From positions 10,602,501 to 10,666,500 of the forward strand of contig OX485805.1 in the NCBI GenBank assembly GCA_950295325.1: DNA of 64,000 nucleotides, in the 5' to 3' direction. Each line of letters begins with the position of its first letter. Position 1 is the first letter of the stretch. This DNA comes from Polytrichum commune. Taxonomy: Eukaryota > Streptophyta > Polytrichopsida > Polytrichales > Polytrichaceae. A model generated the notes under the pieces. It made no database searches. It had not been told where the DNA came from and saw only the letters and a list, made by a program, of their open reading frames with translations. Positions 1 through 64,000 of this stretch are shown here, one piece after another. Both the position numbers and the translations under genes were made by a program.

Positions 1-2394
1 AAAGGCTCGAAGGTGACAAGGTTGAAGTAAGCGTCCCCTTCAAACTGGACAATCTTCTTCTCCTTGATGAAGTTCGAGAACGCACGCGCTGTGTGATCCG
101 GAAGCGCCCGGTTCTTCCCACCCTTCACCATCTTGGCCCGCAAGAAGTCATCCCCCGCTTCCCTTATTAGAGCCGCCATGGAGGCACTGGTGAACTTATA
201 TTCAGCTTTGAATGCTCTCCAGTTAGCCTCATGAACCTCGCCGTCCACGACAATATTCCTCTCCGGCACCAATTTATGCAGCTCCTGCACTATAGTTGTC
301 TTCTTTTTCCTATTCTCAGTCCATTCCTTCATGGTGTAGCATGAAGGGACGAAGGATTTGGGCTTTAAGAAGACAATCTTCGGGTGCACCCAGCACCTTT
401 TCGCCGTGGGCGTGAAATGCAGGATGTGCGCCGCCGCCTTCTCCATCTCCGTCTCGGAAAGGCCTTGAAGAGTTCTAAAGAACTCTCTCACGAGAGGCTT
501 CATTTGTTTGAAGCGCGTGGTTTGGTTGAAGAAAATTCATGTGTCCGGGTCGATGAGCTCACCCGTCTCATGCTTCTCAAATACACTCTTCCACTTCATC
601 CAAACGGAGTCGGATGCTGTTATTAAATAAATCTCCCCTCTAAGCTCGTTGTATTTCTTCTGTTTGTGACTAGCATTATCAATGGAGGAGAATTTATTTA
701 TCATTTGGTATTTGAAGTCCTGCATGTGATCAAAACAATCATTTGAATGCATGTTAGATATGAACATGTGATTTCCAAAACATATCATGACCAGTGTCTG
801 CACCAAGAGTTTGGGTCGATCGACCCAAACTAAAAAAACATGACTGCAACAAGAGTTTGGGTCGATCGACCCAAACTAAAAAAACATGACTGCAACAAGA
901 GTTTGGGTCGATCGACCCAAACTAAAAAAACATGACTGCAACAAGACTTTGGGTCGAGCGATCCAAACTAAAAAACATGACTGCAACAAGACTTTGGATC
1001 GAGCGACCCAAAGTACACAAATAAAGCTGCAAAAGGAGTTTGGGTCGATCGACCCAAACAATACTCACCTCCCACTTGGGATTCTTGTCCTTTGCATTCT
1101 CCCTCTCCTTGGGAGGCCTACCATAGAACTCCCACACCTCCCGCGAGGCCATGATATTCCTTATCCAGGAAGCTTGGTAGGCCCTTTTCTTATTCCCCAT
1201 GTTAAAGTAACGGGAGATGTCGCTCAGTCGGGTCTCATCGTCAGACCACACCACCAGTGCCTTCCACACCTTCAACTTCTCCTTCTGATGGTTGGGATCG
1301 TCCCACTCAGTCATCAGTTGGATTTTCTTGGAAGCCTCAACGCTGTGTTGGCCGTCTATGAGCCAAAAATCGCCTTTCTGAATTGTCGCCCACATTTCAG
1401 GGGTAGGCATTTTCTTCAGTCCCTGGGGCATCACTACAATGGTTTGCCTGTCGTCTTTGAATTGTTCGCTAACGATCTGCGCGATTATCCAATCGACGTA
1501 GGCGTCTTCTTTTGCCCGGACACATTTTTCTGGTGGCGCGAGATGACATTGACTGATGTTCACGTCGAATTTGAAATCCCTGCCCATGAAAAAGCAATGG
1601 GAGCACTTGGTCGTGAAATTGTTCACGATTTTTTGGATCTCCCCTGCATCCACTTCCTGCCCTGGCTTCGGCATGCGCAATTCTGGAGAGACTGGCTCGT
1701 CAGTCATCACAGATGACTCTCTCGCCCTCTTGGAGGAAGTTGTTTGGCGGCTGCCAGAAGGCGTAGGCGTCTGGCTATCCGCCGGTGTCTCCGATGGAGT
1801 GGTTCGTCTTGAGCTAGCCGGGACTGGTTGCGGCATCCTCACTGATTGAGGCCTTGACGACCCTGCACCTTCCTCAGTGGGTACCTTCCGCCTGACGGCT
1901 TGCTGAGACTTCGTTTTGCTCTGCAGGGCTTTGTTGAGCACGCTGATTGCATGCTTTAGTTTCGTAAACCGGCTCGAGACCTTTGTGTTCGATGTACTGG
2001 CATCGATGAAAATTGTCTCGGGTTTGATTACATCAGGTTCGACACATGACTCCCTTGCATATGTAGCGTCAAAGGGTTCGACGAACTGGTGCAGAAACAT
2101 ATGAGCATTCTGCACAGCGTTGTTCTCAAGGATGACGTCTGCGTAGTCTCCAAAAGACTGGACCGACGCCACCTCCCATCCCGTAAGAGTCGCCCAGGTA
2201 TGTTTTTCCACGGTCCCTACTTTGACAACGAATATCAGTTTGTAAATGGAGGTTTTTACTACTTGAATTGACCAGGCGAGGACAAGCCCGTCCTTAGGGA
2301 CATATGAGTCATCCTGAGGTGTTTCGTGCTCCTGCCATAACACGTCTGGCGCAAGCATGAACCACCTTTCTCCTGGTCTTTTCTTTGGGGCCAT
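1..2394 (-). CDS. Copy A: ParB/Srx/DGQHR-like domain protein with methyltransferase-like region (5' part, runs off window)
   Basis: Exon 1 is 1069-2394 (442 codons). Its ATG directly follows a splice acceptor (TTTGCAG|ATG), so the start lies just after a leader intron. The first 200 residues (MAPKKRPGERWFML...) are unrecognised, then comes a Ser/Thr/Pro-rich linker. Around residues 355-440 the motif WLIDGQHSVEASKKI and, downstream, ISRYFNMGNKKRAYQASW match the shape of ParB/sulfiredoxin and DGQHR (DndB-like) domains. The intron is 720-1068 (GTGAGT...GCAG, phase 0). Exon 2 (719 to below 1) begins DFKYQMINKFSSIDN and reaches a segment ending NLVTFEPF that aligns with the methyltransferase-like part of copy B. 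One in-frame stop is visible in exon 2, so this copy may also be a pseudogene. The family assignment is motif recognition, not a search. The protein's function is unknown. Confidence 0.6.
720..1068 (-). repeat. Intron 1 of copy A: six palindromes in a 46-bp tandem repeat
   Basis: The intron is mostly a tandem repeat of 45-46 bp. Each unit carries the dyad TTTGGGTCGNNCGACCCAAA, at 810, 856, 902, 948, 993 and 1039. Four are exact and two have one mismatch. The centres are AT or AG. The spacer (ACATGACTGCAACAAGA) is unrelated to the spacers of other arrays. Confidence 0.9.
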
Positions 2395-2937
2395 CTGCAA
2401 AGAAAGAAGCAAGGATGTTAGTTTTGGTCGTTCGACCCAAACTTCTTCACAATAGATTAGATGTCACGTGATGGAAGGGAAATGTAATGCATCAACGCAT
2501 TTATTTTTGGATTGTGTCTTGTTATTTTAGAACTTCATTTATATGTTTATATGGTATTTCGTTATCTTGGGTGGATTTGCGTTTTATATTGTCATCAAGG
2601 ATTTCTTGAAAAGTTTATACTGTAGAGGTTGCGTTTGGGTCGACCGACCCAAACAGCAGGATGTGCTTTGGGTCGATCGACCCAAACTATAGGCTGTGTT
2701 TAGGGTTTACGGACCCAAAGCACATCGTGCTGTTTGGGTCGATCGACCCAAAGCACATCCTGCTGTTTGGGTCGATCGACCCAAACTATAGGCTGTGTTT
2801 GGGTCGTCTCCCCAAACTGTTCTATTTTAATATAGCTTTTTAAACTTGGCATGTAGCATATACAATGCTTATGCATTGTGTATGCTACAACACTGTCAAT
2901 TAAGAAACACATATTGAAACCCCTTGAAAAACAATAC
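2395..2937 (-). repeat. Leader intron of copy A with a 33-bp palindrome array
   Basis: The minus-strand donor AAAG|GTATTG is at 2937 and the acceptor TTTGCAG is just before the ATG. It contains the 20-bp dyad at 2634, 2667, 2733 and 2766 (exact), one near copy at 2424, and decayed copies near 2700 and 2799. Starts from 2634 to 2799 are 33 bp apart. The same leader intron, with its own palindromes, is found in copy B. Confidence 0.75.
2853..2888. promoter_or_regulatory. Conserved hairpin in the leader intron (copy A)
   Basis: A 16-bp inverted repeat (GTAGCATATACAATGC / GCATTGTGTATGCTAC, one mismatch) encloses a 4-nt loop. A matching hairpin with the same core lies in the leader intron of copy B (12525-12554). 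It is about 50-85 bp inside the intron in both, which suggests a retained function or structure. The role is unknown. Confidence 0.7.
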
Positions 2938-3850
2938 CTTTGCTAAGGGTTTCTGTTGTAGTCGTTGCAGATGGTTGCTTTTGAACAAGTGCTCTTCTTC
3001 GACTAAGACAGAATCAGTGAATTCCTATTCGCAGACACGCTAAAACTCACAAACAACTACCAAAGATTTCAAACCTTTCTTGAATCTCTCAATAAACCCA
3101 CAATCTCTCACACAACTCCTGAGTCTCTTCAGAATCACTCAAACAACAATTGTAACTCTCAAACAACAACTGAGTCTGTTAAAACAACAACTGAATCTCT
3201 CAAAACAATAACTAAATCTCTGAAAGCACTTTTGTATCACTTTTGTATCTCTTATAGAACTTCCTAATCTGACAACCACTCACAAGCACTCACATGCACT
3301 CATAAGCACTCACATGCACTCACAAGCCCTCACATGCACTCACAAGCACTCACATGCACTTACAAGCACTCACATGTACTCACAAGCACTCACATGCACT
3401 CACAAGCACTCACATGCACTCACAAGCACTCACATGCACTCACAAGCACTTCGAACTCTCGCAAGCACTGCCTAAAGCTCACACAGAATGTTGGAAAACC
3501 CTTCAACAATCTGGAAAACACTTCAACAATGCTATATATTGCAACACTAGTGCAATCTCCCGCTACAGCAAGAGAAGGGAGGGAAGGAGAAGAAAAAAGG
3601 GTGGAGAAGGAATGTAAAGAAAAGCGCCACCCTGAATCGCCACGGCGCTTCAGGAGAGGCGGCGCTTCCACAAGAGGCGCGGAGCGAAAGGTTGGCGGGA
3701 GAGAGAGAGAGAAAGGAGGAGAATGCTTGGCGGCTGGGGTTTTGTTACCCTCGGGAATTGGCCCCCAACCGCGCGAATAGGGTGCCAACGTGATTAGGGC
3801 AGCAACGGGAATAGGGTTACGGGGAACCCTAACTCCCATCCCTCTAAGGA
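2938..3850 (-). promoter_or_regulatory. 5' leader / promoter region of copy A, with minisatellite
   Basis: Upstream of the leader-intron donor. In the sense (minus) direction it begins with a CT-rich stretch (about 3560-3800) containing TCTCTCTCTCTC-type sequence and GC-rich GAAGCGCCG motifs. Next is a minisatellite at 3277-3450, with a 20-bp unit close to CACTCACAAGCACTCACATG. Then come degenerate GTTGTTTGAGAG repeats. Copy B has an equivalent CT-rich, GTTGTTT-rich leader at 11710-12474, so this is judged the transcribed leader. No clear TATA box was chosen. Confidence 0.5.
3277..3450. repeat. Minisatellite, 10/20-bp unit
   Basis: Nearly perfect alternation of ACTCACAAGC and ACTCACATGC, about 17 decamers. 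It is open in some frames, but the translation is pure repeat and is not considered a gene. Confidence 0.9.
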
Positions 3851-4320
3851 GTAAACCCTTAGCGGGTAGTACAATTTTGAATAGACTTTGGAGTAGCCTA
3901 AGGTATACATCAAATGAGGTATTCTAAAAAACTAAACCATTTATACAACTAATACATCTTTACAACGCAACTTTATGCTAACACTAATACTTAATTCCTA
4001 CTTACATGACACCATTAACTAAATTTTCCAAACAAGTTGAAGTCATTGGTTTCTCGTTTGTTTGAGCACGTTATAAAAAAAATACAATTACGTGCCAAAT
4101 ACAATAGACTTTACCATTGATGCCAACAAGTCACACAATATGCAATGAATAAAAAAGACAATCCCCACCCCCCAACATGAAATTCGGAAATTGAGGATAT
4201 TTGAATGTGGAGCCTAAATGAATACCTTCCCCAAGTGCATATTGTGAGGGTTTGGAATTGCATGATCTTTATTTCAAAATGCTAACATGCTCAAGTTTTA
4301 TAGGGTATCCCCTAGATATT

Positions 4321-5155
4321 CACTTTGATGAATCACATAGTCGCCAATAAACCATGGATCGTGATATATGTACTTGGAATGTGATATAAAAGCAAATCGG
4401 AGAACCACAACATCATATGAAGCCCTTCAAGCAATCATGTTGTTATTGAAGGTTCGCTCCAAGTATATTAGATAATGGCGCAAGACAAACTTGATGTTGT
4501 TTGTATATGGAGGTAGCACTGAACAACTACAAGATTTGGGGTTTAGGGTTTAGGGTTTAGGGTTTAGGAGTCATGGTTATAACATATTAATCTATCCAAT
4601 ATTAACGTACAACATTGACTTACTGGTGAGAAGAGTCTTATAGGAAGGTTATAGTAAAGATGATGTTGAGTATGTTAAGTTGTTATTTGGGACGTTTAAA
4701 CGTGATATACTAATTGGTCTTGTGTTTATTCAAATAGCATTTCATGTTGTGGATGTTATTAGGACTTAGGGGTCTAACTTTGGATGTTTTGCTCCCTTTG
4801 ATGAATCACATAGTCGCCAATAAACTATGGTTCGTGATGTATTTAATATATGGAATGTGATATAAACGTAAATCGGTTAAGCACAACATCAAATGAAGCC
4901 ATGCAAGCAATCGTGTTGTTGTTCATTGTTCCCTCCACGTATATTAGATAATGGAGAAAGATATAAGAAATGTTGTTTATATATTAAGAAGAATCTAATA
5001 GGAAGGTTATAGTGACCACAATCTTGATCATGTGAATATGTTATTTGGAACGTCTAAACATGATATACTAATTGGTGTATGGTTTAGTCAATACGTATAA
5101 TTTCATGTTGTGGATGTTATAAGGGTTTAGGGTTCAACTTTGGATGTTTTGTTCA
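4321..5155. repeat. Diverged tandem duplication, two units of about 360-476 bp
   Basis: Unit 1 starts at 4321 and unit 2 at 4797, both with TTTGATGAATCACATAGTCG. Further matching blocks follow in the same order, including GAAGGTTATAGT and the TTTCATGTTGTGGATGTTAT stretch. The units are clearly diverged. Function unknown. Confidence 0.8.
4535..4568. repeat. Interstitial telomere-type repeat
   Basis: Four consecutive TTTAGGG units (plant telomere motif) within unit 1 of the tandem duplication. Shorter runs occur near 5320 and at 5743-5761. These are short interstitial tracts, not a chromosome end. Confidence 0.9.
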
Positions 5156-5630
5156 CACACATTAGTAAGCTTGAAGTGAACTTGAGGATGGATTCAATTA
5201 GCATGGAAATATTGAACTAAAAAGCGACATTGGTAGTTAGTATCCCCTTATCGACGTCCACATACATTCGTCATTGCCACACTTGCATGCGAGAGAAGAG
5301 GACAATATTGTAGGATTTAGGGTTTAGGGATGACAACATATTATATATAAAAGCTCTTGTCACTTGCATTGTTGCAAATTCAGATTTGGAACAATAAATG
5401 AACTTTGTCATGACATAATTTGATTTCAAAATGAATAATTCCCCTTGCGAGGATCTTCATAACCACTTTAACTATTGTATTTAGTGACTCTTACCATAAG
5501 GCGTTACACAATGTTTAGACTTCTTTTGTCTACATATTGGTTAATGCCATACCGTAATGTTTGAATTAAAGTAGATCAATATCATCATTTAATATGTATA
5601 TGATGCATTAGGGTGACATTGTAGAAGTTT

Positions 5631-5690
5631 TTGTTTGATCCATATATTAATTTGAGACTAGAGAAAGTCTGAATTTAACGAATATAGTGT
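5631..5690. repeat. 60-bp hairpin module, copy 1
   Basis: Begins TTGTTTGATCCATATATTAA and ends TTTAACGAATATAGTGTT. It is repeated at 11170-11229 with one visible difference. The inner part, TTGAGACT...AGTCTCAA, can fold as an 8-bp hairpin in the second copy. The right half recurs at about 20387-20419. Flanking DNA does not match. Confidence 0.8.
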
Positions 5691-6411
5691 TACATATGTT
5701 TATCATTGCCACACTTCCATGCGAGATAATAGAGCAATGTTCTAGGGTTTAGGGTTTAGGGGAGACAAATAAATAATTTTATTCATCATGACAATGGCCT
5801 CAAGCCTTGGAAACTCTCTCATAATTGCAGCCTCCAAATGGCCCCAACCCCACCGAAATAGGTTTGCACTTGAAAGCATTGAATGGAGTTGTGGTTGGGT
5901 ATACATATTGGTTAAAATATACCGTTGTGACACTTGAAAAAATTAATGTGGCCGCCACCCTTCCTCCCAATGTCGTATGTCATATACACACAAAACCAAA
6001 AAAAGATTAAATATCATAGACTAAATCATATGACGGCTGGGGTATGAGAGGGGCATTGAAAGATGCGCATTTTCTACAATAAACAGAAAACGGGGAATTC
6101 TGTCAGGAGGTTTGAAATAACAAGGCGGGAAAGGCATCCAATGAGGAAGTCGGGCAAGTGGAGGTGGATAGTATAAAGGGGCGCACCCCCCAAAAGTTGG
6201 TTTTTTTTTGCTCTTCTCCCACTCCTGAATTCGTAGAGAGAACTCTTAGTCGGAGCTGTACTTCGAGGTTCGTTCACGCTGCTGTTCATGAGGACCTATC
6301 CACAGCATGCAAGTCCGCAGTGAACTTTGCAATGAGCTGAAATTCCACACACCTCTCAATATCCGCTGCATTATACGCCGCATTATACGCTGTATTATAC
6401 GTCGGTCGACA

Positions 6412-6925
6412 CTAGTGTTGGCGGGTTCCAGTCTGACCCTTGTGAGGTTTGGGTCGGTCGACCCAAACCCCTCTAGTAGTGTGGGCGGGTTCTAGTCTCA
6501 CCCTTGTGAGGTTTGGGTCGGTCGACCCAAACCCCTTCACTAGTGTTGGGGGGAGTCTACTCTGACCCTTGTGAGGTTTGGGTCGGTCGACCCAAACCCC
6601 TTCACTAGTGTTGGGGGGGGGGTCTACTCTGACCCTTGTGAGGTTTGGGTCGGTCGACCCAAACCCCTTCACTAGTGTTGGGGGGGTCTACTCTGACCCT
6701 TGTGAGGTTTGGGTCGGTCGACCCAAACCCCTTCACTAGTGTTGGGGGGGGGTCTACTCTGACCCTTGTGAGGTTTGGGTCGGTCGACCCAAACCCCTTC
6801 ACTAGTGTTGGGGGGGGGTCTACTCTGACCCTTGTGAGGTTTGGGTCGGTCGACCCAAACCCCTACCCCACTGTGGGCGTTTATCGTAAAACCTTTTAGA
6901 AGGTTTGGGTCGGTCGACCCAAACT
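6412..6925. repeat. Palindrome array upstream of the DUF7869-like gene, about 65-bp unit
   Basis: Exact copies of TTTGGGTCGNNCGACCCAAA start at 6448, 6512, 6577, 6644, 6708, 6774, 6840 and 6904, all with centre GT. The spacer includes ACTAGTGTTGGGGG and CTCTGACCCTTGTGAGG; its G-run varies in length, which accounts for the 64-67 bp period. The array lies 0.7-1.2 kb before the start of the gene at 7608. Confidence 0.95.
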
Positions 6926-7014
6926 TTTTCGCACATCGTGAACGAATTGTTAATGGCCCTTACCCAAGGTACTCAGAAGGTTTGGACGGACAGAGTAGGA
7001 ACCTTATCCCATCA

Positions 7015-7430
7015 TATGTAATGTTTGGGTCGAGCGACCCAAACCTCATCCCAGTGTGGGTGGATTTACACTGTGAAAGTTTGGGTCGACCGACCCAAAC
7101 CCTTTCCCGGTGTGGGTGGACTTACCCTGTGAAAGTTTGGGTCGACCGACCCAAACCCCTTCTGAGTGTGGGTGGGTTTACCCTGTGAAAGTTTGGGTCG
7201 GTCGACCCAAACCCCTTCCCCAGTTTCGGCGGTTGTAGTTGACCATGACAAGGATTGGGTCGATCGACCCAAAGTTTTCCCCACAGTGTGATGGAATTCT
7301 AAATGGCCCTCAACCCATCATTGTACAAGGTTTGAGTCGGTCGACCGGAACCCGACCCTATCCCACGGGCAAGGTGGGGATGGCCCTCAATCCCTGGTGC
7401 CACAGGGTTTAGGTCGGCCGACCCAAACTC
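7015..7430. repeat. Second palindrome array upstream of the DUF7869-like gene, 56-bp unit
   Basis: Exact dyads at 7024, 7080, 7136 and 7192 (centres AG, AC, AC, GT), 56 bp apart, with spacer GTGTGGGTGG.TTACCCTGTG. Near copies follow at 7254 and 7408, and a decayed one near 7331. It may belong to a leader intron or promoter of the gene starting at 7608, by analogy with copies A and B. Confidence 0.9.
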
Positions 7431-7607
7431 CCACCCAAAATATTTTGTGGAACATTTTGTGGACTGGCGCACAGTATTGGGAGCTCACATTGCATTTGTG
7501 TTGCAAATGTCTTGATCCTCAGTGTCCCCATTCATCGTGATGTTTTGCATTTTCCAATATTTGATTTTTTTGGACCCTTACGTTGTGTCCATGTTTGTTG
7601 AGGTTTC

Positions 7608-10600
7608 ATGTGCATATGTGTAGGCGTAATGGAGGGAGTTGGTGGAAGAGGGGATTCCTTCTCTGAAGACATGGGCAGCACCCAATCTCTGTCTGGGGAT
7701 GAGCTAGACATTGTCGGGGAGGATAGTTTTGATGACAGTGCAGATGAAGGTCATTTGGGGAGTCCTTCGCCATCTGACCCTTTTTGCCCCATTGTGGAAT
7801 GTGCGGGGCTTTCACGAGCTTCATGGGTGAATTTGGATGTGGTACTTGTTAATGACAGTGGAGTTGCTGTGGCGGAGGGTATTTGTCGTAACACACATCC
7901 ACAAGATTGCATTGATGAACACCCCCTTGGCACCGAGGACGTTGGAGTTGTTATATTAGAATCACTCGTACATTCGGAAGTCAATCCAACTCATAGGTTC
8001 TCGTTGCGAAGGTGGCCGTTGAGGAATGTGACAATTGAGGGGGTTAGCTTGCGCGACCATGAGCGACGACACGTCCAAATCCAACAGGAGCTCCAAGCAA
8101 ACATTCGGCCACGCAAAGGCCTTCGGAAGTACGAAACATTGACACGTCCTACTCCGTCTACAAATAAGTGTAAACGTCAAAGGTTGCTCTGTGAGGAGTC
8201 TATTAGAGAAGTTGCTACGAAGGATTGTTGTGTACATCGTTGTTGCCAATTGTTCCCAAGAGATAAATTGAAGGCCATCCGTGAAGAAATGTGGCTTGGA
8301 GATTTCCGTCTAAGATCCACCAAAAAACTTGATGTCCATAGGGCGATACATGTGAACGGAGCGGGTCGCAAGGTCATCACCCATGAGAGCATAGACGTGT
8401 GTTGTACGGCATGGTACACCATTCATGGTGTGTCGAAAGCGGAATTTTATAGACAAGCCGCGTATGCCAATGAAGGCCGCCGTGCCCGTCACCATGGGAA
8501 CATGGGCTTAAAGAAACCAAGAGAAGCAACGAGACAAGCAACAGCCACTTTGGCAACCATCATTGTCCCCCTTGCCGATGCAATGCCGCACAAAACACGC
8601 ACACTCGCAACCGGTGAAAAGGTTGTGGAGAAGGTTCTTCCTACAGGCACGAAATGGAAAGACATATTGTTGGACGTAAACGCAGTTGGCGAGAAGGCCG
8701 GGTTGGACCCAATTTCGTTGTCGAAACTGAGTGCTATCAAAAAATCTCACTTTAGCGAATACATCACAAAAAGACGAGGCGACAAATTTGCCCGTTGTTC
8801 CAAATGCGAGAAGTTGAAACGCCTTCGAGATGCACACACGATGGGGACAGAGTCCTATGCCGCACATCAAATGAACTATTTCAAGCATGTGAACATGCAA
8901 GAGGCACACCGTAATGATTACTACACAAATAGAGCTTTGTCCATCTCCAGGCCTTTGGAAGTCCTTACAATCATCCATGACAAGATGGACCATGCCAAAA
9001 CAGCCTCACCATGTTTTGCAAATCGAATCAAAGCCACGGACGGCCTTTTTAAGCTTCCTGTTTCGGTTACAGGTGATTTTGATAACAATTGCATTGCATT
9101 ACCTAAACACAAATTTGTGCGTTTAGGTTTGTACTTGGGGCCATACATGTACACCATGTGAATTTTTTGGTGTTATAGTTGAATATTAAACCATTGGGTT
9201 GCCTTTGCAGGAATGATTGCACATGGGCATGGTGATGTCAAATATGCTCATTATGCTCTTGATTTGTATCCGGCGGATTCAAACCACACGATAGGGTCAT
9301 TTGCAAAGCTTTTACGTGATTTGGAGAAACCGCTGTCCTATTCATCAAGATTGCTATTTGAAAACTCGGGATCAACACCTCTATATGAAGCGGTCTTGGA
9401 TGGAAGAGATGTATGCGTGCACTCATTGCCGGAGCCACCAAGTGAAGATGTGATTGCCAAGAAGTTGCCCCCAACTCTGCGTGTCCAATTGGACAATTGT
9501 GCGAAGGACAATAAAAGTAGATATGTTTTTGCATATTGGTCGTTGTTGGTTGCGAAAGGCATTTTCAAGGAGGTTTTTGTGTCCTTTCTATTGGTAGGCC
9601 ATATGCACGATGATATTGATGCGTCCTTTGGGCGGTGGAGCATGAAGTTGCGCGAGGAGGATTTTCCAACAATCCCATTGTTGATGAAGTCGTACATGAA
9701 TTTGGAGAACATTCCCGTCATCCCCCATATGATCGAGGAGGTTCCAGACTTCAAGGCATTTATAGAACCGTATATTCGAAGCGGAGCTCACCGATTGATC
9801 GGGCATACGAAGGCACAACAATTTCGGTTCTACGTGCGTGACGATGGTGTCCCCGCCATGCAATACAAGTTGTTGTGCACATCACAAGACTGGAGCCCGC
9901 CGGAGGGTCTCCTTGTATGGCGTGTTGATGGGGAAGGAAGGACGATGTTGCCTGACGGAGAGCCTAAGCCTTGCAAACCAATACCCATGAAGAATTTGGA
10001 GGACATTTGTAAAGGCATATCAGGCTTCATACAATATTGGGAGAGTTTGAGGGTAGCGGATGTTGGTGGATCGTGTTGGCTTCGTTACGGAAGTTGGATA
10101 CAATATTGGACACGTGTTCGTGGCGCTTTGGCAAACCTTCATCAAGATACACCCCTTACTTTAAGGCATGGGTTTTGGCCACAAACACGTGTCAATGTAC
10201 AAGCTTCGGAGGCTAGTCTTTTGGGAAATGGAGAGGTTCGAGAGGAGTTTGATGTGGACGACCATTACGTGGGGCCTGCTAGTAGTCGTCCGCCACCATC
10301 TTTCCGCATTGCAGTGGATTGTCATGAAGGTTATATGTTCATTTTGCGTCCTGGAGATGAGACATATGCAAAGCCAGTGTGGGTGGCAAGAGCTTTGTCC
10401 AAACCAAATTTTGTAACTTCCAGCCCTCATTTTCGACAAATACAAGTAGAGTACTACCGATCGACAGCACGGAATGAAGATGTTGTTCGACATTATACAG
10501 GCTGGGATACAAACCCTAACTTTCGGTGGAAGGTGGATTCTGAGCATGGTCCATCTTGGGTAGATACAGATTCCATATTCATAGCATGGAAACCACGGAA

Positions 10601-10697
10601 AAATCATAGTGGATCAGTGTCCATCCCTCAAAAGTACATAACTTTTGCAAAAGACAACCTTGCTCGGATCGCAGAAGAAGCAACCCACGTTGAATGA
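7608..10697 (+). CDS. DUF7869-like protein, possible RNase H-fold transposase, two exons
   Basis: The exons are 7608-9072 and 9211-10697. The 138-bp intron (ACAG|GTGATT...TTTGCAG|GA) joins the frames as SVTG-MIAHGHGD, giving about 982 residues without a stop. ATG 7629 is an alternative start, because an AG acceptor-like site (TGTGTAG) precedes it. Exon 1 is acidic at its N-terminus, then has a Cys-rich segment (KDCCVHRCCQLF), basic stretches and a CSKC motif. Exon 2 has VQLDNCAKDNKSRYVF and VGHMHDDIDASFGRW, with DKMDH near the end of exon 1. This spacing of acidic and His residues recalls DUF7869 proteins and RNase H-fold (DDE-like) transposases. That assignment is from memory of the family and is uncertain. 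No terminal inverted repeats were found, so mobility is not shown. Two palindrome arrays lie upstream. Confidence 0.7.
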
Positions 10698-11460
10698 GAA
10701 GTTGGTAGGATTGTGTTAGCATGATTATAGTGTAAACTGTAATTCGACGAATATATATTACTCATATGTGTGCTCCTCAAACTTGGGGCAAAGTTTGGGT
10801 AGAACTTGCGAATGCTATATTGTTTGGGGTTGGATGAATATCCATTTACTATATTTCAATACAGTTGTGAAGTTCATTTTTTTTATTAAGTTTGGGACTA
10901 AATTTTCCATTGAAGAAAAATGCATTTATTGCATGCACTTTGTATGTTGCAATGTCTATATTTTATTGACCATGCTAATAATAGAAATTATTTTATATGT
11001 TTCTTGGGTGAAACTAGTTTGGAGTGCTCTATCCAAAGTGTTTTTGTAGATGAAGTTGGTGTTGAGTGCTCTACCACATGTGCTTATGTCCACACATAAT
11101 AGATTTGGGATATTAGAACATATAATATATTTGAGATCGTTCTCAATATAGTTTCGGAACACGGAATGTTGTTTGATCCATATATTAATTTGAGACTAGA
11201 GAAAGTCTCAATTTAACGAATATAGTGTTTTTATATTGTTGCACCGTGTAATTGCATTTGAGGATTGGAATATAATAATGACATACTCCTCTTAGACTTT
11301 GTATCACTCTCATCTCACTCTATATGACTACATTATTGAAATTGTAAAACAAATAATGGATTCATTCTACGATGTTAGCAATTCCAACGCGGGACCATTG
11401 AATTGAACACCATTAAAATCAAAGTTCGCGATGGTGTTAATTTTGTGGAATACCTTAGGC
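10698..11460. other. Downstream region of the DUF7869-like gene, related to 20580-20770
   Basis: No gene seen. The stretch around 10780-10960 (GGATGAATATCCAT, then TTAAGTTTGGGAC.AAATT) aligns with 20640-20770 in the same order, at lower identity. The second copy of the 60-bp hairpin module lies at 11170-11229. These shared 3' flanks suggest that both loci descend from one repeated unit. Confidence 0.5.
11170..11229. repeat. 60-bp hairpin module, copy 2
   Basis: Nearly identical to 5631-5690. Here TTGAGACT and AGTCTCAA form a perfect 8-bp stem with a 6-nt loop. Confidence 0.8.
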
Positions 11461-11699
11461 TATGTAGCTTTTCGAATTTTTTCTAATGGCCGCTATAGAT
11501 AGCGGCTTAGAATGCCGGGACCGAGCGGCCAAGAGAGGCGCTGGCCCTCCTATGTCGTGCTGCTAGGGGCGGCAGGTGTGCACCCCACAAGCCTCGGGTA
11601 GCCACCATCACCAAGAGGGTGTTGACACATGGCAGGGTGGCTGCCTGCGAGGCTTGTGAACCGTTGATGGGCTCGGCCGCTCCAATGGCCCAGATTGGG

Positions 11700-12474
11700 T
11701 CCCAAGGCTAGCCCTATCTCTCTCTCTCTCTCTCCCTCCGCGATTTCTTTTTCTCTCCCTCCGCGCCAAGCTCCCTCCTTTCTCTCCCTCCTTTCTCTCC
11801 TTCTTGTCGTGAAGCGGCGGCACCTCCCCCGAAGCGACAGCTCCGCCTAGCGCCGCATTTTCTTATTCTCTTACTCCTTTCCACCTCTGACATTCTTCTA
11901 ACCTTCTTCTCGGATTCTCTCTTCTTTTTGTAAGGGTTTAGGAGCAATTTCAGTGTGTGTTTATTGTAGAGGAGTGTGTTTTTGTTTAGGGGGACTTGCA
12001 TTGAATGATTTCAGAGTCTGTTTGTTGTTTATGAGTGTGTTTTTGTTTATTGAGTGATTTCAGAGTGTGGTTGACGTTTAGGAGAGTGTTTTTGTTTAAA
12101 CAGACGCGCATTGAGTGATTTCAGAGTGTGGTTGTTGTTTAGTGTTTAGGGTTTTTGTTTAAAGATACGCGCATTAAGTGAATTCAGATTGTGTTTGTTG
12201 TCTAGGAGTGAATTTTTGTTTGAAAGTATGCGCATGGAGTGTTTTCGGAGTACGCTTGTTGTTTAGGAGAGTGTTTTTGTTCTAGAGTGCGCGCTTTGAG
12301 TGATTTCAGAGTGTTTTTGATGTTTTGAAACTGGCTTTTGTTCTTAAAGTGCAAGACAGAGTGATTACAACTTATTGCCTCAGTGATACAGAAACTTTGG
12401 CCTGAGTGTTAGTGAGATTTGAGTGTTCAGGTGTGATTACAGACTGATTACAGCTTATTGCAGCTTGAATCAAG
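11700..12474 (+). promoter_or_regulatory. 5' leader of copy B
   Basis: CT-rich (CTCTCTCTCTCTCTCCCTCC near 11720), then GAAGCGGCGGCACC and GAAGCGACAGC. After this come about eight degenerate repeats of some 60 bp containing GAGTGATTTCAGAGTGTG and GTTTTTGTTTA. Same order and composition as the leader of copy A. The donor CAAG|GTATTA ends it at 12474. Confidence 0.5.
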
Positions 12475-13104
12475 GTATTATCTTTACTCAACATAATATG
12501 CTTCAATTTCTCTAGGGTCTTGATGCATATACAATGCATAAGCATTGTATATGTTGTGTCCAAAAATTACATATGAATCTTGAAACACAATAGTTTTGGG
12601 CGACGCCCCAAATCTCTATATAAAACCCCAACCCCATAAAAACTTAACAATGTAAATGTTGCAGGTGGTTTGGGTCGCTCGACCCAAACCCTGCTGATGG
12701 TTTGGGTCGCTCGACCCAAAACCTACAACGAACCAAGCCAATATCTCAAACTAAACAACCTTCTAAACATTAATAACCATTTTTTTGATGCCCATAATGT
12801 GGAATCTCCTGAGACTAGTTGGCATGTCCACATATGTCCAGCGCGGATTAACCAAAACATCAAAAATTGCTGAGAGAACGGATAATTTGAACACTACTTG
12901 GTGCTAATCAATATACTCAGCGTCATAAGACTCGAAATCCACCAACAATTCTTGTATAATTGAGCTACTCCAGGCTTGGGTTTGGGTCGCTCGACCGAAA
13001 CCTGTCATTCATGGTGACCAAAAGAATATCGTTCTCCCATTCCACCAAATAGAATGCTTTGGGTCAATCGACCAAAACTAACAGTGTCGTTTCTAGAATT
13101 ACAG
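12475..13104 (+). repeat. Leader intron of copy B with palindromes and conserved hairpin
   Basis: Donor CAAG|GTATTA and acceptor AATTACAG|ATG mirror copy A. The hairpin GCATATACAATGC / GCATTGTATATG is at 12525-12554. Exact dyads lie at 12669 and 12701, near copies at 12981 and 13058. The exact pair is 32 bp apart, like the 33-bp array of copy A. Confidence 0.75.
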
Positions 13105-14430
13105 ATGGCCCCCAAGAAGAGACCTGGAGAAAGGTGGTTTATGCTCGCGCCAGACGAACTATGGCAGGAGTACGAAACTCCCCAGGACGACACATACGTG
13201 CCCAAGGATGGGCTCGTTCTTGCGTGGTCCGTCCAGGTTGTGAAGTCCTCCCACTTCAAGCTGCTATTCGTGGTGAAGGTGGGGACCCACGAGCAGCACA
13301 CATGGGCAACACTGACGGGATGGGAGGTTGCGTCCGTCCAAGCTCTCGGGGACTACGTTGACGTTATTCTGGAGAACTCCGCCGTGCAGAACGTTCATAT
13401 GTTCATGCACCAATTCTCCGAGGCTTTCGACCCCTTCTACGCCAAGGAGACGTGCATTGAACCGGAGACAATAAAACAGGAGGCCATCTTCATAGATGGC
13501 AGTGTAACAAACACTAAGATTGCTAGCAGGTTCACAAAATTGAAACATGCTATCACGGTTCACAACAAGGCGCTGCAAAACAAACCCAAAACGCAGCAAC
13601 CGTTGAGGCGGAAGGCCACGACAGAAGAAGGCGCGGGGTCCTCAAGACCCCAAACTGTGAGAAAGCCGCGGCCGGTGCCTGCAGACTCTCGAAGGACGAG
13701 TACTACCTCGACGCCGGCTGACAGCTCTACGCCAACGCCGTCCGCAAGCTGGCAGACGACACCGTCCAAGAGGGGAAGAGAGTCATCAATGATGACTGAC
13801 GAGCCAGCTTCACCAGAGTTGCGGATGCCGAAGCCTGGCCAAGAGGTGGATGCAGGGGAAATACAAAAGATCAACGACAACTTCGAAACAAAATGCATCC
13901 ACTGCTTCTTCATGGGCAGGGGCTTCAAGTTCGACGTTAACATCGCCCAGTGCCACCTTGCGCCACCAGAAAAGTGTGTCCGAGCCAAGGATGACGCCTA
14001 CGTTGACTGGATGGTCGCTCAGATATTGGGCGGTCAGTTCAAAGATGACAGGCAGACGATTGTGGTCATGCCCCAAGGCCTAAAAAAAATGCCGACGCCT
14101 GATATGTGGCCGGCAATTTCAAAGGGAGATTTCTGGCTGATTGACGGCCAACACAGTGTGGAGGCCTCCAAAAAAATTTAGCTGATGACTGAATGGGACG
14201 ACCCCCACAAGCAGAAGGAGAAGCTCAAGGTGTGGAAGGCATTGGTGGTCTGATGTGACAACGAGACCGTTCTTACTGACATCTCCCGCTTCTTCAATAT
14301 GGGAAACAAGAAGAGGGCATATCAGGCATCATGGATTAGGAATATCATGGCCTCGAGGGAGGTGTGGGAGTTTTATGGAAGGCCTCCCAAGGAAAGGGAG
14401 AATGCGAAAGACAAGAACCCGAAATGGGAG

Positions 14431-14694
14431 GTGAGCAAGTTTGGGTCGTTCGACCCAAACTCTTGTATTCTTTCATTGTCTTCGTCAGGCTTATAGTTTG
14501 GGTCGTTCGACCCAAACTCTTGTATTCTTTCATTGTCTTTGTCAGGCTTATAGTTTGGGTCGATCGACCCAAACTCTTGTATTTTTTTTATTGTCTTCGC
14601 CAGGTTTTTAGTTTGGGTCGACCGACCCAAACTGCTGATGCATTTCTTGTTTCATGACGTGTTGTCTAACGTGTGTTGTTTACTTCATTTGCAG
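14431..14694 (+). repeat. Intron 1 of copy B: four palindromes in a 57-bp tandem repeat
   Basis: Exact dyads at 14440, 14497, 14554 and 14612 with centres TT, TT, AT, AC. The unit spacer is CTTGTATTCTTTCATTGTC plus TTCGTCAGGCTTATAG. The intron sits at the same codon boundary (after NPKWE) as intron 1 of copy A, but its spacer sequence and period are different. Donor GTGAGC, acceptor TTTGCAG. Confidence 0.9.
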
Positions 14695-16059
14695 GATTTC
14701 AAATACCAGATGATTAATAAATTCTCCTCGATTGACAACGCAAGCCACAAGCAGAAGAAGTACAACGAGCTACGAGGAGAAATTTATTTAATCACTGCTT
14801 CTGACTCTGTGTGGGGAAAATGGAAGTGTGTTTTCGAGAAACACGAGACGGGGGACCTCACGGACCCCGACACCGGCATGCTCTTCAACCAGACTGCGCG
14901 CTTCAAGAAAATGGAGCCTCTGGTGAGGGAGTTCTTCAGAGCTCTTCAAGGGCTTTCGGAGACAAAGATGAGAAAGGCGGCTTCCCACATCCTTCACGTA
15001 CAGCCCACGTACGACGAAGAGATACTGGGTCCACCCGAAGATCGTCTTCACCAAGCCTAAAAGCTTCGTCCCTTCATGCTACACAATGAAGGAATGGACG
15101 GAGAACAGGAAGAAGAAGACGACCATCGTCCAGGAGCTGCACAAGCTTGTGCCGGAGAAGAAGCTCCTTGTGGATGGAGAGGTCGACGAGGCGCACTGGA
15201 GGGCCTTCAAATCCGAGTACAAGTTTACCAGTGCGTCGATGGCGGCACTCATGAGGGAGGCGGGAGACGAATTCCTCAGGTCCAAGCTCGTGAAAGGGGG
15301 GAAGAACCGGGCGCTTCCCGAACACTCCGCGCGTGCCTTCTCCAACTTCATAAAGGAGAAGGAGATCGTTAGTTTCGAAGGGGACGCACATTTCAACTTG
15401 GTCACCCTCGACCCGCTCAAGATCCAAGGCTGGCCAGGGTCCGATTCCAGGAAGGCGATCAGGACAAAAGCCGGGGATCGCTTCCCCTTCGCATTGATAG
15501 ACTTCAGAAACATCCCTGGAGCTTCATTCGAGGGGACAATGAGCACCTCGTTTTACGAGCCATTCTTCTCCAAGTTCGTCGACTAGTCCCAAATTCAAGG
15601 AGGTGGATATCTGGTTGTGGATTGTCGAGGACAGGAGGGCGGAGCAAGTCTACGAGATTGTGCGGAAATTGCAGCCAGAGTACGCCGTCTCGAAATCCCA
15701 CTACGTTGCTGCACCGGCGGAGGGGGCGTACAACACTTTGAAAGACAAGAAGACGAAGATCGTCAATGTGTTGTGCTTGTACTTCGTGTACAAAGCTGAG
15801 CTGCTGAAGGTGCCAAACCATCCTATAGCCCGGATGGAAAAGCTTTTCCAGGTCCCAGACGTGTTGGGTACCAGCAGGAGTTTGTACAATGAGGCGAAAT
15901 ACGCCAACTACCCCGCGGATGAGCTGCGGATGGATTTCTACCTGCGGATGATGAGGACCCTCACGAAGAGGGGGGACTGCATCTTCAACGTCTTCGGGGG
16001 CTCGAAACCGGTCTTCGCTGCAATGGTAAGCAACTACCCTGAAGTTTTAATGTGTTTGG

Positions 16060-16079
16060 TTTGGGTCGAGCGACCCAAA
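16060..16079. repeat. Single palindrome in intron 2 of copy B
   Basis: Exact dyad, centre AG, alone in a 128-bp intron (16026-16153, GTAAGC...TGTGCAG). Confidence 0.9.
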
Positions 16080-17259
16080 CTAGTTTTGTATTGGTTGTCA
16101 TTTTTCTCTATTCTTCATTGGTGATACTAACGCTATTGATATGGATTGTGCAGATGTCTGGGTTGAACATCTACTCCTATGTGGAGGATGCCGATGTTCA
16201 ATTCTACAGGACCCAAAAGTCTCTGGCTAAGAGGATGGACATCCTCGACTGGATACCGGGATCCTACATTGGCGAGATCCTCCAGGGGGGTGAGAATCCG
16301 CTTGATATGGCGAGGCGAATCAACCCGGAAGAATTTACCATGCGGCCCTCCGTTGAATTGCCAGAACCACTCATCGGGTTGCATCCGGGCAATCCGTCAA
16401 TGGGAGCAGGTGGCGAGGTTGCGGAGGAGGGGGAGGAGGAGGAGGAAGCAGAAAAAATGGAGGGGGAGGTGGAGGAAGGGGCAACATGATTCACTCAAGA
16501 ATCCGAAGCCCCTCAGCGGAAGAAGGCCATGCGGGCTGCCACGCCGCAGAGCAGGCTGGTGCCTGTGCTCACGGTGGACGACGCGAAGGAGATGTACTCG
16601 AGGGACGCGATGGCCACCTTCAGGGATCGGCGAAGGCTGAAGGGGAAGAAATTGTACAGCGACTATGCGGTGGAGGAGACGATCACCATAAGCTCCGAGG
16701 ATGAGGACGACATGGAGCTCGCGAAGAGGCTAAGGTCGGATCATGCCTCCCCCACAGCGTTCGCCGGGAATGTGAGGGTGAAACCGGAAGTCCTCACCGT
16801 GGAGGAGGCCAACGCGAAAATGCTCCGGGACGAGGAGCAGCGCGTCCGATTGGAGAAAGCTGCCGCGGATGAGCCCTCGGTCCGCAACGAAGTCGCGGAG
16901 TTGAGGGCTCTCCTTTTGGAGCAGGAGCGGCAAAGGGCGATGGCCCAACCTCCTTCCCAAGCGGAACTGATCACGCAAGTGATTCAGGGCATGCTGGCGC
17001 AGGGATTGGTGATGGCTCCCCCGAGTGCATTCCCTCATTTGCCCGCCGGCTTCCCTCCCCAAGATATCGGCCCGCGCGTCAGCAGTCATTCAGCTTCGGG
17101 CATTTGCTACAGCCGCACGCCCGCCCTTACGCGCCCGTCCAGCAGGTGGACGACCCCAACCTTTGGCGCGTCCCCGGAGCGTCCATCTCGTTGGCACCCC
17201 CGCCGCTCCGGCCTCCCATCCTCTTGCCCCCACACCACCAGCGGGACGACCCCCACATG

Positions 17260-17348
17260 TTTGGGTCGTCCGACCCAAACAGTGCCGACGTTGGAGCGTC
17301 CCAGAGCGACCCTCGCCAAGCAGTAGGGTTTGGGTCGGCCGACCCAAA
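17260..17348 (+). repeat. Two palindromes inside a coding exon of copy B
   Basis: Exact dyads at 17260-17279 (centre TC) and 17329-17348 (centre GC) lie in the open Pro-rich frame. They are translated as FGSSDPN and FGSADPN, both in the same frame relative to the dyad. A further exact dyad (17633-17652, centre GT) follows the putative donor GAG|GTAATG at 17610/17611. Confidence 0.8.
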
Positions 17349-17610
17349 CCCCGTCCCCGATCAGACCCCCGTTGACGAGCCCATGCTAGATGTTGAAGGC
17401 CCTCAAGGGCCTGATGATACCTCTATTCCTAACCCAGTCGATGAACCAATGCATGATGCGCATGCGGAGGTTGGGTTGGGACAAAGGCCTGACAGTCAAC
17501 CTTTGCAGGAGCAGGTTGCGGCTAACGTCGTCGTCGGAGGCGGCGGTGACAGAGGTGGGGCAATGCACGCGATGCCGGCATCAACGGCGTCAAGGCACGA
17601 CCAAGGCGAG

Positions 17611-18124
17611 GTAATGCACTGACCCCACTCAGTTTGGGTCGGTCGACCCAAACTCCCCAGGTCTTTGTCTTCTTGCCTTGGTCGTGTCCCCTAGCTAGGA
17701 CGAACTTACGCGCCCGTCACCCTCCCCCCCGGCACTCGCGCCCTTCGTCACCCCCGAGCGACCATCCGTTCGTCCACCTACCCCGGCTTGCGACGAAGTC
17801 TTCATCACGGCGGCGCGTCTCCTCAAATTTTGTTAGATGTAGATCTAGACTAGTTTGAACGCATCGTTCAACGCGGCTCCCCCCCATCAAGATGTATATA
17901 GAGCATTATATATAATATAATCACCATTTTTTACTCCTATATACTTGTATCTTGTGGTTAAATGTATCTTGTATGCTCTTGCCTCTCTTGTGTCCCTTGT
18001 TGCACCCCCTCCAAGATGAATCAAATGGTTTTGTGTTTGCACCGAGAACACTCGTTTCCTTAATGCTTCGTTTGGACATAGCATGACATAAGTTGCCCCC
18101 GTTTTCTCTCGCTCGTATCCGCAG
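17611..18124 (+). other. Putative phase-0 intron linking copy B to the phosphatase-like exons
   Basis: Begins GTAATG after CAAGGCGAG and ends GTATCCGCAG before GGCTCGGAGCAT; both borders are phase 0. Contains one palindrome near its start. If it is not an intron, it is the intergenic region between two genes. No in-frame ATG precedes the phosphatase motif in the next exon, which favours the intron reading. Confidence 0.45.
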
Positions 18125-19879
18125 GGCTCGGAGCATAGCGTAGCGGCTCCCCGACGCTCTTCTCCAAGGAGCGGAGAGGGCAGCACGGCGGCCCCCCCGG
18201 TTTTACCCGCCCCGCCCCCACTGCCGAAGAAACGATTCCTGGTGTTAGACATGAACGGTGTCCTCGTGCACTGCGTTCATTGCCCTAGGGCCCCCACGGT
18301 GCCCTTTTGCAAGCCCGAGGACGCTAATTACGACGGGCCGCCCACGTTCATAAAGAGCAAGCTAGTTCACCTCCGCCCGTGGCTTCGGACCTTCCTGCAG
18401 ATCGCCCAACAACGATGGTGGGTGGTCGTGTGGAGCTCCATGAAGGCCGAGAACACCAATGCCGTCGTGGAGTTCATCTTCAAGGGCATCGAGCCCCCCT
18501 GCATGGTCCTAGCACAGGAAGCATGTAGAATATTGTACACATCGGACGGCAAAGTCGTCAAAAAACCAAACAACGCCGCTTCCCCCCAATATCTCAAGGT
18601 CTTGAAGCCCATTTTTTGGGACCAGCGACCGTCCTTGATAGGCGTCCCCTACGATGTCCGTCCCACCCGCGAGAACACGCTCATGGTGGACGACAGCGCC
18701 GCCAAGAACATGTTGAACCCGACGGCCAACTTCATAGTTTGCCCTACGTGGACGGTCGAGAAGGTCCGGGACCGATTTTTGTTAGACCTTAGTAAATACC
18801 TCCAGGTGCTCTAGGGTAGCGGACTACCCGTAAACAATTTTGTTAGGAATAATCCCATAGGCGAGAGATACTTGGATCCACGAGACCATTTGTACAGAGA
18901 GTTGTTCTCACACGTGAAATTTAACAAGCTCATTTGAGGCACTACGTGTGTTTGTATGTGTGTGTGTGTGTGCGCCCGCCCACTTTGTGTAATACATGCT
19001 TCATATGTATCTTGATTTTCACGCTCTATCTCCCCCTTTTCCCTTTCCCTTGGGTTTTGTTTTGTTTCAATTTTGGCGCCAACGTTTGGAGCCCTTGATT
19101 GACATCGTCAGCGAGTCAGACTTGGGAAGCTTCTTCTACGATACCGTTTACGACGCCGCGTCGACCATTGACTACTCCAAGGAGCCTATTGACGCCGGCG
19201 TCGTCGATAGCCCCCCACCCAAGCAAATCTTCCGGCGCTCTGCGTCCCCGTCGCCGCTCAAGGGCATAGATCGCAAATGCGTCCGGACGTCCCCCTCCCG
19301 GCCCGGCGGCAGCATTACACCTCAACGGCGGCTGCGGATGGACGCTCAGCCTACGAAGAGTGGCACCCTTCCTATTCCTTTGCGGGATGCCTTGCCCCTC
19401 CTCGCCAACTCCGACGGGAACGCCCCCGGTGACAAGGTGAACCCCCCCCCCCCCCAACATGGTTAACCGTGCATTACAATCATTTTTCACTAAACAAAGG
19501 AACGTGTGACACGTTTGGGTCTTCCTCCCTAAACTAACACATGTGTTCTTGCATTCACGCGTTGCAGGTTGCTCCCACCCGTAAACCTATGCGGTCTAGT
19601 GCGTCCATCGAGTTGGAGCGTTTCTACTCCATGACCAGAAATGCAAGACAGTCCACTTCATCGTATTCGAATTCTTCGTCGTATAATTCGGGCGGCCGAC
19701 GGAATCCAAAATGTGTTATTGATGGCGGTCACCCCAAGAATGGCTATAGTCGCGGGGCGGAGATTTTCAGGAATGTTGAAGCAATGCGAGCAAAAGAAGC
19801 CGCAACAAAAGAAAAAGATGCAAAAGAAAAAAAAAAACAAAAGAAAAAGAGGCAGTCTCCGAGGCTAGATAGGCCATAG
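18125..19879 (+). CDS. FCP1/NLI-interacting-factor-like HAD phosphatase domain protein
   Basis: The exons are 18125-18805, 19092-19436 and 19568-19879, all phase 0, 445 residues in total. HAD motifs: FLVLDMNGVLV (motif I; the usual second Asp is Asn), VVWSSMKAEN (motif II) and TLMVDDSAAKNML (motif IV). This is the layout of FCP1/SCP-type CTD phosphatases. The first, nucleophile Asp is kept, so activity cannot be excluded. The second acceptor (GTTTGGAG) is weak and chosen by frame. Exon 3 ends in a Lys-rich tail (KEKKKQKKKR), a possible nuclear signal. A decayed palindrome lies in the last intron (19515-19534). There is no plausible ATG upstream of motif I in the first exon, and that exon is in phase with the last exon of copy B. 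It may therefore be the C-terminal part of the same gene. Confidence 0.6.
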
Positions 19880-20007
19880 TAGGCGTAGGGTTTTGGGCCA
19901 TAGGCAACATCATTTTGGGTCGCACTATCCAATGGATGTGTGGTGTTAGCATGCTATGCATTTTACATGCCATACTTTGTATGTTTTATTTGCAATAATA
20001 TAATTGT

Positions 20008-20275
20008 CACATGATTTCCCCTTCCATATGGTCCAAGGTTTGGATTGCCCTACCTAAACCATCACAAATATGAGTTTGGAATATTTTGTATGCAATATTA
20101 TATTGGTTAACATATTTACCCTTCAATAAGATCTATGGTTTGGATTGCCCTACCTAAACCATATTCATACAAGCTCTAATATTTTGTGTGCAATAATATG
20201 AATGTTTTAAGGTTTCCCCTTTAATTTGGTCTAAGGTTTGGATTGCCCACCCTAAACCATCACAAATATGAGTTA
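20008..20275. repeat. Three about 100-bp tandem units with decayed palindromes
   Basis: Each unit has GGTTTGGATTGCCC.ACC-type sequence ending in TAAACC, at about 20037, 20131 and 20234. The inner 22-bp box has the same length as the intact dyad plus its flanking G and C. Most of its differences are C-to-T or G-to-A. Units 1 and 3 share TCACAAATATGAGTT. Confidence 0.7.
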
Positions 20276-22147
20276 TTTATGGGGTTCTTGGTCTAAACAC
20301 CCGCTTCAAAGTGTTCGCATCTTACAACTTTCTCCAATATGTGTTCCATATATCCTTGTTCTTATTTATGTGAATGTCTCAAAATGCCCAAAAAGTCTCA
20401 ATTTAACGAATATAGTGTTATATGTGAAAAACAACCTTGCTTGCCTTACAAGTGAATCAAGCCAATGAGAATTAGGTATAAATCAAGTTGTTTGGTTGTC
20501 AACAACCACCAATAATATCCAACATTTTTGTGCTTGATCCAATATGATATTAGCAAATTTATTATTATAGTAGACCACTAGAAAGTCTACGTGCATTGTG
20601 GGTTTAGTACAAATGGGCTAGACTTTGGGTTACTTACAAATCCTATTATGTTTGGGTTTGAATGAATATCCATATATAATATCCAATAAATATAATGTTT
20701 AGTTTACTGTTATGTTTAAGACGAAATTCCTTTGTTGGAATCAATATGCATTTAATAGACTATTATTTTGTAGGTTGAAGGCGTTGACACATGGGATTGT
20801 GTGTTTGCATAAATTACCATTGGGCCAAATAATGTTAAAGATAATCAATCGAGGTACACACTAATGGAAATAAGTGGTGTAATTTGGCAGGCCAAATGAC
20901 TTTGACAATCACAATAGCCACTCAGGTTCCAACTATAGTGATAAATGTGAATTGAACTTAATCATGCTATTTCCAAACTTGGTGTCCAATGACCACACTT
21001 TGAGTACACGATAAGTTACAATGTCAAATATGTTTTGAGGACTAAAATAGTGTTCAACAAGCAGTTTATCTCTACCACTTCTAATAGTGGAACCCCTTAG
21101 CAACATCCCATAAGTCATTAGACAAATACAAAAACTAAAACATGGAGGTGTCATGGCATTGAAAATATGAATGCACTTACTCTAACAAAAAATCAAGTAA
21201 AATCTACTTTCCCTCCTTCCCTTCCTCCTCTACCTCTATCCTCTCTTCTGTGTGATTCCTTCCTCTCTCTCATCATTTGTACTTCATGCTTTCCTTGGGG
21301 TTTCCCTTGCCCTCAAATACATGGTGTTCATTAAAGTTCGAGTAAGTTTCAAGATTATGACAATCTCTTCCAAAGATTTACATGCAAGGATGAAATAAAT
21401 AAGAAAAAAACTTCTTATTTTGTGCAAAAAGAACACCTTTGCCAGCCTCGATTGTCCAAATACATCCGTCAATTCAATTATAGTGGTTAGGATTGTCCAA
21501 GGAATGTGCATATGCCCTGATAGGTCTCAACCCCAGTTCTCCCAACCTATACCTAGCTTCTATATCTTTGTCGCCCCTTCTTCTATATATTGTTTGTTGT
21601 TATTTAATTTAAGAATCTTGATGGGGCTCCCAAAACTAATGATCTCAAATGGAACAAGGCCATGTATATGTCACATAATATACATTGTCATTTAGACAAT
21701 AATCTCTATACCAAGAGGATGTGGAACAGAGTTCACTAGATGTAAACATAATTGCATAATATACATCTCCAAAGTTGATTAATCTCGTTCACTTGAATAC
21801 CATGGACATCCTAACGTACATGGCACTAAAACCAACATCCCAAAATCTTGCATACTAAATACATTATTGATGTAATAAATGTCCACCACCTTAGCATCAA
21901 GTTTCCTTGTTGGTTTTGGGTCATCTACCAGTAAAACTATTAACCCTTGACAACTCCTACTACATACAAAAATTTAGTTTAGACATGCTTTGGTGTGTTG
22001 GAATCACCTGTCAACTGCTAACAATAAGGATCTAAAATATTTCAGTCTAATGATAGCAATTATCCTCAGTACTTAACGTGTTGGTTTCAGCACCATCTAC
22101 TCTACATGTTGCATGTGCAATGAGTATTTGTTTGGAGATGACCTCGA
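20276..22147. other. No gene recognised
   Basis: AT-rich. It contains the right half of the hairpin module (about 20387-20419), the segment related to 10780-10960, and a CT-rich tract near 21200-21270. Short open frames have no family resemblance. The left end of the P450 gene follows. Confidence 0.5.
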
Positions 22148-25100
22148 TCAGGGCTTTCGGCTTTGAACAAACATTGGGAACCCATCTTTGGGATCCCATT
22201 CCATTTTCCTCGCGTAATCTTCTTTGGAGTCGTCAACTCCCACCCTCTCCCACCTAGCAAACAGAGTGCAATGTGATATACTGAAATTACACAAGCTTTT
22301 TGAAAGGAATCGAACAAGTGTGTTTGAAAACAGAACATGATTCTTTTTCTCTTGGAAGACATATGTAAGGCATGCATTGACCAAATTCGACACCGAATCT
22401 GGTTCTCTCAGTCATCTTCATGGAATTCATCATAGATAAAGCCTAGATATTCCCAGGCTTCAATGTGAAGCTCAATATTGTGTATGTAAGTAGATGTGTT
22501 TTCACTCAGTGCATGCATAGCGAGATGCACTAGATGGCAGACTCAAACCTTACTACAACTCAAAAGAATGTGGTAACAAAATTAGGTCTTTCAAGATCAT
22601 CCATGAACACATGATAACATTGTGAGGAAATAGCTTGACACACTAGAGCATGATTTACTAGAGAATATCAAGTACGGTAAATAATTAACTTGGGATTTGG
22701 AGACAATTGCCAAGATTATGAGGTGTATTTTGGATATGCCAAAACTATTATGATAGGGAATCAAAGGATGACCAAGAAGCGCAACTTCTCCCCTCCCTCC
22801 TAAATTACCAACTAAGCAAACATATTTGGAGGCTTCAAATTATCAACCACTTGAACATTAAAAAAAAGGACATGTAGACCTAAAGCGAATAGAGAGTAGG
22901 AAGTGCTATTGTACCTGCATTTGGTGATGAGATGGTTAATAAGAAGTATTGTTTGTATCCTTGCCATTTCTTGACCAGGGCAAGATTTTGGACCAATCCC
23001 GAAACCAAGATATGTGCCAATTTTTGGAGCAGTCTTTTTACACATCATGGTAAACAACACACCAACCATTCAATTAGATGCAAATGCACAAGGCCATGTA
23101 TCATGTCCAACAATTTTTCCTTGCACACAAATAGTCATTGTCTTAATGAGATCCATATCTAATGAGAAGAGAGCATTTTTTTTGTTCATGAACATTATGT
23201 GTCAAAATGACACAAATTAACCTTCAATGTGTAATATTGTATCAATCATTGGAAGTTCTTTTCTACCACTGCATGTACATTGTGTTATATGTGAAAAATA
23301 CAAATCTGGTAAGGTCTTTTGACCACCATCTTTCTCCAAGTATGTATAACTTAGTATGTATAACTAGGGTTTTCGTTACATGTTTCTAATTTTCTTCTCC
23401 AAATCAATATGTTTTGCAATATGCATGTATTGACAGAGCATACAAATCCTTCCTCCAGATTTACTTCAAATCCTTACTATCAATAATTGTGAACACAAAA
23501 TTGGTATCATAGGCCTATTAATCAACGAACTAAGTTAGACTCTGGAAGAAAGTCTTACTTGAAACCTAGATGGATTGAAAGCCAATGGATCTGGAAATAT
23601 CTCTGGGTTTGTATGAATACCAGCTGCAGATATCCACACTGTCGAGTCTTTTGGAATTGTGTAACCTAGTAACAGAACACATATGCTCAGCTAATGTATG
23701 CAAAAGCAATTAGTACATTTCAATCATTATTTGACCTTCATACAACAAGGTAAGCAGGTTTTAAACGGAAACTTTTAGCTCTGCCCCCATTTCTAGTTGG
23801 ATATGAAACACGCAATTAGTACAAGATGAATAGCATATCCAAATCGTGCCCGTAGCCATTTTCTTCAATTCTTCAGAGTGAGATTCTATTCATTATTCAA
23901 TGATGAGATACGTCGACCCCCCATTATGTACTTGATTATTGAGCCTAGAACGATTAACAAATGTTGAGCACATAGTCCAATCCCTTTGAAGCAAATGTAT
24001 TTTTTTTCTGTCCATTCTTAGATCCACACCTAACCGCACACCATTCAAATATAGGTGCCAATTTAAGATAAGTAGCTAAATTAGGTCCGCTTACCTTACA
24101 AAATAGACAACAGAATATGCCTAGACCTACAAGAGCTGTAACTTGTCTAATATTCTCTATCCAACATAATCTCATTTTACCTTGATAGTCGATGTCTTCT
24201 GCGGCGTGCCTTGGAAGCAATGTAACGATCGATCGAAGTCGATGGACCTCATGAAAGACCTACAAGTTGCCCACAAATTGTACTGGAAATAAATGACGTG
24301 AATAAATCGCAAGCCTGAAGCATCGGGGAGCATCTGGAGCTCGAAGCAAATTGAAGGTCATGTAATGATGTTGGAAGGAAAATTTTGAAGCCAAATGGAC
24401 AAGACAGTACATACTTGAGTTGTGAGAGGCAAGGACTTTAAGTTGAACCATTTCATAGAACCATCCTCCATGACTTTCTTCTGGAATTCTTCATTCTCTG
24501 CCTGCACGAGGATGAACACAGACAACGTAGAATCAAAGCACCAAACGATGCGATCCTTCGGAGTTTTAAAGGTTTTCTAACACTGTCTGAGCATGTATCA
24601 CTTGTTAGGTAGTCTTGAAAGGTGACGAGGAGAGTGGTCGATGGGATGTGATAGCAGCGAGACATCCATCTACCGCTCAAGCCATGTATGGGGTTTAATT
24701 TGGAACCAGTTGGCTCATGGACATAAATAATAGGTTTTGGATGAAATGCTATTTGCGTGGATTTTTTTTAAAAGAAATGAAAAACACATCTACAAGAGGA
24801 GAGCACATGACAAGATGATGTGGTGGTTTTGAGTGGATGGGTGGATGTCTCATTGCCACCACAACCGGTCATCCACTTTTGTAATATATCACTACAATGT
24901 ATGTGAGTGTTGGATAGTTGACGTACGAAACTAGGAAATTGTCCTACTTCGCTGGAAAATCTGCAAATTTATCAGAATGTTAGATTTACATATTTTTCCA
25001 AGGGAACATGACAATTGCCAAGGACCCATATGATGGAACATAACCGGTGTGAGGATAGCACAAAGATAGCTGCCAGAAGTGCTCTCCACTTGGGTGAGCG

Positions 25101-28100
25101 ACAAATTATGGAACTGAAACATTGCGTGAGCAACAAACTGAGTCTATCTGAATCCGAGTGACTCAAACCGTGAGCTCAATGAATGGGGAGAACTAACCGC
25201 TAGTTACAGATGAACCGGTTGAAGTTCAAGATTGCAGGAAAACTACTGATCATTTTTAGAGGAATTTATGGAATATACCTCAAATCAATAAAGAAAAACC
25301 AAAGGTCACAACATGTAACCGGTTCGACTTGGAAACACTAGGATCTTGACCAATTATGCCCAAAAATCTCCCCGAACAAGGTGCGAGCTCAAGTTTCATG
25401 GGACTTGTTAATCAATTACCCGGGAAATGCATTAATCACCTGAATGGATTCTCGCACTTCGGGATAGTCGTGAAGGTATTTGATAACCCACGGAGTCAAA
25501 AACTTGATGGTGGTGCCCACAAACATGACACCGACGATGAGTGACGCCATTTCGTAATGCGAGTAGTTCTGAGTGGTATCCGCCATGAGGATGCTCAAGA
25601 GGTCTCTCCTTGGGCTTCCTTCCGCAATCCGTTTCCTTATGCACTTTTCGATTCGATTGATGAAGGATTTGCGAGCCTGCAAGGTACCGGAGAATCACAT
25701 CAAATTTGTTCTGAGGAAGCTTAAGAATCTACTTCAGGGATAGGGCACGCAAGTCTTATGAAGCATACCTACACACAGAAATTCATATTGCTTTTTGTCA
25801 CAAGTATTTGAGAAAACTAAGAGTAGGTATAATTTATGGACAAAAGACTTGCCCAGAAACAATAATGTGTCTTACTGCATTTCTGCACCATCAAGGCATG
25901 TTTAAATTTGAATACATTTATTATTCAGAGGAAAAATCTAGAAGAATATGATGGAAACTCTTTCTATACATGAATTGAGAATAAATATGGTCAAATAAGC
26001 GTTTTGTCAATGTGTAATTTTCATAAATAGCATCATCATGCAACTACAATGTGTGCTCTTCACAAATAGGCTTGAACATCTTCTATGGCATTGACTAAAA
26101 GTCTTTAAATATCTCCATGATGTAGACAACGAAAAGTTTTATAAACAATAGCACAGAGATCCCATTTTTTACCATCAATCATGTGGATATAGACAACTTA
26201 TTATTATTATTGTTTACTACTATTGAAATCTACCACAAAAGATGTGATCTACATTCAAGATTAGTTTTTTTCATTTCCATCATAGAGGTTGCCAATAGAA
26301 GTGCAAGTATATAATTTTATTGTGTCCAAAATTCATGCATAAGTCTAGATTTACTCAAAACTTAGTTAAAACCATGCTTCAAGAGGGGTCGATAATGGGC
26401 AAATTGCCTTCAATGCTTTGTGGTAAGGGAAACCCGACAGATGGATAGGTAAACTCAAGAATGCTTTTCTTATCCAAACTACCTCTTCCGCCACTGTGTC
26501 TATTTCGTCCTCTCCGGTCTCCGTCCACACAAAGTCCATAACTAAAAGAGAAGAATATTGCAATACAACTCACAAAAATTACGGTGGAATCAATAAGTAG
26601 CACAAGGAGTTTAGGGCAATTTGGCCACCTAGGGAAAAGATGTTGTAAAGTGGTAAGCCTAGTGAATGGAGGTCACACGTGTGTGACTTTTGCAATTAAT
26701 AAAATACATGACAAAGATCACAAACTCTGCAGTTCCATATATACTTATCTATCAACAAGATTCTCATGTGGCTCACCATATTGATTTACCATCCAATTTT
26801 TTTTTAAAGTCCAAATGGGGTAACATTCGGACACTACACCATATACCAAATTTCAAGTGGCACTAAAACTGATGTGCCATGTTAATTTGAGCCCAAGCCT
26901 CGATGTAGTACCAAGTGTCTCATTTCACCTTCTAAGGTCATTTACATGGGGCAATGAGGATTAGTGTAGAGCAAAGCCCCACATTTTCCTTTCTAATTGC
27001 ACCCATACCCAGACCATGCCCATCAGCAGCGACCTATGCCCACCCATGCCCACCCATAGCATGACATGTGCGCACCCATGCCCACCCATGCCCACACATA
27101 GCATGACATGTGCCCACCCATGCCCACCCATGCTATTCAAATTGCGCCCATGTATTCAAAAATTATGTAATGTGTATTGTGTAATTGTGTAATTGTGCCC
27201 CACCCATGCCCACCCATGAACAATAATATCGCAGCCATGCCCACCCATGCCCACCCATGAACAATAATAGCTCAGCCATGCCCACCCATGCCCGCCCATG
27301 AACAATAATATTGCACCCATGCCCACCCAAAACCCATGGGCATGTGTGAGCCCAAAAGGGTGCCCACATTTAGTCTTAGACCCTTGAAACGTTAGTTGAT
27401 GCACTTTGAAGTAGCATGTTACTTCACAAAAATATAAAAAGAGTGAAATGTTAGTCTTAGAAGTACCATGTTGTAAGAGGCTAGGATGTGAGTTGTTATT
27501 GTGTTTTTACCTTCGGAAGGATTTGAGTGAATGAGGATAGGTAAGGAGAACTTGGATTGAGTAGTTAGTGAGTAGGCTAGTACAAATGGATGGAGACAAC
27601 CAAAGTGACTCAAGAGGCAAGTGCATTCGAATTGGGATGAATGGAGGATCACATGGAGCGCACAAGTGGACCACCTCATCATGGCCACTTAATGGGGAAG
27701 GCCCAAGGAAGAATGCAAGGTGGAGGATAAGCAAATTCTCAAAGCACCAATCAAATCACGAGTTAAGCATCGTGGTTTGAATTAAGTGGTGAGCGACGAT
27801 TTGGGAAAGTAAGGGGAGAAAGTTATGGCGGCGGAAAGCGAAGGAGGCTAAGTTTGGGTTGAAGCATCCCAAGTTTGGTAAAGTGTGGTAGGTAGAAAGC
27901 CAAGGCTAGTTAAATGTTCGAATTAGGATCCTTGTTGATCATTTGAGGGAGGAAGGCTTAGAAGATAGGATTGGCGCCTACTAAGTAGGAGGAAATCTCA
28001 AGGGCTTATCGTGAGCCTTGAGGGTGCTCACCCCCTCAAGCTTACTATATAATCCCTCATTATTCCCTCACTCATCCTCTCTTTCCTTTGTGCTCCAAGG

Positions 28101-31100
28101 CACCCCACGAGTTATAAGTGTGGGTGTGGGAAGCCATATTGGAGCACATGTGTGTGCTTAGTTTTTAGTTTGAGAGCCAAGGCTTGTTAGCCTTGAAGAG
28201 GGCTTGACCTCTTGGTAGAATTAGTGTTGACGTGAAGGATTTTAAAGTTAATTCATGATTCCAATTTGTGGTACTTAAAGTTCATGTTTTGAATACACGT
28301 GGTTGCAAGTTCCATGTTTAAGAGTTGAGCACTTGATGTTGTGATGAGTGCAAAAATATACTTGTGTGGATTAGTTAGTCTTAGTGAAGTTAGGAAATTC
28401 TCTCTCCCCCTCTCCTCTCTAGGATTTTAGGATTTTAAGATTAGAGAAGAATTGCGTGATTAGAAAGGGGTTGTTAGTAGAATTAGGGAAATTAGGTAGG
28501 AAGATTAGTTAAGGGCTTGAATAATTAGTGAGGTAGTTGGGGATTACAACTACAAAGTTGTGGGTTCATGAAGGAGCTGGGTTTATGAAGGAGCTGGGTT
28601 TGTTTAGTTAGAAAGTAAAGAGCTGGGTTTATGAAGGACCTGGGTTTGTTTAGTTAGAAGCTAAGGAGCTGGGTTCATGAAGGAGCTAGGTTTATGAAGG
28701 AGCTAGGTTTATGTAATTAGAAAGTAAAGAGATGGGTTCATGAAGGAGCTTAGTAGATAGCCTACCTAATTAGCTCATAGACAAGTAGTTAGTTACATTA
28801 TGCTAGTTAGTGTTATGTGTGGCTTTCACAAGTAAATGTATTTGAGATTGACTATAGAGAATAGTGTTTTTTTAACACTTGCATCCTCTCTTTAAAAATA
28901 AACCACGTGCACAAATTAATGGAGAATGTGGAGCACTCTCGCGATGGCAAGACAAAGGAAGCAAAGACCAAAGGTGCGAGGGAGAGATTGACATAAGTCA
29001 CATAAGTATTTCTTAATACTTAAAGGCTTATGTACGGTATGGAGACACCAAGTGAGACCTCTTATAGTAGCGATACGGAATACACAAGTGATAGTTCAAG
29101 TGGTAGTATAGAGTCAACGGCACGGACTCCATTTAGGAGAGGGATATCCTTAAGGGCTTGTGTAGCTAAAGCGGCCGGATGGACGTTAGAAGCAAACAAA
29201 GACAAAATAGCACCCGAGCATAAGGAGGTTAAAATAACATAGTTAACTTGTGCATTCTCCACATACGTATTGAAATCGTACATTGAGTTGTTAAAAGTGA
29301 AATTCCAGTTAAATCCAAGACCACTTGAAGGGTGAACCTTGCACTATGGACTCATCCAAGTCCAAATCCAATACCGCGGAGGAATGTGAGCCCAAACCCA
29401 CTACTCGGACTACGGACGCTTAAGGGTGGGGGGTTTGGCCTCACATAATTGGTGCGTCCGCCGGGAGCGAAGCGGAAGGTAGTTACAAGACTTGGAGGCG
29501 ACTAGGAGACTTGGAGGCAACTAGGAAAAATTGGAGACACAAACTTGAGAGAAGGGAAGGAGCACCCGAAACTCGGTAAGTATTCTCTCTTTGGGTTACA
29601 TTTGAATTCATTGTATTTCAACTATTCCTTGGAATGAATTGCATTGTCAATTACGCAAATTCATTTTTGAGGAAGGAGCGCGGCGAAGGTACGTCCTCAA
29701 CCTTTTTGGGGATTTGCTAAGAACTTTAAAGGAACCTATAACCGAGTAGCTCATTAAAACATTAGAGGGTAAATTCACCTTAGGACATTGAACTTTGACA
29801 CTCACCTCGGGGTGAGTCTCAAAGTTTTGGGAGTTGTCATTTCATGCTCTAGATTAAATTAATATTTCACAAAGTTTATGGTGTTGTTACATTGAGTCAC
29901 GATTGAGGGGAGTGCTAACTCACAGGGGGATGCGATTGCTCAAGGTATGTTTATTTCTTCAAAGTGAACTCATTAACTAATTAAGGAATGCCTTTTGTAC
30001 TCGTGATTGTTGTTATCCGTTGTAGAGGGTAATTCCCGAATTGTGGATGGTGTGAGAAGTTGAAGGGTGAAGCCTCGACTTTTAACATAATCTACTCGGA
30101 AGGTCACCCCCTCACAATCGGTATTGTGGTGAGTGTTAATTTGCGGGAAGGTGCGGAGGTGATGCTCCGACTTAACCAAAAAATTAACATGAACATGCCT
30201 ATCCCCTATTGGGATTCTTTCACCTAAGTGGGCTTGCAGGTTCTTTTCCTCACCTCCTAAAAAAATTATAACCACACCAAGACAAGTGAAAATATTAAGA
30301 GGGGAATTGCTAGGATTATGTGTGGTCAAGTGAGGGTCGATCGATTCTTATGGAATGCAAGGTAGGACTCGCTCACAAAAACCAAGTTTGATAGTAGGAC
30401 TAGAGAAATCTACTCGAAAGAGGCGGTCCTCTAAAATCAGTGATAGATTAGAACAAGATAATGTTAGAATAGAGAGTTGTTTGAACGTCGAACCTAGGAC
30501 TAGGTCAATTCTAGACACCTTAGAACTTGGAGCTCAACTTGAAGAGGAGATCACTCCCTCCAAATTGAGTGGTGAAACTTCTTCGGAAAATTACACACTT
30601 AGAGAAGAATTCCCGGTAGAAGTTGATAGGGGATTGTTGAATAGTTCACCGGTCACCATGGCCGAGGAACGGGGGATGGATCCACCACCCATACCCCCAA
30701 TTCCGCCCATACCTCCTATACCTCCAATAGACCCATTGGTTAGGCCAAGAGGCCTACCAATTGTGGTTCCACAAAATTTAGCGGCGATGGATATGCCATC
30801 TCATCTCCCTAAATTTTATGGGACCAAGGATGAGGACCCCTCTCGGCACATGGAACGGTATATCGAACGGTTGGCTAGCTTCCTCATAACCGACCCGGGT
30901 TATTGGTTAGTGTGGTTTCCTACCACTCTAGAGGGGGAAGCCTATGAATGGTATCGGGATCATGCCGAGGGACATTTTAGGGGATGGGAACAATTACAAA
31001 GGGAGTTTCTTAACGAATTTAGGCCGGAAGTGGGTCAAAGTACCGCATTAAGGGCATTGTCGTCATTGAAGCAAGGAAGGGAGGAAGAAATTTCGGCTTA

Positions 31101-34100
31101 CATTAGGAGGTTTGATTTAGTGTGCACTAGATTTGTGGGTACCATGCTCAACGACGACACGCTAAAGCAATTTTTCATTCAAGGGTTTTTTAAGTCCGGA
31201 ACTATTAGGGGTGTTCTAGAAAGGAATCCCTTGACCTTGGCGGATGCCAAGCGTGCGGCTAGAGATATTGAAAACTTGGATAAAGATCACGAAAGGCTAT
31301 GGAGAAGGGAGGATGAATTGATCCCACAATTCATCCCCATACGCCCTAGGGTGGTAGCGGTAGAACCCGCTAAGTATGAGAACCAAATTCCATATGCCAT
31401 TGTGGACACCGGTCCCCGACCTTTAGCGGTTAGGGAACCGGCACCTCTTTTGGCACTACCGGCCCCTAGAACGGATCCACACTTGGAGGAGGTTGAGAGA
31501 AGACTAGGTGCTAGCCAACTAGGATTCCAAGAGGCTATGATAAAACAAATGCAAAGCCTCACGGATCAAATGTCATTAATGATCCGGAGTCAACAACCGG
31601 GGCCTCCACCCCCGGTTGAGTCGGGTAGGCATTCTTCCGGATTATGGTGTGTCCAATGTGGCCAACCGGGCCACACGCGTCAATTTTGTAGAAGTGGACA
31701 AAACCGTGACCAAAGAGGAAACGGTAACCCACCTCAACAAAATCAACGAGGTCAAGCGCCACCTCACTATGGAAATGGAAGCAATAGAGGACCACAACCT
31801 AGAGGGCAAGGTGGCCAAAATTTAGAGAAGAAGGAATTTCATCCCTTTTGTGGAAGGTGGCACGCTCAAGGACAATGTTGGTCCGAAGGTCAAGAGTTTA
31901 ATTGTAGCAATTGTGGAGGAAGTCATCCCTCGGATACGTGTCGCCAACCGGACAAAATAATTAATGTCCCTTACCCGGTGGCTAATCCACAACAACAAGC
32001 AAGGGATAATATGCGAGGTGCTAGGCCACAAGGAGTACCGGCCAATGAACTTAGGCCACCTAACTTATACTATGACCATAGTAATGCTAGGCAAACTTTT
32101 CATCCACCGGCGGGCTTGCAAACTACAACCGGTTACATTCCAATACAAAATAGACAAGGAGTTCCACCTAATGGTAGTAACGGGAGACAAGCGCCTCCAA
32201 CGGATCCGGGACCATCTAACTCCCAAGATGTTAGGTTCATGGATGGAGTGTTGGAGGCCACATGTGATGACATGCTTCCTCTCCCAACGAGAATTGGAGA
32301 GGAGCAAAGTCAATGGCCTCCTCACACCAATGCTATTACATATGAGTTAGTGAAGGGTAAGGGTGTGGTTGAAGAAGCACCTGCACTAGCGGTAACTACT
32401 AGGGCTAGGAGAGGGGATGCCCCGTTGGAGGTAGGAATAGGAGAGCAAGGAAATTACTCTTCGGATGAAGAGATTAATCTCTCCGAGTTGGATAGGGTAG
32501 CTAGAAGAGCTACTAAGGATGTGGAGAGGGAAAATATAATTTTACAAGATAGGGAGAGGACTAATGCGGTACATGACTTGGATAATAGCGATGTGGGTGA
32601 ATGGGAAGGACCGGGGGTTCCCGTAGACGAATTCGACGTAGTGGGTAATTCTAAGGTGGAAAGATCTACCGGGTACGACTTGTGGGCGGACCTTAGTACA
32701 CTCAAGGCGGATATTACTTTCGGCCAACTATTGGAAATTTCACCCACGGCAAGGAAAACATTAAAGGAGGGAATGCCGGTACACAAGAGGATGAGGAAGG
32801 TGAAAGCTAAAATAGCCGCTAGGATCCAATCACAAGGTGGAAGAGACGTGAAAGCTATAGAAATAGAAGTTGTTATAGTAGATAAGGTGGTTCCTAATGT
32901 GCTAGTCGACGGAGGGAGTAGTCTAAATATACTACCGGAGGATACTATGAAAAAATTGGGACTTGGACTCACGGGGCCTTCACCTTTGGTCATAAATATG
33001 GCAAATCAAAGTTCGACTACGCCTTTGGGGATGATCAAGGATTGTAGAATGACTACGGGAGGTGAGGAGTACTTGGTCACCTTCCATGTCATTAAAATGC
33101 ACTCCAACAAGGACACCTTCCCCATTTTGCTAGGTAGGCCTTGGTTGCGGATGGCGAATGCTATGGTCAATTGGGGTGGACCTAAACCATCCATCACTTA
33201 TGGTCCGGAGGGTAATAGGGTCATAGTGTCCATTGGTTCATTAGAAGGATGGATGGAGAAGGAGATGTATTTGCCATTGGAGAAGGAAATTGATGACTTA
33301 AACGAGAATGAGATTGGCAAGGCATTGGTGGGAGTCGTCCATCCCGAAGGTCAAAGGGTTGTTATAGATTCGGGCTCGGGAAGTCTAGGTCCTAATTTTT
33401 ACAATTATGGGGATAATGGGGATTATGCCCAATGGCTAAGGGAGTACCCCGAGTCCGAGGTTGATGTAATGGTTACATTTCACCAAGTAGGCTTAGGGAG
33501 TGAATTTCCTAGTGTTAGTTTAGGAGAGGGCTCATTGTTGGAGCCATGTGAGGTGCTCACCGAGGAAGAGTGGGTTAGCGGTGGGTTAACACCTTGGGTA
33601 GATGACGTGGAAGAGGGTGAGGTTAGTTTAATTCATGTAGATGGGACTCAAGAGGAGGATGTGATTATTGAGTCATCGAAATTGGAGGAGCCTTTACATT
33701 TCAAGACCACGTCTACGGGGATAGTTGTAGGTCAAGATGTGAAAGATTATCCCAATGTGCCTTCCGATTGGTATCGGAACAAAGAGGAACAAGCACATGT
33801 GTCGGAAGCGGATTGGCGGTACGTGGATGTGAAATTAAAGAATGGAAAAACCCGACAAATGAAGATGGGCTCCAAATTGGGGGAGAAAGAGGTTAGGGAG
33901 TATAGCAATTTGGTGGATGAGTTTAGTGATACTTTTGCATGGTCCTACGATGAGCTTAAGGGAATTCCTAGGGAAATGGTAGAGCACCGGATTCCTTTAA
34001 TTCCGGGGGCGAGGCCAATTAGACAAAAGGAGAGGAGGATGAATCCTCAATTGCAATTGTTGGTGAAAGCGGAATTGGAAAGGTTATTGAAGGCCGGGTT

Positions 34101-37100
34101 TATCAAGCCGGTGGAAATCACGGATTGGGTTTCTCCTATGGTCTTAGTAAAGAAAAAAAATGGGAAATTAAGGGTTTGTGTCGACTATAGGAAATTGAAT
34201 TCGTGCACACAAAAGGATCACTTCCCCTTACCTTTTATCACCTTGTTGCTTGAGGAGGTTGGAGGTCATTCGCGATATACCTTTATGGATGGGTATGCGG
34301 GTTATAATCAAATTTCCATAGCCCTCCAAGATATCCATAAAACGGCTTTTACTACACCTTGGGGTACTTTTGTGTGGGTAGTGATGCCATTTGGGTTATG
34401 TAATGCCCCGGCTACTTTCCAACGATTAGTAATGTATATCTTCACCGACTTGTTGTTCAAATCCATGACCGTCTTTGTGGACGATTTTAGCACACAAAGT
34501 AATGTGGATGATCACCTACATTGTGTTAGGGAGGCATTGGTTAGGTGTAGGAAGATGAGGTTAGCATTGAACCCGGATAAGACATTTTTGGGAGTGAATA
34601 AGGGAGTGTTGTTGGGTTATGTTGTTAGTGAGAAAGGTAGAGAACCCGATCCGGATAAGATTGCGGCCATAAGCGACTTGGCAACTCCAACCAATTCCAA
34701 GGGGATCTCTAAGTTGTTAGGACATGTGGGATGGTACCGGGAACTTATTCCTAATTTTTCAAAGATAGCGGTGCCCATTACCCATTTGCTCAAAAAGGAT
34801 GTCAAATTCGAGTGGACGGATGCTTGTCAAAAAGCCTTTGAGGAATTGCGGGATAGGTTGAGCACCTATCCGGTGTTGATACCACCCAATTGGGGTAAAC
34901 CTTTTCACGTCTATTGTGATGCTAGTAATGTGGCAATAGGGAGTGCGCTTTGTCAAGCAACGGGAGAAAAAGAGAAGGATCAACCTATAGCTTATGCGAG
35001 TAAGCAATTGACCCCCGCCGAAAGAAACTACTCTACAGCGGAGAGGGAGTGCCTAGCCATGGTGTTTTCCGTTAAAAAGTTTAGGCATTACCTCATGTGC
35101 AACCCGGTTGTATTTTTTGTTGACCACATGGCTATCAAGTATCTAATTAACAAGGCGGAGTTAAGTGGTAGGTTAGCTAGGTGGGTTTTGTTATTAGAAG
35201 AATTCGACTACACGGTGGAATATAAACCGGGTCGTATGCATTTACAAGCGGACCACTTGTCTAGGTTGTCGGAGGAGATAGGAAAAAATCCGGTAAATGA
35301 TATGTTAGTAGATGATAGCCTCTTTGTGGTCACTTCTACACCGGAGTGGTACGCGGGCATAGTGGAATTTCTAACAACCCACAAGTTGCCCAAAGAGTGG
35401 ACAAAAGAAGAGAGAAGGAAGGTGAGGGTAAATAGTAGGCAATTTGTTGTAGTGGGCCATAGGTTGTTTAGAAGGGGGTCCGATGGTATTTTACGACGAT
35501 GCGTGTCAAAAACGGAGGTTGAAGCGATTTTAATCGCTTGCCACGATAGCGCTTGCGGCGGTCACTTCTCGGGTCAACTCACCGGGCAAAAAATACTTAG
35601 AGCGGGCTACTTTTGGCCTACACTATTTAAGGACGCCCATGACTATGTAAGGAAATGCGACGCTTGCCAACGGTATGCCCGAGACGACCTTAGAATGGAG
35701 ATGCCTTTACATGTATCATTACCCTTAATTCCTTTCGAAAAATGGGGCATCGACTATGTGGGTGAGGTCCATCCCCAATCTTCAAAAGGAATGAAATATA
35801 TTGTGGTGGCAACCGAGTACCTCACCAAGTGGGCGGAAGCCAAAGCGGTGAAGACCGACACGGCGGAACACGCGGCAACATTTATGTACGAAAACATAAT
35901 TTCGCGGTTCGGGGTGCCGAAGATCCTAGTAAGCGATAGGGGTACTCACTTTTTGAATGACTTGATTCGAGAGATGACAGAGAAATTTAAAATTGATCAC
36001 CGGAAGACTACTCCCTACCACCCACAAACCAATGGACAAACGGAAAGGGTTAACGGAATTTTGGTGAGTATACTACGCAAGACGGTTATAGACTCGAAGC
36101 GGGATTGGGATACGAAACTAACGGCGGCACTTTGGGCATACCGTACAACCTATAAGGTAACTACGCGTGCTACACCATTTTCCTTAGTCTATGGTCTTGA
36201 AGCGACACTACCAATCGAATATGAAGTCGAGTCACTTAGGGTGGCCGTGAGTACGAGACTTACCGAAAGTCAATCCTTACGAAATCGACTAACCGATTTG
36301 GAAGCACTTGACGAAGGGAGGAGAATGGCGGCTCAACATATTGAGGCAATCCAAAGAAGGAGAAAGATTACTTTCGACAAACGACATAAGAGAAGGGCCC
36401 TAACACCGGGAATGATGGTCATGATTCAAGACGCACGAAAGCTTGAATTTCCGGCGAAATTCAATGCGGTATGGTTAGGACCTTACCTTGTCTATGAGGT
36501 CTTTCCTAATAATTCAATTCAATTGGAAACGTTGAATGGTGAGCTCTTTCCTACCCGTACATCGGGAAGTAGATGTAAGGAGTACCGAGCTTGACTAGGC
36601 AACTTACCCTTGGAGCAAGAGATGTTTGGATTCATCCCCCGATGGTCGCCAATTATGTGAGCCCAAAAGGGTGCCCACATTTAGTCTTAGACCCTTGAAA
36701 CGTTAGTTGATGCACTTTGAAGTAGCATGTTACTTCACAAAAATATAAAAAGAGTGAAATGTTAGTCTTAGAAGTACCATGTTGTAAGAGGCTAGGATGT
36801 GAGTTGTTATTGTGTTTTTACCTTCGGAAGGATTTGAGTGAATGAGGATAGGTAAGGAGAACTTGGATTGAGTAGTTAGTGAGTAGGCTAGTACAAATGG
36901 ATGGAGACAACCAAAGTGACTCAAGAGGCAAGTGCATTCGAATTGGGATGAATGGAGGATCACATGGAGCGCACAAGTGGACCACCTCATCATGGCCACT
37001 TAATGGGGAAGGCCCAAGGAAGAATGCAAGGTGGAGGATAAGCAAATTCTCAAAGCACCAATCAAATCACGAGTTAAGCATCGTGGTTTGAATTAAGTGG

Positions 37101-39501
37101 TGAGCGACGATTTGGGAAAGTAAGGGGAGAAAGTTATGGCGGCGGAAAGCGAAGGAGGCTAAGTTTGGGTTGAAGCATCCCAAGTTTGGTAAAGTGTGGT
37201 AGGTAGAAAGCCAAGGCTAGTTAAATGTTCGAATTAGGATCCTTGTTGATCATTTGAGGGAGGAAGGCTTAGAAGATAGGATTGGCGCCTACTAAGTAGG
37301 AGGAAATCTCAAGGGCTTATCGTGAGCCTTGAGGGTGCTCACCCCCTCAAGCTTACTATATAATCCCTCATTATTCCCTCACTCATCCTCTCTTTCCTTT
37401 GTGCTCCAAGGCACCCCACGAGTTATAAGTGTGGGTGTGGGAAGCCATATTGGAGCACATGTGTGTGCTTAGTTTTTAGTTTGAGAGCCAAGGCTTGTTA
37501 GCCTTGAAGAGGGCTTGACCTCTTGGTAGAATTAGTGTTGACGTGAAGGATTTTAAAGTTAATTCATGATTCCAATTTGTGGTACTTAAAGTTCATGTTT
37601 TGAATACACGTGGTTGCAAGTTCCATGTTTAAGAGTTGAGCACTTGATGTTGTGATGAGTGCAAAAATATACTTGTGTGGATTAGTTAGTCTTAGTGAAG
37701 TTAGGAAATTCTCTCTCCCCCTCTCCTCTCTAGGATTTTAGGATTTTAAGATTAGAGAAGAATTGCGTGATTAGAAAGGGGTTGTTAGTAGAATTAGGGA
37801 AATTAGGTAGGAAGATTAGTTAAGGGCTTGAATAATTAGTGAGGTAGTTGGGGATTACAACTACAAAGTTGTGGGTTCATGAAGGAGCTGGGTTTATGAA
37901 GGAGCTGGGTTTGTTTAGTTAGAAAGTAAAGAGCTGGGTTTATGAAGGACCTGGGTTTGTTTAGTTAGAAGCTAAGGAGCTGGGTTCATGAAGGAGCTAG
38001 GTTTATGAAGGAGCTAGGTTTATGTAATTAGAAAGTAAAGAGATGGGTTCATGAAGGAGCTTAGTAGATAGCCTACCTAATTAGCTCATAGACAAGTAGT
38101 TAGTTACATTATGCTAGTTAGTGTTATGTGTGGCTTTCACAAGTAAATGTATTTGAGATTGACTATAGAGAATAGTGTTTTTTTTAACACTTGCATCCTC
38201 TCTTTAAAAATAAACCACGTGCACAAATTAATGGAGAATGTGGAGCACTCTCGCGATGGCAAGACAAAGGAAGCAAAGACCAAAGGTGCGAGGGAGAGAT
38301 TGACATAAGTCACATAAGTATTTCTTAATACTTAAAGGCTTATGTACGGTATGGAGACACCAAGTGAGACCTCTTATAGTAGCGATACGGAATACACAAG
38401 TGATAGTTCAAGTGGTAGTATAGAGTCAACGGCACGGACTCCATTTAGGAGAGGGATATCCTTAAGGGCTTGTGTAGCTAAAGCAGCCGGATGGACGTTA
38501 GAAGCAAACAAAGACAAAATAGCACCCGAGCATAAGGAGGTTAAAATAACATAGTTAACTTGTGCATTCTCCACATACGTATTGAAATCGTACATTGAGT
38601 TGTTAAAAGTGAAATTCCAGTTAAATCCAAGACCACTTGAAGGGTGAACCTTGCACTATGGACTCATCCAAGTCCAAATCCAATACCGCGGAGGAATGTG
38701 AGCCCAAACCCACTACTCGGACTACGGACGCTTAAGGGTGGGGGGTTTGGCCTCACAGCATGGGTGGGTATGGGCATGGGCGCCCAATGTTGGGCTCTGG
38801 TGTAGAGCACACCACATCAAATATATAGGGTACATAAAAAGCTTTGAGCTACATATCATCTAGGAAAACATGTGCAATAGAGTGGGAGTAGGATTAGTAA
38901 ACCAGGTGTTGTTAAAACATACATTTGCTTTAAGAATTGAGAGAAATAAGACCTATTCTAGGGTCTATGTCATAAATTGCTAAGCTCCATGCTCCCTCAC
39001 CCTTTTTTAAGTACGAGAGATGCCATGTTCCATAATAAGGGCCTTGCTGCAACACTAGAATTTAGGCTGTTGTTTAATGAGAATGACTACATGTAGTTTA
39101 TTTTTGGCCCTTGACCACATTATTATCATGTGTAGGGTAAGTGACAGTTGGAGGTTAGCAATGTTGTGGGATGTACCTTGAGTGACTCATAGGTGGCATT
39201 CACATGTCCCTTGTGAAGCCAAGACTCGACGGCTTCACTGGCTCGCCGGTTCATGAGTGGGAGATGGTTGTTGAGGTTCTGGCCGGAGAAAATCTCAACT
39301 ATCAGCCTGGATGCATATTCTTTCGCCTCATTTTGCTCTTCGCGAGACGTGGTGTTGAAGATGACTTTCAAAAACACGCCATGATAGTTTTCGGCAAACA
39401 TGTGACGGGAAGGTAAGGTCAGGATAAATTTTGCAGCGTCAGGAGTGTTCACAACAACCACTGGATAGCCAAACACCCTCATCTTGTAGATCTCCTTGAA
39501 T
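22148..39501 (-). CDS. Cytochrome P450, CYP85-clan type (perhaps CYP88-like), first exon not found
   Basis: Eight exons were pieced together on the minus strand: 39177-39501, 26408-26541, 25440-25676, 24415-24501, 24181-24259, 23559-23665, 22915-23033 and 22148-22253. The last six join in phase. Landmarks in order: RFKEIYKMRVFGYPVVVV, FPYHKALK-ARKSF, I-helix MFVGTTIKF, K-helix EVHR (ExxR), FNPSRF (PERF region), heme loop LGFGIGPKSCPG with the axial Cys, and the C-terminus FPMFVQSRKP-stop. These monooxygenases are normally ER-anchored. The anchor exon is missing; it would lie above 39501. The second visible exon needs a different phase from the first, so a small exon or border is unresolved there. 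Its donor is GC (AAG|GCAATT), not GT. The I-helix lacks the usual acidic residue before TT. It could be a working gene or an early pseudogene. Confidence 0.75.
27015..27340. repeat. Minisatellite of CCCACCCATG units
   Basis: Repeated GCCCACCCAT with interspersed GAACAATAATA and GCATGACATGTG blocks. It is the interior of the hAT-type element; the same motif resumes on the far side of the inserted LTR element (38758-38785). Confidence 0.85.
27345..29445 (+). repeat. 5' LTR
   Basis: 2101 bp with a TATATAA-type box near 28044. An internal tandem repeat at about 28560-28750 has GGAGCTGGGTTTATGAA units. A 70-residue open frame at 29030-29242 contains SLRACVAKAAGWTLEA; related words occur in the other two LTRs in this window. 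Confidence 0.95.
30355..36594 (+). CDS. Gag-pol polyprotein of the Ty3 element
   Basis: 2079 residues in a single frame. A retrotransposon gag region (about 155-280) is followed by a CCHC knuckle CVQCGQPGHTRQFC at about 432 and a second Cys-rich segment (FNCSNCGGSHPSDTC) at about 515. The aspartic protease motif VLVDGGSSLNILP is at about 850. In RT, VCVDYRKLN is at about 1273 and FVDDF at about 1374. RNase H, FHVYCDASNVAIGSAL, is at about 1516. The integrase HHCC zinc region is at about 1728-1765 and its core starts at GIDYVGEV (about 1798). The C-terminus is GPYLVYEVFPNNS-like without a chromodomain. It resembles non-chromoviral plant Ty3 elements. Gag and pol are fused, so maturation would rely on the protease. 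Confidence 0.95.
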   Translation: MQGRTRSQKPSLIVGLEKSTRKRRSSKISDRLEQDNVRIESCLNVEPRTRSILDTLELGAQLEEEITPSKLSGETSSENYTLREEFPVEVDRGLLNSSPVTMAEERGMDPPPIPPIPPIPPIPPIDPLVRPRGLPIVVPQNLAAMDMPSHLPKFYGTKDEDPSRHMERYIERLASFLITDPGYWLVWFPTTLEGEAYEWYRDHAEGHFRGWEQLQREFLNEFRPEVGQSTALRALSSLKQGREEEISAYIRRFDLVCTRFVGTMLNDDTLKQFFIQGFFKSGTIRGVLERNPLTLADAKRAARDIENLDKDHERLWRREDELIPQFIPIRPRVVAVEPAKYENQIPYAIVDTGPRPLAVREPAPLLALPAPRTDPHLEEVERRLGASQLGFQEAMIKQMQSLTDQMSLMIRSQQPGPPPPVESGRHSSGLWCVQCGQPGHTRQFCRSGQNRDQRGNGNPPQQNQRGQAPPHYGNGSNRGPQPRGQGGQNLEKKEFHPFCGRWHAQGQCWSEGQEFNCSNCGGSHPSDTCRQPDKIINVPYPVANPQQQARDNMRGARPQGVPANELRPPNLYYDHSNARQTFHPPAGLQTTTGYIPIQNRQGVPPNGSNGRQAPPTDPGPSNSQDVRFMDGVLEATCDDMLPLPTRIGEEQSQWPPHTNAITYELVKGKGVVEEAPALAVTTRARRGDAPLEVGIGEQGNYSSDEEINLSELDRVARRATKDVERENIILQDRERTNAVHDLDNSDVGEWEGPGVPVDEFDVVGNSKVERSTGYDLWADLSTLKADITFGQLLEISPTARKTLKEGMPVHKRMRKVKAKIAARIQSQGGRDVKAIEIEVVIVDKVVPNVLVDGGSSLNILPEDTMKKLGLGLTGPSPLVINMANQSSTTPLGMIKDCRMTTGGEEYLVTFHVIKMHSNKDTFPILLGRPWLRMANAMVNWGGPKPSITYGPEGNRVIVSIGSLEGWMEKEMYLPLEKEIDDLNENEIGKALVGVVHPEGQRVVIDSGSGSLGPNFYNYGDNGDYAQWLREYPESEVDVMVTFHQVGLGSEFPSVSLGEGSLLEPCEVLTEEEWVSGGLTPWVDDVEEGEVSLIHVDGTQEEDVIIESSKLEEPLHFKTTSTGIVVGQDVKDYPNVPSDWYRNKEEQAHVSEADWRYVDVKLKNGKTRQMKMGSKLGEKEVREYSNLVDEFSDTFAWSYDELKGIPREMVEHRIPLIPGARPIRQKERRMNPQLQLLVKAELERLLKAGFIKPVEITDWVSPMVLVKKKNGKLRVCVDYRKLNSCTQKDHFPLPFITLLLEEVGGHSRYTFMDGYAGYNQISIALQDIHKTAFTTPWGTFVWVVMPFGLCNAPATFQRLVMYIFTDLLFKSMTVFVDDFSTQSNVDDHLHCVREALVRCRKMRLALNPDKTFLGVNKGVLLGYVVSEKGREPDPDKIAAISDLATPTNSKGISKLLGHVGWYRELIPNFSKIAVPITHLLKKDVKFEWTDACQKAFEELRDRLSTYPVLIPPNWGKPFHVYCDASNVAIGSALCQATGEKEKDQPIAYASKQLTPAERNYSTAERECLAMVFSVKKFRHYLMCNPVVFFVDHMAIKYLINKAELSGRLARWVLLLEEFDYTVEYKPGRMHLQADHLSRLSEEIGKNPVNDMLVDDSLFVVTSTPEWYAGIVEFLTTHKLPKEWTKEERRKVRVNSRQFVVVGHRLFRRGSDGILRRCVSKTEVEAILIACHDSACGGHFSGQLTGQKILRAGYFWPTLFKDAHDYVRKCDACQRYARDDLRMEMPLHVSLPLIPFEKWGIDYVGEVHPQSSKGMKYIVVATEYLTKWAEAKAVKTDTAEHAATFMYENIISRFGVPKILVSDRGTHFLNDLIREMTEKFKIDHRKTTPYHPQTNGQTERVNGILVSILRKTVIDSKRDWDTKLTAALWAYRTTYKVTTRATPFSLVYGLEATLPIEYEVESLRVAVSTRLTESQSLRNRLTDLEALDEGRRMAAQHIEAIQRRRKITFDKRHKRRALTPGMMVMIQDARKLEFPAKFNAVWLGPYLVYEVFPNNSIQLETLNGELFPTRTSGSRCKEYRA
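36656..38757 (+). repeat. 3' LTR
   Basis: 2102 bp, nearly identical to the 5' LTR. No strong polypurine tract was seen immediately before it. Confidence 0.95.
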
Positions 39502-40679
39502 CTGCAATTTAACAAATGTGCATTAATTATGTCAGAGGTGATTAGTGTGTGAACGGATAATAAAACTCTGCACAGAGTGAAGTATGTTGTACATCACAAA
39601 CCCCTGAATTCATATATTATCAACACTGATTTGATCACATCGATTGAATCACATCAAACTGTAACACTGGATCAATGCCCACCAAACATACAAATGCAAG
39701 TTAAATCTCAACTTGTTCCTATTCTTTTTACATTCTGAGGCAGTATTTAAGAATTGAATGAAATCTGCATTTGCTAGATGTTGAGTAAGCATTGAAAAAG
39801 TATTAGAACCTGAACTTTGTGTATCAGCAGTATGCATTGCTCCCTTGCATTAGGAGCAATGAACGGGGAGTACCGAACTTTAGTTACGAGCTAGCCGAAT
39901 TTTTTTGAAGATTTCCGAATGAGTTTGCAATGATTCGGATGAGGTACCGACTTAAAATTAGAAAGGTCGGAAATTGACCGGTTGAAATGAGAAAATATCG
40001 GCAATATAGCCAGTTGAGGCATCATATTTTAGGATATTTACCGAGCCAATTTTTAAATTTTAGGCAAGTAGCCGAAGGGATTAGGGATAGGGCAGTTTTT
40101 TTTACTAGGGTAATAGAGTTATCCTTTAATTCAAATGAGTTTGGTAGGGAGTTTCTTACAAAACCTTCCATGTTTGGCAAGCTTGAGGTGTATGCGTCCG
40201 ATAAGGTTAAGATTCTAAGAACCATGAAGGCTAAGTAATTTAGGGAAAGTTCCGTTCACAAGGCCGATTAGGGTTTTGAGCCGCTCTAAGCATCCAAGGA
40301 CACTCTGTCACGAGTATAAGGAGCTGGAGTCCTTTCTACAGAGTATCTCATTCCTCCATGGGGATTTCTCTCTGTGCCGGCACTGCCGAGTGCTCTCTCT
40401 ATTGCTCTTCCGCTTTTTCTCTTCCGCTTCTGCTACATTCATCTTGATTTGCTATCTACATTTGGGTGCGAAGAGGAGTTTCTGCTTGATGTGGGACAGT
40501 GGGTGCTGCTAGCCTGCGAGGAGGTCGGTTTCGGCGGAGCGCGCACGGATCGCTCACCTACTTGCTGCGTGCTGCTACCAGTTTGAACTTCGAAGGTCAC
40601 TCCGTAATCGTCTACAGATCGCTCTTTAGCTTCCGGACTCGCCACAGGGTATGTCACCGATTCGATTTTGTGTCGAATC

Positions 40680-41400
40680 TGTTCAAAGTTCAAAGTTCAA
40701 AGTTCAAAGTTCACAAAAGTTGATATTTTGAGTCAAATTTGTTCAGAGTTCAGAGTTCAGAGTCATCGAGTTCATGAAAGTTTTGATTTTGAGTCGAATC
40801 TGAGTTCAAAGTTCAGAGTTCACGAAAGTTGATAGGGTGTATCGAATCTGTTCAGAGTTCAGAGTTCAGAGTTAAAATTTTGAGTCGAATTTGAGTTCAG
40901 AGTTGATATTTTGAGTCGACTCTGAGTTCAGAGTTCAAAGTTGATGTTTTGAATCGAATATGAGTTCACGAAAGTTGATATTTTGTCGAATCTGAGTTCA
41001 GAGTTCACGAAAGTTGATAGGGTGTCGAATCTTTTCAGAGTTCAGAGTTCACAAAAGTTGATATTTTGAGTCGATTCTATTCAGAGTTCAGAGTTCAGAT
41101 TCATCGAGTTCACGAAAGTTGATAGGGTGTGTCGAATCTGTTCAGAGTTCAGAGTTCAGAGTTAAAATTTTGAGTCGAATCTGAGTTCAGAGTTCAGAGT
41201 TGATATTTTGAGTCGAATTTGAGTTCAAAGTTGATATTTTGAATCGACTCTGAGTTCTGAGTTCTGAGTTGATGTTTTGAGTCGAATCTGAGTTCAGAGT
41301 TCACGAAAGTTGATAGGGTGTCGAATCTGTTCAGAGTTCAGAGTTCACGAAAGTTGATATTTTGAGTCAAATCTGATGTAGAATTTCATTATCGCCAACC
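40680..41400 (+). repeat. Degenerate tandem repeat in the hAT 5' region
   Basis: Repeated GAGTTCAGAGTTCACGAAAG, TTGATATTTTGAGTCGAAT and GTTGATAGGGTG modules in varying order. They lie between the left end and the transposase start. They may be transposase-binding or promoter repeats; unproved. Confidence 0.8.
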
Positions 41401-41459
41401 TGATCAGAGTGCAGAGTTCATGAAATTTTCTTACATGAAATGTGGGCTAGGAATTAGGA

Positions 41460-43689
41460 ATGGCAAAACGACAAAGATCCTTAAAGGAGCATTTTGTGAC
41501 CACTCCTCGAAATATTGACATAGATGATTTAGCATCTGAAACATGTGCATTGGATGATTTACCCTCTTCTCAACTTCCAAATGCACAAGGTATATGGAAA
41601 GACCAATGGTATAGCCAATTTGATTGGCTAGATTTTTCTCCCAATTCGGGAAGAGTGTGTTGTAAAATCTGCAAGGAGAAGGGTGGACGTTCGGTATATG
41701 CCAAGGAGGGATCCAAAAATCTAAAGGTAAGTGCATTTCATGATCATGCATGTTCTAGTGAACATAAAAAACTTTGTTGGGCTTTACAAAGTGGTGGTAA
41801 AGTGTTGGAGAAGGCGATCAAACAAGGGCAACGTGCATGTGATGAATCATTGTCATCATTGTTTTATGCTGCCTATTTTATAGGTAAGTAATCTCTCCCT
41901 TATGCAAAATTTCTTTCTTTGTGTTCATTGCTTGCTAGTGTAAAGGCTCCTATCACTGCATCTTTGTATCATGATGAAAAATCATGTGCTGATTTAATTA
42001 CATGTATGTCTAATGTCATAAAAAAAAATCATATGTAGGGTTCAAAATTCTCCTTTCTATAGTATCATGATTGATGAATCTACGGACATAAGTGTTACCG
42101 GTCATCTTGTTGTATTTGCTACAATTATAGAGGAAGGTGTGCCTTTGACTATCTTTTTAGGTTTGTTAGAGATTGAGGGTGGAAAAAAAGATACTAGTAT
42201 TATTTTTGAATGTTTAGTCAATCATTTAAAGATTTGGGAACTTGATGTATGCAAGTGTGTAGCATTTGGTAATGATGGTGCAAGCACCATGATGGGATCT
42301 CATGGTGGAGTAGCAACAAGATTGAAAAACAACCTAAACCCATTCATTTTGTCTTGTCATTGTGTTGCTCATAGGACTAATCTAGCTTCACTTGATGCAT
42401 CTAAAGCACCAGATTGCAAGGTAATATCCAATGAGGTTGACACGATTTTGAATGCAATTGCTTCTTTCTTTAATATGTCATGTAAACGTAAACATGCACT
42501 CACAACCTTGCAAACAATATTTTTTTATGCTAAAAAAATAATGAAACGGCATCATAAGATACGATGGCTTAGTAGGTGCCAGGCTGTGACTACCTTATGT
42601 GATTCATTAGAATCCATTTTGTCTTTTTTTCCTGATGACAAAAAAAACCTTGGTCAAATGAAGTTTGTTTTAGCCAAGTTAAAACAATTTAAATACATCT
42701 ACATTTTGTATTTTCTAGCTGATATCTTATATTCCTTAGCATTGTTATCAAAGATTTTTCAAAACAAATTTGTGGATGTCACAACTATTGGTAGTATTAT
42801 CAGAACCGAAATAGCACAAATTAGAATGTTGTTTATTGTTGAGCAAACTGATTTGAATGCTTCTACATTTAACGAAAACACTGGCTATCATGTTATTCCC
42901 GAATATGGCCCTCTTGGGGGTCATCTCCAAAAGCTTTCAAGTGAAATTCATGGAAAAATGTATCATGATTTTGAAATGGACCGGTCTAGATTAGGAGATG
43001 ACCTTGAGGAAGCACTTAAATTCCAACATGCCTTTGCGGAAGCTGTTTGTGCAGGCTTGGATGCTAGATTTGTAGATAATGATCTTATTTCATGTTTTAA
43101 AATCTTAAATCCTACTAATATGCCTTCAAAGCAGATAGGCCTCCAAAATTGGGGGGTGGTTGAGTTGAAGAAATTACTAGCACACTATGGGCATGATCGC
43201 TCCCAAGAAGGTTCAAAATTTCCCCCCTTCATTGATGTGATGGCTTGCAAGCGTGAATTTCTAGCTTTCAAATTGCAAGCCACCACTGAATGGGAAGATA
43301 AGACTTGTAGAGATTTATGGGGCATGATCACATGGAATCATTCTTTGCAAACCCGATATCCTAATTTGCTTGTCCTTGTTGATTTGGCTAGAGTACAATG
43401 TGTATCGACATCCACTTGTGAAAGGGCGTTTAGTGTCCAAAATTTAATAAAAACACGAGTGAGAAATAGACTTGGAAGTAAAAATTTAAAAGCTATGCTT
43501 AGAATTGCTTTAGAGGGACCAAATGAGAACATTGATAATATTATTGAAGAGGCAATTCCTTTGTGGAAAAGTGGAACTAAATACCGGTTTTTATATGCTA
43601 ATCCTTCATTTTATGTGTCTTCGGGAAGTGATGCATCTTGTTCAGTAAGTTCAACTATGTTTTCTAATTCTGAGGATACGAATATCTAA
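41460..43689 (+). pseudogene. hAT transposase (DUF4371/ZNF862-like) with hATC domain, broken
   Basis: The N-terminal part (41460-41889) starts MAKRQRSLKEHF and has a TTF-type zinc-finger-like segment with CCKICKEKGG and later His/Cys residues. The catalytic RNase H-like part starts near 42067: MIDESTDISVTGHLVVF gives the first Asp and AFGNDGASTMMG the second. The C-terminal dimerisation region (hATC) reads YPNLLVLVDLARVQCVST, then CERAFS near the end. The two parts are separated by an in-frame TAA at 41890 (GK-stop-SLPYAKF, where an amino-acid codon is expected). A one-base frame change near 42030 follows, at an A-run. The element is otherwise well preserved, which suggests recent loss. Confidence 0.85.
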
Positions 43690-44115
43690 GAGATGAATGT
43701 ATTGTTGTACTAACTAGCCTCTTAATAATGTATGAACCCTTTTTGGATTTATACATTTTTTCAAGGCTAAATCCTTGGCCCCAAGTTGGTGGGGGCTTGG
43801 CAAGGTTCAAATCCTTCCAAGGATACTTGGATTTTATATCAACACAAATATACCCATTTAAAAGCATAATACCAATTTTTTTTAATATTACAAAAAACAA
43901 ATCCGACATACAATACAAATCGTCGGAAATATACCGAATTGAAATTCACAAAATCGGAAAATTACCGAATGAGAAAGTTAAATATCGGAATTTAACCGAC
44001 AAAAAAAATTGGATTTAGGTAGCTTCCGATCAAAAAAATAAAAATTCGAATCTTTTCATAAAAGATCGGAAATCTACCGATTTTTTCAAAAAACTCCCCG
44101 GACTCTGATTAGGAG

Positions 44116-45165
44116 ATGTAGGAACTTGGTAGAGTAACATGAGTAACTAGGTACTAAAGTAACAATGTTCCTAGAAATGCCTACAAAGTTGAATAATTTA
44201 TGAGTTGAATCAATGCTAAATGTTGACTTTGCAAACCTTGAAGGGTATGTGTATCTACCAAGTTTCACTTGCCCACAAACGCTAGCCAAAGGGCCTTGAC
44301 ATTTGTCACCTTCTGCTGAGTATCTAGGCTGAGGCTTAGATGACACCACTGGTGAAAGTGGTACATCTACCAAAATCCCAAATATTAGGACACATGTGAC
44401 TGTGAAAGTCACTTGTGTTTGATCAGGGATCTACAATGGACGACAGAGGATGCCCATGGTGATTCTACTGTGGGTAAATTAAGGAAGACATGCCTAATTT
44501 AGTTACTTGTCTTAATCAAATACCTATATTTGAGTGGTATGTGTGGTTTGGTGCAGCTCCGAGAACGGATACTGAAAAAACATGTTCTTAACTGACATAA
44601 ATTTGAGACTACATGTGCTTCAAATATGATAACCATTTTAGGTTCAATAGTGAACATAATTTCATGGACCTATATACGACCATTTAATGAACATGAAAAT
44701 CTTCACGTTGATCTAATGAGTAAGATATTCAAATGGAATAGAGAGGCGATGAACTTTAGGGTGTATCGGATAGCCTCTCATTACATCTCACAAAATAACC
44801 CATGAAACATTATTATGGCCGGTTTAGACTACAATGAAGAAGTGCACTGGTCAGTGAAGAATTTCTACCCAAGCCGAGATTGTTTGAAGCAATGGTTGGT
44901 ACAACGGACAATATGAAAAAACCTCATGTTGGAGTTCTCGGTAGGTCAAGTGTCTTGTCCGAGGGTTTGAAGTTGCCCAATATGTTTGACCTCCGGAGAA
45001 CTCGCCTAGCCAAAAGTGTTGTCATATTGATAATCATGTCATTTCTCATATATGTTTGAAATTTTCCACTAAAAAAGTCTTGACCCATCTCGTAGCCGAT
45101 CATAATGCTCCACTCCCCTAAATTTTGTGACCGGTGCACTTGTTCGTTGTCGTCTAAACCAAACT
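44116..45165. other. Unassigned region; two minus-strand open frames
   Basis: A minus frame ending at the hAT insertion (start near 44412) begins with a hydrophobic, signal-like MTFTVTCVLIFGILVDVPLS. It then has CQGPLASVCGQVKLGRYTYP, faintly like a wall-associated-kinase extracellular motif. This is too weak to call. A second frame (44924-45235) overlaps the edge of the LTR below. No function assigned. Confidence 0.3.
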
Positions 45166-47333
45166 TAGTCCGGGTGATGGTTTTGAGACTCACATGTGTC
45201 ACACCAAAAGTAGCAACATAAGATATAAGTCCCATCTCAATGAACCCCCAACTTCTTTTAAGTCATGATGTTTTATTAATGCAATTTTCTTGAGTGAGCA
45301 TAGCATTGGCCGCCTCAAGGGTCCATCCCACGGCCTTAGCCACACATGCTCTTAAGGACTTCCCTCTTGAAACCTTAGTTATGGCCGTTGATTCTTCACT
45401 AGTGCTCGTCACCTCGCTGAAGTTGTGACTTGTTGACTCCATGTGATGAGTACACAAGTGTTAAAAAACACTCATTACTCTCATCACTTAGCGTTACATC
45501 ATCTTCCGTAATTCTTTGCCATTCACTCCCAAGTTCATTCATTCTTCGCCATGGCACCCTTAAGTGCTTGATTACAATCCCAACAACTTAACTACAAGTC
45601 CCCCCCCCTTGATATCACCTTATGATGCCTTGTAGTCAACCCCCTAGCTAAATGCTCATTACCTAATTAGCATTAGGTAATATTCTTATTAACAAACTAT
45701 GACCCAATCTAATGTCCCAGCTGTCCCATCTTATGATAGGGGGGTCGGGCGGGAAGGAGTGCTACTCTCAGTTTTTGAGTAGAGTCGCCGAGAGGCTGCC
45801 GGACGATCACCAAGAGGCTGCCGGAGGTCAGGCCGGGGATGGATAGGTTGAAGTAGCATGACTGTTGCTCCCTCATCCACCCCTCCCTCTCCACCCACCT
45901 CCTCGATGATCTGAAAGGCCAACCTCCCCCCGCATCCGCCCACAACACCACCATATAAGTTGTACCCACTGCACTTCTTAGTTCACTCCTACTGAGAGCT
46001 TTGTTCTTGCAACCAACACTTCCCCTGAGAGCTTTGTCTTGCGACCATCACTTCTCCTGAGAGCTTTTCTTGCGATCAGCACTTCTTTTGAGAACTTTTC
46101 CCCTGCGACCAGCAACGACTCCGGAGCGCCAGTAGTCTAGGAGAGATCTTGTGCAGGGATTAGAGAGTGATAGCTAGTTCGTCGAAAGCACACATCTCGC
46201 AGCACAAGCAGATCGTGAAAAGAATGTTAACAGATTGAGAGATAGCCACCACTTGATCACATCAGAGATAGCCTTGGCAACACAGATTTCGTGATAAACA
46301 ATAGAAACAGATCTTTAGGGAAGACAGTAGATGAGATATTGACACAAGCAGATCACACCAGAGATAGGTCGAACAACTTAGGATGAGTCAGAATAGAGAA
46401 TGATCTTAGCATATGAGGGATGGAGACATAGAAATGAGGTTATAGATCTGTAGTGTGGATCTCGCTGCCAACCGGCCATATCTCAAACTCAATCGGTCCA
46501 TCTATTAGCACCTGCCAGGGAGTATCGAGAGACAATCACCAAAGGAACCACTGCTTGAACTGCAACCGGCTATTTCTCAAACTCAATCGATCCATATGTA
46601 AGCACCTGCCGGGAGTACCGAGGGAAATCGCCGAAGGAACCACGGTCTAGAACTGCAACTTGCCGCCGATCTGCTGCCGAAGTTACCACCGATCCGCCAC
46701 CAAAGTTGCCGCCGATCCGCCGCCGAAGTTGCCGCGAACTGCCGCCGCCGCAAACTGCCGCCGGAGTCGCTGCCGCCGCCAGCACCTATACCAAGGTAAT
46801 AATTCTAACTCCCACAAAACACAGTAGCTTTCCACTTAGCCACATAGTGCACACACAAACACACATAATTTCACAAATAAAAATCTCATTCTAGATTATA
46901 TTAGTTCTTCACTTAGATTGCACACATACAATAGCCCATTAGGCACATAGTGCACACACAAACACACATAATTTCACAAATAAAAATCTCATTCTAGATC
47001 ATATTAGTTCTTCACTTAGATTGCACACACATAATAGCCCATTAGGCACATAGCATTTTTCAATTTCTAGTAGTAGAAGTAGGTTAGTTAGGAAAAATGA
47101 AGGTTGCTCATGCAACCTACATTACTCTTGTTTTTTGGCTCACAGCCACCTCATATTGGATAAACTCTCATGGTGCACACTCTCACACATTATATGCATG
47201 CTTTTTCCCTACAATCAACATCCAAACAGGCCCACAACTTAATTTGTGGAATGGAGTTGAAATAGGGGTAATAAACTTTACTCTCTCTCCACAACAACTT
47301 TGCCACTTACTTAAAAATTGTACTTGTAACCAT

Positions 47334-48963
47334 ATGTCTTCATCCGCCAATGTTGCCGCCACTACTAGGAAACTTTTTGGGCAAGAAAATGATAATATGG
47401 ATATTGTGGCGAATGGTCAAAAACGGCAAGTCGGGGTAATGATTGTGTCAAGTCAAAAGAAGGCTAAGGGGAAAGAAATCGCCCCCCAATGCCCCCCCTT
47501 TTGACTTGGATACCATGCACTCAATGCACTAGCATATGACAATGGTGAAACATTAGAACCTACTCTCTCAGTTAGTCAACTTGTGAAATTTGGGATGGAA
47601 CAGAATGAGGCATTAGAACACTTAGAGGCTGTCCCTTCATTTCCATACATTCCCCAAGAAGCTTGGCCTTCTAAGAGAATGGATGGAAAAGAGGGCAGGC
47701 ATTTCAACCTTACTCAAGTTCCGTTTGATGTTGAGGTTGATGAAAATGGATTTGCTCTAGATTACCAAATTGCCATAGCATTTGAACTATGTGATCGAAA
47801 TCTAACAAAAGATGAAATCTATGCAAAAACGGAGGCTAGACTGGAAAAAATGAACATTCAACTAGGTGAAATGCTAGGTGAACCGATTGCTATCCTTTGT
47901 TTTCACGGCTCTAAAAGGTGGAGTGGAACAATCAAGCTCCACCTCAAGAATCCATTAAAAGATGCTAATGACCTTCTACAAGGGACAAGATCATTTATCC
48001 TCAAATTGGACAACATTACCTATTGTGAGGAAAGGCCTTTAAGTCATTTGATTCAATAGCAATAGCAAGTTTACTCTCGGTGAAAATTTCTAGTCCAACA
48101 CTCAAGGACAAGAAATGGTTCCAACTACATGAGAAGATAGTAAAAGATAGCTTCAAACGAGGATATGAGTTTGAAGTTACCAACGTACAAAAGAATGATA
48201 ATGTAGAATTCGCTTGGATTAAAACCCCATCCCCGGACCAAACTAAGAAAATTAAAACTTACAAGATTTCATTCTTTAATGAAATCATGGAAGTTAACTT
48301 TGCTAGTACTGAGAAACTTTCCGAGGATGACAAAGCTAGGAAAACTGCGGTGGTTTTAATTGCAAAGAACCTCAACAAAACCAAACAACCACTGCCTTAG
48401 AGGAGGGAATAAAGAAACTCTTTGGGGAGGAAAATGTAGCGGGTATTTTCTTCCGATTAGAAAAAGGGAAACATGTGGGATCATGCAATGTGCAATGTCT
48501 AAACGCAGCGGTTTACAAGAAATATGTGAAGCAAAATCACCTAATTTTTGGCAAATACATAGAATTTTCACCCCACCCCAAAAGCCTAGATGGAATTGAC
48601 GCCCCCTCCCCAATAGAACTTACTAGACTAGGGTTTTCTGATGTGAACACCGCACTTGCCAACACAATCCAAGCAATGGAGAACGTACCCTCAAAATGAT
48701 ACACAAAAGCGGACTTAAGCAAAATGGTGGAAGAGGCGGTAAATAAAGGGGTAGTAGTAATTCGGAAAGAAATGAGCCTCCTTAAAGAGGAAATTGTAGA
48801 AGAAGCAAGAATGTATGCAGATAAAGTCCAAGCAGAATCAAACCGCAACTCAAGAATTCAAATTGCACTCCTCCAAAAACAAATGCGCATCACCCTCGAA
48901 TCTCTCCAAGCCGATCACCCCGACACACCCGAAATTGAAGGCAATATGGACACGTCAAACTAG
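47334..48963 (+). pseudogene. LINE ORF1-like protein, broken
   Basis: Starts MSSSANVAATTRKLFGQ. Reading goes through VKFGMEQNEALEHLEAVPSF, a central region with FELCDRNLTKDEIY and HGSKRWSGTIKLHLKNPL, and IKKLFGEENVAG. It ends in a likely coiled coil (EEAVNKGVVVIRKEMSLLKE...). Interruptions: a TGA at 47502-47504 next to a C-run, frame changes near 48050 and 48390, and a TGA at 48697-48699. No zinc knuckle or RRM was recognised, so the RNA-binding role is inferred from position only. Confidence 0.6.
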
Positions 48964-49508
48964 TTTTGACATTCGTAGCGTCAAGAAAAAATAAAATAAA
49001 AGTATATTTTTATACAAAAGTCAACGAAAACAAATTCAAATATTGTATAGTATTATTAAATACTATAAGTAAAAAATGTGTTTTTACACACGTAACATCA
49101 AGAATACATAAAATATAAGTATATTTATATACAAAATATAAAAACAAATACCGGATAGTATTACTAAATACTATACGTATAAAACTAAATTTTACATACA
49201 AAACATCAAGTAAAAATAAAATAAAAATATACTTATATATAAAATACAATAAAAAACAATACAAAGACCACATAGTATTCCTCAATACTATACGGACAAA
49301 ACTAGTTCTGACATACGTAATATCAAAAACATATAATATAGGAATATATTCATATACAAAATACAACAAACACCTATACAAATACCGTATAGTACTATCA
49401 AAGGATATATGTAAAATACACATAACACCCATTCTAAACCCAAACAAAACTAACATAGTACTTACCAATACCTCTCTAAGAATATAAACAAATAAAATTA
49501 AAACAAAG
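48964..49508 (+). other. AT-rich spacer between LINE ORF1 and ORF2
   Basis: Degenerate repeats of ATAAAATAAAAATATA and TACTATACG-type words with a period near 90-100 bp. It is open on the minus strand, but the product is a low-complexity hydrophobic string; not a gene. Confidence 0.6.
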
Positions 49509-52500
49509 ATGCCAATTAAACACACAATAAACAATACACAAACAAATAAACAACCGGTAACACACAATAAAAAGACATTCACACAAATAAAAAGGCTACT
49601 CACAACTAATACAAAAATAATAACATCCACCAATCACCTTATAAAACACCAAACAAAACACCAAGTGGCCTCGGCCTACCGGCCTCGCCACAAAACAAAA
49701 CAAATAATACACTCACACAAATCTCACTACAATCATTATATACACATTAAATGTAAATTTCATTCTAAATATAAACCTCAATCGATACATCGCATTCAAC
49801 ATAAAACGGCCTCGGCCTCCCGGCCTCGCCACAAAAATAAAAACAAATACCAAATCGCAAACAGCTGGACATCTAAGACAATAACAGACCACACACCTAG
49901 AGACAACACAAATACACACTTCTCAACCAAACAAATATCAAATAAAATACCCGCCTTACCTAACATTTTTACCACAACCAGATTCATACTTATCAAATAT
50001 CTAAAAACAAACAAGAAAAAGCCAAAAACAATACAACTTCATGGGTACTACTTCATTAACAAACTAACACTATTAAAATGTGGAGATATAGAACCCAACC
50101 CCGGACCAATGCCTGATATTTTACACACACATCCCGCTTCACACAAAAGAAGAGCCAAAGAATATTTTATTCCTAATACGATAAAACTGCAACCCGAATA
50201 TCAACACATAGCTACCACATTTGCACCCATACTAAAACATAATCATCCACTACATCACCAAGCAACCACTATGTATACATACTTACATCAATACATCCAA
50301 ACACAAAGCCATTCCCCATCATCTCACATACTATACGCCTTAATCATTACTATAAGCCCCTCAATAAACACATGTAACAATATTCTAGCCCAACCACACA
50401 TTCACCATTTTAACGATATATGGACCAACACGCTTATCATTAGGCTAGCCAACCTTAACAACCCCCCCGGACGGCATATTCTAACACAACACCCATACAC
50501 TACATTTGTAGAAAATAACCAAGACATAATACTCCCCAAAAATACTATTCATACTGAGCTATATGAATTCATCCACAGCCAAGAAACCCCACCTACTCCA
50601 GCCACACTCCAAAGAAAATTCCCCTATCTTCCAGAAAAATTAATAACCGAATCCCTCCGTTGCTTAGAAAACATAAACGAATACTCACACCCGCCTCCAC
50701 TCCCAAACATCCCTACACTAACCCTAAGAAACATCATAAATACCAACCATGAAACAAACATGATAACTTGGAATGCCTCATCGCTTAACACAGCCTTACC
50801 AAATCTACAAAGCCTAATAAATTACTCCTTCAGAAACATTGCAATTATCAATATCCAAGAAACTAAACTGACAGCTACTAAATCAACAAAATACATACAA
50901 AACTTATTCCCTGAATACAAACTTATTTTTAACAACACGCACGCCCTCACAAGATGTATACAACAAAGAATGCCTTACACCCCCGGAAGAGGTGGCCTAC
51001 TCACACTTATTCATAATAAATACGCATTTACCGGAAACGTCACCAAGATCCCCTCACCAGCAAACATCTCCCCATATTTACAACTAATAAAAATAAACAA
51101 TCACCCACTCCTACCATGGCTAATCATACACATGTATATGCCCACACACTTAGAAGATATCCACCTCATTCCCTACCTCAAAACCGCAATCACTAATCAA
51201 ATCACTGCACACCCAAACCACACGCACATTCTATGTGGTGATTTTAACCGAGATATTGCACTCACTGGTAGGCAAAACTATAACAACAATACTCCACCAC
51301 AAGAAGAAGATATACAATGGAAAAACTTCACCACAACCCTCAATCTAGAATATATTCCTACTGACACTATCCTCTCTAGACAAGAAGGCTATAATTATAC
51401 ATCAACCAGCCTTATAGACGGCTTCTATATCAACTCACCAGACAATAGCAGATTCACCTCCACAACAAACACAAACATGAATCTAAACTCAGACCATTAC
51501 CCAGTCACTCTACACATATCCCTAAACACACTTATAGCTAGACCCCTACTCCCCACGACTATCACACCAACTAGAATACTAAATCCGATCCCCCCGGAAA
51601 ACTTAGAAAAATTTAATATAGAATTTTTCGAAACATACTCCACGCAACTAAACGAATTAACCAAATTACTAGCGGACCATAACTACCTCAACCCTGATCA
51701 ATGGCAAGAAGCTTGTACAACACTAGACAATATTGCAGAAAAAATATCTGAAACCATTGAAAAACCTGCAAAGCAGCCCCAATACCATCCCTCACGAACA
51801 ATACTGCACAGCAAGGTGGCTTCCTGCCACGAAAGCTATCAAAAAATGGAAAAAACACCTTGAAACATATCACCTTATTAGAAAAACTATATACATTGCA
51901 AAAAACAACCCACACTGGCAAACCCACCCTATCCTAAATGAAATTCAAAACCACCAAAACGTGCAAATTCCACACCCACCCACAATTGTCATCCCTCCTA
52001 ATGAATGGATAGACATCATAGCTGCCATCGCAAAAACTGCTAATAAGGAAGCCAGAAAAATTACCACAAAATATACCAAAGACTGTATTCTAAAAGCTGT
52101 ATCAAAATACCGACAAATGTATGAAAAAAACCCCAAAAAAATAATTAGGAAAGTCTTCAAACACTCTGAAACTTCCCCCCTTGATTCAATCACGGATAGA
52201 CAAAACAATATCCTAACCAACCCTGAAGATATTGCAAAAGAAATACACATCCAACAATCCATCAGTAACCGCCCAACAGTACCCACATATCACTATCATA
52301 ACACTCACCCACCATACTGCACATGTGGTGTTAGGCAATACCCATGGCACGACCTAGAAGGATTTACAATTGATCAACGTGGTGAACCTCAAATTCCCCT
52401 GCACACATACTTTGACAAAGAAACATACGATTTCTGCCTTAAAAATCTAGGTAACAACAAAGCCCCGGGCCCAGACAAAATCTCTAATTCAATATTAAAA

Positions 52501-55500
52501 AATATGCCCCCATGATTTCACAAACTACTCTATTTATTCTTCAAACACTGCTACAAACAAAAGTAAATTCCCGCATCATGGAAAACTAGTTTAACAGTTT
52601 TATTATATAAGAAAGGTGACCCGTCAAAACTTACCAACCACAGACCTATCGCACTAGCTAACATCATATATAAATTATACACAAGCACACTAACCTCTAT
52701 CCTTTCAGCTTATGGAGAAAGATACCTAATACTGCATGACAGTCAAGAAGGATTCAGAGCCGAAAGAGGAACATCTAGGCAACTCCAACTTCTCATTGCA
52801 GCATTAGAAGATGCTAGACTTACGAACCAAGATATATACATCCTCTACATTGGTTTCAAAAATGCTTTCGGTTCCATTGACCATGCAAGACTTTTAGCCA
52901 TAATGAAGGACCTTGGTTATCCAACTGACGTCATAAACCTCATCGGAAACATATATTCACAAGCATCTACCATATTTACTGGAGAACACTTTGGTAAAAC
53001 CCTACCTATCCCCATTCAAAGAGGTACAATACAAGGAGACACTCTTAACCCATATTTATTTATAATATTCTTAGAACCCCTCCTTAGATGGCTACAACAA
53101 GGCGATGATGGATACACCTTCGGAACATCTAAAGTAAAAATTACATCCGCAGCATATACAGATGACTTAGCAGCTATTGCTAACAAACTAAAATCATTAC
53201 AAGTACAACTCAACAAATTAGACAAATTCTGCGAATGGAGAGGAATGGACCTCAATATACCCAAATGTGCAGTGACCGGATGCCCTAATAAATAAAAAAT
53301 GAACCCTATAACATTCAAAGCCTTGATCCAATCTACTAATATAAATTATAGAAACCAGCCAATTCCAGTTTTAAATCAACACGAACCATACACTTATCTA
53401 GGAATAAACCTCGTACCTTCACTTAAATGGAAAACACAAATAAACACCACTACAGCAAAAATCATCAAACAATGTCAAGCCCTCGTAGCCTGCCCAGCCA
53501 CCATGAAGCAAAAAATCAACATGGCAGACACAGTCATACGTGTTGGAATAGCCTACAGCTTTTACACAGTACCATACTCTATTCCGGCCATCAAAAAACT
53601 CGACAAAAAGATTATAGCACTCCACAAAACAATATACGGACTACCGAAATGTACATCTAATATTGCTATACAACTTCCACATGATCTATTCGGAATTGAA
53701 GCATTCTCACTATAAAATGCCTACCTGCGCTGTATTGGAGAACAACTACAAAACGCCCTTAATGACAAAGGTAGACATGGCAAAATCTATTATGGATTGA
53801 CACAATTCATACTCGCTAAATTTGGAGGCTCCAAAGAAATAGCCCGCATTAAATACCATCACTGTGTTAGATCACCTATCACTAGAACGTTATTCCTACT
53901 CAAACATGAAGCTGGAGTCCACCTAAAAAGCACAATAGATACATTTCTAATAAACCCGTCCCCACTTGAAACCGCATGGTTGAAAGAAGCACAAAATCTA
54001 CAAGGCCTAAATCCCAATACTTCACTTAAGCTATTACAAAAACTTCTACTGCATAATATAATAAAATTATAACAAATAACCATGCCCAATGGTACCACCT
54101 TAATGAATCCAAACGACTTTAAAATATACTACTCCAACCCTACAAAACTCATAAAGAGTGCATTAAACATCGCAAACCAACTATTTTGCCACCCTTCCTG
54201 TCACCAAAAATGTCCACTCCCATGCCCACACCACTACCCTCCACGAACCCTAAAAAATGAGTACACAATAATCAACCACAACATCCTCCCTCAACATCCA
54301 ACCCCCCCTATACACCCCCCGAACCCCCCGAACCCCCCGGTCTCCCACCTACCCCCACCTCCCAATAATATGCTTAAAAACCCCCATCAATTCCCCATAC
54401 ATACAATACTTGACCACAAACAACGACAACTCACAGATTCTAATGGTATAAAAAGAAAAGACACATCATATTTTTGCCAATGGATTACCCCAAATAATAA
54501 CACATACAACAAATGGCGTACCCAAAGAGATTTATTCCCTTATTGTGACGCATATACTAGTCATCACAACACCGAACTACTTACCCAATATTATACGAAA
54601 AGACAACACAAACACTTCTCTAACATCATCAATGCATACTTCTCCATAGAACAACAACGAGACACTAGATACGTTATCCCTGCCACAATTACCCCATTAG
54701 CACATATCTCCATCAATGAATGCAACCCAGAGAGTGATATCGAAACAAATACCAACACTATCCAAACACAATTCGACGTCGCTCACATATATGAAGACAA
54801 CGGTCGGCACCTCATTACCATCCCAAAAACTAGATTACTGTGGCTATGGAAACAATACCATCAAGCTAAAGATACCCCACATAGTCTAGAACCACCTACC
54901 CAATCATTTGAAACAGAAATCGTGTGGCTATATCAAAGGTATAAATACCGTATTCCAAAAAACGACCCACTTAAACGTGCCCAATATATAATACCAACTC
55001 CAATACTAGATTTCCTAATAACATCATTCAAGATCAACCATTCATACTTCTCATCCCCAGTTACTTGTCCCACACAATTCACCCAATTCCACTCACCATT
55101 CAACAGGGATAGAATCTTTGGATCCTTAGGAAAAACGTTTGACCAAAAATGGAAGGGAATTAGTTACGCCCACCCCCATAATGCAACAGACTTACAACAA
55201 GCCATCCATTGGGCCCGCATTGCGGCCAAAAATGATCCAAATACAATCACCATACTTATTTCAAAAGATGCGGATTGGTAACAAAATTTTAACCCATACA
55301 CTGGCCCATTCTTGGACACACACATCATTGCCCACTTCGCAGCAAACAACATCATATACGAAGAACCTACAATTCCCCCCGAACTTAATATCATGAGAAA
55401 AGAATTATCAACATTAAGAATATTCTGTATCCACCACCAAAACAATCACATCGGTACCCACGAACAAATGAATCAACTTACCAACATAGCAAATAACCTC

Positions 55501-57141
55501 CAAATATTACAAATTCTCACACAAATTGCACCACCCACCCCCGTAAATACCGCCGTTAACTCTAGCAAAAAATGGGCTAAATCTAACTACCCAAGCACAC
55601 CCGTAAATAATAACACACCTATTCCACAACTCCCAAATTACCAAACTAACTTACCACTAAAATTCCACCCTCAATTCAGCTATTACACAGACGGCTCCTT
55701 TATGAAACCCAAAGAAATTAACCCTGGAGTATGGAGAAGAGAAAGAGCCGGCTATGGAATCTATAGCCCCAAAGGCCTTAACATCTCCAAAAGACTACAT
55801 GGACACCAAAACATACTACGAGCAGAAATGATAGCAATACATGAAACACTAACAACCATTAATACACTATATCCAAATGAACCCGCATACATATTTACCG
55901 ACAGTCTAAATGTATTATACTTACTCAACACACAAATTAAACACCCCACACTTCACAATAGCCACCCCGACCAAATTACCCTCGCCACCATGGTGCAACT
56001 ACTTCAAAACCGGACACAACCAACCACACTATACAAAGTTAGAGCACACGTCAACATTGACGGCAATGAACAAGCAGACAAATTGGCAAAAGAAGGGCTA
56101 GAATTAGAACACATAATTGCCACTCACCCATATGAGTATGCCCATGCCACCCCATACTACTACCAAAAGGACGTTTGGGCCTCTATGACGGACGTTCCTA
56201 ATAAAGGCCCCGTTCGATTCTTAGAAAAACAAATTATTAAATACGACAGGGAAACCAACTTGGAAAACATGGCCACACAAACCCCCAACACTTACAAATG
56301 GACTGGAAATGCAGATATAGATAAAGAACTTTCTAACGAATTTTGGGACAACCCCGAAATCATGGATAAACAAAAATCATGCCTCATCAAATTCCGAACA
56401 GGAACCTATATGGGCAATGCTCGAAAACAACTGTTTTTCGGTAGACAAACATATCCCTCTATTACATGCCCCATTTGCACCTCATACGAACCGGACACGT
56501 GGTTACATGTACTACTTACGTGTAAACAACAACATATACATTCACTCCACGTCAAAAGACACAACAAAGCAGTATGGGAAATTAGGAAACTATTAATCTC
56601 ATCTGAAAAATCTCGATGTTATATTCTCATGAACGCTGGCACCTTCAATAATACACCCCAGGAAAACACCGTTCCCAACTGGCTACTCCCTTGCACATGC
56701 GGTACACAAAGATGCCATTGTAACTCCAGATTTAGACCTGACATCCTCTGTGTTAGAGGATTACCATACCAAAATGACCCCCCCACAAACCTGGACCCCA
56801 ACCTCACCATACAATTCATCGAATTTACATACTGTAATGATAGATTCTCTCCTGAAACACTCGAAGCAAAAAATAACAAATACAAACCATTAATCGATAG
56901 TATTGCTGCTAGAGGATGGAAAATTGACCCCCTTATTATAATCACCGCTGGCGCTAAAGCCACTACACATATTCCCTCAATGAAATCACTCGAAAATAAA
57001 TTTAAAATACCTATGCCTACCATTAAAAATACCTTTAAAAACATCAATACTATCACTATAAAATATGCTATGGCTATCCTCCTACACAAAAGAAGAATAG
57101 AAAACCACCAACCACTGCCCCAAACACTAGACCCCCCATAG
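49509..57141 (+). pseudogene. LINE ORF2: 2A motif, APE endonuclease, RT, RNase H, PD-(D/E)xK-like C-terminus; broken
   Basis: Frame 1 (49509-51863): low-complexity leader, 2A motif at residues 191-200, then an APE endonuclease with MITWNASSLN, NIQETKL, LCGDFNRD, SLIDGFYIN and LNSDHYPV. A frame change near 51800 leads to the rest (51733-57141). RT has NKAPGPDKISNSIL, IQRGTIQGDTLNPY and AAYTDDLAAI. The motif A Asp is Gly (IGFKNAFGS, codon 52852-52854). RNase H has YYTDGSF, LRAEMIAIHE, IFTDSLNVL and GNEQADKLA. A Cys/His cluster (CPICTSYEPDTWLHVLLTC) comes next, then RPDILCV, FIEFTYCNDRF and EAKNNKYKPLI, a PD-(D/E)xK-like pattern. In-frame stops: 52513, 52564, 53293, 53713, 54070 and 55279. APE plus a restriction-like endonuclease is known from Dualen/RandI; the assignment to that clade is inference. 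Confidence 0.8.
50079..50108 (+). promoter_or_regulatory. 2A-like ribosome-skipping motif in LINE ORF2
   Basis: Encodes CGDIEPNPGP (residues 191-200), preceded by KLTLLK. This matches the 2A consensus D(V/I)ExNPGP; skipping would occur between Gly199 and Pro200. It would release a leader of about 199 residues from the endonuclease-RT protein. Confidence 0.85.
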
Positions 57142-57386
57142 ATAAAGCCATAAAACCTTAACAACTAAGCCACTCCACACCACCCACTAACAATGCACTT
57201 GAGACCTGGCGACCCAAATCATAATAACAACCCCCCCCCCCTAATTACAAACCATTTTGGTTCTTGTTACTAGTGACTGGTGACTATAGTGTCTACTCTC
57301 GAAAGGGAGGAGTAGATCTTTACCTCCATACCTTTGTCCTGTGGGCATTGGATTGGAGGAGGATCGAACAGACACTCCATTCACGT

Positions 57387-57405
57387 CGGTCTCCTCCGGA
57401 GACCG
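57387..57405 (+). promoter_or_regulatory. 3'-terminal hairpin of the LINE
   Basis: CGGTCTCC and GGAGACCG form a perfect 8-bp stem with a 3-nt loop, about 20 bp before the end. In several LINE families a 3' stem-loop is the RT recognition site; that role is inferred here. Confidence 0.7.
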
Positions 57406-57469
57406 AAGTTTTTTTCTCTCTCTCTCCCAGCTGTCTAACTTCTAAACCCAATGATGTATTTCCAGTAGC

Positions 57470-57790
57470 CTAACCTGACTAAATACTGTATTTCCAACAA
57501 CCTACCCTCTAGCTAAATACTGTATTTCCAGCAACCTACCCTCTGACTAAATACTATATTTCCAGCAACCTACCCTCTGACTAAACACTGTATTTCCATC
57601 AACTAAATACTGTATTTCCAACAACCTATCCTTTGACTAAACACTGTATTTCCAGCAGCATAACCCTGACTAAATACTGTATTTCCAGCAACCTACCCTC
57701 TGACTAAACACTGTATTTCCAGCAACTAAATATTGTATTTCCAACAACCTAAATATTATAGTTCCAGCAACTAAATACTGTATTTCCCAA
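57470..57790. repeat. Tandem repeat inside the split LTR
   Basis: About nine degenerate units of roughly 25-32 bp with core AAATACTGTATTTCCAGCAA and CCTACCCTCTGACT. Belongs to the right part of the minus-strand LTR. Confidence 0.85.
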
Positions 57791-58526
57791 AGCTCTAAGA
57801 GCTCAACTTCTTAGAGGAGAGAGAGCTTTAAATTCAACATGAATGTGGATGCTACAATTCTAAATGTCATGTTTCCAAACACTATAAATCTAAATATCAT
57901 GAATCTAAATTCTATAAGTCACATACAACAAGCTAAGCTCTAAATGTCTCAACCAAAGACTACTCCTATAAATGTCAAATTAACTTCGAGGTGAATTAGT
58001 CTCGGTTCTTCACCTTGAGACCTTGCACGCACATGTGCTCCGTTCTTGCTTCCCACACCCACACTTATAACACGTGGGGTGCCAATGAGCACGAAGGAAA
58101 GAGGATGAGAGAGGGAAGAGTGAGGGTTTATATAGTGAGTTGAGAGGGAGTAGGTGAGCACCCCCAAGGCTCAAGATAAGCCTTTTGATCGTCTTTTGAT
58201 CCTTTGTTACTTTGTAGGCTCTTATCCTATCCTCTAAGCCTTCAACTCTTAAACCAACAACTTAGGTCCTAATTCAAACATTTAAATCAAGGAGCTACCC
58301 TTGGTTCACCATACACTACGCTCACCTAACTAAGGAATTTTCTTCACATCCCTAAACTTTTAATCAACTATTCCACTTGAGCCTAAGGTCTAAACATAAC
58401 TTCATTCAAACTTCATTCAAACTTCACTCTTTTTATATTTTTGTGAATAATCATAAAACATAAAAACATAACTTCTAATGGTTTCGAAGAATTAAGAACA
58501 CATGTGAGTACCATTTTGGGCTCACA

Positions 58527-59351
58527 TTATGTCACAAAATCTCTTGATTGCTTGCTTAGACTTTAGCTTGTTGAATCTACCTCAAGTCTTGTGCTTGTGG
58601 TTCGTTTTTCTTCACAGTTTGGCCAATGGTCTTTGTGGTATTGGATTTGTTTTGAATTTTTCGGCTACATTTTGAAGCCTTGAACTTGAATTGAATTTAG
58701 TTCAGGGTTGCTTTGACTTTGGTTTCTTTTGCATTCATTAATCTTACCCTTCTTGTTGATTGCTTTAGGCCTTGCACTTGAGGTTTTTTTTTTTAATTAT
58801 GATCTTTAAGCTAATTTCCTTTATTTTGCATGAAATAAAGACAGTCACAAACAAGATCACTAAGAGGTCTTATCTTGCTTTAGCGACACACTTAGTTCAT
58901 ATCAATTTGGAAAATCATAATCCAATATTTATGAATATGATAGCATTTATGAGAGATCCATTGGTATCTATCGTCTCGTCAATATCATGAGTATAATATT
59001 TGAAATTGGAAGTAAATTTTTTATAAAATACATCATTTTTGTGATATTCAAATTATGGTTATTGTTATGTACATCGCATCTTGTGAGCCATCCAAATTGC
59101 TCATGGTTTTAATTAAGGCTTACTTTCTAGTTAGGAAATAAAGTTAACTCTTAGGAGTTAGATTAATATCAATTGGTTAGCATTGTTAGATAATGAGGTA
59201 ATTCAAGAAGACATGGGACGACGTTGTGTGAATGAAGGCGGGTGTGGATGAAGGCATATGAAAAATACATGAATGTAGAGGTAGTTTGCAGATCCTCTAA
59301 TTAGCCATTCATGAACCAAATGCAAACGTTGGTGTCATGTGTATTTTGATG
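58527..59351. other. No gene recognised
   Basis: AT-rich sequence between two LTRs. Only short, featureless open frames. Confidence 0.5.
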
Positions 59352-59356
59352 AACTA

Positions 59357-60805
59357 TGTGACACCACCCTTAAGCGTCCTAGTCCAGGTGATGGCTTTGA
59401 GAATCACATGTATCTCTTACAACCTTGAACCATGTGCAAGGCCATTTTCATGTTCAAAGGAACACATATTGTTTCACTCAGTGTACTTTATTAATGTTAG
59501 CCTCTTGGCTTGTGGTAGAATTGGCTTTCTCAAGAGTCCAACCCGCGGCTTAGCCATACATGCCCTTAAGGACACTCCCCTCACTCTTTTAATCTTCACT
59601 TTCTTTTTCTTGCCATTGCAAGAATCCTCCACATTCTCCATTAACTATGCACTTGATTTATGGTGACTTGAGAGTGTGCAAGTGTTAAGAAACACTTTAC
59701 TCCATAGTCAATGTTACATGCAATCACATGTGACTTCCACACACACATCGCCTATCCTATTGAGCTTAACACTTGTCTAGGAACTATTTTAATCTACAAA
59801 TGGTCTAACACCCTTATGGCTAGTTTAGTGGCACCCTCTACTTAATCTTAGCCTTAGCTTGCTAAACCAGCCAACCGGCTAATTAACCTATCGGTCCAAA
59901 TCCGGCCTATTTACCGGCAGTCCCTTGGTTAACCTGGAAGCAGCAACTAAGTTTGGTGCAGCTCAGCTGCCCAGCAGTAACTAAGTTTGGTTCAGTTCGG
60001 CTGCCTAGCAGCAACTAAGTTGGTTCAGTCTCAGCTGCCCAGCAGCAACTAAGCTTGGTTCATTTCGGCTGCCCAGCAGCAACTAAGTTGGTGCAATCTC
60101 AGCTGCCCAGCATCAACTAAGTTGGGTGCAGTCTCAGCTCCCCAGCAGCCTAATACCACAGAGTTCCAATATCTGAACAGGCAACCCAGCTACTAGTTGC
60201 ACCTTAATACAAACCCTCTCATCCACTAATCAAATGTTTTCTAGGTTCTTTTTCTTCTTTTTCTTTTCTTTGCTCCTAAGTCATGAACTAATCTAACACA
60301 CTAATTTCACTAACTACTACCTAATCACCACGTGCAATCTTAAGCTCTAAGAGTTCACTCACTTGGGAGTCATTGAGAGAGAGAAAAAAAATGAGAGAGG
60401 GAAGCCTTAATTAAGTAGCAAAGAGAGAGAGAGGTCATGAGGTAAGGATAGGGTGAGAGGATTAGCACCTCCAATCACAACCCCTTAATCCCTTCCTCCT
60501 GAGTAGGGACTCATCCCATCCACAAAGCTCTTACATTCCTAAATCAACAAGGTGGATCCTAATGTGGGCATTTAACCCGCGGAGCTCACCTTGCCTAACC
60601 TTACTCCATACTCACCTAGTCAAGGCATCCCTTATTGAACTTAAACCTTGAAACAATCACACAACACCACCTAATGTCTAAACTTAAATCCACACCACAC
60701 TTCATTCTTTTTATATTTTTGTGAACAATCATAACACATCCAAGTCTAACTAAAATTGGTTTCAAAGAGTTAATCACCACATGTGGGCACCATTTTGGGC
60801 TCACA
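59357..60805 (-). mobile_element. Solo LTR of the same Ty3 group
   Basis: 1,449 bp, flanked by the 5-bp duplication AACTA (59352-59356, 60806-60810). On the minus strand it begins TGTGAGCCCAAAATGG and ends GACGCTTAAGGGTGGTGTCACA, with a change of spacer relative to the LTRs of the intact element. A tandem repeat CAGCTGCCCAGCAGCAACTA (about 59935-60150) lies inside. No internal region remains, so it is a recombination remnant, older than the element at 27345. Confidence 0.85.
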
Positions 60806-60810
60806 AACTA

Positions 60811-62870
60811 GTGAATTCTATAGGATCTAGGAAATTTGATCTCATTCATTGTGGACTCAAATTTGTGCCTAGACCTTTACAATATGAAATTTCTCTACCT
60901 TCCAATAGAGGTTGGATTCTAATCCTTTGTGAGTCATGAAATTTTTTCTCAAGTTATTAAAACAAATATTACAAAATATTTGCAAGTGTGCTTGCAACTG
61001 ATTTGTAATTGGAGTCACACTTGGCAAACAAATTGCTAAATGTATAATATGTACAAAATATGGTCACCATCAACCATGCAACATAAAATTCTTAATATCA
61101 AACTTCTTAGTAGCAATTACATACATGCCATATTTAAGTAAATCTTGACATATTTTTAAAATTTGGACTTTTTGGTTGCTTCAATTCTTATGGGTAGATC
61201 CATAGTTACGCTTCTGATATACTCAAATTTTATGTGAGATATGTGGATCTATAGTGAGTACTTGCATGTTATGCTACTAACATATATTGGAAAATATCAA
61301 ATATCAAATTCTTGATGTTAGATATATAAAAATAAATGTTCAATAGTAAAAACACGCTCAAACAAATTGTTATTAAACTTTTATAATCAACAATGCACAT
61401 TTTATCAAAGGATCTTACCAAACAATCCTATCGTAGGATCCTATATGCATGTTATAATTCTAGGATTGGCCCTAGTTTAGTTTAACTTACATATCAGATA
61501 CATCTACGTTCTTCAGATTGTCAAGGTGTTATGCAAAGGAGTGCATTTGTGGGTTGAGTTCAAATGCATGTGTGGGTTTTGTTTGCAAGGTGTAATAAGA
61601 GAAATGTGACAAAAAGGACTAAGATAGGGATTTAGGATAGAGGAGAAAGAATGACATTAAGAAGGTTGATATTACAAAGTTTAGAGTGTAATGGCCGGGG
61701 TTTCATGGCACTCGGGTAAAGTCATCCGATAACCAAAATCAGATGAGTCCAACAAGAGGCTTGGGTGGAGCTTAGTTTAATAAGCACCTTCGACTTGGCC
61801 CGCAAGACCCCTTGTCCCCTCTTCGTCATTAATATGAAGCACTTTTTATTCAGTAAATAGCAAATAGGTGGCAAGGGACCATGATGTGGCTTTAACTACT
61901 CTACGCTTCTTTTCTAACCTCCCACAAGTTGTCACCAAGACAATGATGTGACATTAAATTGTGGACAATTTTAGCTCCATCAAAATTTGGATTGTTGGAT
62001 CGATTCATGTGATGTCTCATCTATTTAGCAACAGGATTCATGATTTAGTAAGGTCCTTGCGATTATTGAAAGCTCGAAAGAAAAATTTCATTGTGACTTT
62101 GTTTTTGAACTTAGCAGGTTGAATATATTTTGGGTATATTATTGGCCAATTTCATTGTGACACGTGTTTTTGTTGCAAAAAATTGGTAACTATGAATGTT
62201 GCCATGTACTACTCAAATATAGCTGTCCACTACATATCGGAATTGAAGTGCACTGCATCAATTGGTGAAAATGCACTTGGCTCTGACAATGTGAGCATAT
62301 GCGGGTCGCAGCCTCACTTGAATGAAACTTTGGACGTGATCAGGCAAGATGATGCATGGAGAGAGTTCATAATGACAAAAGCTTGTTGACTTGCTCATGG
62401 ACATCATCCTGAGTAAATTATTTTCCATCATGTATGGCTTTTTAGGGGTGAAAACTTTCAATTGTCAAACCCCTACGTGCTCAAAGAGCTTGTAGTCAGT
62501 AGCCATGTTGTGCTTTCCAAACACTCCACAGTAGAATCAGATCAAGCACAAATAGCGGCAGCTCAGTAGCGGAATTTCCCGATCAAGGTTTTTTTTGGCG
62601 ATGGAGCTGGAATTGCCCATGAGAGGGCCACACGCCTCATGAGAACATGCTGAAGTGCATGGCAGAGTTGAATTATCCCATGCAAAAGATATTGTGTGTT
62701 GTGGTGTAATTAAGAAAAGAAGCATTGCAGCACATCGTTCAATCAATGTCTGCCTCCAGCCACCATGATCATAAAGGTGGAGGATGCGTAAAGTGGAGAT
62801 GCAGGCAAGGTGACATGATTTATTTTGTTAATGGAGATGAAAGTTATGTGAACGGATCCACCCAGAAGCA
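60811..62870. other. No gene recognised
   Basis: AT-rich. A plus-strand open frame at 62183-62389 (starts MVTMNVAMYYSNIAVHY) has no family resemblance and is not called. Confidence 0.5.
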
Positions 62871-62873
62871 ACG

Positions 62874-62880
62874 TATATAA
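62874..62880 (+). promoter_or_regulatory. TATA box of the secreted-protein gene
   Basis: TATATAA 103 bp before the chosen ATG, within ACGTATATAAGATG. Transcription would start about 30 bp downstream, leaving a leader of some 75 nt. Confidence 0.6.
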
Positions 62881-62982
62881 GATGTAGTGCTCTTGGAGTT
62901 CATCATCCATTGCAATCAGTTCTCCACAGCTCTCAAACTTGCCACCGCAGTTGCTTACTACTTCCAACACTCACTCGATCCA

Positions 62983-63375
62983 ATGGCTTCCAGTGTCAAG
63001 CCTACTCTCATGTTCATGCTCCTTGTAGCCATGGCCATGGCCATGGCCGCCCAAGTGAGCGGTCACAATGTGTCTTGCAAGAACGAGTATTGCAAGCCTA
63101 TCACAGTGAACGGCATCACGATAGGTGTGAACGCCACCGTGATTGTCGTTGTTGACGATGTTCTCAAAACACTCACGTGCAAAGTGCCCACCTTATTGGG
63201 TGGTACGTCCACATACGTCGTCAATTGTCCATCGGCGGTGACCGCGATTGTACTTGTTGAAGTGAATTTGTGTCTCGTAGTGAAGGTGGTTGGTAGCACC
63301 TTGGGTGCGTTGTTGAACATAATCCTCGGCATCCTTGGATGTCTTAAAGTCAGCCTTCCACTGTGTTTATTATAA
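62983..63375 (+). CDS. Small secreted hydrophobic Cys-containing protein
   Basis: 130 residues starting MASSVKPTLMFMLLVAMAMA, a classical signal peptide with likely cleavage after QVSG. An upstream in-frame ATG-less extension to 62887 was not used because it would place the signal peptide internally. The mature part of about 102 residues has seven cysteines (NVSC, NEYC, TLTC, VVNC, NLC, LGC, PLC) and is rich in Val, Leu, Ile and Thr. It has one N-glycosylation sequon at NVS and one at NAT. The family is not recognised. It could be an apoplastic or surface-active protein, but that is a guess. No intron is needed. A TATA box is well placed upstream. Confidence 0.6.
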   Translation: MASSVKPTLMFMLLVAMAMAMAAQVSGHNVSCKNEYCKPITVNGITIGVNATVIVVVDDVLKTLTCKVPTLLGGTSTYVVNCPSAVTAIVLVEVNLCLVVKVVGSTLGALLNIILGILGCLKVSLPLCLL

Positions 63376-63830
63376 ACGTCTTCCACAAACTAATCCTCAG
63401 GTTATCTTCATGTACAACTCTTCATTTTGACTCCTCTTAGTGTTCCACTAGAATTGTTGTCCTTCTTTCACTCGCGATCACAAGTCCAAAGCTTACATTT
63501 GGTTTGTCAACAAGTATGATCAAATTTGTCTCTAGAAGCACAATGATGTTTTGAAATGTGGTGTGCAACATCTTTGTGCGGTCATGGAGGTGGTGGTTAT
63601 CCCATCCTAGTGTAGGTTGCACAATACAACGTAGGTTAGGAATGACAATCACGGCAACTACATTATGATTTCTTTACGGTGTGGTTTTTGTGTTTACAGG
63701 TGTCACCAACTCCAATGTTGGTCTTGAAAGGGGTGCTAAATATTTCTCCTCCACTTGACCGCTTGAGGATTGCAATCTCTAGAGAGAGAGAGCTGAAGTG
63801 CAATCATCCACATCATGTGGCCAACCTTCC

Positions 63831-63868
<38 letters not shown>

Positions 63869-64000
63869 TTCTATTTTGCAACCCTTTTTCATAAGAATTA
63901 GTATCCCAATTCCATATTATTGAAATCCTAGAAATTGATCTATTCTAGGGGAGCTTTTGATGGATAGGGGTACTAAGAGATGCATATGTATTAGTGCATA
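63376..64000. other. No gene recognised
   Basis: Downstream flank of the secreted-protein gene; a possible acceptor (TGTTTACAG) lies at about 63692-63700 but no exon could be assigned. Confidence 0.4.
63833..63865. repeat. (TA)n microsatellite
   Basis: Pure TA run of about 16 units. Confidence 0.95.

Follow-up and report, generated by a model that had tools for sequence, protein, structure and literature searches.

A 22-bp dyad with a fixed 2-bp spacer, repeated in leaders and introns of neighbouring Polytrichum commune genes, is a candidate binding site for a dimeric protein

Why would one short palindromic dyad recur some 30 times within 17 kb, in and around three neighbouring genes? The sequence-only reading of this locus had counted about 30 exact copies of a 20-bp dyad and at least seven near copies, and had seen none in the other 43 kb. 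We searched the window (the whole 64,000-nt stretch of Polytrichum commune DNA that was analysed) for TTTGGGTCG-NN-CGACCCAAA and found 30 exact copies, at the positions it had listed, all of them within 810-17652 and none elsewhere. The exact dyad was absent from each of 100 dinucleotide-preserving shuffles. Allowing up to three mismatches yielded 39 matches, of which 38 lie in 810-17652 (eight of these are near copies with 1-3 mismatches) and one is a weak, three-mismatch match at 19914. The absence of copies elsewhere therefore holds for exact matches, although the stretch outside 810-17652 amounts to about 47 kb.

The 20-bp dyad is preceded by G in 35 of the 38 copies and followed by C in 33, and the unit is better given as GTTTGGGTCG-NN-CGACCCAAAC, 22 bp long with a fixed 2-bp spacer (search pattern GTTTGGGTCGNNCGACCCAAAC). 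The arms are 2 bp apart in 30 of 30 arm pairs, and no other length among 0-30 was found. Just beyond 810-17652 there are four degenerate dyads, likewise 22 bp (Table 1).

By our inferred gene models, 36 of the 38 copies are located outside exons as we drew them, in the introns and leaders of two paralogous genes and of an unrelated DUF7869 gene. Exons occupy 52% of the stretch, and 15 of 17 loci fall outside them (P = 0.0007 by a binomial test, with loci and exon borders both defined by us).

Table 1. Dyads, introns, exons and hairpins of the locus, in window coordinates
Feature	Position	Strand	Basis
Intron 2 of minus-strand DGQH gene; six dyads (exact 810, 856, 902, 1039; one-mismatch 948, 993); 46-bp units	720..1068	-	borders inferred from GT..AG and paralogue
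Exon 1 of minus-strand DGQH gene; dyad-free	1069..2394	-	open frame, paralogue comparison
Inferred 5' intron of minus-strand DGQH gene; exact 2634, 2667, 2733, 2766; near-dyad 2422; degenerate units 2699, 2798	2395..2937	-	paralogue comparison
Conserved hairpin in the same 5' intron, counterpart of 12526-12553	2852..2889	-	paralogue comparison
Leader of DUF7869 gene; 980 bp holding 15 dyads, 12 exact and three near (7254, 7331, 7408); arrays with ~64- and ~56-bp units	6448..7427	+	pattern search
DUF7869 gene; two open exons (7608-9161, 9213-10697); dyad-free	7608..10697	+	open frames, Pfam
Inferred 5' intron of plus-strand DGQH gene; exact 12669, 12701; near 12981, 13058; degenerate 12595	12475..13104	+	paralogue comparison
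Conserved hairpin CATATACAATGC-ATAA-GCATTGTATATG in the same 5' intron	12526..12553	+	paralogue comparison
Exon 1 of plus-strand DGQH paralogue; two in-frame stops; dyad-free	13105..14430	+	translation, paralogue comparison
Intron 2 of plus-strand DGQH gene; four exact dyads (14440, 14497, 14554, 14612); 57-bp units	14431..14694	+	pattern search, paralogue
Inferred intron 3 of plus-strand DGQH gene; one exact dyad (16060)	16026..16153	+	pattern search
Exact dyads 17260 and 17329, both in apparent reading frame close to C-terminus of plus-strand DGQH gene	17260..17348	+	pattern search, translation
Exact dyad directly 3' of apparent stop of plus-strand DGQH gene	17633..17652	+	pattern search, translation
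Four diverged 22-bp dyads (19513, 20038, 20138, 20236); possible sister motif	19513..20257	+	sequence comparison

The DUF7869 label proposed from the letters was borne out by Pfam (PF25273; 135.9 bits against a cut-off of 26, E 1.6e-39), whereas the label ParB/DGQHR-like for the two paralogues drew no support from Pfam, NCBIfam or the PDB. The letters DGQH in the translation are the sole trace behind that label. The DGQH exon-1 protein had no Pfam match above cut-off (the best was GHBP, 18.3 bits against 24), no NCBIfam match near cut-off and no PDB match. Among 10 window proteins searched with Pfam, the matches above cut-off from the dyad region and its flank were DUF7869 and NIF, and Rfam gave no usable match. 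AlphaFold models of the DGQH region (two sequences, mean pLDDT 41) and of part of the second DUF7869 exon (one sequence, mean pLDDT 37) were too poor for use, and no relatives of the DGQH exon-1 protein or of the second DUF7869 exon were confirmed in viral contigs. A literature search for the name 'DUF7869' found no mention, and matches for DGQHR with plant had, by title, bacterial subjects only. A 61-bp direct repeat flanking the DUF7869 gene was rejected as a pair of element ends because a third copy, partial and oriented alike, is present downstream.

Substitutions between the DGQH paralogues are close to saturation at synonymous sites, and the protein has been retained (pS 0.746 and pN 0.099 in exon 1; 0.680 and 0.084 in exon 2), and both copies in the window carry in-frame stops. 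Despite this divergence, intron 2 of both paralogues carries dyads at 8 and 9 nt from its 5' splice site, and the order of the dyads is equal in both 5' introns. When the dyads were cut out, the paralogous introns aligned with identities of 0.71 and 0.68, compared to 0.66 and 0.63 for shuffles, and in either intron the observed alignment score was matched by none of 100 shuffles. These introns thus retain weak but real similarity outside the dyads, and part of the dyad agreement could therefore be simple descent. A second hairpin is likewise conserved between the paralogues' 5' introns.

Across the 38 in-range copies, deviations from the motif occur at 11 of 684 core positions, while a minority letter occupies 31 of 76 central positions, a contrast that is flattered by having picked the copies by core match. 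In all five arrays, the core differs less than its 8-nt flanks (10/270 versus 52/240, 0/378 versus 29/336, 0/108 versus 33/96, 0/108 versus 37/96 and 0/108 versus 51/96; the pairs are non-independent, and the 2634 array is counted without its two degenerate units). Of the dyads' 76 CpGs, 75 are intact, and the DNA around them is mostly poor in CpG (observed/expected ratio 0.41 in adjoining non-coding DNA with the dyads masked). In intron 2 of the plus-strand gene, the ratio outside dyads is 0.76, from only four CpGs, and CpG retention is consequently not uniform evidence. A dyad that stays near-exact in non-coding DNA of three neighbouring genes, amid surroundings that have changed much, suggests a protein docking site that is still read.

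We regard it as an even call that the dyad arrays are binding sites of a sequence-specific protein that acts as a dimer and serves a transposon-like gene family. A homodimeric protein would bind the dyad through its two 10-bp half-sites, GTTTGGGTCG, whose spacing is always 2 bp; the presumed ligand is DNA and not RNA. The sites, in leaders and introns of a neighbourhood whose genes may be mobile, would act in cis and multiply through local tandem duplication, which would give each array its own spacer and leave the site unchanged. The binder could be the product of a gene resident here, either the DGQH-motif or the DUF7869 protein, or of a relative elsewhere in the genome. Its binding may control expression of these genes or counter their silencing, as VANC does with its target motifs and TNPA with CACTA subterminal motifs; in the VANC anti-silencing system, a motif-binding protein lowers DNA methylation.

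The presence of the same site in the unrelated DUF7869 gene supports this proposal. Against it, searches of Pfam, NCBIfam and the PDB recognised no DNA-binding domain in the scanned window proteins, no transposon ends were found, and inverted repeats of at least 40 nt in 1-20400 are paralogue arms and dyad-related pairs only. The in-frame stops in both DGQH copies and the location of dyads 17260 and 17329 in an apparent reading frame also count against it, and a pairing preference just beyond the 22 bp could hint at a stem. The earlier suggestion of a dedicated system linked to these families agrees with the intron and leader placement, the matching paralogue dyads, the fixed spacer, the free centre and the CpG retention, but its ParB/DGQHR component lacks profile support.

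Several known systems offer comparisons. The parS sites are the palindromic partition sites of ParB, and the dyads resemble them as palindromic sites near a gene first labelled ParB-like; they differ by lying in introns and arrays, with no ParB/DGQHR profile match. VANC targets of Arabidopsis VANDAL elements (MULE) are short motifs repeated in tandem in transposon non-coding regions (PMC5735166); the repeats vary between related elements and related families use other motifs (PMC5735166, PMC10398659). The VANC21 motif is the 9-mer YAGTATTAY, and VANC motifs also include AGTTGTCC/AGTTGTAC (PMC5735166). The dyad is similarly tandemly repeated in non-coding regions, but it is a 22-bp palindrome and not one of these VANC motifs, and Pfam found no MULE domain in the 10 window proteins. 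The CACTA elements En/Spm, Tam1 and Tgm (PMC2613891) have subterminal repeats with many motif copies that can form palindromes and are bound by TNPA-like proteins; these repeats adjoin transposase and DNA-binding protein genes, their motif varies by subfamily, and those of Tgmt* are found no farther than 159 and 732 bp from the terminal inverted repeats. The dyad shares the multi-copy motif able to form palindromes; it differs by residing in leaders and introns with no ends seen, and Pfam gave no tnp2 transposase match among the 10 window proteins. Literature searches on palindromes together with introns, Chara, ferns, subterminal repeats or paralogues gave no description of the dyad among the matches listed (titles and abstract starts). 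At least one of the two 9-base arms occurs as a string in 350 papers, and the matches listed look, from their titles, like chance occurrences. The 22-bp form had no match in a viral contig collection, and the 20-bp form matched one stretch in a collection of genome contigs compared to about four expected by chance (hand estimate, 257 Gb / 4^18), which is uninformative.

An unlikely but still appreciable alternative is a short mobile palindromic element (a miniature hairpin, MITE-like) that inserted into local non-coding DNA and was then tandem-duplicated without function. It would account for one core within many different flanks, for the five unit lengths among arrays and for the two copies in an apparent reading frame. 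However, exact target-site duplications flank 0 of 19 loci for the 20- or 22-bp core at each k from 2 to 6. With a 24-bp core, the 19 loci yielded a single duplication at k = 2 and none at k = 3-6. One of 15 position tests reached P = 0.025 (k = 6). The centre is also much more variable than the core, a pattern that copying from one master would not produce, and one-master copying is therefore disfavoured. Moreover, the intron sites match in paralogues near saturation, and the window has no exact copies elsewhere.

It is rather unlikely that the dyad instead acts as a pre-mRNA hairpin (a 9-10-bp stem, approximately, closed by GNNC) with an effect on splicing, processing or RNA binding. Such a hairpin would fit copies in introns and leaders, near the intron 2 5' splice site, and dyads 2422 and 13058 adjoin ACTAAC, which we take to be a branch-site-like string. 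The first pair beyond the 22 bp fits at 14 of 16 independent loci when G-U is included (P = 0.02) and at 10 of 16 with Watson-Crick pairs only (P = 0.054); for the second pair, the corresponding counts are 7 (P = 0.14) and 5 (P = 0.32) of the 16. The covariation score over a 13-pair stem was reached by 3 of 500 shuffles (rows related). Against this, no pair in the 9-bp arms has changed on both sides, and 9 of 261 cells are unpaired and two are G-U; shuffles also give no double changes in the arms, so that this reflects fixed arm letters and not a failure of pairing. A pure RNA stem is disfavoured because the letters are fixed where a mere stem could drift; the 2-nt spacer is invariant, and pure stem constraint leaves the CpG retention unexplained.

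That the dyad is a site for an ordinary host transcription factor, regulating host genes of one family without any transposon, is improbable. Plant enhancers can sit in the leader and first intron, where copies are found here, and the proteins have long been under purifying selection; yet both DGQH copies are broken, 15 copies per 980 bp is an unusual density for host sites, and we know of no matching plant motif. A plain, functionless minisatellite homogenised by slippage and gene conversion is very improbable and disfavoured, since the tandem arrays that hold most copies come in five unit lengths and have only the dyad, not the spacers, in common, and conversion tracts of about 22 bp would be needed between unrelated genes.

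The candidate binding site for a dimeric protein could belong to a self-recognition system, a distinctly speculative extension. The DGQH-motif genes (perhaps ParB/DGQHR-like) and the DUF7869 genes would tag themselves, each member bearing the 22-bp palindrome as an address in its leader and introns. A single resident protein would recognise this address and hold the family in an unmethylated, expressed state, and sister families would use variants such as GTTTGGATTGCCCTACCTAAAC. If right, this would add another, unrelated example of a selfish-like gene family that carries a sequence-specific address system, and it would provide a first functional handle on DUF7869 genes. As the address is long, nearly exact and palindromic, its reader protein could be identified by a simple binding assay.

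We found that the 20-bp dyad TTTGGGTCG-NN-CGACCCAAA, which the sequence-only reading had counted about 30 times, has 30 exact copies in the window, all within 810-17652, and none in 100 dinucleotide shuffles. Allowing up to three mismatches yields 39 places, 38 of them in 810-17652 and one, a weak one, at 19914. Of all spacer lengths from 0 to 30, the arms occur at 2 only. The base before the dyad is G in 35 of the 38 copies and the base after it is C in 33 of 38, so the dyad extends to a palindrome of 22 bp whose two central bases vary freely. The 22-bp form has no match in viral contigs, while the 20-bp form matches one stretch in 257 Gb of prokaryote contigs, the chance level by hand estimate. 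Four degenerate dyads, also 22 bp long, with the pattern GTTTGGRT...CCYAAAC and perhaps representing a sister motif, lie at 19513-20257, downstream of a NIF-phosphatase-like ORF (18242-18814); three of them are tandemly arrayed, recurring every ~98 bp.

Dyads are carried by two paralogous genes on opposite strands (arms 1064-2441 and 13058-14435, 76% alike) and by an unrelated gene between them, whose earlier DUF7869 label is borne out by a score of 135.9 bits (cut-off 26). The ParB/DGQHR label proposed for the paralogues derived solely from the letters DGQH in their translation, and it gained no support from profiles, the PDB or a structure model, itself poor. Only 2 of 17 dyad loci are exonic, against an exon share of 52% in this stretch (binomial P = 0.0007, using our own grouping of loci); counted by copies, 2 of 38 are exonic.

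Placement of dyads, inferred from translations and GT..AG borders; exon borders are our own
Dyads	Location	Position	Strand
dyads	intron 2 of minus gene	720-1068	-
dyads	inferred 5' intron of minus gene	2395-2937	-
15 dyads, 12 exact	leader of DUF7869 gene	6448-7427	+
dyads	inferred 5' intron of plus gene	12475-13104	+
dyads	intron 2 of plus gene	14431-14694	+
dyad	intron 3 of plus gene	16026-16153	+
two dyads, apparent reading frame	near C-terminus of plus gene	17260, 17329	+
dyad	directly 3' of apparent stop of plus gene	17633	+

A 61-bp direct repeat flanks the DUF7869 gene (5631-5691 and 11169-11229, 98% identical), and 20394-20419 matches 25 or all of its final 26 bases, the likeness stopping at the same base. 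Farther along, one set of tandem repeats is present at both 28561-28750 and 37872-38061, ~9.3 kb apart; these are probably the two LTRs of a Ty3-like element (ORF 30355-36594). LINE-like ORFs span 49509-57141, the first containing CGDIEPNPGP, which we take to be a 2A-like string.

Pairwise core differences in five arrays were 10/270, 0/378, 0/108, 0/108 and 0/108, compared to 52/240, 29/336, 33/96, 37/96 and 51/96 in the adjoining 8-nt flanks; the pairs are interdependent, and the counts omit two degenerate units from the 2634 array. Of 684 core positions in the 38 copies, 11 are off-motif, versus 31 minority letters among 76 at the centre, a contrast flattered by picking copies on core match. 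With dyads cut out, the paralogues' introns 1 and 2 retain identities of 0.68 and 0.71 (shuffle means 0.63 and 0.66), and both alignment scores exceed 100 of 100 shuffles; therefore, weak similarity persists outside the dyads. Set against such diverged introns and exons near synonymous saturation, dyads have been kept at matching places: in both genes the 5' splice site of intron 2 is followed by a dyad, at distances of 8 and 9 nt. In both 5' introns, a conserved hairpin around ACAATGCATAAGCATTGT comes first, then a degenerate dyad and the exact dyads, and finally a near-dyad with AACTAACA behind it, ahead of the ATG. Apart from the dyad, these inferred introns have in common a nearly identical palindromic hairpin, CATATACAATGC-ATAA-GCATTGTATATG (12526-12553 and 2852-2889).

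The dyad's two CpGs are unbroken in 75 of 76 cases. With dyads masked, CpG o/e is 0.41 overall in the dyad-bearing non-coding DNA; among its parts it ranges from 0 in the minus gene's intron 2, whose 217 nt lack any CpG (TpG o/e 3.5), to 0.76 in the plus gene's (4 CpGs in 176 nt). This pattern fits methylation decay around protected or selected sites, and partly restates the core conservation.

Recognition could act on DNA sequence or on an RNA hairpin. We aligned 32 of the 38 copies (29 distinct rows), omitting 6577, 6644, 6708, 6774, 6840 and 7136 because they repeat adjacent copies. The 9-bp arms contain no pair changed on both sides, 9/261 unpaired cells and two G-U pairs; shuffles likewise gave no both-sided changes, so that fixed letters are shown without a stem being thereby excluded. 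Bases immediately flanking the 22-bp unit show a weak tendency to pair. At 16 independent loci, the first outer pair is Watson-Crick in 10 (P = 0.054), or 14 with G-U (P = 0.02), and the second in 5 (P = 0.32), or 7 (P = 0.14); at 24 less independent loci, the corresponding counts are 12 (P = 0.11) and 18 (P = 0.035), then 8 (P = 0.09) and 12 (P = 0.01). The covariation score including outer pairs was reached in 3 of 500 shuffles, the rows being related. We read this as sequence recognition first, to which a hairpin may contribute. The dyad as a simple mobile copy is disfavoured, target-site duplications being nearly absent at 19 loci (none for 20- or 22-bp cores at k = 2 to 6, one for a 24-bp core at k = 2; 1 of 15 position tests at P = 0.025).

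The paralogues are close to synonymous saturation (exon 1: pS 0.746, pN 0.099; exon 2: pS 0.680, pN 0.084), and their exon-1 proteins have 360 of 441 residues in common. In the plus copy, exon 1 is interrupted by two stops and exon 2 by a frame change; exon 2 of the minus copy contains one stop. Both exons of the DUF7869 gene are open. Together, the substitution rates and lesions indicate long purifying selection followed by decay of both DGQH copies, a history that suits transposon lineages and also host gene families.

The best-supported reading, to which we give about an even chance, is that the dyad is a binding site. A homodimer would bind dyads arrayed in non-coding DNA belonging to a selfish or selfish-like family of genes. 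The anatomy is similar to that of VANDAL/VANC motifs, short sequences tandemly repeated in transposons' non-coding regions (PMC5735166), and of CACTA subterminal motifs, described in PMC2613891 as able to form palindromes and bound by TNPA-like proteins. However, because motif, genes and position differ from both, we do not class the dyad with either system. By analogy, the diverged dyads at 19513-20257 would parallel the motif divergence between VANDAL families.
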